The position numbers were made by a program, and so were the translations under genes. A stretch of DNA of 64,000 nucleotides. Source: Liolophura sinensis. Taxonomy: Eukaryota; Mollusca; Polyplacophora; Chitonida; Chitonidae. Position 1 is the first letter of the stretch. Each line of letters opens with the position of its first letter. The notes under the pieces are model-generated. The model saw only the letters and a list, made by a program, of their open reading frames with translations, ran no database searches and was not told the origin of the DNA. This document shows, piece after piece, positions 1 to 64,000 of this stretch. The stretch is taken from contig NC_088304.1 in the NCBI RefSeq assembly GCF_032854445.1, positions 22,763,704 through 22,827,703 of the forward strand, given 5' to 3'.

Positions 1-86
1 CCACCATAATGCTGGCCGCCGTCGTATAAGTGAAATATTCTTGAGTACGGCGTAAAACACCAATCAAATAAATAAATAAATAAACA
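1..86 (+). repeat. SINE-A fragment, 3' half
   Basis: The window opens inside a SINE-A copy. The body motif CCACCATAATGCTGGCCGCC is followed by the conserved GAAATATTCTTGAGTACGGC block and an AATAAATAAA tail. The tRNA-like head lies outside the window. Confidence 0.85.
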
Positions 87-1349
87 TATCGTAACAGCCT
101 AATGTGTATATGATCGGCATGCGGGTGTTAGTGGTGCTGGAGGAGGAGGAGAGGAGTTATCAAGCACGTCGGAATAAAATGGCTGTGGCCTTTTCTTTTA
201 AGGCAAACTGTTGTTTGATTCGTAAATAGCCTATTTGTTAGCCTCCACTGAACGAGTGGCCCTACCATCTTAAAATGAGATCTGCCTGACTGTCTTCGTT
301 AAGACAGCTATCCTTACATTTTGCACCACCATTTGTATACAACTTTTAATACAGCAAAAGATACAGCATTTTGATAAAATGTCTTTGTCTAATATATTGC
401 AATAAATATCACTGCATATTTTATTGCCTAATTCAACATGATTCAACATGCAGTCAGTCCATCGCGACTTCCTTGTAGTGGACAAATTCAGAAAGCACCT
501 TGTTCAGTACCCACGAAGGACTTTATTCTGCACTTGTCTCAAGAATATTTACCTATAATTTCTTATCCATTACTTCTCTATAATTATACCAGAGATCTTG
601 AAAGTTATCTTGCGTGCATTCGTGGCTCAAAAATCCTAATTAGTACCGTGTCAAATTACCATTACCAACTCCAATTATCATGTCTACCTTTACACCATTG
701 ACAGATAAATGACTTTACATTTACTTACCAGCGTACAATAATTCCAGTTTCCTGTTTTTTACGTGTATGTACCAGTTATCTAAATGACAATTTGTATCTA
801 AAGTTTGTTTACTTACAGAACAGCAGCAGCATCATCATCACTCGCGGTTAAACGTGTACCGAATTATTTACTAGCAGTCAAAATAACGACTCGAAATACA
901 TGCAACCAATAGACACAAAATTCACAACAATTCCGGGCTTATTCTGAAGGTCCACAACCCATCTCATTGAACTTTAGTCTCAAAGAAGTTTGCAGCATAC
1001 CCTGCCCTTTTCCAATACATCTAATACTCTAGTGTCGGTCCCACCAAGAAGAGGCCCAGGTAACATAAAAACCTGAACTAGCACCATCTGTCATAAAATA
1101 CGAACTATGAAGACCCTATCTCCTACATTCCTAGCGGCTAGGTCAGGTCTGGCTATATTAATCACGCCCGATTTACATCTTTGTATTTAGCACTACATGC
1201 GTGGTTTTCCACAGCCACCTTAATTAGAAAAAAAAAACAAAAAATCATTGGAAATCGTTCCTGGAGGTTTTTATTGTTTGCTGGTTTTATCTGCAGGGTG
1301 TTAAATGGAACATAACGCCGCGCGCTTGATGTCGAGCTGGAAATTACAC
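87..1349. other. intergenic, no gene seen
   Basis: AT-rich sequence with short chance reading frames only. None shows a recognisable domain or a consistent pair of splice sites. No repeat family defined elsewhere in this window was recognised here. Confidence 0.5.
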
Positions 1350-1605
1350 CTACACTCCAAAAAAATAACCTGTCGAATTGAACAGAAAGTCTGTTATATG
1401 AGAGATGCTAGAATGTATTCTGTTACTGCAGCAGGTTATTCTGTTCAATATAACACACATATTCTATTAATTCAACATAAAGATTTTTTTGGACTAACAG
1501 AATATCATGGTGAACCTGACACAATATTATTTTATAATAACAGAATACATTCTTGGATCACTCAGGCTTTTTCTCAAAATTAACAGATATTTTTTCGTGT
1601 ATTTA
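1350..1605 (+). mobile_element. MITE-like inverted-repeat element, copy 1
   Basis: The left end reads ACACTCCAAAAAAATAACCT and continues to AACAGAAAGTCTG. This is the inverted complement of the right end of the related copy at 24290-24510. The interior, with motifs such as ATTCTATTAATTCAACATA, aligns with that copy. The right end here is degenerate. No coding capacity is seen, so it would be a non-autonomous DNA element. The superfamily is not assignable. Confidence 0.55.
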
Positions 1606-4079
1606 ATGATAAATTCAAATGTAACGTCTGTGTAAATTGTATTAAATGAGAGAATGATAGTAAAACGATGCAAACTTCAAAGGTACGGGTATTTGGGACC
1701 ATCACTTGATACATATATATAGTTCCTGTGCGTAGCAATGCCTTTAATGAGGATGTAATGCACGGCTAATAAAACTTGAATGTCAATTTGTTGTTTATAA
1801 CAAAACTAATACTTTATAAATCTGAATTAGGATAATATTGAGGAATATATTAAAAATATAAATAAGCTTTAAACTTTTGGTTTAACACAATTGCCTGAAG
1901 ACTAGACCGACTTCGAGCATAATTAATTTAGTAGATATGCGTCACATCCTCATTTAGGACTGTCACTATTTTGCAAAGGAAATATATACTAAAAGTTAGT
2001 TAAATACAACAGTAGCACAACAGATTTTCCAGTCTTTAGTTTGGAAGCCTAACAATCTTAGCAGTACTAATAGGCTTCGACCTTTCAGCCTGTCAAATTA
2101 AGTCTAAAACAGTCTAAAGCTTTAATCAGCAGGCTTTTTGCTTGTGCTAAATGACGTCTAAAGAATTCGCTGGCATGTTGGCTGTATAGTGCTCTTCACT
2201 TCTTGGAAGCAGCCCTGCATGTGCCGCTCGTACAGCGCATGTACGGTAAATGACCTAATTTTGCACATGAATTACTGTCATTTAGTTTCGCACGATCTGT
2301 GTTAGCAGCAAGATGACAGAAGAGTGTGATAAGCACCCGCCCGTTTCATTATCCTGCATGGCACGTAGCACCTCTGGTTGCTAATCCACGCCATATGGGG
2401 TAGCAGGTGAGCAGGTCTCCCGACTAGTTGCACGCGCACATCTCTAAATATACGCATGAATAAAACTGAAGAAGGCATTAAGACAGGCGATGTCTAGTAC
2501 AAACCTTTAAATTCCAAACACTATCTGAAAGCATGACCACGCCAAACAAGAAATGTCTATGCAGAATGTACACTACAGACGAACTGATTATTCAGGTTAG
2601 GTCTATCTGGTAACGGTCGTCTGCTGAGAGCCCTCATTATGCAACAAATATGTGTACAAATGTATTTTGGCTAAATACGAATTTCACTGAGAAATATCTG
2701 TCATCAGCTTCCCGTGTCCATGTAATTCCAATTTAATATGTCATTCTATGCGCACATTTTGTTTCTTAATTTACAGTCGGAACTGACCTCCTATTGCAGA
2801 AGAGTTCCTTTTCCCGCTTTTTTGTATCGAGAACATCCATTAAACACAGAAAGCATATTCCACGCGAGGTTTCGAAAATTAACACGATTTATTTTTACTC
2901 CTTTTCGGTAGCACCGTTTATTTGAGTTGTCACGTTATGAACTCGCACAACACCGTCACTGGCTTTATAAACAAAATGTTTTATGATTTCCTATATACAG
3001 TTTTGCCCTGAGGTAATTTACGTTTCGCCAGCGACAGATAAGATTATTGCTTAGCCTTTCGCCATCAAAAATCACGTGATCGATGGGTAGACACGTGAAA
3101 ATGTCGAGTCCGGTGATTGTAACTCGCTTTTATCTACATGTAGATATAACGAACCTGCATGCGTAAATTTTCTTTTGAGGGGATTCAATTAAATATTAAG
3201 TGAATTAAGTATTCATGTTTCCGAAATATGTTTGGAAGTTGGCAGTCACTCAATTTACGCCAGAATGAGCTAGAAATCTTCAGCTGCAGCGGTGCAAGCG
3301 CACGTGTTTAGGAGTTGGCAAATATGGATTCACGGTTTTCTAAATTCTGCTACAGCTTTGTATACAGAGAGCCCTGCAGTATAAAAACGGATATTTCACA
3401 CGACACTCCACACGCATAAAGGCACTTGGTAGTCACGTTTAACCTCCACAGAGTTTTCCCCCAAATCCACATTTATCACAAAATAACGATAATAACATGT
3501 TGGGAAGTGCTTATACTAAAATTATTATGACGAAAACTGAGGAAAACATGAAGTGTTTTTGGTAGGAGCATAGACTAACTGGTCAGTGAAGTGTGGGTTT
3601 TTTTATTACATTTTTGAACTGTCAGTATAATCCCTCAACGCTCACCACTGATGCTCTCACGCGCATTAAGGTGCACTATTGACTTTTCTCAGCCGAATAG
3701 ACCACGTGACTCGCAAATTCCTGTTTACAGCAGTGCTCCAGTATTACAAATCTCGCGTGGTAATGCATGAAAAGCAGATAGTAAACCTAGCTCCTCCCGC
3801 GGCGCCCAGTCAGTAGGAACCATAATCAACGCAATGAATCCTGGAATACACTTTTCGAGTCCCAGGGTGAAACTTTATGTCATTTACGGCAATTCTGTAC
3901 ACAAATCTTGCACAGCGTCAAGGTCATTAGAACAACAGTGATGAGGAACTAAATGATGTGTGAAGACACAAAAACGTTGGCTTATACAGCCTTCAGCATG
4001 ATTCTACCGGGTGCCTGGAGCAATTCATGAACGATGAATATAGTTCCAGGTTAGGTTATCAGAGGTGAAGCTAAATCTA
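1606..4079. other. intergenic, nothing recognised
   Basis: About 2.5 kb without a credible exon. A few CACGTG palindromes occur near 3070-3100 and 3700, but I cannot tie them to a gene. Confidence 0.45.
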
Positions 4080-4165
4080 AACAAGCCTACCTGCCCCTTC
4101 CAAGGCTTCAAAGGTCAAGCTTGTCTAGTGGTGGCAGTGATGTAAAGCAAGCCTGAGGAGCGGTA
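4080..4165. repeat. dispersed repeat shared with 16640-16735
   Basis: A block around AAAGGTCAAGCTTGTCTAGT and GGTGGCAGTGATGTAAAGC recurs in diverged form at 16640-16735. Short and unclassified. Confidence 0.5.
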
Positions 4166-5630
4166 CATGCGGTGCATGGAGTATGTAATTCAGTTGTCGG
4201 CGAATGATTTCTGATAAATCCGGAGACATAAAAGTGTCGAAAGTGCACATTATCAAAGACACACACTCATCCTCACTGTCTCCTTAATACATTTATTTTC
4301 CCTGTCAGGCGGTCGAGCTATAGACGCCATTCTTGTGTTTATCCTGTACATTACCTCGGTGTTATTCAAATAACGCTGATATGGCCTCTAGCAACCACCC
4401 CCTGCAGAGTTGTCTCGTGCGCGTGTATATCTACCTTAATGGGTATTCAGACGACTGATTCAGCCACCCAGGCATCAAATGAATGTACTCTTTGTCTCCA
4501 GATTAGAATGTTTACGCCTGATATCATTGTGGGCAGCCTGTACTGAGGACGAAAAATAAATCCATCAGCTCTCCGTGAAGTCGACAAGCATTTATAAGCA
4601 TTCACCTACTCGAGATGGCTCGTCACAATTACTGTGGTCATTTGCGTCTATTTTGGGGAGACAGTCCTGCTGTAAACCTTTCTGTCGGGACATGGCTCGA
4701 CAGAATCCATTCGTCTTTTTGAAATTAGCTAGTGTTTAAATTTACCTTGAGATGATAAAAGGAATTGAGAAGGACGATATCGATGTAATCAGGGAACATA
4801 TTATAGGAGAATACATGGTTCTTGATGGCGTGGCTGAACTCCCAACCCTACCTCTTCCAACGCCAACTCCCCCCCACCCCCCACCCTTCCCTACAACCCC
4901 CCTCCACCCAAACAGACAGAGTGTCACGCAAATGACGAGGTGCTTTTGCTTTCCTTCACACAATGTCTTGTGCCCTTCCTACATTGATCTGAAGTTCAGT
5001 GTCCATGTGAAAGTAAGACCCATCTCAGCTCAACTCGAGTTGCGTAGGGTCGTAAGCTCTCTTTTATGTAAGCTTGGCCAACACGAGAGTTTAACACGCG
5101 ACTCATGTCAGTTTACACCAGCGCATTGATTTTCCTTACTGCTAGTATTTATGTAGTAAATTTGTCAACTTCAACCTCAAAAATATATAACCCCTATCTT
5201 TCGCGTGGTACGATGTCATGCCATAACATGCAGCTTGTACTTTTCTCTCCAACATGTCAAAAAGCCCACCCAGGATTACCACCATTTTTTTTAAAACTGT
5301 GGTCGCTGGAAGGGAAGTCATAACATTTCGTTACCTTGGTAACCTCCAAGGGGGTGGGAAGTAACACTGGCAAAAAGATTTCAGTTCTATCCAAAACGGA
5401 CAAAATTCTGATATATTTTAACTATAGGTACAAACAAACAGTGTAGAAAGTTATAGTGCATCAACAACCCAAAATGTCTGTGTGGCAGCATTACCCACTC
5501 AGTGCCCTTCACTCTTCACTGCGGAGGCAAATCTTTGACTCAATTGCTCGAATTGTGCATATGTAACCTTCAAGTCGACAATTGAGTTGGATCCTAAACG
5601 CTCATTATGTTAAATAAGGCCGCGACCCAA
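4166..5630. other. intergenic with C-rich tract
   Basis: No credible gene. A pyrimidine-rich stretch at about 4865-4915 (runs of C interrupted by A or T) produces proline-rich and glycine-rich chance reading frames on the two strands. Confidence 0.5.
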
Positions 5631-5631
5631 C

Positions 5632-6231
5632 TTGCCGTTCCATTCCAAAGTCGTAACTTGTATGCCGGTCCAATCCAAAGTCGTAACGCGCTTGCCGGTC
5701 CAGTCCAAAGTCGTAACGTGTATGCCGGTCCAATCCAAAGTCGTAACGCGCTTGCCGGTCCAATCCAAAGTCGTAACGTGTATGCCGGTCCAGTCCAAAG
5801 TCGTAACGTGTTTGCCGGTCCAGTCCAAAGTCGTAACGTGTATGCCGGTCCAGTCCAAAGTCGTAACGTGTATGCCGGTCCAATCCAAAGTCGTAACGCG
5901 CTTGCTGGTCCAGTCCAAAGTCGTAATGTGTTTGCCGGTCCAGTCCAAAGTCGTAACGTGTATGCCGGTCCAGTCCAAAGTCGTAACGTGCATGGCGGTC
6001 CAATCCAAAGTCGTAACGTGTTTGCCGGTCCAATCCAAAGTCGTAACGTGTTTGCCAGTCCAGTCCAAAGTCGTAACGTGTTTGCCGGTCCAATCCAAAG
6101 TCGTAACGTGCAAGGCGGTCCAATCCAAAGTCGTAACGCGCTTGCCGGTCCAGTCCAAAGTCGTAACGTGTATGCCGGTCCACTCCACAGTGGTAATGTG
6201 TTTGCCGGTCCAATCCAAAGTGAACGACCAC
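5632..6231 (+). repeat. 30-bp minisatellite, about 20 copies
   Basis: Twenty head-to-tail units built on CCAAAGTCGTAACGTGTATG followed by CCGGTCCART. Exactly two units fit each 60 bases throughout the array. Variation is concentrated at a few sites: the A/G of CARTCC and the stretch after GTAACG. Because 30 is divisible by 3 and the unit lacks stops in several frames, long open frames appear on both strands with decapeptide periods (VVTCLPVQSK on +, DWTGKHVTTL on -). There is no independent evidence of translation. Confidence 0.95.
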
Positions 6232-6734
6232 TTTAAGATCGGTGCACAGGAGAACTTAAGAGAAAACTGTAGTTTAAAGCTATTTTACGTCCCAAAGAAG
6301 AAGTTTTTTCAACTTTCATATGTTATGACATTATGTACATCCTAACCTGCATATTGAGAAAAAAAAAAACATTTCATGTATCCATTAAGCTTTGCTTGTC
6401 GATCTTTACTGTCCTCACCTAAAATAGCCTTCATTAGCCTACTACATAAAACATCAATGACGCCATCATTGTATGATATGGCGGTAAACATTGGAGAGCT
6501 CGTAAAACTCCTTCCTGTCGGTATCAAGATGGTTCAAAGCTGTGGGTGCATTTGTTCTTTCCTTTATTACGCCACAATTGTCGGTTTGCGTTTGCTCATA
6601 AAACATATATGAAGTACACACTCACTGCAACGTCACAGGGGAAAACGATGCGTTCTGCTGTCATTTGGACCGCCTGTGTAGCTTTGTCCCCGAAGTTCCC
6701 ATTACTCAGTATATACTCATCGGTATATCGATAG
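6232..6734. other. intergenic spacer
   Basis: Sequence between the 30-bp minisatellite and repeat R. Only short unsupported frames are seen. Confidence 0.45.
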
Positions 6735-7060
6735 AATAAAGAGCTTACAGCATAGTAAAATCAGAGCAAGGGTGACAGGGTGATAATTGGCTGATGGTCA
6801 AGGTAACTCATTGAAATACAGCCTCTTGTGAGTTTACCTCAGAATTTTGTTATTGGATTTTATTCTAACTGTCCATATAAATATTAGCAAGTTAACCTCC
6901 TTCTAATACATGGCTTAAGCAGAATCAGGTAAAAAAAATATACAGTGGTATTAATTGCAATGTATTACATGTCATTGGTTTAGAAATACTCCAAATGCTG
7001 TGTTGTCATCACATATAACATACAATCACATTAAAACTATTCAAATGGACATAGCACCTG
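6735..7060 (+). repeat. repeat R, copy 1
   Basis: Diverged copy of an unclassified interspersed repeat. Shared blocks are ACAGCATAGTAAAATCAGAG, GCCTCTTGTGAGTTTACCTC, TGGCTTAAGCAGAATCAGGT and GTTGTCATCACATATAACAT, in the same order as the copies at 13095, 14680 and 53565. No open frame and no tRNA-like head is visible. Confidence 0.65.
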
Positions 7061-7494
7061 CATATGGACACTCCAAAGTTTGAATAGTCAACAGACATTT
7101 CTTTAGTTCACTTAGCATTTTAGCCGATTCACGAGTCATCTGCATTCTTATGAAAAAAGGCTCTTCCGGTGGTATGAAGAAGAGGCTTCAGATATCAAAT
7201 GCCTTAAAGGTCACTTGTGTTTTTTTCCAGAGAGCAGCCATTTTTCACAGGCAAGCCCTGTGACCATCGATTCACTTATTTCTTGACCCTGCACCCTGTC
7301 CCTGCACCCCTCCCCCTATTATTCTAACGCAACTGCTCCCGGGGCTAATCGTGGTCGTTTGTTGAGAGCCCGGTAATATCTCATGAACGTTCCGTGCAAT
7401 GAGTAACTCTGCTGCTTTACACCGAGATCTGTTCATTTGCTGGATCCCGTTCATATTTAGTTGATTGAAATTACTTCGTTCCCTCACTTAGCGT

Positions 7495-7672
7495 TGGCAA
7501 TGCGGTCGCTGTGAGTTCAAGTCCAGCTCATGCTGGCTTCCTCTCCGGCCGTACGTGGAAAGGTCTTCCAGCAACCTGCGGATGGTCGTGAGTTTCCGCC
7601 ACTCAAGAAAATAAAATATTCTTGAGTACGGCGTAAAACACAAATAAATAAATAAATAAATAAATAAATATA
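7495..7672 (+). repeat. SINE-A, 5' truncated
   Basis: Begins at AATGCGGTCGCTGTGAGTTC, then the body and an AATAAA tail. The segment between the GTGGTCGTG-like block and the 3' end is shortened. The tail abuts the 46-bp minisatellite that follows. Confidence 0.85.
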
Positions 7673-7729
7673 CATGTATGTGTTGCGAAGGGTTTATTGG
7701 GATTTAAATCCCGAGTGTGAAATTTTAGA

Positions 7730-8597
7730 GCCGCAGAGGAACACGTGTGTTATGACAATGGTGTATGCCTCATTTCAGTGGCGTACACATATGTGTAATG
7801 ACAGTGGTGTACGCCTTATTCCAGTGGTGTACACGTGTATGTCATGACAATGGTGCATGCCTCATTCCAGTGGTGTACACGTGTGAGTCATGACAATGGT
7901 GTGTGCCTCATTCCAGTGGTGTACACGTGTATGTCATGACACTGGTGCATCTCCCATTTCAGCGATGTGCACATCTGTAATGGCAATGGTGTTTGCCTCA
8001 TTCCAGTGGTGTAGACGTGTATCTCATGACATGGGTGTTTGCCTCATTCCAGTGGTAAACACGTGTGTTTCATAACGATGGTGTATGCCTCATTCCAGTG
8101 GTGTACACGTGTGAGTCATGATAATGGTGCATGTCTCATTCCAGTGTGCACGTGTGCCATGACAATAATTTATGCTTCATTGCAGTGGTGAACACGTGTG
8201 TGTCGTGTCATGACAGTGGTATGCGTCTCCTTTCAGTGGTGTACGTGTGTGTGTCATGACACTGCTGCGTGCTCATTCCTGTGGTGAACACGTGTGTCCC
8301 ATGACAATGGTGTATGCCTCATTCCAGTGGTGTATGCGTGTGTGTCATGACAATGGTGTGTTTCTCATTCCAGAGGTGTACACGTGTGTGTCATGACACT
8401 GCTGCGTGCTCATTCCTGTGGTGAACACGTGTGTCCCATGACAATGGTGCATGCCCCATTCCAGTGGTGTACACGTATGTGTCATGACAGTGGTGTATAC
8501 CTCATTCCAGTGGTGTACACGTGTGTGTCCTTATAATGGTGTGTGTCTCAGTCCAGTGGTATACGCGTGTGTTATGACAATGGTGTGTTCCACGCGT
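7730..8597 (+). repeat. about 46-bp minisatellite rich in CACGTG
   Basis: About 19 diverged units with the core GTGTACACGTGTGTGTCATG, then ACAATGGTGTATGCCTCATT and CCAGTG. At least eleven units keep the palindrome CACGTG (an E-box sequence) and most keep TCATGA. Some units are shortened. Any reading frame across the array is a by-product of the repeat. Confidence 0.9.
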
Positions 8598-9780
8598 TAA
8601 AATGACCTACTATCACAGCTACAGGTGTAAGGAAATAATTGGCTCAAACGAGACAACCTGGTCTATAAAATATTCATCGAACAATTATGCCGTCAAAAAA
8701 AAAACAAACCTAGCCCACAGCACAATCTCGTTAACAGGACAGTTTTTATCAGACGCTCGGTGGGTGCAGCCATTTCTCCAAAGTTACGACACACCAACGC
8801 TGAATAGAATTCTTCCTTTCAAACGAGGCACTGAAGAACATCTTTACTGAAACTTTCATGTGTTTATTTCTACGTGCTATCATAGTTTCGTTTAGCTCAA
8901 CCATGGTCTTCATATGTTAAACATAAACTTTATAATGTGATCAGTTTGGTCATATCTTGACAAAATTTAAAAGCGTATTTCTACCATAGTCTCTCACGCA
9001 TTCTTAATAGTACAGTGGTTAACGTAGGCACTGTGGACAACATGTTGCGTCTCGGTGAAGAGGTCAATTCTTTGTGGTTAATTTTCCTTCTGTGGAAACA
9101 TACTTTTGTGCGAGTAAAGATACAGACCGCCTTGCATTAAATAACTGTTATCATAAATTCGAATAGATACGCTAATGCTATGCTAGTACGTAACGTTTGG
9201 CAACTGTAGCGAAATCATATGTGAATCCTGGTTGAGAGCACATGTGGTTCTCTGATTGGTAACATTAACATCTCATGCGAAGCGGAAGTATAAGGCCGAA
9301 AGTCACATTTATTATGTATTTATTTAACTGACTGGTGCATAACTGCGTGCTCAAGAATTTTTCAGAAGGCTACAGTGATTTTCTCCACTCTGCAGTGTCT
9401 AAAGCAAAAGAAGACGTCATTGTGACTCGAGCCGGCTACCATTTTTCGTTTTTATGACCAATACATCGCTTCAGGGCATTTTTGGAGCTTTATAAATGAC
9501 GTGCATATAACAGAAAAAAGAGTGAAACAGAACTTAAAAAAGTAGTCATTTTCGCTCTTTGAGGTCCACAGTTTTATGGAGTGGAACCGATTCTTGGCCT
9601 AGCCATACCATATACTTTTAGGTGGAAATAGCTGGTAATAAAATAGCCAATAGTTTTTGCTGTAAATTACACCATCATGTTGACAGTGTATATTAAATCT
9701 GACTGATATTCGATCAGGTAAAATATCCTTGGGGCCGAACAAAAGACCAATAAGATAAATGCCATAAATAAACTGAAAAT
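8598..9780. other. non-coding, possible opsin upstream region
   Basis: No exon can be supported. The missing first coding exon of the opsin could lie here or further upstream. I looked for an ATG-bearing open segment ending at a GT donor in the required phase (one base left over) and did not find a convincing one. Confidence 0.4.
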
Positions 9781-9781
9781 C

Positions 9782-9782
<1 letters not shown>

Positions 9783-9842
<60 letters not shown>
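9783..9842. repeat. (TA)n microsatellite
   Basis: About 60 bases of uninterrupted TA dinucleotides. Length is likely to vary between individuals and assemblies. Confidence 0.95.
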
Positions 9843-9845
<3 letters not shown>

Positions 9846-10191
9846 TTTGGCACTGTAGAACGTGTCAACAGTATTTATTCATTTGTTTTTTTAATTTATT
9901 TCATTTTATTTTATTTTTTTATGATAAACAGATTTATTTATTTGGTAAGTGAATGTTGCTTAACGCCGTACTCTAGAAGGCGGCGTTTTTATGATAAAAA
10001 GATTGATTTATTTGATAGGTGAAGGTTGCTTACCGCCATACTCAAGAAGGCGGAGGAAACTAATGTAGCACAATTTCTGATACATTTGTAGCAAACTACA
10101 GGTATAGTTGTGTGACTCTGGATCTATTCTTTAGGCACTGTTAAGATCACTCATCACTATGCTGATCATATTGTTTTATTTATTGACACAG

Positions 10192-10352
10192 GGACTTTGG
10201 GAGTAATTGGCAATGTGTTTTTCATCATCGGTCTGTTCAAATGCCGGCGAAAGAGAACTTACCACGAGGGTTTCCTGATCAATTTGGCTATTACAGACAC
10301 AGGCGTCTGTCTGACCGGTTACCCGTGGGCAGCAGCCTCTAGTTTCTCACAG
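10192..10352 (+). CDS. opsin exon: TM1 and TM2
   Basis: Acceptor TTATTGACACAG and donor CAG/GTACTT. The exon starts with two bases of a split codon, so at least one upstream coding exon must exist. It encodes TLGVIGNVFFII, the first loop FKCRRKRTYHEG and FLINLAITDTGVCLTGYP. Translation read past 10352 is intron. Confidence 0.9.
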
Positions 10353-13300
10353 GTACTTCAGAATCATGTCTCCGCTACTCTTCCTTCCCATCACTCTCCC
10401 CAGACTCATTTGTCACTGATGAAAATAGCACTCCTCATCACTAACGTGAATAACATTAATTAGAACGGCACAGGATTGTCATGGGAAGATACCACCTGGT
10501 TAATATTTCTACCGAACGACACTGTTGGCCATGCTTTTACGCTAGGATAATGGTCCAGGGGTTTCAGCGGGCGACTACTAACCAGGAGCACCGGGTTCAA
10601 GTCCGAGCCTAATCACAAAATTTTGCCTGCTTCGGCACTCAACATAAAACCATCGCCTAGGTGCTGCATGGTCGGTTCGGTGACATTGTACTAAGATTGT
10701 GTGAAGCGTCATTTTTTGCTTCTGCAACATAGTGTTGCAGTGATTATGCAAATTTAAGTATTATAACCGGTTTGCAACAAAAGGGCACAAACCTGATATG
10801 GCCGAAATAACGCTGAAAGCGACGTCAAACGATAAAATGACAGACCAGCGTGCTTACACGCTCTCATTGGCAGGAGAGGCATATAGTCCTTCCCCTTTGT
10901 GAATTTATATGTTTATTTGAGTGGTGTTTTACGCCATACTCAAGAATATTTCACTCATACGTCGGCGGCCAGCATTGTGGTGGGAGAAAACCTGGCAAAC
11001 CCACGACCATCAGCAGGTTGCTGCAGACCTCCCCACTGACGGCCTACACTTCGTGTACGCTGGATGCGAATAATCGACAATGATTTATAACCATGGTAGC
11101 TTTATGTTTTCATTTCTTTAACTTTGCTCTGCAGCGGTGGATTTTTGGCCACACTGGATGTCAGTGGTACGGATTCTGTGGCTTCTTCTTCGGTGTGGCC
11201 AGTATTACTACGCTGGCTGTCATCAGCTTTGACCGATTTACCACCATCTGCCTCCAAAACACCAGTAAGTACTTTCAGATACAATGGATCAATTCTAGAT
11301 ATTTGACGCTAATCTTTTTCCTGCGAGCTAGATACCACTACCACCCTTTTATTTTTCAGTAATTTTTGATGAATATAGTCTTAGCGGCAATCATCGTCGT
11401 ATTCTCGACTGTATATAGTGCGATGATCCCGTTAAAATACAGGTGTTAAAAGAGACATTTAACCTAAATGAACGTTACAGGTCAAAAATCGGAAGGCCAA
11501 TTCCCAAACAACGTTCAACACAAACCACCAAAAGACTAGGCAAGTATATAAAGTACAAACTCAAATTAAGACTGATTTGTGAAAAGAAAAGCAGTTCTCA
11601 ATGGTGATGGAAAGACGCACGAAATATTCGTGGCAAATGAATGAAATCAGTATCCAAATCACGTCCCATGCTAGTTTGTAAAGTCACGCGATGAAATAAC
11701 CTATGCAGCGCCTTCTGAGTTACTTTGGACATAAAAAGAGACTTTCCTTTGCGTCCAGGATATTGAACAGTAGGATATGTGCCGGGAAAATACTTATTTC
11801 TCTTTTGATATCATTCTCATCGTTTAGAGGACATGAATACCGTAAAGCAATACAGCTACGGACTTTCAGTGTACTCTCAAACGATATACATGTGTCTGCC
11901 TAAGATAAACAGTGATCCTCGTGAATGGCGGTATTTGTCACTTTTTATTCAGATTATTTCTTGTGTATGAACCAATCAAAGCATATAACCTCTTTGGTGG
12001 CCTAATGGTTACAGCGTCCGCCTCAAGTTCAAGTCTCGCTGTGAGTTCAAGTCCAGCTCATGCTGGCTTCGTCTTCAGCCGTAAGTGGGAAGGTCTTCCA
12101 GCAGCCTGCGGATTGTCGTAGTTTTCTCCGGGCTCTGCCCGGTTTTCTCCCACCATAATGTTGGCCGCCGTCATATAAGTGAAATATCCTTGAGAACGAT
12201 ATAAAACACCTGCCATATGAATAAAATAAATCAAAGTTGAGACTGGATCTGGGATCAAACCTGGATATTTATTGTTGCCTCGCCTGGCGCTCAACACTCA
12301 GAAGTTAGAGCAAGGAAAGAGGACTGGCTAGCTCGGTGTCATTATAATGTGACGTGATGGGGTGTCATGTTTGGCGTCTTCGGCATGATTCTTCAGAGAC
12401 GTAAGCACTTTGAAACACATGGTATATGTATACACGCACACCTAATCACTCCTCGTCTCCACAGGACTGAAAAATTAAGTACCACGTGAAACCACAAGCA
12501 TTCATAAACACATGCTAATTAGCCTGCATTTAACTGTTCAGATTCAAGTCATTGATTGTCATTGTTAACGTTATTTCTGGGATTGTTAATTTGATTCTGG
12601 GGAGAACATGTTCCTTGTTGTCATGTGTGTGATGACATTTCTTCGTTCTTAGAAAGTCATTTCTTGCTTTTTAGTCAAAATAACATTACACATAAACGAA
12701 TGAGAAAATCTCATCCTTCTATGGCAGTTCGAAACCCCCGCTAAGGACTTCTTAAGTTATGAAAATTTGGCCTACTGTGCGTTTAAACATTTGCTTTCCC
12801 GCAAAATGTTCCCTTTATCGTCTTTACAACATTTCCATGATTTATCTTAATTACTGAACCTTGACCCTCAAAATTTTTCAAGTAAGTAACAAATCTATAA
12901 TTTATATGCCGCTCAAAAATAGAAATAAGCGAGGTGCAAAACTTTTATAGACTCCTGTGGATGGTTGGGGGTTTCCCCCGGGATTTCCCCGGATCCCCCC
13001 CCCCCCCCCCACCATAATGTCTGCGGCCATCGTATAAGTGAAGTACTCTTGACTACTATGGCGTGAAGCACCAGTAAGATAAATAAATAAGTAAACATAG
13101 ACTCTATATAAGACTACAGCATCAATAGCAAAACCAGAGCAGCGACGACAGTGTGATAGTTGACAAATGGTCACACGTAATCGGCCAAATACCGTCCTAT
13201 TGTCAACTGCTCGTGTAAATGTCTAAATATTAGCACCTTAAACGTCTTCCTAGCACCTTGACATAAGCGGAATTAGGTAAAACAAAAACAATGTTGTTAA

Positions 13301-16300
13301 TTAATAGTTATTAGACGTCATTCATCAAGACGCATCAGGAGACAAAGCTACATACAGACCCATTAAGGAAGACAGAACAACACCTATAGTCGGTAGGCCT
13401 ACCACCGTCACAAGGAAACAAAAATACAGAAGTTGTTTATTTTTTTGTTTGATTCATGTTTCACGCCGTACTCAAGAACATTTGACTTATACGACTGCGG
13501 CAAGCATTGTGGTGGAAGAAAACCGGACATGGCTCCGGAAAACAACGACGATTCGCGGGCTGCTGATAGACCTTACCACGTACGGTGAGAGAGGAAGCCA
13601 AAATGAGCTGGACTTGAACTCACAGCGACCGCAGTGGTGAGAGGCTCCTCGGTCATATACCCCCCCCCCACACCCCCCCACACCCCCAGGCTACCCCTCT
13701 CCCCCACTCAAAATTCTTGAATATACCGTAGAAAAAAATCTGAAATCAGTTGTCGTTGGGAGGAGGAGGGGGTAGGACAGTAGCCTGAATGTGATAAGAC
13801 GTATATTCATCGTGTTCAATAAGATTGCCTCATTGGTTATGTACATAGCTGTAATTAAAGCGTAACTGAGACACATACCTTAATTAATGACAGCTAATCA
13901 TGTCCATCGTAGCTGACGGCAGGCCTGTTTCGTCTAAATTGTAGCCGTCATATGTTACGTAATTTACCTGCCATATTAAATTGCTCTTTTGACAGACTTA
14001 TTAATCACAGTCAAAATTGCACACAGTGTTCAGCAGGTGCTGTTCTACATGATCTCACACTTGAATTCCACGAGACCAGTCAATATCAAAGATACATTGC
14101 GTAGAACGGGCGTTAATACATTCGGCATCTCTGCTATTTAAACAATGCCTAAAGGACAATATACTACATCTATCTAATATACACCTCACAGATCAATTGA
14201 AATGCGCGTATGTCCCAACACGCGGCCACAGACTGGCCGTTTTTAGATGTGACACGTGGCTCTACAAGTCTCTCTGTTTGTCGGTGGGTCTATAGGTGGG
14301 GGGGGGGGGGTCCATCTGTGGGTCAAATCTTTTGATATCCTGTCTTTTAACAGAGGCCATTCACTCAACCAAGGATCCTAATGCAAATCCACATCGACCT
14401 ATTAGAAAATGTCGCAGTAAGAAAGCATATAAGTATTGTTCGCTTTTTTGGTTATTATTTTCTGACGCCAAAACGGCGATAAATACATACAACCAGGTAG
14501 CATTTTAAAAAGACCTATGAATCCGTAACAATGCACTTGCAGTTAAAACAGTCTTAAATGCAAATCTGTCTGCAAAATTACATTTTTGGCATAAGTGTCT
14601 CGCTAATATGGGAATCCTAAGTGTAATTTTCATGGGAGAAAACGCTATACGAAAATAATGTTTTTGCATATATAATAAAAGACTTACAGCATGGAGTAAA
14701 ACCATAGCAGCGAAAACTGCGTAATAAATGGCTAATAGTCACACGTAACCGGTGAAAGACGGCCTCTTGTCAACTTAACATGTACCTCAATTAAGGTTTT
14801 ATTGTAACTATTCATGTTACTTAAATAGTAGTAAATTACACATTTCCTCCCCCCATCGCACCATGGCTTAAACAAAAGTACGTAAAAGACGCGCTGATGT
14901 TAATTGCATTTTATTAGACGTCACTGGTCTAGAATTACTCAAAATGCTATGTTGTCATCACATTTAACATGAAATAACACGAAAACAGTGCAAAGGAGCC
15001 AGTGTTTCTCAGGCACAGCTAGAGTGTTCCTATGAAAACATTTTTAATGTTCCCAAGGCACACTTTTAATATTCATAAGGCAAAGTTTTAATGTGGCTAA
15101 AGTACACTTTTCATGCTCCAAAGGGACACTTTTAATGTTCCTAAGGCACACGTTTAATGTTCCTAAAGCACATCATCAATGGTGCTAAAGCACACCGATA
15201 GTGTTGCCATGACAGACTACTCTGAGAGAATATGTGTCTTCTGTCACTGTGAAATACCTCACCCGATAAAATCGTCGCACAGGGACGGATAGAAATTAGC
15301 ATGAACCAGTGTTTCTGGATATTGTATCGGCAGTATACCATAATCTGTTCGTCGTCACTTGGATAATGACAGTGCTTCGCTAACGAGGAGTTCCTTCCTC
15401 GTCTGGTCCAAGCCGTGAGGAAGTACTCATTTACATTCACCTGTATGAATCACTGTAATTCTCTTGTATCCACTAATTACTTATAAAAGTCAGTAGGAAA
15501 AATAATATTTTAAATATCACGTTGATGAACAGATATGTTCATCATCTGTATTCCGTGATGTTTTCGTTGGCCGGTCCGTCGTGTGAGGCACTGGTCTGTA
15601 TTCCGTGACGTTCTCGTTGACCGGCCCGTCCTGTGAAGCCCTGGTCTGTATTCCGTGACGTTCTCGTTGGCCGGCCCGTCGTGTGAGGCACTGGTCTGTA
15701 TTCCGTGACGTTCTCGTTGGCCGGCCCGTCGTGTGAAGCACTGGTCTGTATTCCGTGACGTTCTCGTTGGCCGGCCCGTCGTGTGAAGCCCTGGTCTGTA
15801 TTCCGTGACGTTCTCGTTGGCGGGCCCGTCGTGTGAGGCACTGGTCTCAAAACTGACAACGGGCTGTAGCTTGTAAACGTCCCGTGATAAGAATCCAGCT
15901 CCTGTTTGTCTTGGCTGATGCTTTCCGTCACCTGATCGTTGTCAGGTACATGGATAACATCTGTGTTCTTTGTAGATTTATCTTTCGTATATGGTATAAG
16001 TATCCTCATGCATACACCTGACAAAATATAAATCCGGATGTGGTATAAAATATGGGGTTTTTAGTTACAGTTGAACACACTTATGACATTTATTGCCTCT
16101 CCACGGCACTCTGGTTCTGCTCCCCTAGGGTATCGTGTCGACTCCCAGAAGAAGCTCGGCGGCGTAGTGGCCGTGATCTGGCTGTATTCCCTGTTCTGGG
16201 CAGCCATGCCACTGCTGGGCTGGGGACAGTACGCGCTGGAACCTTTCAAGGTATTTATTTATTTATTTTTTATATGATCGTGGTTTTACATCGTTCTCGA

Positions 16301-19300
16301 GAATATTAATCTTATCATTAAAGTGAACCGGTGGGAGCCCCTACTCCTTTCAGCGCATCCGCAGCTTTCTACTTTCGCTTTACATCACTTCCACCGATAG
16401 CAAGTTTTGACATACATAAATGTTAAACAACCCGAGGTCACTGGGGTTATGGTGATGAGGCAGGAAATGATGTCAGAAACTATTAACACTCTGTTTCAAC
16501 CTTTGGTTCTAATAATACGATATATACACGCATTGTCTTTATTTAACGTATTCACAAGATGACACTAATAATCACCTGAACCATTTTTAGAAGAATGTTG
16601 ATTAAATAGCACCTCGCGGGGACACACCAGTGGCGAGGCTACGCCTAAGCAAGCCTACGTGCGTCGCATAGGCTCCAAAGGTCAAATTTGTCAAGTGGTG
16701 GCAGCGATGTAAAGCGAGCGTAGAGAGCGGCTTACCGGCAGTAAAAAGGGGTAGGCCCTATGGCTGGAACCTTACCCGAGGGCAGATGATTTTGCTCCAA
16801 CACGACAGTTCCAGGCTTTCATGCTCTTTTGCTCTTATTTGAGGTTTATTTATTTTTTTTCAACTATACAATGCAAAGCACAGAAATCTGATTTTTCAGG
16901 GGTAAACGATTACCTCTTGATGTAGTATGGCGTTAGACAAAAGTCTAATCAAATAAATGCATCAGCTACATGCAAACATGTCCTGTATGTACATCAGTTA
17001 GACCGGGTTATTCGTATAGATTACGTAATATATGCACTCATTCATGCACCATCCTATTTGTACCTAACAGCAGATTTTGTATATACCGATGCCATCACAC
17101 CCTGTTCGTCCTCTGTTCATACGGCCTCTGTTTATAAGAGAGCGTGCAGTGTTTACATAGACGAACTTCCCTGTCACATTCTCATACTGACACATATGCC
17201 TTGTTCAAAATACCACCCCACCCCCACCCCTTTTCCTAAATAAATAAAACGCCACATTTAATTTAATTTAATTTAGATATTGTAAATCGCCCTTTTTGAC
17301 GACCGCGAAAATACAAGCTCGCAAAAGCAGAAAGAAGTTTCATAGCTTAGCGAAATAGATACACTCGTTTATAACGACATGTACACCCACTAAAACTGAT
17401 CCTAACCAACTAGTAGCTTTCGAATTTTACCGTAGTCTATTTCTTTTTGCGAGTCGCCAGTGTTCAGCTATCCGTAAAATCAGTCATACTCGCTACCAAA
17501 ATTGCCTTTAGTCAGTGACAGGTAACAGTCCAAGCTCTACACATGGATCTGTTGAAAATTCATCTCCTTGCAAAGAAAATGAATTTAGAATAATAGGGTT
17601 TAGAGTGAAGCCCACAGGAGCTTGGGTAACTTGTGTGATTTTACCTCAAAACATACTCGACTCCGCCCATTTCCCTGCATCCCAATGTTTTTGAATAATT
17701 ATGACAATAATTTGAGTCATTGAGCTCTTGCTGTCGAAACTGTGCGTATACAGTTTAACATTATGAATTATGAAAAGTGTTGTAACTTCATTTCCTTTCC
17801 AAGGATATAAATTTCAACATATCGATTAGCTTGGGTTGTTATGAGCCACTGAATAAAAATAATTTTTACAGCGAGTATGGCGGATTTTACAGACAGCGGC
17901 TCATTAAAAGAAATAGACTATAACACGCGTCTCACATGTTTCTATGTGAGCAAATCGAGATTCAAACACCATTTCTTGCTTTCTGAAGACTTCGTGTACG
18001 TTAGACTGGCACGCCCGAGGGACTGGAGGCTACGAGCTGGTCATCTTTCTGTTTGTCTGTATCATCGGGTTGAACGTTCTCATCATTGGCTGTAGCTATG
18101 GCGGCATTATCTTCACATTGAGGAAACGATGGAAACAGGTCGTGCCTATGGTAAATACCCCGAGCATGTCGTCACGACGAGCAGAGAAGAAAACTACACT
18201 GGTGAGGAGTTTCTATAGCCCCTTTTTAACCATGTGACATAAGTAAGGAATAGTGGATAAGAAAAGAAATGTGGTCTGAATGAGTGAGTGAGTGAGTGAG
18301 TGCTTGAGGTTTAACGTCGTACTTAACAATTTTTCAGTCATATGACGACGAAGGAATCCTTAGGATGTATGTAATGTACCTGCTTGTTGCAGGACGGATT
18401 TCCACCGCTCTTTTATCTAGTGCTGCTTCACTGAGACGCCTTAACGAAGGCAAGTAAGCGGCCCCGCCCGAGCCACTGATACTGATACGGACTAAAAGTT
18501 GTTCACTACCAAGTGAGGACGTTACATCTTCCTCTTTTAAGGTCTTGGGTGTGACTCCACCCAGGACTTTTGTGGCGTATCAAGAAGAGCTTGCGACGTT
18601 AAGGATTTTTTTTTATAGCATAAAGGGTATTTCACCATGCTCAAGATTTTTTATTTATGCGATTCCGGCCAGTGTGTTGTGAGTAGATGAAACTGGAGTG
18701 AACCCCCGGACATTGGCAAGTTATGCATATTGCAAGACTCATTATGGACGTTCCCGGGGGCCTCCGTGGCTCAGTTGGTTAGCGCTTTAGCGCAGCCCAG
18801 GAGGCTGTCAGCAATGCCGTCACTTTGAGTTTAAGTGTAGCTCAAGTTGGCTTCCCCTCCGCTCATACGTGTGAAAGTCTTGCAGTAACTTGCGGGTGGT
18901 CGTTAGTTTATTCCGGGCTCTATCCGGTTTCCTCCCAACATAATGCTTGTCGCCGCCGTAAAAGTGAAATATTCCTAAGTACGGCGTAAAACTCCATCAA
19001 GTAATAAAGTAATACATAAATATTTCGAGATCATTTCATTTTTCATCTAAGCTGAACACGGGATTTCCTCGTTTAAGTACTTGTATCGATACAATTAGCT
19101 GGCTTTCGCCTGTGCCATATCCCGGACATTCAATAATACGGTGACATGGAGTGTGATTGGCTCAACACTAATGTCGACTTGATTGGTCGATTTAGCGACA
19201 GTCTGATGCGTGATAGCCCACAATTTAGTTTCTAAAACTTCAAGCATTCAAGACTGTGGATAGGGGCCTAGGCCTGTATGAAAAATATGGATAGAATGCG

Positions 19301-21699
19301 GTCAAAACCTCTCGGTTTTCCGTGGCTTTCCAGCACTTCTATTTGCTTACTTTTCAGAAGAAATGTTTTCCTAAGGAATAATCTGAATGTTTAAGAGATT
19401 TTTCGAAGTAAATGGTTTCATGTCATAAATAGTCACTCTCCACGGCCAGGCAGCCTGAAAACACAGTTTTGGGATCCAGATCGAAATTCGCCTCCATCAC
19501 TAAAGAGCGCCTTGTACGTCCTAACTGCGCTGTGATTCCCTGTGTTCAAGTCGTTTGTCATTTTCCGGAGATTTAAATGTAGGGGCTGTATCTACGCAAT
19601 TCCAGTAAACTATGAATGTTTAAAATCCTTTTGATATATTAGGCGCCGTTCACATCAGTTTATATATACATTATTTTATTACTGAACAGACCTTAAAAAT
19701 TGTACTTGTTGCCGCCTTGCTAGGCGCTCAGCTCTAAGAGGTTAGAGTAAGGAAACAGGACTGGTTGGCCGGTGTCAGTATTATGTTACTGGGTGGGGTG
19801 TCATGTCTAATGTCCTTGGCATGATACTTCAGTGGCGGCAGCACTTTGGCGGCATACGGATTCTCTCTGCCACAAGAAGACACATTATAAGTACACACCT
19901 AATGCCTCCTCGTCGTCACGCTCAGTTGGTTAGCGCGCTAGCGCAGCGTATTGATCCAGGAGCCTCTCACCAATGCGGTCGCTGTGAGTTCAAGTCCAGC
20001 TCATGCTGGCTTCCTCTCCGGCCTTACGTGGGAAGGTCTTGCAGCAACCTGCGGATGGTCGTGGGTTTCCTCCGGGCTGTGCCCGGTTTCCTCCCACCAT
20101 AATGCTGGCCGCCGTCGGATAAGTGAAATATTCTTGAGTACGGCATAAAACACCAATCAAATAAATAAACAAAATAAATCCTCGTCGTCACCCAAGCATA
20201 CATATATACATATAACTGCACTATAACAACTATATGATGTGAATCAAAGGGTAAGATGAAATTCAGAGATTGACAGATAATTACAACTGTGATATCAACA
20301 GAGTAATCAGTGCAACATGTCTAAGCTGTATACTCTCAGTGACAAAAATTTGATTGTAAAAAAAATGTCGGCCTATGTAGTTACATGAAATTAATTTTTT
20401 TATTTCTTTATTTGATTGACGTTTTACGCCATACACAAGAGTATTTCACTTCCGCGACGGCGGCGAGCATTATGATGAAAGGAAACCAGGCAGACCCCGG
20501 AAGAAATCCACGACCGTCCGCAGGTTTCTGTCAGATCTTGCCACATACTGCAGGGGAAGAAGCCAGCATGAGTTGGACATGAATGAGTCATAAATGTGAG
20601 CAATAATTATCAAAAAAGTTTGATGCTTTAACATCGCTATTTTAGGCAAAGATTATTACGTGGGCAAAAATACTTTACAACGGTATTTCCAGCAGGAGCT
20701 GGTCTCGAAATGACGACTCCACTGAACAAATGTAAAAGACTACAGTATAGAGTAAAACAAGAGCAACCAGGACAATGCTAATGCTAACAAATAGCACATA
20801 TGACCGGTGAAGTCCGGCCTCTTGTCAGTTAAGGTTGTACCCATGTTAAGGCCGATCGCTGTGGTAAGAGGTGCGCTTGAATAAAATCTCTGACTCAGAA
20901 CTGTCCGAAATTCAATTTAAGCCATTAAATACGTTAACATCTATAGATTATCGTTTTTTTTTTCAGTTTAACAAGTTCACATTATTAATCATCAACTTGT
21001 TCAAGGGGCCTCCATAATGGTGACCGCCGTCGTATAAGTGAAATATTCTTGAGTACGGCGTAAAACACCAATCAAATAAATAAATAACAATCAATTTGTT
21101 CAAATTTTACATTCTGGTCTACATGTATATGTATTGGCTTATATATGTGCATTTCGATTTCGTTCCTGCAGGTATCCTTCTTAGTTGTGATGAGTTTCCT
21201 TATCTGCTGGATGCCTTACGCAGTATTTTCTGTGGTGTACGCTTTCGGGGACCACGAACAAGTACCTATAGAGGTCACAGTCATACCTGCCTTGATGGCC
21301 AAGGCTTCCAGCTTCCTCAATCCCATTATATACATGGTCGCTTCGAGAAAGTATAGGGCGATGTTAAATGTGTGCATCTGCCGTAGAGACGTCTCGGTGA
21401 TGGACCGGACGCCAGTCCCACCGGTCATCCAGAACGCGCATGCGCGGAATGCCCTCACGCCAGTCTCTCCTGGTTTGAGAGACGGTCTCACTCCTGCATC
21501 CAGTCCAGTCCAGATGCGCGGTCCACAGGTGGTATTCGTTGTTGAACATGGTTCAAATGTAGGTAACACCTACCCCAGTATAAATGGCAGCAGTTCTTTG
21601 GGGAAAGGGTCGACAAAACCACCGCGTCATCTCTCTACACATTCTCATGGTGTTTCTAGTTTCCACAATATTCAGTCTGATCCCAGTGTGGCTATATGA
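10192..21699 (+). CDS. opsin, neuropsin/peropsin group (5' incomplete)
   Basis: Light-sensing seven-transmembrane receptor. Exons 10192-10352, 11135-11264, 16129-16250, 17989-18201 and 21172-21699 join in phase (0, 1, 0, 0) to give 383 residues from the start of TM1 to the stop. Visible hallmarks: GN in TM1, NLAITD in TM2, the Cys pair bridging TM3 (11159) and loop 2 (17995), DRF in place of DRY, CWMPY in TM6, the retinal-binding Lys in MAKASSF (21301-21303) and NPIIY in TM7. The position equivalent to bovine Glu113 is Tyr (11168), while the Glu181 equivalent in LEPFK is kept (16239), the usual arrangement outside vertebrate visual opsins. RWIFGHTGCQWYGFCGFFFG and EPFKTSCTLDW resemble OPN5 most; NLAITD..GYP also recalls peropsin. 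The cytoplasmic tail is about 110 residues, has a likely palmitoylated CICRR and is Ser/Thr/Pro-rich. The N-terminal exon is missing. Opsin identity is secure; the subgroup is inferred from remembered family motifs. Confidence 0.9.
10550..10832 (+). repeat. SINE-C, tRNA-like head with distinct tail
   Basis: Lies in the intron after the first visible opsin exon. A B-box-like CCGGGTTCAAGTCCGAG is followed about 200 bases on by CCGAAATAACGCTGAAAGCG and ACGTCAAAC, a tail unlike SINE-A. Only one copy was recognised in this window, so family status rests on its SINE-like structure. Confidence 0.55.
10915..11055 (-). repeat. SINE-A, head-truncated
   Basis: Reverse-strand tail and body blocks (GTGTTTTACGCCATACTCAA, then CGGCGGCCAGCATTGTGGTG) end about 80 bases before the next opsin exon. 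The tRNA-like head is absent. Confidence 0.85.
11135..11264 (+). CDS. opsin exon: TM3
   Basis: Acceptor TTTGCTCTGCAG, donor ACCA/GTAAGT. Encodes RWIFGHTGCQWYGFCGFFFG and ASITTLAVISFDRFTTICLQ. It contains the conserved loop Cys (11159), the Tyr at the 113 equivalent (11168) and the DRF motif (11231-11239). It ends with one base of a split Arg codon completed in the next exon. Confidence 0.93.
11990..12215 (+). repeat. SINE-A with a swapped tRNA head
   Basis: The first part, TTTGGTGGCCTAATGGTTAC and AGCGTCCGCCTC, is not the usual SINE-A head (GGCTCAGTTGGTTAGCGCGC). It resembles the tRNA-like segment at 60963-61060 instead. From GTGAGTTCAAGTCCAGCTCA on, it is normal SINE-A with an ATAAAATAAA-like tail. 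GTTCAAGTC occurs twice in tandem at the junction. Confidence 0.75.
12265..12455. repeat. repeat D (SINE-like), copy 1
   Basis: Shares blocks with 19709-19906: GGCGCTCA, AGAGCAAGGAAAGAGGACTG, GGGGTGTCATG, GGCATGATTCTTCAG, and CACACCTAATCACTCCTCGT. Non-coding, in the long TM3-TM4 intron of the opsin. Confidence 0.7.
12955..13095 (+). repeat. SINE-A, 5' truncated, with poly-C
   Basis: Diverged SINE-A 3' half, with ACCATAATGTCTGCGGCCAT preceded by an expanded C run at about 12996-13010. Tail AAATAAATAAGT. The C run may be an assembly weak point. Confidence 0.75.
13096..13330 (+). repeat. repeat R, copy 2
   Basis: Contains GACTACAGCATCAATAGCAA, AACCAGAGCAGCGACGACAG, AAATGGTCACACGTAATCGG and AGCGGAATTAGGTAAAACAA, in the family order. 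Confidence 0.7.
13445..13650 (-). repeat. SINE-A, diverged, near full length
   Basis: Reverse-strand TTCACGCCGTACTCAAGAAC through AATGAGCTGGACTTGAACTC to GTGAGAGGCTCCTCGGTCAT. The head beyond the B box is lost into a C-rich run at 13661-13685. Confidence 0.85.
13690..14679. other. opsin intron sequence with a poly-G run
   Basis: Part of the intron between the TM3 and TM4 exons. No exon or known repeat was recognised. A homopolymer G run lies at about 14297-14310. Confidence 0.5.
14680..14995 (+). repeat. repeat R, copy 3
   Basis: One of the better-preserved copies: GACTTACAGCATGGAGTAAA, TAGTCACACGTAACCGGTGA, GACGGCCTCTTGTCAACTTA, TGATGTTAATTGCATTTTAT, GGTCTAGAATTACTCAAAAT, and TGTTGTCATCACATTTAACA. 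Confidence 0.75.
15025..15200 (+). repeat. about 25-bp tandem repeat
   Basis: Five to seven degenerate units of CACTTTTAATGTTCCTAAGG followed by CA. Within the opsin intron. Confidence 0.8.
15548..15847. repeat. 50-bp minisatellite, six copies
   Basis: Six head-to-tail units of 50 bases beginning GTATTCCGTGACGTTCTCGT at 15548, 15598, 15648, 15698, 15748 and 15798. They are very similar, differing at a few sites (GAGGCA/GAAGCA/GAAGCC). 50 is not divisible by 3, so the open frame read on the reverse strand changes register at each unit and is probably an artefact. Confidence 0.95.
16129..16250 (+). CDS. opsin exon: TM4 and loop 2
   Basis: Acceptor TCTGCTCCCCTAG; donor AAG/GTATTT. It completes the split Arg codon and encodes YRVDSQKKLGG, VVAVIWLYSLFWAAMPLLGW and GQYALEPFK. 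The Glu of EPFK (16239-16241) aligns with the Glu181 counterion position. The donor merges directly into a TATTTATTTATT tract that looks like a reverse-strand SINE tail. Confidence 0.92.
16251..16350 (-). repeat. degenerate SINE-A tail at the opsin donor site
   Basis: TATTTATTTATTTTTTATAT, then GGTTTTACATCGTTCTCGAG, matches the reverse-strand SINE-A 3' end in degenerate form, starting at the intron's first bases. The assignment is tentative. Confidence 0.4.
16640..16735. repeat. dispersed repeat shared with 4080-4165
   Basis: AAAGGTCAAATTTGTCAAGT and GGTGGCAGCGATGTAAAGCG match the earlier copy with substitutions. Confidence 0.5.
16740..17988. other. opsin intron, nothing recognised
   Basis: Intron sequence up to the acceptor at 17987-17988. 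Short low-complexity stretches occur (a C-rich run near 17215-17235 and an AATTT repeat near 17258-17275). Confidence 0.5.
17989..18201 (+). CDS. opsin exon: loop 2 Cys, TM5 and loop 3
   Basis: Acceptor TTGCTTTCTGAAG; donor CTG/GTGAGG. Read in the frame starting ACT TCG TGT it gives TSCTLDWHARGTGGYELVIF, LFVCIIGLNVLIIGCSYGGI and a basic third loop (LRKRWKQ, SSRRAEKK). The Cys of TSC (17995-17997) pairs with the TM3 Cys. A longer frame through this exon in another register is spurious. Confidence 0.92.
18283..18575 (-). repeat. SINE-B, near full length
   Basis: Starts with a GTGA repeat, then GCTTGAGGTTTAACGTCGTA and TCAGTCATATGACGACGAAG. It ends in the reverse complement of the head region seen at 28505-28630 (CTCTTTTAAGGTCTTGGGTG). 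About 80 bases into the last opsin intron. Confidence 0.8.
18758..19020 (+). repeat. SINE-A, full length but diverged
   Basis: Complete head with A box (TGGCTCAGTTGG), a mutated B box (GAGTTTAAGTGTAG), body and an AT-rich tail. More substitutions than the copies at 31, 46, 48 and 63 kb suggest greater age. Confidence 0.9.
19021..19708. other. opsin intron, nothing recognised
   Basis: No exon, tandem repeat or recognised dispersed repeat in this part of the last opsin intron. Confidence 0.45.
19709..19919. repeat. repeat D (SINE-like), copy 2
   Basis: Shared blocks with 12265-12455: AGAGTAAGGAAACAGGACTG, GGGTGGGGTGTCATG, GGCATGATACTTCAGTGGCG, and CACACCTAATGCCTCCTCGT. It is interrupted at its end by the SINE-A copy that follows. 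Confidence 0.75.
19920..20178 (+). repeat. SINE-A, full length, 13-bp target duplication
   Basis: Begins at the head (GCTCAGTTGGTTAGCGCGCT), carries an intact B box (GAGTTCAAGTCC) and ends AATAAATAAACAAAATAAA. It is flanked by the exact direct repeat TCCTCGTCGTCAC (19907-19919 and 20179-20191), showing insertion into repeat D. Confidence 0.95.
20400..20582 (-). repeat. SINE-A, head-truncated
   Basis: GTTTTACGCCATACACAAGA through AGCCAGCATGAGTTGGACAT on the reverse strand. It stops at the B-box region. Confidence 0.85.
20725..20860 (+). repeat. repeat R, copy 4 (partial)
   Basis: GACTACAGTATAGAGTAAAA, AACAAATAGCACATATGACC and GTCCGGCCTCTTGTCAGTTA match the 5' half of the R family. Confidence 0.65.
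21005..21089 (+). repeat. SINE-A, internally deleted, 14-bp target duplication
   Basis: Only the first nine bases of the head (GGGGCCTCC) remain, fused to the 3' third (ATAATGGTGACCGCCGTCGT onward). It is flanked by ATCAACTTGTTCAA (20991-21004) and ATCAATTTGTTCAA (21090-21103), so this is one insertion rather than two remnants. The junction falls at a CCTCC motif present twice in the full element. Confidence 0.9.
21172..21699 (+). CDS. opsin terminal exon: TM6, TM7 and tail
   Basis: Acceptor TTCGTTCCTGCAG, stop TGA at 21697-21699. Encodes VSFLVVMSFLICWMPYAVFS, the loop FGDHEQVPIEV, TM7 VIPALMAKASSFLNPIIY and a tail rich in Ser, Thr and Pro. The Lys codon for the retinal Schiff base is at 21301-21303. 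An upstream in-frame start inside the intron is not used: the polypyrimidine-AG fixes the exon start. Confidence 0.95.
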   Translation, partial: VSFLVVMSFLICWMPYAVFSVVYAFGDHEQVPIEVTVIPALMAKASSFLNPIIYMVASRKYRAMLNVCICRRDVSVMDRTPVPPVIQNAHARNALTPVSPGLRDGLTPASSPVQMRGPQVVFVVEHGSNVGNTYPSINGSSSLGKGSTKPPRHLSTHSHGVSSFHNIQSDPSVAI

Positions 21700-21849
21700 A
21701 ACATTTTAAGCCTTGGGACAATTGGATTGCTTTTCATTTGTGCGCTTGTGCCTTCTTTAGATGTTGCGCTTGGATATTCATGTAACAAAACTGAGTATGA
21801 AGTCAGTATTTATAGTGACGCGATTTCCAAGCATTATGACATTCCCTAC

Positions 21850-22330
21850 CGCGCAATATCCGCCGAAAGATAGGGTATTGCCACAAAGTGGCAACAACAA
21901 TGTTTAGGCGACAATCGAAGGCAAGCAACAGTATCTTACAAAAGGTAATATTACTACAAAGTGGCAAAGACGATGTTTATGTAACGATGATATCGCCAAG
22001 TGATGCAGCGCTGTCTGATACCCAATAGAATACAAAGAAGCATCAACAATGTTTAGGTGTTGATGATATCGCCAAGTGAAACAACAGTGTTGTTCAAAAA
22101 GTAAGGGTATTATTACAAAGTGTGATGATGATATTGCCAAGTGAACTTGAGCAGCTTGTGATAAAGAGGTAACAGCGATATTTAGGTGAGGATGACATCG
22201 ATAGGTGAAACAACAATGTCTTACAAAGATATTATTACAATAATTGGCAAAGTCGATGTCTCGCTAATTACGGCATCGTAAGTGTTTGATGAAAGAGATG
22301 GTATTACAAAATGGCGACATCGATGTGCAT
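21850..22330 (+). repeat. degenerate tandem repeat after the opsin stop
   Basis: Recurrent GATATCGCCAAGTGA, TTACAAAGTGGCAA and GATGTTTA-like blocks at irregular intervals of roughly 70-110 bases. It begins about 150 bases beyond the stop codon, so it could lie in the 3' UTR. Confidence 0.6.
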
Positions 22331-22707
22331 GTGACGATTTCACGATGAGCTTACCCACAAAGGCAGTTTTTATTGAGGGTTTGTGGACAAGCTCAGAACT
22401 CCCTAATTCAAAACAAAATGGTTATATCAGTTTTCAATATGATTATGATCAAAACGGATACATGATTTGTGGCGGCGACCCAACACCTGGTATTACAGTA
22501 ATATATCATGACGGTTGCGAAGCAACAGCGATATTTTCCACATTCTTCCAGAAATTTAAAGCAGTTTGATGTTTGACTGACCGATGTAAAACTGATCTCT
22601 TTGTCACAAAAAGAGGACGTAAACAATCTTCAAACAAATTACCTGGGACCTTTATCCTCGCTTAGGGCCTACAGAACTCCGTCAATCAGTTTTTCGCAAC
22701 GTGTGCC
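22331..22707. other. intergenic, nothing recognised
   Basis: A short open frame of about 95 codons exists here but has no recognisable motif and no supporting splice context. Confidence 0.4.
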
Positions 22708-22711
22708 TTAA

Positions 22712-24214
22712 AGTGAAAGACAACAGCTGAGTAATGTTTATGTTCACTGCAAGACTACCATTCAAAGTATCTTAAACACACATTAAATATTTTTTTAGAT
22801 TTTTTTTAAACCCAGAAAAAGTTTAGTGAAACTTCGTCTTGATACGTCTTCAGCACGTCTCCATTATTGAGCAAGGTGATGTCACGTTTACTCTAGCTCT
22901 CTAACGTCGAAGTTAATTTCCGTAGTATAGTCAAAGCAGTGCAGCCTTGGGCTGATATAACCTGTGGACTTCGACGATGAAGGCCCAAATGATAGATATA
23001 GTTTTGTCGGAAAATGGACATACTGGAAGAATATTTCTTTCACTAACTGAACTGTTGATTTAGCAATCCTACTGTTTCATGTACAAGGAACTCCCGCGAA
23101 CCTTTTTAAATAGCCTAGCTGCAGATGCATGGCCTGGGCATTCCTGGTTCAGGGCCTACGTGTAGCCTCGGGGGGTGGGGAGAGGGGGAAGGTTGTGCTG
23201 GGGATTTTGACAGATTTTTAAATGTTTACAAAATTGCAATGGGATTGTTGTACAACTTGATTTATGTTCAATACTAAAACAAATGAAAATAAATGTAAGC
23301 ATAAACACCTCTGAGGCTGATCTTGGCATTCGACTGTCGCTGGATTTCTTGCTTCAGTTTTGTAGCGGTGGCTTCTAAGATGAAAACAATGCTGACCTAG
23401 TTATCGCGAACATCAGACAAAAAACCTCAGCTTGAACACGGCGTTTCAATAATTTTACTGTGTTTTATAAAAGAAAACAGAAAAAAAAAAACATCGCTCG
23501 TATGCAAGAAAGACGAAGGAAGAAAATTTAAATCTTTCAGTTGTAATAAATTCAGAGGAAAAAATTATATCATAAGATTTGATTAATTTTAAGCGTTGTC
23601 CGGCGAGATTCCGTGTTCTCATTAGCATAAACCTTCGAACGGAATATCCTTCGAATGTATTTTGCACTGACTGTTGTCTGTTGTTTAGAAACTGCTGATT
23701 AAACGTTAAAATGATCGACAAAATATGTATTTGTGGAGATGAATGCGGTTTCGGCCGAGAGGGTATGCTACTATCTGACATAATTTGTGATACCGTCGTT
23801 GAATATTATACGGCGTGTAAATCAAGTGTCTGTGGTGGTCCGTAAATGATACAGACCTATCCCACAATACTTTGTGAAATGGCCCTTCGGCTACACGTGA
23901 CTACATGGTTGTAAACGATCTCAAAAGGAAGTCTTATACAGTAGTTCTGTGTTATCTTATGTCATTTCATGGATTGAATAGGTAAAGGCTACGTCACAGC
24001 TTAGGCCGTGCAATCTGATAGCAACGTCTCAGATTGAGTAAAATTCTCAAGATGGCTGCCACGACCCACACCAGCCATTTGTGCCGTATTGTCACTTTCT
24101 TCTATATGTTATTCGGTGAAATCTCATTAAAATAATAAAGTATGACACTTTTTAGAAAACTTGAGTATCCTGCTTCCGACCGAAATATGTTTTAGCCAGG
24201 TGCTGTCTCGTCCT
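22712..24214 (+). mobile_element. TTAA-flanked inverted-repeat transposon, copy A
   Basis: Non-autonomous DNA transposon of about 1.5 kb. The left end is AGTGAAAGACAACAGCTGAG and the right end TTAGCCAGGTGCTGTCTCGT, an imperfect terminal inverted repeat whose better copy is GACAGCACCTGGCTAATG at the second locus. TTAA lies at both edges (22708-22711 and 24215-24218). The whole length aligns, on the opposite strand, with 56800-59266: examples are TCTAACGTCGAAG/CGTTAGAGGGC, TTTTATAAAAGAAAACAG and GTCATTTCATGG/CCATTCACTCC. No transposase frame is seen. TTAA would fit piggyBac-type integration, but the superfamily is inferred only from that. Confidence 0.8.
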
Positions 24215-24289
24215 TTAAATGACATCGCCTTGTAAAGTTATAACATAGATACTTTCAAACAAAGCCTGTTCATCTTTTAACTTTAGGAG

Positions 24290-24510
24290 AAAGTGTGACG
24301 TCTGAATAATGCTAAAATGTATTTGCAACAGATTATTCTGTTAAATACAGCAAACATATTTTATTAATTCAGCATATAGATTGTATTAGACTATCAGAAC
24401 ATTATGCTGAATATAACACAAAGTTATGTTGTCATAACAGATTATTTTCTAGCATCACGCATACGACAGACTTTCTGTTAATATTAACAAATTATTTTTT
24501 TGAGTGCAAT
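24290..24510 (+). mobile_element. MITE-like inverted-repeat element, copy 2
   Basis: The right end, GACAGACTTTCTGTTAATAT then AACAAATTATTTTTTTGAGTGC, is the inverted complement of the left end of copy 1 at 1350. Interior blocks TTTTATTAATTCAGCATATA and TATAACACAAAGTTATGTTG align with the other copies. The left terminus is lost. Confidence 0.6.
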
Positions 24511-26319
24511 GTAATTTCTTAACAAAAACTGAATTTACGAAAATTTGGTCAAGTTGTTCCCTTGGTAGTTACGTTAACACTTTGCGTTCTTTGCGAAATA
24601 GTTCAAAGCTCAGAATAGTAACGAAGACGTAACTTTGGCAGCAGAGGTAACTTCGGCAGCAACATGTAATAAATACAAGTTGAGTACAAGTTGAGCTGGT
24701 TGTTCAACTTGTACTGTCACGACAACAAGATAAATGCAGTACGGTTTGAAATGGTAGATTATAAAACTTACCAATTTTTGAAATTAACTTCCATCGCAAG
24801 ATAAAAAAAGGTATCTCAGTTCACAAAACCGTGAGCGTTATAACTTTAGTTGAATGAAACTATATATATTTATATATATTTTTCCTGTTTATAAATTGCA
24901 ATTACTAATCTCTGTATCAACGAGCCGTCCATCCATTCGTTTTATAAATTTATGAATTATATCGTGCTATATTGGTACATAAGTTTATGTCTGTGATAAT
25001 GCGGTGTTCTGTTTCTAGCCTGATTCTCCCTTTTTCTCGGTGTACTTCTTTATTTGTATATATGTATATAACGACACTTTGTGTTTGATAAATAAAATAT
25101 ATTACTTTATTGTAGTCAGGAGTAATTTTCATATTCATAAGGTAACAGCAAAACTGTCACCTCAGATAACTCCCTGCACAGTTTAAAATCCTGTGGTGCA
25201 GGAGGTCAATCATACGGTACTGTTCAGTAACCCCGCGTCACTCTTTGGGATGAGACATTCGAGTGTGAGTCACAACTCACGGTAGCTCAAAATCTCGTCC
25301 AGGTTCTGCGTGGCACGGCGTCACTCACAACCTCACAGTACTGAGCACACGATAACGTGCGGCTGCTGAGCAGTGCCGTGTAAGATTCAGTCCCGCGCCG
25401 TAGTGTGCTACCATTTACTGAGATTTGGACGTTGTCTGAGCAGTGCCTCACGGTGCAGAGCCTCACAAGGTTTAGCATATAGTGGCGTGAGCGATGAATG
25501 AGCAGTTCATGGCTAATTGGTATGCACTATACCATCGGTACAGCATCGACCGTGTTACATTCTTCTGAACAGACGAGCTTGAACACACAAAGTCACAAAC
25601 TGGGGAAAAAGGCACGTGCTTTACCTACGTCATAAACGAAGCCTTCTAACCAACCATCTCTGTTCATCTTTGTACATCAATACAGTTGTGAGTTTCGATA
25701 TAACGTGTAATATGTGGTTCCCGATGTTGACATGTGGACAAGTTTGTCAGTAAAACCCTTGAGGTGCTCCCAGCTCTATCTCCTACCGTCCAAAAATAAT
25801 CGTTTTAATGACATTTCAGAAGTTAATTTCATTCAAAACTGTATTTGTGGAATATATTGTGATGCTCTTTTGGGGTAAGTGTCAGAGGTATTTTCACTTA
25901 TTGCTGTTGTACAATTGGATGTTAATTTACAGCGGCATTGTGATATTCTGAGGTCCCGACTCTGAAATCGACAGTTTGCCCCTAACTCAGGATATTGCGT
26001 GTTTAACTGCAGCTTTGCGTCATAAGGCTTATCAGAAACATGCTGAAGGGCGGTGGTTTTCACCGGCTCCTGTCCGGTTTTCCATTAGAAATGAACTTGA
26101 CGTTGGCCTTCCTGAGCATCAAATCAATGTATAACAGTTAGAAACACTGTATATGTTCAGTTAAGTCAGTTATACACCTAAATGACCATGAACAAAGAAA
26201 ATGACGATGTAGATTTGTTCAACTAATGTCAAATCTGAGTACTACTAACATGTAGAATTTCTGCCAGTGACAGGCAAGAAGTTGTGATCCACACAGCAGA
26301 TAGATATATTAGATAATTC
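24511..26319. other. intergenic, nothing recognised
   Basis: About 1.8 kb between the opsin and the secreted-protein gene. No credible exon and no clear repeat. Confidence 0.45.
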
Positions 26320-26425
26320 AATTCTTATTTAGATCTAGGATCAATCCTTGATCGAGTCACACCTAAGACTTTAAAAGAGGAAGTTGTAACTTCCTTGCTT
26401 GGCGTTTAGCATGAAGGGGATGGTG
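26320..26425 (+). repeat. SINE-B fragment
   Basis: GATCTAGGATCAATCCTTGA, then GAGTCACACCTAAGACTTTA and CTTCCTTGCTTGGCGTTTAG, match the head and mid part of the SINE-B copy at 28505. Confidence 0.7.
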
Positions 26426-26580
26426 CAACTTAAATCGTAATCGTATTGTACATGCATGGAATTACCGAATCATAATTATACAACCTGGATTAATACAACT
26501 ATGGGTAAAACATGGTTCCAAATTTCTGCCAGGTCATTACAAGAATATTAACATGAGAACTATAAAAAGGCACCATATAA

Positions 26581-26935
26581 TACACAACCTAGTTCGGACA
26601 AGGCAACAGAGGCATGATACCTCATGCAACATAACACAGGCAACGTGTCATACACAACCTAGGTCGTACAACGCAACAGAGGCATGATACCTCATGCAAC
26701 ACATCACGGGCAACGTACCATACACAACCTAGTTCGGACAACGCAACAAAGGCATGGTACCTTATGCAATATAACACAGGCCACGTATCATAGACAACAT
26801 ATCTCGGACAACGCAACAGAGGCATGATACCTCATGCAACATAAGACAGGCCACGTATCATAGACAACATATCTCGGACAACGCAACATAGGCATGATAA
26901 ACAAACAAATAACACAGGCAACATATATACATATT
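26581..26935. repeat. 70-bp minisatellite, five copies
   Basis: Units begin at 26581, 26651, 26721, 26791 and 26861 (TACACAACCTAGTTCGGACA in the first; TAGACAACATATCTCGGACA in the last two). Each contains GGCATGATACCTCATGCAAC. The last unit is partial. Confidence 0.93.
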
Positions 26936-27359
26936 AGCTCAGGCTACAAATATGTAACAACGCAACATAGAGAAGTAACACTACACAAACAATGTAAATC
27001 ATGCGAAACAACATTTCCACTCTTATTATCCTTGAGATCTGAATGCTGTTTGTGCCTATTGAATAGGGGAGTTTCGAGTTCGGACTCTTTTTATGGCTAA
27101 AGGTCAAAAAAGTCCTACTGCACCATGTGACCTGTCAGAAATTTTAGGCAACTAGTTTTGATTACATTTATCATATCATGGGCGTCTGAAAATAAACTAT
27201 TTAGTGTAAGAGAACGATTGAAAAAATAATGAATCTGAGCGTTTGTGAACTTCAGTAGTCCCTGGACGAAACAGGTGCCATGTACATGTACCTCCGGAAC
27301 ACGATGGGAGAGATAATCGGAAAATTAAATATCAACAAAAGTTGCCTGACATTATTGAC

Positions 27360-27500
27360 AAGTCACCCGGCACAGAAGGACATACTCAAGAATTTTCACT
27401 AATATGACGTCTGTGAGGTTTATGTGTGACGGAATCCGGAACAACAGGAATAAACCACCGACTTCCATCAGATATCTGACAAACCTCCTGACTTCAAGCT
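27360..27500 (-). repeat. diverged SINE-A-related tail
   Basis: ACATACTCAAGAATTTTCAC followed by AACCACCGACTTCCATCAGA and ATCTGACAAACCTCCTGACT. It resembles SINE-A only in the TACTCAAGAA block and seems to belong to a sister subfamily, with similar pieces near 27600, 30545 and 37360. Confidence 0.5.
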
Positions 27501-27594
27501 GCACAGCCTAAACAGCGAAAGCCCCGCCATATAAGAAATGATAACTTCCAGAGAAAAACGTTTAACAACAAGTCAAATAAATAAATATAGTTGA

Positions 27595-27720
27595 TTCGGG
27601 CTCTATACTCCATTCTCAAGAACATTTTCCCTATATGAGAGGAGTCTGGAGAGCCCCTGGGATTTCGGCAGGTATCGAAAAATCGGTGATTATTGGATTC
27701 GAACACGCCACCTCACCTGT
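27595..27720 (-). repeat. diverged SINE-A-related fragment
   Basis: CTCCATTCTCAAGAACATTT, then GGAGAGCCCCTGGGATTTCG. Same sister subfamily as 27360, heavily mutated. Confidence 0.4.
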
Positions 27721-28074
27721 CAAGGATTATTTCTCTACCGAAACAAAAATACATTGTTGTGAACTCGACTCGTTGGTACTGATTGGCCCAAATCTTGTTT
27801 GTGCGAAAAAGTATGCATAACATTGGAGAGCTATTCAAAAACATGTCCCGATCAGTAAATATGCTATGCAGATATAGGGACCATTGCCCTTCCCAACTTC
27901 GTTTAAAGCCTAAAGCACGAATTCCTGGGCGAGGCATTTATCATATAGTTATATCAATTCAGGGTGGGACTGTTTAACTGTTCGGGTCAGTATCTTGTTG
28001 TACGTTTGTGGTACTTGCAGTCAGTTTTATTAGTGGACTGTCCGTGGAGTTAGAATAAGATTGGGTATACAGAG

Positions 28075-28393
28075 ATGTCCGTGATCCTGGCCTGGGTCAC
28101 CCTCTCCTGCCTAGCTGGTCTAACCCCAGGGGATGAGTCCCCCAGGATAGGGGCACGTCACCCCGTGGAACATAGCCTGTACCCGTCTCTCTATGAAGGC
28201 TACGCTAACTCTCTGAACCCCGATTACCAGTCCAGCAATCAAGGCAACCACTTCCAGTATTGGCCCACGTACAGGAAAGCTTCTCCGCATGATCCCGTGC
28301 CTAAGACAGAGTGTGTGTGCGATTGTGGAGAAAACGACAGTCTTACAGAACAATACGACAATTTGTGCCACGGATGTCGAAAAGAACCATACG
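28075..28393 (+). CDS. secreted protein exon 1 (signal peptide, Cys cluster)
   Basis: ATG at 28075; donor TACG/GTAAGA at 28394. It gives 106 residues plus one base of the next Glu codon. Translation read past the donor is intron. Confidence 0.87.
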
Positions 28394-31300
28394 GTAAGAA
28401 GACAATTACATGTAATTAAATATTGTTTTATTTACTGTTTGTATAATGGAATGCGTAAGACAGTACCTCCTTGGCCATTTGGTCAAGAGCTGCCAGTTTA
28501 GATCATTAGACCATTATCTAGTGTAGAGCGTTCGCTTCGGGAGCGGTAGATCCAGGGTTAATCCTGGGTCGGGTCACACCTAGGACCTTAAAAGTGGAAA
28601 CTGTAAATTCCTCGCTTGGCGTTCAGCATGAAGAGGATAGTGCAACCACTGGTTGACCCGTATCAGTACAGTGGTTCGGGCGGGTCGGCTTACTTGCCTT
28701 CGGTAAGTCATCTCAGAGAAACAGCACTAAATAAAAGAGCGATGGAAATCCGCCCTGCAACACACAGGCACATTACATGCACTCTAAGGACTCCTTCGTA
28801 CGATATTAAACCCCAAGCACTCACTCGCTCACTCATTCACTATTGAGGCCGTGTGTCCAGCTCTCGGCGGAGCGACTTCAACCTTTCGCAAAGAAATGTG
28901 TCATAAATCTGAGGAAGTGCGGTACTGACAAGACAATAACACTGACAAATAAATTTTCGACAAAACCATCTGTTGTTTTTACATTTACAAGCTACCTGAA
29001 CATTGGCGTTGATTTGTGCAGAGTTTTAAAACAATAGTTGGTATTTAAAATTTAAGGAAAGTAAAATGATTACAGACACATCCATAGTCCCAAATAAATG
29101 AAAGCCTTACAAAACTTTTGAAATAAATCGCAGCGTTGATGTGCTAAACTTGAATCAGATATTGTTAATCCTGAAATTGCTTTGTTATTCGAACTATGGG
29201 AAAGCCTGTGAGCGTCTATAGTGTTTTTATGTTCATTTGAAAAAGAATAATTTGATTTTGCATGTTTTGGGGACGATACGGTTAGGTTATCCCCTGCACA
29301 GCCAGAAAACTGTATCTAGTTAGCGGCCTCCTATTGCCAGAGGTCAACTGTTGCTGCCAGGGTTCATGTGTTATGCTCGCCACGATGTGGTTAAAATATT
29401 GCTGATGTGGCATTGATCCATGTCATTCATTCAAATGTTATGGCATGCATGGAACTGAGTACGAGCGTGGAATCTGTGACGCCATGGTCAACATCACCAC
29501 CACCGCCTTCTTAACCACATGAAGTCCAAGCGAGGATTTGAAAATAACTGAAGGCAAGCCAGTGACCAACATTTGATACATATGGAAAAAAAAATCGATT
29601 TAGCCTGGAGTTATTACAGACCGTGTCAGTATTTACTCTTTAATACATATGTACATAAGTTCAATTATTTTTGACATGTTGAAATCAAACGTTTTTATCG
29701 TACATATGTAAAAGTCTTTATACATGATATGTGCAGTAATTACCCAGGAGCCTCCCACCAATGCGGTCGCTGTGAGTTCAAGTCCAGCTCATGCTGGCTT
29801 CCTCTCCGGGCGTACGTCAGAAGGCTTTCAGCAACTTGCGGATGGTCGTGGGCTTCCCCGGGCACTGCCTGGTTTCCACACACCATAATGTTGGTCGCCG
29901 TCGTTTTAGTGAAATATTCTTTAGGTTTGCAGTTAGAGAATAATTATCAAAACAGCTGGAAGCAGGTCGTGGTCATCCAATACAAAATCCCGTATGAATT
30001 GTACGTATTTGTGGTTGACCTTCTAAAAGCCTCAGGTCGATCAATACCCAGCCATTACGGATCATTATCATTAATTACACGTAACTAATGTTGGGGAAAT
30101 TCACCGAGATTGATCTGACTATTTTATGTCCGTCGGTCATATGATCGATCTATGCTAGTAACAAACACGATGCGATAAAATTCCGAATCGAGATTGGGCT
30201 AGCTAAGGAGTACAAATTTGAAATCTGGATTGGATTCTATGGTTATAAAACTAATATGAATAACGTTCACTGAAAACTAAAAGCTTGTTCTCTCTTATAC
30301 ATGTTACAAGCGATATTTACTGTTTATATATCATTTCTTACATACTCCATTGGAAACTGTTGTTTTAGGTTGTTTTGGATCTTGTTCTTGCGTTTATTGA
30401 CGTGAAACGTTCCTTCGTGGACTTCGAGTGGTGCACAGATGCCGGATTTCACGCTTAGATACTTGATTCAGTTCGTAATCAATTTAGTTTGACAGAAGCC
30501 TCTGTGGTGCCATCCGATAGACACTCATTCACAATATACAATTTACTATTTATTTACTTATTTATTATTGCCTTACCCTAGAATTTTTCACCTATATACG
30601 ATTGCAGTCGTTTTAATGGATTCAGAAAACCGGAGCGCTTTGAGGTAGAACCATCGACTTTTGCCAACCTACTGTCGACTTTTCACGCGTGTAGCAAACA
30701 TATATAGGCACTATATTAGTGGAAGACAAGCTGTTTTCGACGAACGCTATATTCTGCATATATGCGGGCACAGAAGTGTCATCGAAAACCTTCACAGGCA
30801 GTGAAAGCCGAAGCTGTCTTAGACTTAAAGGGATACACAATCGTTTCTGATTGGCTGGTGTGAGAGATAGGCTAAATATTATTTATGTCACATTTATTCA
30901 AGCGTGACCACAGCTCCAGTCTTAAACCCCGGAAACCGTATATCCACTGTAAATCAATCTGCGTCGATTCTGTATCCCTCAAAGTCGTAATTTCAAATCA
31001 CTTTAAAATTGTTAATTCTTACGTAACAGGGTCAAAATATTGCTGGACGACATAAATTCGGGGGAAGTTACTGTAAAACAAATTTCAGCTAAAATAACGG
31101 AAAGGATGATACCAAGTTTAATAACTGAGATGTTTTTTTGGGCCGGGGAATCTAAACATCCCCTTCATCTTGGTCTCATGTAGTGGCTGAAAGTTTATTT
31201 ATTTATTTATTTATTTGATTGGTGTTTTACGCCGTACTCAAGAATATTTCACTTATACGACGGCGGCCAGCATTATGGTGGGAGGAAACCGGGCAGAGCA

Positions 31301-34300
31301 AGGGGGAAACCCACGACCATCCGCACATTGCTGGCAGACCTTCCCACTTACGGCCGGAGAGGAAGTCAGCATGAGCTGGACTTGAACTCACAGCGACCGC
31401 ATTGGTGAGAGGCTTCTGGGTCATTATGCTGCGCTAGCGTGCTAACCGACTGAGCCACGGAGGCCCCTGTAGTGGCTCAAAGACAAGCATCTGTAACCAC
31501 ACAATGTGTGAAATTATTGTTTAGTTACTACAATCACTGACATCCACCGTTGTGTTATCAATGGCACGTTTCAGAAAGGGGCTGTGAATGGATAACGGTG
31601 TTTAAAGCAGTTCAAGGAAATGGTCGCAATGTTTACGATGACTGGGTCAACAGCGGAAGTTTGAACATGGACAAACCGGAAGCCATGGACGTGGACAACG
31701 AACTCATCTACCGGGACGCCGCCATCTTGGATAGATGGAGCCATCTCTTCATTAAACGGGTGATTGGGAAAAGAATTTACTATTTCTAGACGGATAAAAC
31801 GTCGGTCCTATCCATCATAGATTAAAATGATTCTTATCACATATCATTATTCACATTTTGTACACATATAATTTTGGTGTTTGCTAAAGATAGGATACAT
31901 AGGTCAAAGGCCACTTCATTATATTCCAAAACAAGCGGATGAATCTGTTCAGTTCAATAACAATCACAGCATTGCCGGCCGAAATTTGAGAAGAATAGTT
32001 CTTGCTGAATAGGATAGCCATTTTCGTTTTTGTATCTGCTGCAATAAATTTCTCGAAGATCATATTCAAGGTACTCAGATTTGGTTGTCAGTACTGTGTG
32101 CATATGACTAAAACCTCACACATGCATGTCTGTGCTAGATGGGGATGATTATGATGACGACCCTAACCATGCTGATAATGAAAATGGCGATAAAGACAAT
32201 GTTGGTTATGTACTAATAGTAATAATGATGATGATGCAATGATTTCAGCAATATTTTTGAGGAAGAGGGTGACAAAAATCAAGAAAAATTATAACAACGA
32301 TGAGATGATTTCTTTTCAATGTTGATAATGATTATGACGATTACAACTGTTACAGAGATAATGATGACAATGATTACAATGCAGAAGTGATAATCGAATT
32401 TTGCCTTTGTTACAGGTTAAAATTGAAATATTTGAAGATAACATCATGCAGGCCTGGTATTACTTTGACGGCTCGGCCTCAGCTTTAGACACCTGGATGT
32501 CTGGTAGACGTCTAATAGCCTCTCCCTACACAGACCTCAAGACCGGGCCGCTAAGCGTGTTCTCTATCACAGGGTAAATACGTCTGAGTATCGCCTGAGC
32601 AGGTGTGGGTAGAGTGTTCCTCGTAAACGATAAATCCGAGGTTCGGCCCGGAATAGTGACGTACCTAAGACTTTGGCATCAGTTATCTTGGTACGACGCA
32701 GTCTTAACGTCAGCTTGGCGATCAACACAAGACAAATGCACCAAGCACTGCTTATAGCACGGACCGATGCCCGTAAAATGTCACTCGGTGTCTGGTGTAT
32801 TTATCATGGAGTTTCAGTGAGGCAGCACTATCATTATGCCGACAACGGGTCCGACCTGTGATTTGACCGATATGTTGAATGATGAAATCCCAAACAAACA
32901 AACCTGGAAAAGACTCTTATGTCTAGGGATGCAGCCGTATTCTCTGGGATATAGGGGGATACATTTGGAGACAAAGCATCGTCAGAGTTTCAAAACCAGT
33001 TTCTGGCACTTAATCTTCTATAAATGTTCTGACGTTTGATGAACGACACCGGGGAGATCAACAGGCTTCTCTCCACTCATACCCGGAATCACTGGCGTTT
33101 GAGCAAAATTTCTGCCGTCGCCTGACTGTCTGCATACATTTGTATTTAACCATATAAGGTGCTGATCCAATGCTGGTGAAAGACCCTCGCCGGATCAGGC
33201 GGTTAAAGCTTACTGCAATTGCCAGACTCTTAGGTTAGCTGTCGGCAGATTGACTTATTCGACTGGTGTTTTACACAGCATTCAGGAATACTTCACTTAT
33301 ACGAGGGCGGTCAACACTATCGTGGAGGAAACCGGGAAGAGGTTGGTGGGAACCCATGATTGCTAGGAAACTCCAACGTATTCGTTGGTTTGTGTGCAAG
33401 TCGGGAGGTTCGTCTTATAGGCCTATTATGAGAAGGCAGGTGGTTACCTTCGGGCACTCCACACTTGAACCTTGCAGCCGTCATATAAGGAAAAAAAATC
33501 TTCAGTAATTCGCTAAACGATAATAAATCAATCAAAGATGTTATACAATACAAAATAATGGTATATAAAGGCAAAGAACACACTAGCATGAAGTACATGC
33601 CAGATGACAGATCATTAGATATTATCCGGGAAAATAGTTTCATTTATTTTTAAAATATTTTTCGACCCAGTAAAACATTTAAAACTTTGTATTCTACTGT
33701 GGCCTTTTCTGACCATATTGGGGCCAGTGATGTTACTTCAGCTTTTTGCCACTTGAGACACAGAGATTGCTATATTCCATCATTCAAAACGCATCTTCAT
33801 TTAGAGTTATGAATACACTCAACGTATAGACTTTGAAAACGAACAATTTCACGCCAAAAGTAATAATGTGACGTCACTGCTACCCTTTCGGTCCCAACAG
33901 ACCCACCATTAGAATCCTGTGTTTCAAATTTAATTTAACTGGTTAGAAAAAAATCTAAAAAAAAAAAAAATCAAACTATTTTCCTGGACCACTGTTTAAT
34001 TGTCTTTCATCTGATAAATACTTCATTTTATCAGTGATTTTTTTTTTCGCCTTTAAACAAAATTATTTGAGCAGAGCGAAATAAGTGAATGAAAATTTTA
34101 ACTACATGGATTGGCGTTGTTTTCAGAGAAAATGAGGAGAGGCGTTTCTCGATCAGCCGGTCAACGGAGAGCTGCGCCACACAGTGTGGCTATCTTCTGG
34201 TCGTTAACCCTGCCAGCTCGCACGAGTGCGACTTCGAGAGAAGAGCTGACCAGCCGTTCTTCCTCTACGATACCAGGCTCTGTCAGTGTGGAGTATTCTC

Positions 34301-34934
34301 AGACTCGTGTAAGTTTGGCAATGTTTAGAATAGCCCCTGAGTAGATTGGAAAAACCACCAGAGTCGTTTGAGAATATGCACTGAGAGGTTTGGGAATGTC
34401 CACTGAGTTGTTTGAGAATGTAAGATGAGTACCTCGAAAACGTCGTCTGAGTTGTTTTAGGGTGTCCATTAAATAATCTGAGAATGTCCATTGAGTATGT
34501 TGAGAACGTCGTCTGAGTTGTTTGAGAGTGTCCATTAAGTGACTTGAGAATGTCCACTGAGTGTGTTGAGAACGTCGTCCGAGTTGTTTGAGAGTGCTCG
34601 TTAGTGTCGCCTGCGAATGTCGAGTGTGCCCAGGGTGTAGTTTGAAACTGTGGACTAAGTAATTTGAGAGTTTTCAACCTAGTTCGTACTGGCTGACTGA
34701 GGTTTTACCTCATGTACACAATTCCTCCGTCGGTATACCCAATCTCTGTCAGAGATGTGAAACATTCTTGTGTACGCCTGTGGCATAAAACATCAACCAT
34801 ATAGAGAAATCTGAATGTATAACCTTGTATGTATAAGCCTGACCTTTTGGGGTTTTTTTGACATTTTTCCAGCGGAGACAGGTATCGGAGATCGTCTGTT
34901 GATCTCTGTTAAGGTGTGTGGACAGGAGTTATGA
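28075..34934 (+). CDS. secreted protein of unknown function, 301 residues, five exons
   Basis: Exons 28075-28393, 31575-31759, 32416-32573, 34127-34308 and 34873-34934 join in phase (1, 0, 2, 1) into one open frame ending TGA. Residues 1-19 (MSVILAWVTLSCLAGLTPG) look like a signal peptide. Residues 20-106 hold a polar, Tyr-rich stretch, then a Cys cluster (ECVCDCGEN, LCHGCRK). From residue 107 follows a compact domain opening GCEWITVFKAVQGNGRNVYD, with IEIFEDNIMQAWYYFDGSAS, WMSGRRLIASPYTDL, CATQCGYLLVVNP and, at the end, GDRLLISVKVCG. This layout recalls an uncharacterised extracellular family that I associate with aquatic invertebrates; that link is from memory. No enzyme motif is seen. It is probably secreted and disulfide-bonded. 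The exon junctions make the gene model strong; the function is unknown. Confidence 0.85.
28505..28845 (+). repeat. SINE-B, full length
   Basis: In intron 1 of the secreted-protein gene. The tRNA-like head (TAGTGTAGAGCGTTCGCTTC and GGGTTAATCCTGGGTCGGGT) is followed by GTCACACCTAGGACCTTAAA, TTCCTCGCTTGGCGTTCAGC, GATATTAAACCCCAAGCACT and a tail of CACTCACTCGCTCACTCATT. It defines the head of the family whose tails are at 18283 and 63863. Confidence 0.85.
28850..29735. other. intron 1 of the secreted-protein gene
   Basis: No exon or classified repeat recognised. Confidence 0.5.
29740..29930 (+). repeat. SINE-A, truncated at both ends
   Basis: TACCCAGGAGCCTCCCACCA through the B box GAGTTCAAGTCCAGC to AGTGAAATATTCTT. 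It lacks the A-box head and the AATAAA tail. Confidence 0.88.
29935..31178. other. intron 1, low-information sequence
   Basis: One diverged SINE-A-related piece at about 30545-30670 (TTATTGCCTTACCCTAGAAT, ACCATCGACTTTTGCC). Nothing else recognised. Confidence 0.45.
31194..31467 (-). repeat. SINE-A, full length, 15-bp target duplication
   Basis: Reverse-strand complete element from TTTATTTATT to GCCACGGAGGCCCC. The A box (TGGCTCAGTCGG) and B box (GAGTTCAAGTCC) are intact on the minus strand. It is flanked by TGTAGTGGCTGAAAG (31179-31193) and TGTAGTGGCTCAAAG (31468-31482). About 100 bases upstream of exon 2 of the secreted-protein gene. Confidence 0.96.
31575..31759 (+). CDS. secreted protein exon 2
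   Basis: Acceptor GGCACGTTTCAG; donor CGG/GTGATT. It encodes ERGCEWITVFKAVQGNGRNV through ELIYRDAAILDRWSHLFIKR. It completes the split Glu codon from exon 1. Confidence 0.87.
31800..32415. other. intron 2, GAT-rich
   Basis: From about 32135 to 32400 the intron is enriched in GATGAT/AATGAT trinucleotides, a degenerate simple repeat. No exon is seen before the acceptor TTTGTTACAG. Confidence 0.55.
32416..32573 (+). CDS. secreted protein exon 3
   Basis: Acceptor TTTGTTACAG; donor ACAGG/GTAAAT. It encodes VKIEIFEDNIMQAWYYFDGS, ASALDTWMSGRRLIASPYTD and LKTGPLSVFSIT, ending in a split Gly codon. Confidence 0.88.
32580..32840 (+). repeat. SINE-B, highly diverged
   Basis: TGTGGGTAGAGTGTTCCTCG, ATCCGAGGTTCGGCCCGGAA and GTGACGTACCTAAGACTTTG follow the SINE-B head order with many substitutions. 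It starts just after the exon 3 donor. Confidence 0.45.
33245..33500 (-). repeat. SINE-A, diverged, rearranged
   Basis: GACTGGTGTTTTACACAGCA, then CGAGGGCGGTCAACACTATC and GGAGGAAACCGGGAAGAG. The segment after 33360 no longer follows the family order closely. Confidence 0.65.
34127..34308 (+). CDS. secreted protein exon 4
   Basis: Acceptor GTTGTTTTCAG; donor TCGT/GTAAGT. It encodes ENEERRFSISRSTESCATQC, GYLLVVNPASSHECDFERRA and FLYDTRLCQCGVFSDS. Five Cys suggest disulfides. Confidence 0.87.
34330..34680 (+). repeat. about 22-bp tandem repeat in the last intron
   Basis: Sixteen or so degenerate units of TGAGAATGTCCACTGAGTTG plus TT, with a higher-order period of three units (about 66 bases) in the 34470-34600 part. 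The reverse-strand reading frame through it has a short repeated peptide pattern and is probably spurious. Confidence 0.88.
34873..34934 (+). CDS. secreted protein terminal exon
   Basis: Acceptor TTTTTCCAG. It completes TCG (Ser) and adds ETGIGDRLLISVKVCGQEL before TGA at 34932-34934. It is short, but the phase and the sequence fit. Confidence 0.8.
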
Positions 34935-35039
34935 TCGACCTAAAAGACTTTTGTGAGGTGAAACCAGACCCAGACAGCCCCACTCGACCCGTATCCCACT
35001 TAACGGAGGCGTGAGAAATCCGTGGGCCACTGACGATAA

Positions 35040-35220
35040 TCACCATAATATTCAACATAACATCCTGTCAGTCTAACACAAACTTTGTGTTGAATTAGTA
35101 GACTATGTGTGATAAATTTAGTAAAATAATCTGCGGCAAATACAGAATGTATTCTATCATCACTCAGACAACAAACTTTCTGTTAAATTTTACAGAATAT
35201 TCGTTGAGAGTACAGTTGAA
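35040..35220. mobile_element. MITE-like inverted-repeat element, copy 3
   Basis: ATTCAACATAACATCCTGTC, ACAGAATGTATTCTATCATC and AACTTTCTGTTAAATTTTAC match the MITE copies at 1350 and 24290, ending GTTGAGAGTACAG. Partly rearranged. Confidence 0.5.
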
Positions 35221-37350
35221 TCCTGCTTGTGCCTTACAGGAGCTTTTTTTTTGTTTTTTGTTTTTTAGTCTCATTTTCGGTTGTAGACCTAGACTATATC
35301 TACATCTGTATATCTACACTACCTTTCGGTGTAGTCTTACACAGCCTTTCAGCGTAGTCTTGAACTACTTTTCGACAAAGGGCTTTATATCTAATGCAAG
35401 TTTTGAGTGTAGAAGTCTATGTTCTTGAGTACGGCGTAAAACATCAACCAAATAAATCAATGAATGTAGACATTACCATCACAGATAAATATAGATTTTC
35501 CCTTGACTTCAAAACTTATAATTTTTATCATATTTGTTAAATTATAAAAATTATCGCTGGAAGGGAAATATCAAATAAAAAACACCGAGCTACTTTGGTC
35601 TAACGTAAGGGCAAAGTGTGTTTTTATATCTGTACGTTGAAATTAATTACGCTAGCTCTTATTGAAGAGGAAAGTGAACAAAATTTCTGATGAACTGGGC
35701 TACAAAGCTTCAAATTTCCATAGATACAACTTTCATATGAGCTTCTGAAATTTTGCGTACATGTCGCATATCAGTCTGTCAAGGTCAATGCTTGACAACA
35801 ACGGAACACAGCGCCATTTGCAGCTGAACTAAGATCAGTCCAGAAGTTATAGATTTACACTGTCGCAGGCTATCTTAAGAGGGCTTGTTGTGTTATGTTA
35901 TCAACCTCGAGATGTCCATTGAGACATATCCATTCTCAAAAGTGATTATTTTACCTTGTACCATGGGCGTGGGTTATTTTTACCTGTAGTATGACCGTAA
36001 TTTCATTTTTATATCTGCATGTCTTGTAAATATAGTAAAACCTTATGGCAAATATGGCTATTTCTCATCTTGTTTTCCTTATAGTTTCACCGAAAAAAAC
36101 ACACTTATTTCCTCCAACATTTATCGCTAATTGGTTTACCTATGGGTATAGAGTCTCACCACGTGGCGTGCCATGACAGGCTGAAATACTGCGACAAATT
36201 CGTAAAGCCATTCATTAATTCATTTGTGTTAAGTTTTGGCGGGTGGGGGGGGGGGGGGGGGGTAAAGGGACTTGCAGAATGGATTGGGTCCCCGCGGTCT
36301 TCTGGTTTTTTTTTATACAGAATGTTTAATTTATGCAGAATGTACATGCGCATTGTATGTACACATTAAGCATATGACAACATTCTGCGTAGATTTCAAT
36401 GTCTTAAAACAAAAAGAAAATGAAATATTCTTGAGCACGGGGTAAAACTCCTGAAACCCAGGTATACTTCCCTCATATACATTATGTCCCTATGTGTACA
36501 TGGAATTCTTTTAAGGATGGCCCTCAGCAAGATTCAAATAAATAAACAAATAAGTCTACAGCTCAGGAGAAATAATATCACCAAGAAAAATCCAGGCAAA
36601 GTTAAATCACTGGTCAAGGGGAACCCATGCCATTAAGTATTTAAAATTCACAGCTTTAAAAGCAAACGGCTCCGGTGAGTTAACCATTGATTATAAGCGC
36701 TTCCTTTCTGAAGAAAAGTCCTGAAAAAAACATAAAATGTAAATGACTGATATCTATTTAGCTTTTTAATTTATAGTTTGTGTATGTCGTTTTACTCTTT
36801 TCGTCTTCGGTCACTCTGCCATGTTACCGGTGAATCTTGATAATACTGTTAGCAATTGTATTTAATTTCATGATGGAGTCTTCCTTTGCTGCCTACATGG
36901 GGGTTAAATAAATAACAGCCGGTTATGTAATTTCTACACAAAGTCTCTGACAGGTCACTCTGCATGAAATCATTTGTGCTATTCTGCATACACTCTTTTA
37001 AATAATGACCTTTAATACATCCATGTACCATGTCTATAGAGCTTAGTTAAATCTATAAGACAGCTGGAGGTAATTTCCTTCTCCTTATAACATGCAAGGG
37101 CGACCGGTTACTATTTACGTTAATTGTTCCGGCTTTTTAAAACTCAACCATATTTTTATTTCTTCGCCTTACAAGATACTGTTCAGAGCGTCAACCTCAT
37201 AAATGACAGGCCCTGGTTACAACACGAGTCTCGACATGTGTGGACTACAATAAGTGGTAAACTTCATACGAGAAATGTAACGTTTTTGCCCACTCTATCA
37301 ACATACTGCCAAAAGTGGACACATTGAGGCCTCCCTGCCACAAAGATTTA
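35221..37350. other. intergenic between the two convergent genes
   Basis: Spacer between the secreted-protein gene (+) and the NWD gene (-). It holds SINE-A tail fragments at about 35425-35462 (TTCTTGAGTACGGCGTAAAA) and 36420-36455 (GAAATATTCTTGAGCACGGG) and a run of about 20 G near 36242-36262. No gene seen. Confidence 0.55.
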
Positions 37351-37560
37351 TTTATTAATTAATTTAGTTATTTGATTGTTGCTTTTCCCACTTATATGTG
37401 AATTTTATGGGCTTAGAAATAGATTGCCGAGTAGGTAAACCACCGACCTTTGATAAGTTACTGATGAACTCTTCCACATGTGTTGCGCAAACAGCCTCGT
37501 CGACCGCTTTATTTTGGCCTATGGCCCACAAGCTTTGAAAGACGAGTAATTTAGAAATAA
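37350..37560 (-). repeat. SINE-A-related sister element, degenerate
   Basis: TTTGATTGTTGCTTTTCCCA, then AACCACCGACCTTTGATAAG and ACTGATGAACTCTTCCACAT. It resembles the pieces at 27360 and 30545 more than SINE-A proper. Confidence 0.45.
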
Positions 37561-37719
37561 AGGACGGGTTTGAGCCCACACCTTGTGTGTGATGTCCTAG
37601 CGAGTGAGAGTCCTGCTACAAAGAGCTTCCATGGTTACGTGGCTGATAAAACACTGAATATCAGATACCAACCTAAGCAAACATACAGTTAAGCAGAACT
37701 ATTAATCAGTTGGTTTCCA

Positions 37720-37725
37720 TTTATT
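37720..37725 (-). promoter_or_regulatory. possible polyadenylation signal of the NWD gene
   Basis: AATAAA on the reverse strand, about 100 bases past the stop codon at 37829. Position is suitable; there is no transcript evidence. Confidence 0.4.
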
Positions 37726-37828
37726 TCATCACCTTACAGTTTACAGCATGGCAGATAATGCTAGTCTTGTGTCAGACTGCCGTGTTCCAACACTATACTT
37801 AGGACTGCTAAGTAGAAAATTACTCATA

Positions 37829-40800
37829 TCACTGCATACAGCACGTTTGCGAACCGCGTAGTCGGTTCAAGTTTTGAGTCATGTGGACAGAATTGGTCAA
37901 CAGTCTGTAGCTCGACGGTCTCCGCCTTTCGCTCAGGCGTGTGTGATCTAGTTTGGCAGACAAGCGACGAAGATCAGAACTTGCGCTCGTAATCCGTGCT
38001 ATGTCTCTCTCAAGCAAAGCGCAGCCTGTGTCTAAAGTCTCACGAGAAGGCAGCTGCCCTGCGAACTCTCGTAAAGGATCGCTGAGCTCCAGTATCAAGC
38101 TGAAGATTAGCACACGCCCGTTGTCACAGCCAACCGACACCGTGCGCCCATTTTCGGCAACACAGAGTGCTGTCCCTTGGCCGTACACCAGTAGCCTCCC
38201 CTTCACAAGCCCGTCACATGAACGGATCACCAGTACCTCCTTCCTGCTTGTCGTTAGAGCACAAATGTACCTACCATCAAGAGCGAAGGCACATAGTTTT
38301 GGATCAAACCCAGACAATTTTTCCACTTTATCTCCTGTTTTCAAGTTTAATAGCTCGAGATTACTGTCCAGTGCAAAAGTAAATGTTGGCGAGAAAACTG
38401 TATCCTCTACAACGGAAGCCGGTGATAAGAACTGAGGGAAATGTCTCAAAGCACAGTGTGTTTGAAAGTCATAAATGAAAGCACTTGCAGCTGTTTCTGT
38501 TGAAAGAATCGTTGAATTCCCAGAACGGTCAATTTCCCTGGCATCAGAATAAATGAATAGCACTCGTCCATCTTTCATGGCTGTAGCATGCAGAATCTGG
38601 TCATTAGTATTCGCCTTAACCATGAGATTCTGAATGCTCAGAAAGTTTGCTTCATTTCTGTCGTTTTCACTGACAGAAGAGACAAATACATAAGACTTGA
38701 AGGCTCCTTGAGAAGCACTTTCGGTTTTGCTCGGTGAATCAGACTTTACAACACCAACCACCAAGAGGTCACTGTTTTTCTGGTTGTTGTCAACCAACAA
38801 GAGGTCACTGTTTTGGTTGTTATTGTTATTTGTATCACTGTTGACTTTCGATCTAAACTGCAGCAGAAATGGTGGAGAGACAAATTCCGCTGCGCTGAAC
38901 AATTCAGTGTAGTGCTCTATTTTTTGTTCTATATCGATTGTGACAGCCGCGTAAGAGTAAATGTGGCGCTCGTCAGGCACATCCGTAACGAACGAAACCA
39001 CACAGGAATCCTGACTAAACACCGAGAATTTCACATTAAGGGCGTGGTGAATTTTGCGGCCGGATATTGTCTCCCACAGGATGGCCTCTCTTAGGCAGCT
39101 ATCATCGGTATTAGAAACTGATCCGACATCCACTTCTGTGTCTTCTCCGAGGTCAACACAAGAGCTTGACGTGATAGCGAAACGACCATCTGGAGAGAGG
39201 GTGATATCGTTAACCTCAGAACCCTCTCTGTGCTCAAAGGAGCCGATAATCTCACCGTTACCGGCATCCAGAATCTTAGCTTCACATTGTCCCGCCGCAC
39301 AGCAGAGTATGGTGTTTGTCTGGCAGGACATAGCCAGGTAACGGACTTCGTCATCTGTGGCAGTATTCGTCAGTTTGGCATGTTCTTCCAACTTGTCCAG
39401 ATTCCAAACTTTCATCAGCCCGTTCGCCAGAAGGCAAGCAGCGAGTGAAGAGTCACTACTGGTGAAGAGACGTTCTATGGGACTTTTGGTTGAGAGCAGA
39501 ATTCTTAAAGGTTGTCCAGTCTGAGAGTCCCACACACACAAATATGTGTATCGAGACGCCACGACCAGGCAGCTGTCAGGAGTGAAGGCGGCTCCAGAAA
39601 AAACAGAAGAACGATCCATGCAAACATTTCCGGGTAACGCATTCAGAGTGTGCACCAGTGTTCCCTGCATGACGTCACAGATCCGTAAACAGTGGGCAGA
39701 TCTCACTAGCACCATGTTTTCCTTATTGTTAAGCACAAAGTCCAGGATTTCAAAGTCACGCACAAGTCTCACAGTCGAAAAACTTTTGAAAGCTAGATCA
39801 GAATTATACAAACTTAGTCGCCCAGCGTTTGACAAGATCAAGAATTTACAAGCGGCCGTAAAGAACTTGAGTTTTAGTACGATTTCACCTGTTTCGATGA
39901 CAAGTTGTCTTTCCACGAGGGGCAGAGTGTAGAGAAAGAGGGAAGTGTCTGAGCCGCACAGGAGGAATTTATCCTCCGCGCTAATGGCTACACAGCGACA
40001 GTGATGAAACAATCTGTGGATGAGTTCTCCGTTATCTACATCAAGTACAGTCGGACCTGGTCCCTTTTTTGTCGTGAACGCTAAGTAATGCTCGCCGACG
40101 ACAAGCTCTGCGATATCCTTATCACACTTTGTAGTCCACTGTTCTTGCCCAGTGTCCGTGTAGTGGGCGGATATGGTATTGTCTTGTCCCACTACACAGA
40201 CGCTGTCCCCACAGGATGTAGGGTAGAAGTTTCCCGTGGGCAGGGAGACGCCACGCACCTGACGCTGAAGGGAAAGATTCCAGAGATCAGTCGATTTGTT
40301 TGCAGGGTTTGGCACCGCGACCATGAGCCCATCAGAAGTTTGGAACCAGCAAATCTGCCTACTGTCGGTGGATAGCAGGCACTCAGATAGCAAAGGTCCA
40401 CCCGGACTTTCGTACAGCTGACAGTTGGGAATGCACGGGTTGTATCTCTGAGCCGCCAAGTCACATTGCCGAATAAGCATCCGAATGTGCTTGTATTTGG
40501 ATGAATACGGAAGCAAGCGACCTGTGAGCTCGATACCAAGAAGATTTAAGTCCAGAGCCAATGATCGACTCGCCATCTGTAATGCCACAAGTACTAGCTG
40601 TGATTCCTTATCCACACCATGTCCATAGTCCATGAATAACTCTGCTATAGGAGCTGTAGCAAGTTTGGCTCGAATCCACTCAAGGTTGCACAGTATCTCT
40701 GATTTCAACATGTCATGCCTCTCAGCCGCTGCCAGGCATTTGGGCAATGTCCGCGAAACTCTTTGATTAAACATTCTGGACGCGTCTGGCAGAATGGGAA

Positions 40801-42465
40801 TGCGCTCTCCTAGACGCTGTGGTATGACATCATCATCGCTAGGCACCTCAGAGAAAGATTCGCAAACGCTTTGTTGTCTAGTTACACCTCTCCACTGTCG
40901 AAGAAAATAATCCGATAGCACAGAGTAGAGTTTGTGTTTGGTTGAGGTCTTCCGTGTGTAACGCTCCACTGCCGCGTTGTGAATAAAGGCTTCCGTCCAT
41001 GAGAGCAGCGGTGTGCCGTCGATGACTGTAGACTTTAGGAATTTGCTAACGTCGTGTAAAAGTCGATATAGGTACCACACGGGGAATTCTCTTACTTTAT
41101 TCCTGTGCTTTGAAGGAATTCGAAGACTGTCCAAAAGTTCCTCGTCCAGCCGCAGAACGTCTGTCAACTCCTTCTGGCTCAAACCACCGTCTGCCGACAC
41201 TAGATACCCGAACGTTTTAGAGCACAGTAAATAACCGTGCCTTCTCTCCAAACGAGAAAAGAAATGACCAACGGCCTCGCTTGAAGAATTGGGAAGGTCT
41301 TCAGATTTAATGATGTCATAGGAAGCCCAGGACACCGCTTGGTTGAGCAACAGTCGAAGGAACACTGGTGTGTCGCACGTCTGGGTGGCCTGACGGAGGG
41401 ATTTCCATTGAGACGGTGTTAATGCCCTTCCAGATCGAATGATCCAGGCCTTGAGTATGTCGCTACAGGCTTCGGAGTTCAGTCCCGGTATCCTCATGAA
41501 ATATTCCGCTTGTATCTTTCGCGAGAGGCTGGATAACAGCCCAGAGGCCTCTTCAGAGACTGTGAGGATCAGTTTTAGGTTATTTGCTATCTTCATCGGG
41601 ATCCACTCCAGTAAGTGCGCATCTTCGCACGGGTGAATCTTATCAATTCCGTCCAACAGGATGACCAATACGCCGCTGAATTCCGCCTCCGTAATCAGTG
41701 TGGTGAACAGCGTCTTCAGCTGCTCACAGTCCTCGGGAATCTCACTAGGTTGCTTGCCCATCACATCGTAGATCTGCAGGCACAGCGTGAAGAGGAGGTG
41801 CCTGAGTGTCGAAGTTCCTGACATTGAGCCGCAAAAGCGGACGATGACAGCAGACTGGAGCCCAGGAAACAACTCGGCGGATGAGGATTGTACAAACCGA
41901 GCAATCTGAGCAACGATCACGGATTTGCCGACCACAGGTGGTCCGTGCAGTACCAGGCATTGATCCGTATCCGCTCCGACCAGGTATGCCTGTACGCACC
42001 GAGCAATGTCCTCCCGAATCAGAGTCGCCTCAGATATCTCTCCTGCAATACGCCAGTGGTCGCCGACTTCTTTTACAAGTTCATGGCGAAAAGCTGCCCG
42101 CTTCCTTGCACAGGTCTCGTCGATAAGTCGACGGCATGTTTGATACAGGAAACGGCTGAACGTTACTGCATACTCCTTCCGAGCACTGTTGTCGCCTAGC
42201 CCAGCTAAAGTTTTCCAAGACACGGAAAACGTCTGAAGATTCTTTGTGTCGCCCAACACCTCTGGTATCACATCGGCACAGAGATGGCTAATGGATTGGA
42301 ATGCAGCTGCGTCTATCTGACAGCTCATTGGATCTCCGTCAATATATTGCATTGCCTCCGGTGACGTCATGTCTTTATTTTTGTCTGTCAAAAACCGGAT
42401 GTAGCCAAAACATTTAACATCTGGGTGCTCACACTGTACTCCTTTCAAAACTTCAGCACCTACAA
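37829..42465 (-). CDS. NWD-like terminal exon (NACHT and propellers)
   Basis: A single 4,637-base open exon. Acceptor TGTGTTTTCCTTGCAG just upstream (above 42465); stop TGA at 37829-37831. The frame continues through the acceptor, so a start within the exon is not needed. Encodes 1,544 residues including the P-loop and Walker B. A low-complexity insert rich in Asn and Gln, with NSDLLLVDNNQ and NSDLLVVGVV, lies near 38740-38840. Confidence 0.95.
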
Positions 42466-45400
42466 CTGCAAGGAAAACACAACGTAAGAAACAATCTTCG
42501 CCTTCATGAATTTCACTTCACATATGCTTCTTTTCATCCCTTACTTAACCTTAAGTTTGCTTCGTAAAATCAGTACAAAAATTTAGATTTAGGTCTTTTG
42601 GGTTTTTTCTTTCTCTTTTTTGCATCCATCCATTTAAGAATTAGTAAGGTCTATGGATAACATAATACATTAACATAATGAAACATAATAATATATCCTC
42701 CTTCGAAGGACAGATTTTACTTACGAGAAGACGTTAGTTGTGCACATTGGTCCTCTTCAATGATTCTCAAAGAAACTGCAGAGTTTATCCCTTCGTCCAA
42801 CAACTGGATTAACTCGTCTGAATAATTTTGCCACGTCTCACGCAGGCCTGCGCATGTGAAATGAAATACAAACAGTTAATCGTATGATGAAAAAACAGAT
42901 ACAACAAGGCTAAGATTACAATACATTACGGGTAATTTGTATCCGACCACGCGTAATCAGGTTAAAGCGGCCTTTGTTCGAAATATTCCTGAAAAGCGAA
43001 TAGGATCAATAAATTCAAAAATTCCTTAATTCATAGAGCGTTGTTTAGATGAGGGATGGATGTATCATATTCGCCCTTTACTTGTCTATATTAGTAATGA
43101 TTACAAGAATGAAACGAGGAACATTTTTTATAAGCAAGTGTCTTTGCGACCACAGGTACCATGGTTATAGTTGCCAGGTCTCGCCACCAGTCACCAGTCA
43201 TGATTTGAACTGTGCGTTTCTTGAACTGTTAGAGGGGTTGCGTTATATACTAAATTACAATATAACCGACTACCATAAAAAGAGTAAAACAAGAACAGCG
43301 TTGGCAAATGGTCACACGTAACCGTGAAATACTTCCTCTTGTCAATCAGTGTTGGCTTTGCTTATGCAAATGCTTTGAAGAGCTTACTACAGGTGAAGAA
43401 ATGAATGTCTTACAAAGATCGTTAAACGATAAGGATTGAGATAGTCTGTATTGCTTTCCTAAATTGTTAAAAAAAAAATAACAATGTATTATTTATTTAT
43501 TTATTTGATTGGTGTTTTACGTACTCAAGAATATTTCGCTTGTACGACGGCGGACAGCATTATGGTGGAAGGAAACCGGGCACAGCCCAGTGGAAATCCA
43601 CGACCATCTGCAGTTGTTGTGGGACCTTCCTACGTACGGCCGAAGAGGAAGCAATGTATTAAAACCCCTGTCACTAGTTTCGAGGGATAGTATGAAAACA
43701 AAAGTTTTCTGTCGTTTCTAATTTTGCCTTGTGTGACGTCATGCAAAAACACATGGCGTCACCCACCCCTGACGTATACCAACAAATGACAAATGACATT
43801 TGACGCACTTTCACAACACATGACGTCATTCCAGCATAACCGCCTTACTCGACGTCACATCTACTTGACTCATCGTCACATACGGAAAATTGTCCAGAAA
43901 CTCCCGAAGATTTTGTTTTTGAGGACTCTTCACTTATACGAGTTAAAGTGTGTTATTCGTCGTAATTTTTTTAAACCCTAGTGTTAGCTCTGTTCCTCAA
44001 GGTATCCTTCATATCATTTTATTATTTCCCCGTAGCTTCTCTTAGGACTGAAGTAGCACTTCAATTGTGACAATTGCATAGTCCCTAGCAGCATAGTTAA
44101 GGCAGATTTGGTTACCGATAATCAAAAATTAAAGTGATGTTAAATCACTTGTCTTAAAATGAATTTAAAATGACTTGTTTTCATCACAAGTATTAAATAC
44201 AATAAAAGTAATGGTTACAACTGGTTTAAGAGTTCACAAGTTCTGCGACTGACGAAACCCAGCAATCTGAGGAACCTTTCAGCGTATAGCTGTTTGATTC
44301 GAGTAAGTGACCCAGTTAGTCAAGGACGGCTGGTCTTTAGCGGAAACAACTTATACGTGATATCCGGCTTGAAAATTGATGTTTTCTGAAAGTCATTCCT
44401 GACCAATATATGGAGAGACCTATTTTGTGCAATGCGAGAAAACTTACCCTCGCCATTGTCAACATTCCTTTGAAGCAGATATACTGGTGGTGTAACATTA
44501 GTGTTCCGCCAATACCAGGTGTCTAATAAGCTGACGTCACTTCCAGCATGTTTCAGACCTGACCTTATGGCGATGAAAGTAGCGTCTGGAATCCTGCTGG
44601 GTAACATTTGTCTGCCATATTTCATTCCGATCACGACCTACCAGAGAAAGCACACATTAAATACTCTCCACATATACTGAGACAATGGGAATTATGCAAT
44701 AATAGAATACTATAACCATTTTTGCACATTTTTCAAACAGCTTTCAACACTGAGAATAGAGCACTATCTACAAAATATATGTCTCAAAGTATTCGAACAA
44801 AGAATATCATAGATAACTATTAATTGGCGTTTTAGTCTCAACGGCTTAAAACCGTGTGGTATATCAGACAACCAGCGCGATATTGCCGGATAACCTTGCA
44901 GCTAAAGTGTGCGGTCACCATAATGTGCCATGTGCCATGTGACCATGTAGTATGGTACCGCATGTTCCACGACCATCCTATACCGTTCGGCTGATAAACG
45001 TGCGTGACGGTCACAAACTTGCCATACCTCTGAGTAGCAAACATTTCAGCTCAATTTCTTACAGCTTTTCGTCCTGGGCTTATCAGTGACCTAAGATAAG
45101 AGTTCAGAAACGCAACTTGGATATCACTGGCATCCCAGATTATAAATATGTTTCCTGAAGCCGTGTCTAAATTGCAAGCCACTGACTCAAACTAGAATTC
45201 ATCTGTCTATTTTCTTCCACTCAAAAGTATTTCTGCTTCACAAAGAATAAGTAACAAGGACGATAATCTGGGTGGCACATACCCCAAAGCTAGGACCGCT
45301 GCTTGTCCGCATACAACTCTCTAGCTCCGCTAAGCACAGGTCACGTGTCCAGGGCTCATCCAATAGGTGCTCTGGGGTTCCCTGCCGAATATCTACCACC

Positions 45401-48400
45401 TGTGGGTTTAATAAAAACACTACAGAATTAATTGATTCATCCAATTGAAATAAGTTAAATGTGTTTAACATTTTCGTATATTGGTGTAAAGTAGCAGAAA
45501 TATTTAACATAATCAATAAGTAGGACAGAGTAAACAAAATTTTGCGACTCGGTTTAAGCATGCGCTGATGAAAACAGACTGTCCCTGAATAAATGATATT
45601 TATTGTCATGGGTTCCAGAGTTAAAAGCAGTACAAGTAAAACTGATTTACTCCAAGAGACAAAAACATCTGTATTCCTATTTGCATATTTAGCTGTATAA
45701 TTTTAGGAAATTTTCCAAAATATTGTTCTTAGATATGGAGCCCAAAAAAACTGCGGTATTCGTCTTGTTCGCCAGACTGCTGCCTGCGCGGTACGATTCC
45801 GGAGAGGTAATTCTGTAAAACACGCCGTCTTCCACCGGAAACAATGTGGAATGGTTCACATAATAGGTTTAAATACGCCTATATACTATTTAGTAAATTG
45901 GTACGAAATTGAAATATTGGTCTGTATAGGCTACAGCAAATATCTGTGGAATGAATGTTAATAGCTAGGTACCGGTAAGAAATATAGGCTAAAATATATT
46001 TTTCGTCGACTTGAGCGGAACATTTTTGCCTCGAGGGGGGTGCGAACGAACCCACCAGCCCCACCCCCACCCCACCCCCAATCCACGCTATGCCCTTGCA
46101 ATCAGGTTACACAGACTGGTCTTCCGGTGGACATGTGGGAGTCAGGTCTTGCGCTCTGGAGCCTGAACCTAAGCGTTATGCTAAACAAAATATTTCTAAG
46201 TGGACTGACCTGAAACTCTACTCCATGCGTGCTCCAACAATAATCCTGCAGCAAGGGGGCTATCTCATTGTGAACAATCCCTCTTTCTGTGTCCATATCT
46301 AAAGCAATCAAAACAATTCAAAGGTTATTTATGTTATTATTTATTTGATTGGTGTTTTACGCCGTACTCAAGAATATTTCACTTATACAACGGCGGCCAG
46401 CATTATGGTGGGTGGAAACCGGGCACAGCCCGGGGGAAACCCACGACCATCCGCAAGTTGCTGGCAGACCTTCCCACGTACGGCCGGAGAGGCAGCCAGC
46501 ATGAGCTGGACTTGAACTCACAGCGACCGCATTGGTGAGAGAGTCCTGAGTCATTACGCTGCGCTAGCGCGCTAACCAACTGAGCCACGGAGGCCCCCTT
46601 TATGCTATTGTGCTTGTATTATAAATGTTATTGTTGTATGACACACAGATATATTAAGGTTGTAGGTAATACACTTAATTTCCATCCAGCAGGATTTAAA
46701 AATGAATCAGCTTACCACGTTTTTCGTTTCTACAGAATTAAGCTCTTATTAGATGTATTTATAATACAAATATATTTTTTATTAAATGATGATCACGCAA
46801 CTGTCTGGGAGTGAGTCATCGAAAAAAAGGCTACGTTAATTACTGAAAATGGCATTCGTGATATTTCACGAAGTTGATAACCCACACACTATATGAAAAA
46901 CCACGCAATGGAAACGAAAGATCGATTCTTAACTTCTGGTCGTTAAAGAACCAAGAATTTACTTTACATGAGTTGAACTAAATTGAAGGTTGTCTTCAAG
47001 CCACAAATGATGAAAGCCATCCACCCCCACCCCCTGTTAAGTCACTTTGTTGGACTCTCGGTATCCGATTACGTAGTAAGACGATCCTAAGAGCGAAATA
47101 CAATGGCATATTGTTGATCCAAAATCCCTCTGTGATCTGTGAATAATAGAGATGACCTGGGCATTTTCTTGCTTCACTGTGTAGAACAAGACATAAAAGT
47201 TCAATATCAGTTCTATTGAATGCTTGTGAGGTTTCCTTGTTTATTTCTTTTCTTTGATTCTTAAAAGAAAATATCTCACCAATTCCGGAACACAGGTACA
47301 AGCGAACTGAAGGAGGCTCTGGAATGGTAACTTCGCCAGGCGACAATTTACCCCAGTACAAGTTCTTGACGTATTGCCTCCATTCTGCAGGGATCTCTTG
47401 GGAACGGAAATTGTCAGCAAGATATCGACGACTGTTTGAAGGCTCCAGGTCATCCAAACTGACATCGTGATGCAAAAATCTGAGAGGAAGATTCGACCCT
47501 GAAACAAAAAAGTAAAAAATAAGACTAATGATGTTAAGTTCAAAGTTGAAAGATTTTTAGATATAATGCTTCACATTTCCCTGCATATATTTCATTTATA
47601 TCCACATGTTGTACAGGTCCTAAATTGATACGCCATAAACATTCAAGTTCTGCGCGGGTGTATTACAGAAGTATTCCTCCATAAGGAAATAAAGCCTATT
47701 GAAATAAATCAATAAACTGATGCGCAAGGTGATTCATACAAGGTGATTCATAATAGTGAAATTATTCATTCGCTGATAATATACAGGTAGGGTGGAAGGT
47801 ACGAGACAAACCGGTGTGTCCTGCTGCTAAACTGTCGCGAAATTAGATCTAGTCTTGACAGATAACGAATCTAGCAGACTTACACAGCGTTCAAGCGATA
47901 ACGAATCTAGGTAAAATATGATTCATACATGCAGCGCTGCTAGGTAACGACTGTAGCACAGATGCTTCGCAGATTGTTGACAGGTAAAGAAGGACAACGA
48001 ATCAAGCTAAGATGATTCACACAGTTTTGGTGGACAACGAATCTGGCTCTGAGATGATTCACACAGTGTCGACAGATAACGAACCTGGCTGAGATGGTTC
48101 ATACGGTGTTGGCAGATAACGAATCTGACCGAGATGGTTCACATAGTATCGACAGATAACGAATCTTGCTCAGATGGTTCACACGATAACGAATCTAGCT
48201 GTCTCGGTAGATTACATGCTTTTAATTCCTCTAATCGTTCTGCGGACTGATTAGACTCATCGTAATATATGATTAGTAAAATTAGGTTAATCGAAAAATA
48301 ATGTTTTTTTTTTTTTGTTTTTTTTTGATCGGTGTTTTACGCCGTACTCAAGAATATTTCACTTATACGACGGCGGCCAGCATTATGGTGGGTGGAAACC

Positions 48401-51400
48401 GGGCACAGCCCGGGGGAAACCCACGACCATCCGCAGGTTGCTGGCAGACCTTCCCACTTACGGCCGGAGAGGAAGCCAGCATGAGCTGGACTTGAACTCA
48501 CAGCGACCGCATTGGTGAGAGACTCCTGGGTCATTACGCTGTGCTAGCGCGCTAACCGCCTGAGCCACGGAGGCCACCGAAAAATAATGATATACCTTTG
48601 ATCAACTGAGCTTCTTTGTCGTATATCAGACATGCGTGTACCTATTTATATCATAAAGTAGAAAGTCTCTTAAAAGCATGCTTTTAGAATGCGGTAACGA
48701 GTCGATAACTATGACTGGCCTAGAAAAACATAAATTGGGCTGATAGTTTCCTCCGCCAGTAAACCTGATGGCCATTTTCATGAGTAAAAGTCTAAAGTAC
48801 CCGTACGACATGCATGTGTACCAGCTAATGAGACATGAACCAGCTAATTAGAAATGCACCCGCTAACTAGACGGGTACTAGATAATTAGACATGCACGAG
48901 CTAATTAGACATGCACCACCTTAGCTGTATTCAGTTTCTGGCTTAATTAGGTACGCAGAATGCGAGGTCGCTAAAATGTCAGTCAGAATTTGGAGTCCAG
49001 CTTCTGCTGGTCACCGTCGTATAAGTGAAATATTCTTGACTACGATGTAAAACACCAATCAAATAAACACATATCCATCAGATGCATGCTCTCTTTTTCC
49101 CCCCTTTCAATTTCATCACAGTAAAGTGAACCGTGGTACAGGACTTAATGACGATGCTTTACAGATACACATTCTACATGCCTATATTCTCCGTGTACAT
49201 GTCCCTCGGTGCATGTTCATAGCGGTATTATTTATCGAACTATTTTCAGAGCGATCTGGTGACGTAACATTCAGTGCACGCATATAGCTTTATGGAGGCA
49301 TTCTACAGATCAATTTTCACACTGTTATAGATTTTTCGCCCTCGGAATCGGAGAAAAGTAAGCGTCCAAATTAAGGCGCGCATGTGCGCAGACTTACATC
49401 CGTTGAACACACCTTAATTGTCTTGCATTAACTCCCGGGCGCACTTCTGCTTAATAGTTCTAAAACTGATTGTCGCCGTGCAAGCGAAAAGAAGCGATTA
49501 TGGTGTTAGAGAACTATCAAAAAAAAAAAAAATAAATATAAACAAATAATAAATAGCCTAGTTAAAGTGAACAGACGAAGTTTACGTTGCACACGCATTT
49601 GAAGTGATTTCCAGTAACAGTTTTCCAGTTAATATTTATGGGAGCTAGATATCAAACTAAGTACATACCACCCCGATTGAACAGTTTAATCATCCCAAGG
49701 TCACTCATCCAAAGCTTACCACTCATCAGAATATATTGTAATTATTGTAACACTCGGTTTATAGGCATCTATGGGACAGTCATGCTTGAGGGCAAAAAAT
49801 CCTATAGATAAAATGCATATGTAATATATCCGTATTTGTAAAATACTTGAATGCTGTCATTAATCTATGACCTCTTACATGTTATGTTCGATAACGGAAC
49901 TGAGGTGAAAACTACCTGAATCTGAATCCACCAATTAAAACTTGCAGACTAAATAATAATTCCAAACAAATATTATTTGTATAGAAAGTGTAGGAAATAC
50001 ACATCCTCAACCTACCTTTCTGACGTACTACTGCATCCATTTTGAAGGGATGGTAATGTCCTTCAAGGAAAATCCTCCACACAAGCTTTAATCAAGCGGC
50101 AGAAATTTTCGTGAACATGTTACAAAAGACGACCGTCCAAACTAGGAGGCTTGAAAGTTGTCTCCTGTGACAGAAAATGCAATGCTGTTATACATGTGTA
50201 GAGTCAGTCTTGGTTCCGTGGTGTATTCACTTTACATGGTAGTTGTATAGGGTAAACAGTGTTCCCAAACAAATCACAACGGTATAAATTGTCGCCGGTC
50301 CACAGCTTATAGTCACCATTTCACCGTTGCCATGAGGGGGTTTAATATACACCCCACCCCACCTCCTCCCCACCCCACAAGACCCTGAGACGAGCCATAA
50401 CCAGTCATTCCGGCATTACAAGCAGGTATTTAATACTGACTTCTTTAGGTCAACAAGGGGCGTTTTATGGTGCCCCAATGTCCTTGTTTACGTCCGCTAG
50501 TGTATTTTCCAGTTTACCACCATTGTTACTCACATATCGGAAAGATTAAGCTATTGTTTCGCTTTTTGGCTAACATAGTCGCGCGGCATGTCGTGCCCAA
50601 ACATGCTCTGTATCGTAACCACAAATGACCCACGAGAGTTCCTAATTGGCAAGCTCACACACTGTGCTCCGTCGAGAAAAGAAAAGGCTATTCAGTGTCC
50701 TTCACAAGTTATATTGAAAACATAGTTTGCAGATCGTATGGTCTGCCGCGGTTCATGTATTATTTGGAACTGATATGCCTACCACTGGTCCATGTATGCT
50801 ACTTTGTATCGCGTCCTTTTTTATGAACGTGAATGTTAGTACTGTTGTGCTGAATTTTCATCTGCGTCCACTGTAGCCTCGCGTTTAAGACAAAATGTGA
50901 GTTCTAATCCATGAACTATATATGTACATATACCCACTTTTATGGCTTCAGAGTCTTTAGTCGGGATTTCACATATAAGACGGAATCTAGACCAGTAATA
51001 GCAATTTACTGTTCCCACTATTATTGTTATTTGTATTACTTGCACCAAACGAAACGAAACTTACATGTTCTTGGTCAAAAAGCATGTAAAATCTTCAGAA
51101 ATTCAGTGCCAAATGGACTGTAATTTTAGCACAATCATAATACAATATCTTCTCCAAACAAAGGCTAATTTAATCAAACTTTGTATATTTATTTCATCTT
51201 AACGTTTTGTTCGAAAACGAGGCTGTCTTGTTCATATCGCCATAAAACGATATACGCAGAACTTCTGCACATGTCAGTCATATCAATCTGAATGGAGAAA
51301 TACTATACTGGACCGGTAAAGCATAACCAGTCTTAAGATTATCAAACTTAAGTCAAGAATGCACAGCTGCACTTAAAATGTTTTGCGATAAGAAGTTTAA

Positions 51401-54400
51401 AATTTGTACACTGGCTCTTTACTGCCGAAGAATAGGCCAACCACAATATGCCGTTTTTCCTGTTCAGCTTTTTAAACACTTGCACTTTATGACTTACGTC
51501 TTAAGTTACTTGAGGATAAACACGAGCTCAGGACTGCATATATTATGGCTATCAATATTATCGGCCCTGCGTATACCCTATATGCAGTTGTCTCCCGTGT
51601 GTCAGTATAAGTATGTAGATTTCACCATTATTACCTGCATATACAAATAAGTAAACTTTAAAAACGACGATTGCTATTGACACATAACGTTATGTAAGCC
51701 CAAGATATCCATCCCCACACTCCCCGTATACACCCTCTCTTCAAGAACAGCTGAAGTATATGCACTATATTTGCTTGCGATTATGTTCGAGTCAACAAAT
51801 ATCTCATTCAACAAAACTTATATTTGTGTCTAATGGGTAGTCAACAGAGGTTAAGTCTAGATCCTTTCCTAGACTTACCCTATCCTACATAAGATCACTG
51901 CTGTCTCCAAGTTTGCAGGTTATACGAGGTGTGTTCATGTTTCGATTCCATAAACCTTACTACCATGCACACGTGTACTTAATACTGACTATCCCCCAGA
52001 AAGAGAAAGTGGTATGACTTATTCTTTGGCACTACTGTCATATACGCAGTCATTGTCTAAAAGTTCAACCCTATTGCCGCAAGAGCACAGCGTGTGATTG
52101 ATTGGAGTGAGCCATATAGGTCAACGTCGTTATATCCGGCCAAACAGGAAGTACACATCAGTAATTATAGAACGGCCGGTATGAGATGCATACAAAGTTA
52201 AAATCACTTAGCTCACGCTCTCCTGCCATTATAGTCGGCGTACGTACCAGATGGGTAGCGATGTGGTTTATTATTGTTAAGGAATCCAGGCCTATCCGGA
52301 ATCGTCAACAAAGTCCATGAAGTCAGAGGAATCGATGGTTCCTATATATAGTATGTCCCAGATACTCTCACCGGTGGTCTAAGCACTGGATTATAATGTG
52401 ACAGTTAAATGTCCAAGACGACCTCTAGGCCTATATAATGTGTCCTAAGAATCAAATCTGATGTTGAGTGAAGAGTATACGCTGTAATAGATTTGGTGCA
52501 AAAAAATTTTGCGTTAGTCTTTGGTACTTTTAAAATCATATTCAGTTTCATTTTGACATAGTCGTCTACAGTGTTTACGAGAAATTGTCACACTGCTAAC
52601 AAAGATACAGAGAAGATGCACATAAAATCGAAACAAATTTAATTTGACAGAGTCAGAAATGGTCGTTTGTCACACGTAACCGACATTTTTATTTATGATG
52701 TGACTTTTTGTCTAGTAGAACTATGCATGTCTAGAAAATGTTCACACATGAAAAAAAGAGGTTTGTTTACAATTCAAAACAGCTCATTCGACTAAAATGT
52801 GCTTTAGGTGACCAGGCTGAGCCACATTTGGTCACCCTCCAGCCTCCAATGAATTTCCGTGTACAAGGCGCTAAACCACAATAAAATAAGTAAACATAAC
52901 ACTAAAATAAGCTGGTATCACCAGCGAGATAACGGTATACGTCATTGAAGCCCGAGTAGCCATTGGGATTTATTCATTCGATCGGTGTTTCAAGCCGTAC
53001 ACAAGATTATATCACTTATACCATGGCGGCCAGTATTATGGTGGGAGGAAACTGGGCATAAGCTGGGAGACACCCACGACCTTCCGCAGGATGATGTCAG
53101 ACCTTCATATTAGAACGAAATGATTGGCCTACATCAAAGACATCAGACTGCTCCTGCACGCATCCCAACGGGGTTGTCATTTTAAAACAAGGAAATACGA
53201 GCGATGTTCAGTCACAAATTGTTTTAACAGTATGAATGGCCTAAATAAAGACATCAACTGAGATATGCACAGACATCTATCTGTTCTTGCATCCTCATGA
53301 ATTTGCCATTCTAAAAGCAAAGCTGTGGTTACGAAACTGCATAGCGTATCTCATAGAAGATAATGTCTATTCGGTATCTCAAAAGCAAATGTATTAAGTA
53401 GACAACATCTCCATTTGAGCGCAAAGATAAAGGCAGGTAAATTTCTATAAAGAAAGAAAATCATTTTGCTCTCATCAGTCGTGTCAACATAGTTTCAGTA
53501 TTGCCATAAAATACCAAGGTATACACGTAATTGAAGACCTGCAGGTCAAGGGATAACGTTAATACATAATTAAGACCTACAGTGTACGGCATAGACAGCA
53601 AAACCAGAGCAGCGACGTCAGTGTGATAGCTGGCAAATGATCACACGTAACCGGTGAAATACGGTCCCTTGTCAGCTTACTTCAGTTTGGGGTTTATTCT
53701 AACTGTTCATGTAAATGCATAAATAGTTGCAAATTACACGCCCCTTAGCACCCTGGCTTAAGCAGAATTAGGTAAAAAAATGCAGTGATGTTAATTGCAC
53801 AGGTCTAGAATTACTCGAAATGCTGTGTTATCACAACACACGATCGCGAACTGAAAGTCTTTCAAATAGCACCGAGGCCTTATAGTTGATCGTTGGATTT
53901 GACCAGTCATTGACCAAAAGAATAAAGTGTAAAAGACCTCAAGAGAAAATGGAGTTGTTTCCTGGAACAAGTGGAACAAGTCTTTAGGTTCTTTATAGAG
54001 AAAGAAATGTTTCGGATGATAGGATACATCCTGTAGAGGAGGATTGTTAGTCAGCGTCATTCATTACCAAAGTCTAAATAGATTTATTTCCAACTCTGTG
54101 TGAGTGGTTAAAACGTCCTCCTGGTGCAGCAGGAAATCCGCCTTCCATCCCTATATATTTCAGTAAGTCCTAAAACGTTAACAGTTGTAATTCCCTCACA
54201 TCCTGGCTTGGAGGGTAATTCTGGTCAAGCAATGGTTCTCAGTTGTCTGTGCAGAACTTTATGTCTCAAGCCTTTGGTACGGAGTTCTGGTGATTAAGCA
54301 AAATACAGCAAATTGAGATTGGGGTTCAACTTGTATACGCAGTCTTGATATGACCGACAAAATGTTGAAACCGACGTATCCAACCACCCACCCACCTAGT

Positions 54401-57400
54401 TTGTAGTCAACATGCATGCATTTATCAATCAAGCCGAACTAATTTGTTCTTAAAGGCAAAGAAAACCATGGAAGCCGAATGAGGTCATCGAGGCCCCCGG
54501 CACGAAGGCGGAGCAAATGTCGCGCGAACGCTACCGTCACCGTGCAACGAGGCGATAGGACAAGGACGGTCACTACTGATGAAGAGCAGTAATCTGGAGC
54601 GCAGCCCCCTGAAAGAAATTGACGTGTTTGTTAGGGACATTCTTAAACCTTGCTCCACACTCATAAAATGGACAAAGTTTCTCTCAAGTTGTATATACGT
54701 CGGCAAATAATCCAGCAACCTGCAGTTGGTAGTTGGGTATCTATCCATCCATGTCTATGTGATATCTTTCTATCTGCAACTACAATGTATGCTAATACTG
54801 AGACAATCCAAGAATCATATTGTTTACAAACAAATGGTAAGGTTTTTTTCTGTCGCTATTTTGTAATATGGAATTAAAACAAGTCTAATTTTAGGCTAGA
54901 CCACAGACACTCCGCATATTGTGTGTAACTTACATCTGACGTAATGAAGACACAGGAAACGCCTGGCTGCACGGTTGACTTACTGGCATGAGGTTGCTCG
55001 AAATCTTGCTTCAAACTGTGCAACCCTATGGGATTAGAAATATAATGAACTATATACCAACATATAGGTATTCCTGATTACTTAAAAATCATTTTAGAGT
55101 CGGCAACCTTGAATACAGGATTTTTTTTTTTTGAAACATTTGAGTTCAAATTATCAGGCTATGGGCTTCTTTAACATATGCTGTAACTCGGGCACCTGTA
55201 AAAGGTATCAAAATTTCCTTGTAATAGGGCCAAAATATCCAGTTTAAAATGCTAACGCGATCAATATGACAGCACTAGACGGAGTACTTGCCCCAGGCAT
55301 AATGAACTCGACACGATGATCAATGCTGACCATGCACGATAATGATGATCCAAGTGAGCCGTGCGAATCATACTATGTGTTTCAGCTTAGAGTGGATTTG
55401 TTATGTAAACCAACATTATATACATCGGCTCAGGTATACAGGCCACTGCACAGCCGCATGTACATATAGCATCACATCCGGATAGGGAGCCTGTCCTCCC
55501 TGGCCGAGAGGGGTTAGAACCCCAGCACGGCGCGAATGCCTCTCACCAATGCGGTCGCAAATTTGAGAGCCCCAGTCCATGGAAGATATATTCCATTTAC
55601 TCACTGGTACTGTACAGTGTGCTAGTTTAGTGCAAAACACGGATGGTCGTGGGGCTCTGCCTGGTTTCCTGTCAACATAATGGTGGCCGCCGTGGTAACA
55701 GTGAAATATTCTTGAGTACGGCGTAAAACACCAATCAAATAAATAAATAAATAAAAAATCCTGATAAGAATGACACTCAACCAAAACAAACACGTGTTTG
55801 CTCAGTCATAACAACGCGCCGGATATACGTTATATACAAGGGTCCGCACAACCACAGCCTGTCAATAGTCAGATATAGGCTTATAGGGTGCCGTTCAGGA
55901 ACACGTTCCTGTCTAAAAGAACCCCCTTGCATGCATGCAACTACATAGATGGTAAGTCGTCTCCCTGTAGCGCAGTTTTGCGATAAGCCTGTTCATCGTG
56001 ACAGATGCTGCGCGGAATGACGAGAGGGCTTCCCAAGGATGTGATTCTAAAGTTGCTATACGAACGGTAGCCGCGGGGCATGCTAGAGCAGGACCAATCG
56101 GCTTCTCAACAATGCGATATCTGTGAGTTCGCGTCCGGCCAAGCTGTCTTCCCCTCAGTTCAGGAGTCGCATGCACGTGGAAAGGCCTGCTAGCAACATG
56201 CACGGACGTGCGTTTTCCGCTGACTCCCCAGTTTCCTACTACCGTAATGTTACTGCCGTTCTTTCAGTAAAATATTCCTGGATACGGCGTAAAACACCAA
56301 TCATAAAAATACATATGTAAATAAATAAATACAAAGCGTACCATGTGAAATTCTACTCGTCAGAAGATAAAATGGTTTTGGAACACTTTTAATATTTTAA
56401 ATTATATAACTGTACTTTGATAAGAGGCCACTAGTCCAGATATCATTACACATGGCGGTTGGAGTTGGAATATATCCAATTTCCTCCAGTTTTATGCTTG
56501 TGTGGGTTTGCTAGTGATGATACATTGGGGCACCTATCTGGGATTGATAGCTGAGACGACTGTGAGTACACACAGACACATTATTTGGCGGATACGGCAT
56601 TAGTGTATTGAGGATATGTGAAGTAAAGAGGCGTTCTAGGTAAGCTTATGGAACAAGACAGAGCTGTGACAGTATGGGGTGTAACACCTGAGCAGTGACG
56701 GCTGTGTGATACCGATAAACTGGGTCCGCAAATGATCACACGCAACATGTGAAATCCGGCTCCCTACCAGGTTACGTCAGTTATAGGGTTTTATTTTAAG
56801 ACAGCACCTGGTTAAAACATATTTCAATCGAAAGCAGGATTCTTAAGCTTTCTAAAAAAATATCGTATTTTATTATTTTAATGAGATTTCAACGAATAAC
56901 ATGTAGAACAAAATGTCAGTACTGCACAAATGGCCGGCGTGAATCGAGGCAGACATCTTGAGAATTTTACCCAATCAAACACGTTGCTATCAGATTGAGC
57001 GGCCTAAGCTGTGACGTAGCCTTTACCCATTCACTCCATCAAGAGACATATGACAGCACAAAATTACTGCATAAGGCATCGTTTTGAGATCGTTTACAAC
57101 GATTTAGTTACGTATAGCCGAGGGGCCATTTTCAAACTGTTCACAGATCTGTATCATTTACGGATCACCACAGACTTAAAATTAGTTGATGCTGCTACGA
57201 TAAGCTATTTTTATTGGCCGTGTAATATCTGCCGTGTTGATTTCACCGTTTAGTTAGCAGTTTCTAAATAACACATTTCAGAGTCAGTGAAAAATTAATC
57301 GGGGATGCCAAAAGTTTGTGGGAAGGAGAAGACGGCATCTCACCGGACAATACTTAAAATTAATTAAATCTTCTAATATATACCTCAAGTTGATAAATTA

Positions 57401-60400
57401 TAAATAAAGTCAGCGCCAAAATCCGCTGTGAGCGACTCCATTTTGCTTAAGAACTAGTCCTGAAGTCTTCTGTGTTAGGAGGAGAATTGCCGTCGGAAAT
57501 CTCCGAAGTGCAGTTCGTACATTTCTGGTTCCCAGAACGTGGCGAACAGTACAGTTCGTTTTCCGTTTGACGATCGGGAAACCGGAATGTTGGACGTACG
57601 TTCCGAGTTTACACGAACAAGCCGGCAGTTTTAACGATTCTCATTGGCTGAGAGGCAACACATTCCCAGCATAAATTACAGGGTGTTAAAGATGGAGGGC
57701 GCGATGGAAGCAGCGACTTATGCAAGCTTTGCCGTTTTCAGACTTTACGTGTATCGCGATATTCCAATATCGCGGAAAAATCGCAAAAAAAATAATGCAA
57801 CAGGCACCACCAGATATAAAAAAAAAAAAAATGCGCTCTTTTCAGCCTATAGTGTCATGTTTTTAAGTTTTCTTCTCCTCTACCTTTGTCTTGCATACCA
57901 GGGATGTTTTTTTTTCTGTTTTCTTTTATAAAATACAGTAAAATTCTTGACACGCCGTGTTCAAGCCGAGTTGCTTTCCTTGAAGTCTGCGATAGATAGG
58001 TCAGCACTGATCTCATCTTAGAAGCCACCACCACAAAACTGAAGCATAAAATTTAGCGACAGTTGAATGCCTAGATCAGCCTCTGTCGTGCTAAGATTTA
58101 TTCCCATTTGTTTCAGAAATGAGCATGAGCCTAGTTGCACAACAATCTTATTGTAATTTTATTAATATTTAATAGGGGTCAAAATCGCCAACACAACCCC
58201 TCCGAAGGCTACGAACCAGGAAGAACACGGGCGTGCATCTTTAGGCCACTTAAGCCTGGCGCACACGAGAACTTGCTGAGCTATCGATCACGAGAGGTGG
58301 TCAGCGCAGCAACTTTAACTCAACACTTACTTCACTGCACACGGGGTGCATTCGTTTCTGCATATTTTTGCTCTAATATACCGGGTGACCCTCAACTATC
58401 CCACGTGAGTGCTCAAAATGGCGGACCACGAAACGCTGGAAGAAGAGTTGCGTTTACTTCTGCTGTTATTACGTCGCCGTCGACGCCGTTGGAATGCATT
58501 TTTTCGAAAAAAACTGGACTAGATCTCTGTTTTTAAATTCTACCGTGTTCACGGCAACCAAACTATGGTAGTCCTGCCACAGCTCAACGAAGTTATCATC
58601 CAAAAGGGCTTCATTCACGAGGTGTTCAATGCTGGCCATGCTGCTATGATACGTGCTACGATAAGCTATTTTTATTGGCCGGCTGAGTTTTCCAGCTCAG
58701 CTGTCGGCGCAGAGAGGTCGCACACGGTAGGAATTTGACCTCTCGTGGCACAATATATCAAACACGATAGATACTTTCCTCACTGCCTCTCGTGCCGAAA
58801 ATCTCACTAATACTTCGCCGCACACGGGGGAAAGAGCTCAGCTGCTTGCCTCTCGTGGTCGATAGCTCAGCAAGTTTCTCTCGTGTGCGCCAGGCTTTAA
58901 ACTGTAAAAGATATAGCCGGGTTACTGTATCAGCAGTTCAAGCAGAGGAAGAAATATCCTTCCAGTATGTCAGATTTCCAATAAAGCTGTTTATCACTTG
59001 GACCTTCAGTGCCGAAGCCTTTCATCTGCCCTAGGCTATACTGCTTTGACTATAATACGGAAAAAAAAACGTTAGAGGGCTAGAGTAAACGTGACGTCAA
59101 CTTGCTGTCGATAATGGAGACGGGTTGAAGCTGTGTCAAGACGAAGTTTCACTGAACTTTTACAGGATTGAAAAAAAATCTAAAAAAATATTAAATGGCG
59201 GTTTAAGATACTTTGAATGGTAGTCTTTCAGTGGACATGCACATTAGCCAGGTGCTGTCTTCCACTTTAACTTACGGTCCGCCTGGCACCATGGCCTAAG
59301 CAGAAATAGTTAGTCATGCGTGGTGTACTTTGATAACATTTAAACTGGTACATTTAGTTTGAATGGAGAAATGTAGTAACCAGAAGAGAATACAGTGTAC
59401 ATGAACATCCACTGTTGCACTATGTGCCTGAACAACAGTAATTAGTCGATGGTAATTAATTAAACTTAAGCAGGCACCTGTTTAGGTAATAGAGAAGATG
59501 TATGTTAAGTTCCACGCCAAAAATGCAGTATGCTAAAAGCTAAATATAGGGCAAAGCACTGTTACACAAAGACCTAAATGGGAGTAATTGGGAAAATAAT
59601 AACCCGATTGCCATTAAACTTAAGCATGCACAAGTTTAGATGATGGACAATGTGTATGGCAAGTTTCATCAAAATCAGCGCCGTAGTTTGAGAGGAGATG
59701 CATGGGCAAAATTGGAAAACAAGCATGCAAATGTCCAGGTGATAGGCATCGAAATCGCGCAGTAGTGTCTACAGACAGATGGACAGACAGGCAGGGTGAT
59801 TCCAGTGTACCCCCTCCCCCTTCCTAACTTCCTTGAGGGGGTTTTATAAAGGGAAATGTATGACATAGGACTATGTGTTCATCATGGGAATTTAGAGTGA
59901 ACTATTTTAACAAATCGGATCGTCAATGGCTTGTTATCGAGACTCAGACATTTTGCAAATTTGGTCAATGTGGTCTAAACAACCTCAGGCTATTGTCCAA
60001 AATGCAAATAACATGTGGTTACGTGTCCACGATCAAAATCTGAAGTAAACTACCAAAACGAAACGTCACGTCAACTTTGTGTTATAAGTAAAGAGTTGTT
60101 CTTGGACCTGTCCCTCAAATATGGTGCATGCTGACCACCGTAGATTTCTGTATGCATATAATACAGGGAAGTCGTGTAACCACAGTTAATAAAGAAATCT
60201 CACTTATCACATATGTTTTCTGTCAATCTTTAACCGCTTGTTGTCTCACTGAACGGTTACATATGTTTTCTGACAAGATTTACTTATCAGTGATGTTTAT
60301 TTACATTACAATGCAATTTACATGATGTAAACGGTTAAACTGCGCGTAAAATATAATGGCGCACGCAAGCAGACGACTGGTTATAAACATTTCACTGAAA

Positions 60401-60523
60401 CTTACGCTATTTCTCTGTGTTACACTATACCTTATTATCGTAGAATAACTCGTCTGACTTTGGTATAACAGCTTCCACAAGATTTTCAAGTATTTACGTA
60501 CCTTGAAGTAGACAAACTGTCAT
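37829..60523 (-). CDS. NACHT/WD-repeat STAND NTPase, NWD1/NWD2-like
   Basis: Reverse-strand exons 60502-60523 (provisional start), 47280-47498, 46210-46298, 45283-45399, 44448-44637, 42725-42847 and 37829-42465 join in phase to about 1,798 residues. Residues 70-200 match the N-terminal module of NWD proteins: VRLYLCSGIDMDTERG, YCWSTHGVEFQVVDIRQGTP, LCLAELESCMRTSSGPSFGV, WYWRNTNVTPPVYLLQ. A NACHT NTPase follows, with P-loop GPPVVGKS (about 428-435; 41921-41944) and Walker B LVILLDGID (about 520-528). Next come LSQKELTDVLRLDEELLDSL, typical of the winged-helix part in NWD proteins, and about 900 residues of diverged WD-like beta-propeller repeats (ending ICALTTSRKEVLVIRSCDGL, GRTVSVGCDNGRVLIFSL). 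Length is close to human NWD1/NWD2. The family is thought to form cytosolic ATP-dependent signalling scaffolds; the ligand is unknown. Which paralogue this is cannot be settled here. Confidence 0.88.
42725..42847 (-). CDS. NWD-like exon (pre-NACHT helix)
   Basis: Acceptor TTTCACATGCGCAG, donor CTTCTC/GTAAGT on the reverse strand. Encodes LRETWQNYSDELIQLLDEGI and NSAVSLRIIEEDQCAQLTS. It compares with the TWQEISDEI segment of NWD2. Confidence 0.85.
43250..43370 (+). repeat. repeat R, copy 5 (partial)
   Basis: AGAGTAAAACAAGAACAGCG, CAAATGGTCACACGTAACCG and ACTTCCTCTTGTCAATCAG. In an NWD-gene intron. Confidence 0.7.
43485..43653 (-). repeat. SINE-A, head-truncated
   Basis: TTTATTTATTTGATTGGTGT through CGTACGGCCGAAGAGGAAGC. 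The GCC of ACGCCGTACTC is deleted, and the B box and head are missing. Confidence 0.9.
43734..43880. promoter_or_regulatory. cluster of CRE-like TGACGTCA sites
   Basis: Two full palindromes TGACGTCA (43734-43741, 43821-43828) plus GACGTCAC near 43850 and several half-sites (GGCGTCAC, TGACGTAT, TGACGCAC, CGTCACAT) within 150 bases of an intron. These are candidate CREB/ATF sites; no function is demonstrated. Confidence 0.4.
44448..44637 (-). CDS. NWD-like exon (N-terminal module, second half)
   Basis: Acceptor GCTTTCTCTGGTAG, donor CGAGG/GTAAGT on the reverse strand. Encodes VVIGMKYGRQMLPSRIPDAT through LLDTWYWRNTNVTPPVYLLQ to NVDNGE. EKYG and WY.RDEN..P..Y are the equivalent motifs in NWD family members. 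Confidence 0.92.
44640..45282. other. NWD-gene intron, nothing recognised
   Basis: Unremarkable intron sequence. A short stretch near 44915-44960 repeats CCATGTG/CCATGTA motifs. Confidence 0.45.
45283..45399 (-). CDS. NWD-like exon (N-terminal module, middle)
   Basis: Acceptor TTAAACCCACAG, donor TTTGGG/GTATGT on the reverse strand; exactly 39 codons, phase 0 at both ends. Encodes VVDIRQGTPEHLLDEPWTRD and LCLAELESCMRTSSGPSFG, which match the VDLRWG...TTELCLEE..C...S.GP.F pattern of NWD proteins. Confidence 0.93.
45400..46209. other. NWD-gene intron with C-rich run
   Basis: A CCCCACCCC run lies at about 46058-46080. No exon seen. Confidence 0.45.
46210..46298 (-). CDS. NWD-like exon (N-terminal module, first half)
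   Basis: Acceptor TGATTGCTTTAG, donor TTTCAG/GTCAGT on the reverse strand. Completes a split Asp codon and encodes MDTERGIVHNEIAPLLQDYC and WSTHGVEFQ. It matches the D..ER.......P.LR.FC...GLEFQ motif of the family. Confidence 0.92.
46335..46597 (-). repeat. SINE-A, full length
   Basis: Complete reverse-strand element. Near-duplicate flanks TTTATGTTATT (left) and TTTATGCTATT (right) look like its target-site duplication. Very similar to the copies at 31194, 48327 and 62937. Confidence 0.95.
46600..47279. other. NWD-gene intron, nothing recognised
   Basis: No exon or recognised repeat. The open frame extending below 47280 on the reverse strand is intron read-through past the GTGAGA donor. Confidence 0.5.
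47280..47498 (-). CDS. NWD-like exon (N-terminal)
   Basis: Acceptor TTTTTTGTTTCAG, donor GAATTG/GTGAGA on the reverse strand. Encodes SNLPLRFLHHDVSLDDLEPS through AEWRQYVKNLYWGKLSPGEV to PPSVRLYLCSGI. The last part matches the short linker and first strand (VRVFIS..) that begin the conserved module. It needs one base from an upstream exon. Confidence 0.88.
47855..48205. repeat. about 40-bp degenerate tandem repeat
   Basis: Eight units starting GATAACGAATCTAGC or GACAACGAATC, each followed by GAGATGGTTCACACAGTGT and a variable GTTGGCA/GTCGACA end. Spacing 30-48 bases. In the first long NWD intron. Confidence 0.85.
48327..48577 (-). repeat. SINE-A, full length, 12-bp target duplication
   Basis: Complete reverse-strand copy with head GGTGGCCTCCGTGGCTCAGG. 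It is flanked by exact CGAAAAATAATG (48292-48303 and 48578-48589). The T-rich run 48304-48326 is the tail (poly-A on the element strand). Confidence 0.96.
48815..48935. repeat. about 20-bp tandem repeat
   Basis: Five or six units of AGCTAATTAGACATGCACC with substitutions. Each contains TAATTA or TAATGA-like homeodomain-core sequence. Confidence 0.75.
48985..49072 (+). repeat. SINE-A, internally deleted
   Basis: GAGTCCAGCTTCTGCTGG joins directly to TCACCGTCGTATAAGTGAAA and the tail CAATCAAATAAACA. About 125 bases of body are missing. Confidence 0.8.
49075..52615. other. long NWD-gene intron, nothing recognised
   Basis: About 3.5 kb without credible exon, tandem array or classified repeat. 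A CCCCACCCC run lies at 50350-50378. Confidence 0.45.
52620..52700 (+). repeat. repeat R, copy 6 (fragment)
   Basis: GACAGAGTCAGAAATGGTCG and TTTGTCACACGTAACCG only. Confidence 0.5.
52965..53112 (-). repeat. SINE-A, head-truncated, diverged
   Basis: ATTCATTCGATCGGTGTTTC, then CATGGCGGCCAGTATTATGG and CCACGACCTTCCGCAGGATG. Confidence 0.85.
53565..53848 (+). repeat. repeat R, copy 7 (best preserved)
   Basis: Blocks in order: GACCTACAGTGTACGGCATA, AACCAGAGCAGCGACGTCAG, ATGATCACACGTAACCGGTG, AAATACGGTCCCTTGTCAGC, GGGGTTTATTCTAACTGTTC, CACCCTGGCTTAAGCAGAAT, TGATGTTAATTGCACAGGTC, TAGAATTACTCGAAATGCTG. Useful as the reference for the family. Confidence 0.78.
54095..54230 (+). repeat. SINE-B fragment, diverged
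   Basis: GAGTGGTTAAAACGTCCTCC, then TTCAGTAAGTCCTAAAACGT and TAATTCCCTCACATCCTGGC follow the SINE-B head and mid order weakly. Confidence 0.35.
54957..55036 (-). other. possible orphan exon, not placed in the NWD model
   Basis: On the reverse strand an acceptor (TCTAATCCCATAG) and donor (TCAGAT/GTAAGT) bound an open segment encoding LHSLKQDFEQPHASKSTVQP and GVSCVFITSD, which loosely resembles the VRVFIS.. start of the NWD module. Its phase accepts the provisional start exon but does not join to 47498. It may be an alternative or skipped exon, or chance. Confidence 0.25.
55525..55760 (+). repeat. SINE-A with internal replacement
   Basis: GCCTCTCACCAATGCGGTCG starts as normal, then about 70 bases of unrelated sequence replace the B-box/body part, before ACGGATGGTCGTGGGGCTCT and a normal 3' end with AATAAATAAATAAATAAA. 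Confidence 0.8.
56085..56338 (+). repeat. SINE-A, highly diverged
   Basis: AACAATGCGATATCTGTGAG through GTAATGTTACTGCCGTTCTT to GATACGGCGTAAAACACCAA. Many substitutions, A box lost. Confidence 0.75.
56660..56799 (+). repeat. repeat R, copy 8, left part (split)
   Basis: GTGATACCGATAAACTGGGT, CAAATGATCACACGCAACAT, GTGAAATCCGGCTCCCTACC and AGGGTTTTATTTTAA follow copy 7 up to its TTTATTCTAAC point, where transposon copy B begins. The right part resumes at 59267. Confidence 0.7.
58253..58896 (+). mobile_element. PIF/Harbinger-type element with TTA target duplications
   Basis: The terminal inverted repeat starts AGCCTGGCGCACACGAGAAC and continues to GCTGAGCTATCGATCACGAG; the right end is its complement, CTCTCGTGGTCGATAGCTCA to TCTCGTGTGCGCCAGGCT, about 45 bases with few mismatches. 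Direct TTA flanks lie at 58250-58252 and 58897-58899. Three-base TWA duplication is typical of PIF/Harbinger. At 644 bases it is non-autonomous. It lies within transposon copy B; copy A has the uninterrupted site. Confidence 0.85.
58418..58522 (+). pseudogene. remnant of a Harbinger transposase N terminus
   Basis: A 34-codon frame, MADHETLEEELRLLLLLLRR, continuing in further Arg then WNAFF, before a stop. An acidic start, a Leu run, an Arg run and a Trp is the usual opening of HARBI1-like transposases in animals. The catalytic part is absent, so it cannot transpose on its own. Assignment is by remembered pattern plus the element's TTA duplications. Confidence 0.5.
59267..59345 (+). repeat. 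repeat R, copy 8, right part
   Basis: CGCCTGGCACCATGGCCTAA and GCAGAAATAGTTAGTCATGC resume the R order (compare CACCCTGGCTTAAGCAGAAT in copy 7) directly after transposon copy B. Confidence 0.6.
59346..60501. other. NWD-gene 5' intron, nothing recognised
   Basis: No exon seen. A C-rich run lies near 59810-59822. Near 60210 and 60256, ACATATGTTTTCTGWCAA occurs twice, 46 bases apart. Confidence 0.45.
60502..60523 (-). CDS. NWD-like provisional start exon
   Basis: On the reverse strand ATGACAGTTTGTCTACTTCA then AG, followed by the donor GTACGTAAA. It gives MTVCLLQ plus one base, exactly the phase needed by the exon at 47498. The intron would be 13 kb. The short length makes this tentative. Confidence 0.35.
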
Positions 60524-60574
60524 TTTACTGACCCGAGACTCGCATCCGGCAGCAAAAACTACAGCAGAGAAAGC

Positions 60575-60582
60575 GATGACGT
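60575..60582. promoter_or_regulatory. CRE palindrome upstream of the provisional NWD start
   Basis: TGACGTCA, about 52 bases upstream of the reverse-strand ATG at 60523. A candidate CREB/ATF site if this is the promoter region. Confidence 0.35.
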
Positions 60583-60849
60583 CATGCTGTCAATACAAAA
60601 CTCGCCTTTATCCACGCCACGGAACACGGACTAACATCAACTTATAGTTTTTTGATAAATCGCCGTACAGAAACTGTAATTTCTTCACTAAGTACAAAAG
60701 TAAATATATTTCCCACTCTGGACTAGAAGCAAACTGCCACTAGCACCTTTATTATTATTACAATCCTCCAGACATGCCTTGACATATGAGGTGAGGAGGA
60801 AAGCATGCCCGAGACATTAATCCCTTTGTAGTGTTTTTTGTATTATAAT

Positions 60850-60950
60850 ACTGTATTTTAAATGTGATGACACCTCCGCATTTTGAGTACTTCTAGACCA
60901 TTGTATTCCGTCTGATAAGTTGTATTAAACATCCCAGCATTTTTAAAAAC
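60850..60950 (-). repeat. repeat R, copy 9 (reverse fragment)
   Basis: AAATGTGATGACACCTCCGC and ATTTTGAGTACTTCTAGACC are the reverse complement of the TCTAGAATTACTCAAAATGC and GTTGTCATCACAT end of the family. Confidence 0.65.
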
Positions 60951-60960
60951 CTAATTCTAA

Positions 60961-61060
60961 CTGCTTCGGTGGCCTAGTGGTTATAGACCGTCCACCTCAA
61001 AATCTGGTGAACTGGGACCAAGCCCGTGTCGGGTGATACCAAAGGCTTTCAAAATGGTAG
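60961..61060 (+). repeat. tRNA-like SINE head (source type of the 12.0-kb chimera)
   Basis: CTTCGGTGGCCTAGTGGTTA and TAGACCGTCCACCTC match the head at 11990-12025. CTGGGACCAAGCCCGTGTCG follows in the B-box region. The A-box-like TGGCCTAGTGG is intact. Confidence 0.6.
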
Positions 61061-62187
61061 GGGAGACCGGGGTAGGTTGAGTCAAGCGGTAAGATGAGCT
61101 ATCCTCTTTTAAAAGTACCAGGATTGTTACGAACTCCGTCTGTAAACATTGTATTATATTTATTTATTTGTCAGTGTCTGACCTACATTTAGCCTGCACT
61201 GTGATTCAGCCGAGCGTTCTCGAGGCTTCGGTGTTAATGAGTTTCGTGTCATTGTAAATAGAGTGTACATGCTGGAAATATGTATTGGTGTTGTAAATAT
61301 TTTGACGATCAAACCATCCAAAAATTTCTTTTACGTTAATCTGTAAATATGAGCGACGGAGGTGTGAAGCTCGCAGTCATTTATTCCAAGTCAAGTCTAC
61401 TTGATAGCAGTCATTTATTCAAGTCCATATGAGAGCAGTCATGTTTACTGGCATTCACTGTGTAGGATTTTGCTGGGTTTGGAGAAATCGGCTTTCACGC
61501 CATTCGAAATTCGTTCTTTATACTCCATTTTCTTTACACAGGACTTTGTGAGCTTGTGTTTGGCCACTTGCTATTTTTTGGGGGGGACGTTATTTTGAAA
61601 CTTATTTTTACAAATTCACACGCAGTTGGGGAATAAACCACTTATCGGGCTGTCATAAGTAGATTGAGGAATTCATCTTAACTGCGTATTCTATATTTGC
61701 TTTGGATTGACGTTGAAAGCCGGAATATTCCATTCGGATTTAGACGCTATCATCAGTTAGAATCCATATATTTTTGCAATTATATGTGTTGTTTTATATA
61801 TGATTGTCAGTCTTATTATTTGTATATTTTGATAGAATATATGTATTGAACTTATGCGAGCGTGGTCTTGTTTCTTTGTTTGATCTTTGTTTAGTTATGC
61901 ATGCAACAGCCCACCGAGCGTGTTATACTTTCATATTCATATATTTCATATATTCATATTTTGTCTCGTTGTGCTATCTGTACTCATCATCTTTTCAACA
62001 TCTTTTCAAATTGTAGACAACACTGTTCAAAACAATCTTAAGATGCACGAGTTAACATTGCCTTAATTATTCGATATTGGTGTAAGTTGTTCAGAAATGC
62101 ATTTAAAGTCAAGCCAGGCTTAAATCTTAATACCAATCTTGGCCGGATACAAAACTAATGGCACTTTAGTCCAGAGTAAAGTTAATT
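61061..62187. other. intergenic, mostly unrecognised
   Basis: A short direct repeat, GCAGTCATTTATTC and variants, occurs three times between 61373 and 61442. No gene seen. Confidence 0.45.
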
Positions 62188-62362
62188 ATTTATTTATTAA
62201 TTTATTTGATCGGTGTTTTACGCCGTACTCAAAAATATTTCACTTCCAACATTATGGAGGGAGGAAACCGGGCAGCGCCGGGGGAAACCCACGACCATCC
62301 GCAGGTTGCTTATATACCTTCCCACTCACCGCCGGAGAGGAAGCCAGCATGAGCTGGACTAA
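62188..62362 (-). repeat. SINE-A, head-truncated
   Basis: TTTATTTGATCGGTGTTTTA through AAGCCAGCATGAGCTGGACT. A block of about 15 bases (ATACGACGGCGGCCAG) is deleted in CACTTCCAACATTATG. Confidence 0.9.
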
Positions 62363-62650
62363 AAAGTTAATATCGGGATTAGATGAGAACACATTTTGGA
62401 ACAACTGGGCCCTGCATGGCTTCCCCTGGCCACGTACACATTTTCTTTTTGCGTACTGATACATCTATTTCCCTCTTATTCATATCAAGGAATGATCTAT
62501 AACAGTTCGATAGGCTTAATCTCCGGGAAAATTTCCATGGAGTAAATGGTCACTGGGACAACAAATTTTCAAGTACGGACATGCCAATGCCTTGTGAACA
62601 GCTATACAGAGAGAGAGAAAGAGAGCAAACAGGATAGTAATACTAATCTT

Positions 62651-62686
62651 TATTTATTTATTTATTTGTTTGGTGTTTTACGCCGT
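62651..62686 (-). repeat. SINE-A tail fragment
   Basis: TTTATTTATTTATTTGTTTG then GTGTTTTACGCCGT only. It is bounded on the left by the same 16-base sequence that flanks the right end of the full SINE at 63210. Confidence 0.88.
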
Positions 62687-62936
62687 TGTTTGATCTTGAT
62701 CTTTTTGTGATTTCCTTGTTTTTCCAAGGTTTTCCGGTAATGTAAATATGTCTCCGTCAAGAAATATGCACTGGGATAGTCCACACTGTCAACAAATTAG
62801 ATGGTTTTCAAGTTTTATTTATACACATGTACCCTGCTCTGACAATGAAAAAAAACCCTACGCTTTACCCATAACACAATATTTTAAATTCACGTGTCCT
62901 TTGATCCCCAAGCCCTGGGATCATGAAGCGATCTTA

Positions 62937-63210
62937 GATTTATTTATTTATTTTTTTTTGATTGGTGTTTTACGCCGTACTCAAGAATATTTCACTTATA
63001 CGACGGCGGCCAGCATTATGGTGGGTGGAAACCGGGCACAGCCCGGGGGAAACCCACGACCATCCGCAGGTTGTTGCCAGACCTTCCCACATACGGCCGG
63101 AGAGGAAGCCAGCATGAGCTGGGCTTGAACTCACAGAGACCGCATTGGTGAGAGGCTCCTGGGTCATTACGCTGCGCTAGCGCGCTAACCGACTGAGCCA
63201 CGGAGGCCCC
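62937..63210 (-). repeat. SINE-A, full length
   Basis: Complete reverse-strand copy with intact A and B boxes. The right flank is AATACTAATCTTTATT (63211-63226). The matching duplication is not next to its own tail but at 62639-62654. Confidence 0.96.
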
Positions 63211-63226
63211 AATACTAATCTTTATT

Positions 63227-63862
63227 AGTTAGTCTAAAATTAAACAATATAATACAGTTCATTATGTACATTAAATATAGCATTCTTATATAATGTATAA
63301 CAATGTATGGTTAATTAATACACAAGTGTGGTGAAATGGCCGAGAGCTATGTCGGATGACTTCCATTCAGACCGGGTTGACAAAGGCGTAGAAAGTTGAG
63401 AAGGCTCATTTGTTTATATATGTAACGTTTTCTACTCTATCCCTTCTTGTAATGATCTTGCTTTAGGTAAGCTACATGTACATGTGTCTTATACTCATTG
63501 AATGTTTTATCTGTCTAGTCTTTTTAAATATTTCACTGGATAACTTGTACAAATGACCAAACTACATGCACCTGTTTACATTCAATGTCTTTTAGTTGGC
63601 CTATGTCTTATTTTCCCGAAAATAATTTCTTGTTTCTTCATGTAGCTTAATTCCTCAACCCTTTTCGCATATTAAAAGAGCAACTTTCAGTGCAGTTTAT
63701 GCACATTTTAAAGTTAATTTTGGAGACAAAACTACATTGGTTGGATTGGCCAACTGCAGGGCGTCACAATAAGTGTCAATCAATCAATTCTATCAATCTA
63801 CATAGAATAATGTCTTCAGGACATTCTTAAATAAACACCTTGCACACAGGCGAATATGTTGA
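63227..63862. other. intergenic, nothing recognised
   Basis: No gene and no classified repeat. Confidence 0.45.
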
Positions 63863-64000
63863 GTGAGTGAGTGAGTGCTTGGGGTTTAACGTATTAAACA
63901 ATTTCTCAGTCATATGGCGACGAAGAAATACTTAGGGTGTAGGTGATGTGCCTCCTTGTTGCAGGACAGATTTCCACCGCTCTTGTTGCTTCACTGAGAT
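63863..64000 (-). repeat. SINE-B, cut by window end
   Basis: GAGTGAGTGAGTGAGTGCTT, GGGGTTTAACGTATTAAACA and CAGTCATATGGCGACGAAGA match the copy at 18283. The head lies beyond the window. Confidence 0.85.

Follow-up and report, generated by a model that had tools for sequence, protein, structure and literature searches.

A nest of non-autonomous DNA transposons within an old dispersed repeat of Liolophura sinensis, with a short H-derived patch inside one of them

In this analysis, we focus on one stretch of a 64-kb window (the whole 64,000 nucleotides of DNA analysed) from Liolophura sinensis, together with its relatives in the 609-Mb genome (632 contigs) that formed the scope of all genome searches. 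The stretch is very probably best explained as a set of dead, non-autonomous DNA transposons nested in an old dispersed repeat, R, and carrying a short patch. Four elements, R, T, X and H, are present along with a repair patch derived from H, and the locus is richer than first described: the sequence-only reading had recognized three layers (R, a TTAA element and a Harbinger element), which is too few, as the truncated element X and the patch are also there. The layers are real and readable, and nests of this sort are commonplace in animal genomes; only the H-to-T patch is out of the ordinary, and it is compatible with a known repair process. The features, in window coordinates, are as follows.

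56669–56799, + strand: left half of R, an old copy, ending in the TTAA target (local score 77 against the R consensus)
56796–56799, no strand: TTAA, left target-site copy of T (from the sequence and the behaviour of the T family)
56800–57188, + strand: left segment of T, lacking AGGACAA, the 7 nt with which the family end starts, from alignment of T copies
57189–57220, + strand: H-derived patch, putatively from repair (identity to two pieces of H)
57221–57370, + strand: second segment of T, with a deletion relative to the family consensus just 3′ of the patch
57371–57879, + strand: X, a MITE copy of a TTAA-flanked family (574 bp), truncated by 79 nt at the left
57880–58252, + strand: third segment of T, whose last three bases are the TTA target of H
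58250–58252, no strand: TTA, left target-site copy of H
58253–58896, + strand: H, a 644-bp non-autonomous element, probably PIF/Harbinger-like
58897–58899, no strand: TTA, right target-site copy of H
58897–59266, + strand: right segment of T with its right inverted end
59267–59270, no strand: TTAA, right target-site copy of T
59271–59316, + strand: right part of R, about 31 nt of R gone at the joint (match at 59279–59312)

R is abundant, with 4764 first-look candidates genome-wide, of which the best 40 were scored; its consensus was built from 11 other copies, and significance was taken from 2000 dinucleotide shuffles. Comparison of 56400–59600 with the whole window breaks at 56799, where R had been said to be interrupted, and the left half is 70.9% identical to 53600–53702, within the R copy (53565–53848) that had been proposed for this check. 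Against the R consensus, the left half (56669–56799) scores 77 and the right flank (59279–59312, 34 nt) scores 43, values that none of the 2000 shuffles reaches in either case (highest 31 and 27, respectively), so that the R-like blocks are related, as proposed, rather than alike by chance; the control stretches 59346–59420 and 56800–56874 score 20 and 18, which 168 and 509 of the 2000 shuffles reach. Both halves lie on the same strand and are colinear. R does resume to the right of T, as had been claimed for position 59267, but its match begins at 59279, and about 31 nt of R are absent between the halves. This gap was considered as a subfamily trait and rejected, as none of the 11 other R copies has the same gap (some have others). 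A search for the empty site of T with the joined R flanks found none among the best 40 of 472 candidates, two of the 40 matches being the window itself and 38 a different repeat that starts near 59312–59316 and is not R; the R/T empty site is imperfect because T is without 7 nt, R is without about 31 nt, and the gap is found in 0/11 other copies. That different dispersed repeat, which has internal short repeats, starts directly beside R, its first part lying at 59316–59668. Further R-like matches, some of them short, occur in the window at 434, 6731–7032, 13087–13320, 14670–14969, 20736–20830, 43300–43346 and 60850–60960, and R is therefore dense in the window.

The boundaries of T were determined from 12 genomic loci, namely the second copy in the window (22708–24208, reverse strand) and 11 others, across which homology begins at 56798/56799 and ends at 59269–59273, TTAA included. 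The proposed comparison with the second copy gave a chain of matches to 22708–24208 on the opposite strand. From 20 other T copies, a family consensus of 1475 bp was obtained, with TTAA followed by AGGACAAGACAGCACC at the left end and GGTGCTGTCTTTCACT followed by TTAA at the right. TTAA stands beside the left end in 11, the right end in 13 and both ends in 7 of these 20 copies; in the nest copy TTAA is kept at either end (56796–56799 and 59267–59270), in agreement with the inverted-repeat element edged by TTAA that had been described. Although both TTAA copies are there, T is without the first 7 nt, AGGACAA, at its left end and has other deletions besides. Genome-wide, 771 T-type ends occur at ≤1 mismatch, as against 0 for the reversed pattern. 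Among the 100 of these 771 ends that were listed, facing pairs lie 0.76–1.25 kb apart, and a search by end pattern for longer T relatives yielded none 1.3–20 kb apart.

The innermost 644-base element, H (58253–58896), is flanked by TTA at 58250–58252 and 58897–58899, just as the sequence-only reading had it; the 45-base inverted repeats given there are present, with a measured length of about 46–49 bp. H occurs elsewhere in the genome with the same ends; these carry AGCCTGGCGCAC, and the family is small, with 19 end sites genome-wide at ≤3 mismatches. Eleven other loci were fetched and aligned, and their target sites were read by eye. Both ends are legible in eight copies, of which three (L031, L032, L033) have exact TAA/TAA duplications and five (L027, L028, L029, L030, L034) have flanking triplets that differ by one base, while in L035, L036 and L037 one of the ends is missing or changed. 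Removal of H and one TTA from the nest leaves GGCCACTTAAAC, where the T consensus has GGCTATTTAAAC; the H target, GGCYAYTTAAAC, is still readable despite small deletions of T on both sides. Because of local deletion or divergence of T at this place, the pairwise T alignments do not break exactly at 58252/58897, as had been expected, but end at 58198–58240 and restart at 58903–58951. When an autonomous partner was sought by end sequence (≤3 mismatches), all 19 of the end sites lay inside short H matches, and no facing sites more than 0.7 kb apart within 20 kb occurred among the sites listed at this threshold. An open reading frame spanning the T/H joint (58135–58533) yields nothing in Pfam at E 0.001 and is regarded as fortuitous.

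The fourth layer, X, became visible through the segment 57376–57866, which matches at least 39 other places at 83–90% (best 40 of 1845 candidates); within this set, 36 of the 39 cover at least 480 of the 491 bases. In five fetched loci, homology ends at 57365–57371 and 57878–57882 and does not run on into T. These five and 20 further copies define a 574-bp element with ends AGGAGAAGAAAA, beside which TTAA stands on the left in 22/25 copies, on the right in 20/25, on both sides in 17/25 and on at least one side in 25/25; one copy, L061, has its left end gone. X in the nest is without its first 79 nt, and neither of its joints with T preserves an intact TTAA: at the joint with the second T segment, TT is common to both, and at the other joint the BLAST match puts the right limit of X at 57882 rather than 57879. 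X is an insertion in T, separate from that of H. With the T-X-T stretch as query, none of 39 non-self matches (best 40 of 2739 candidates) extends beyond X into T for more than 12 nt, and no T-X composite was found elsewhere among the matches scored.

T also contains a patch copied from an H element. A 28-mer at 57193–57220 is identical to 58654–58681 of H, and just upstream ATGCTGCTA (57189–57197, 9 nt) equals 58638–58646 of H, and the join requires that 12 nt of H be skipped, from one TGCTA copy to another. At ≤3 mismatches the 28-mer has 7 genome sites, of which six belong to H copies and one to the nest T (backward-read control, 0), and its best match in the 20 other T copies has 10–13 mismatches. 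3′ of the patch, T restarts at GCCGTGTAATAT, with GCCG common to H, and the T stretch that follows is 76 nt long in the nest versus 135 in the consensus. The patch has the appearance of filler DNA, copied from a source about 1.46 kb distant while a break was repaired. Both pieces are exact only in the neighbouring H (1 of 12 H copies), whereas two other H copies have the 28-mer exact and the 9 nt with one mismatch; because of these single mismatches a donor in cis, the neighbouring H, would be preferred, and the patch would in that case be later than H. End-joining or strand annealing may have been the mechanism.

Several other explanations of these structures deserve consideration. The R pieces beside T might be unrelated scraps and T an insertion in non-repeat DNA, a reading encouraged by the short right match (34 nt), the missing 31 nt or so of R and the different repeat starting near 59316; given a right-flank score of 43 versus a shuffle maximum of 27, on the same strand as the left half and colinear with it, this is highly improbable. 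Just as improbable is a history of only three layers, in which a longer T subfamily would have included the segment 57371–57879 and the 28-mer from the start. Both pieces do sit inside T, and the comparison involves 20 other T copies, but X also exists independently of T, as a unit of 574 bp with TTAA at one side or both in every fetched copy, no other scored match runs more than 12 nt past the T-X joint, and the 28-mer is found in H copies and is absent from the 20 other T copies. More weight falls to a different source for the 32-nt patch, either another H copy or an excision event, which we consider rather unlikely but worth keeping in view: the exact 28-mer is also present in two other H copies, but the adjoining 9 nt are exact only in the neighbouring H; the patch is internal H sequence and not an end, and is therefore no excision footprint; and among comparable human insertions in transposable elements, 824 of 1136 have donors within 5 kb, according to the available part of PMC2671141. 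The neighbouring H accordingly remains the favoured donor. In H copy L037 (G000:C5:4616925-4617733), a reverse-complement copy of AGCTATTTTTATTGGCC is inserted beside the original, as judged by eye; the same stretch was copied in direct orientation into the nest T. It is doubtful, with only a small chance in its favour, that this 17–28-nt stretch inside H is a preferred template for repair synthesis; if it were, H would carry a small template-switch hotspot, seeding its own scraps nearby.

The order in which R, the TTAA element and H had been arranged holds from nesting, and divergence makes T before H clear and R before T weak. Age was measured as K2P distance to the family consensus, with a leave-one-out consensus for the other copies. 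The nest copies lie at 0.284 for R (154 sites), 0.115 for T (1224), 0.059 for H (635) and 0.050 for X (480). For the other copies, the medians are 0.104 for R (range 0.076–0.284, 11 copies), 0.107 for T (0.088–0.135, 20 copies), 0.084 for H (0.070–0.270, 11 copies, all above the nest H) and 0.047 for X (0.028–0.063, 25 copies), distances that may be lowered by the choice of copies for similarity to a query, which for X and H was the copy in the window. L076 (124 bases) was not used, and L021 and L038–L043, which re-cover known places, are outside the family counts. Divergence supports T being older than H and X. It only weakly suggests that R is older than T: the R and T medians are about equal, so the difference comes from the nest copy, which may belong to another R subfamily, and R before T therefore rests mainly on nesting. 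An order between H and X was considered and set aside, as they lie side by side rather than nested and differ by 0.059 versus 0.050 with standard errors near 0.01.

Regarding family membership, Kolobok elements have TTAA with RR ends, unlike piggyBac, and T2-MITEs have a terminal AGGRR, as described in the available portions of PMC6004289 and PMC9587614. X shows TTAA duplication and a consensus end AGGAG on both sides, in keeping with AGGRR, and fits a Kolobok/T2-like MITE; T, the TTAA element that the sequence-only reading had left unclassified, with TTAA duplication and ends AGGAC and AGTGA, in which RR is present and the full AGGRR absent, may more tentatively be placed there too. Both would move by a transposase supplied elsewhere. 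T and X could instead be piggyBac derivatives: piggyBac likewise targets TTAA, and the genome contains at least 117 matches to piggyBac-type transposases, so the choice between Kolobok and piggyBac rests on the ends. Ends of piggyBac are usually of the CC form, and neither T nor X has ends other than RR. Their starts, AGG or AGT, carry the feature that separates Kolobok from piggyBac in the accessible text of PMC9587614, and a piggyBac origin is unlikely. H, by its TWA duplications (TTA/TTA in the nest) and its ends, fits a PIF/Harbinger-like element. The Harbinger label given earlier is thus reasonable from ends and duplications, with no transposase tied to H; it draws on the TWA site, a Tourist-like end resemblance and the presence in the genome of PF13359 (DDE_Tnp_4) transposases, with at least 152 matches (150 of 282 candidates scored), a genome-wide count that is separate from the H ends.

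Taken together, a history can be proposed in which R was present first, as the nesting shows. T, a putative Kolobok/T2-like MITE, entered a TTAA in R and duplicated it, as both TTAA copies and R on both sides show; the transposase would have come from elsewhere. H, the probable PIF/Harbinger-like MITE, later entered a TTA inside T, and X, a second TTAA-type MITE, entered T elsewhere, its exact target being conjectural. The left end of X may then have been lost with part of T in one deletion. After the arrival of H, T would have broken at a point about 1.46 kb away from it; the repair would have cost some T sequence and brought in 32 nt of filler copied from H through template switches at short microhomology.

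Elsewhere in the window, a 1562-aa open frame at 37829–42517 (− strand) has NPHP3_N, NWD1-like and WD40 matches, corresponding to a NACHT/WD40-type protein in a single open stretch. An open frame at 21088–21699 (+ strand) matches the end of a rhodopsin-type receptor (7tm_1) and another at 10116–10463 (+ strand) matches the receptor start (7tm_1) below the cut-off; the two are probably receptor gene exons. With the NACHT/WD40-type frame and these receptor pieces, the gene content suits an animal. Five overlapping open frames of 212–243 aa on both strands cover a short repeated unit at 5594–6345, which is a tandem array without stops. The whole 64-kb window gave 0 matches to Rfam at gathering thresholds.

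The nest offers a clear worked example of insertion order read from nesting and checked by family divergence. Two families of the TTAA type and one of the TWA type are described for this genome, defined here from their own copies, and the H-derived patch is a neat case of proximal templated repair within a transposon. General views are unchanged by it.

Compared with known systems, T and X share TTAA duplications and AG ends with T2-MITE/Kolobok elements of Xenopus and others, and the X ends AGGAGAAG and the T ends AGGACAAG and AGTGAAAG parallel the Xenopus Kolobok ends AGGAGAAGG, AGGACAAGG and AGTGATACTG in the tabulated part of PMC6004289; they differ in that T, with a consensus of 1475 bp, and X, at 574 bp, are both short and non-autonomous. 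H shares 3-bp TWA duplications and long inverted repeats with Tourist-like PIF/Harbinger MITEs, and its end, AGCCTGGCGCACACGAG, resembles AGCCTTGTTCGCACTAAGCGAG, the end of silkworm BmMITE-5, which the available text of PMC2997013 gives as Tourist-like with TWA; it differs in its small family and in that no autonomous partner was found with H ends (≤3 mismatches). Human repair-mediated duplications typically draw on donors less than 5 kb away and show deletions at their joints, according to the part of PMC2671141 at hand; like them, the patch consists of a transposable element broken by DNA copied from less than 5 kb away, with a deletion and microhomology. Its 32 nt fall below the mean of 162 bp for the human proximal set in the same portion of PMC2671141 and above the 5.5-nt average insert of flies with wild-type mus308 in the available part of PMC2895639, which reports templated inserts as common in Drosophila alternative end joining.
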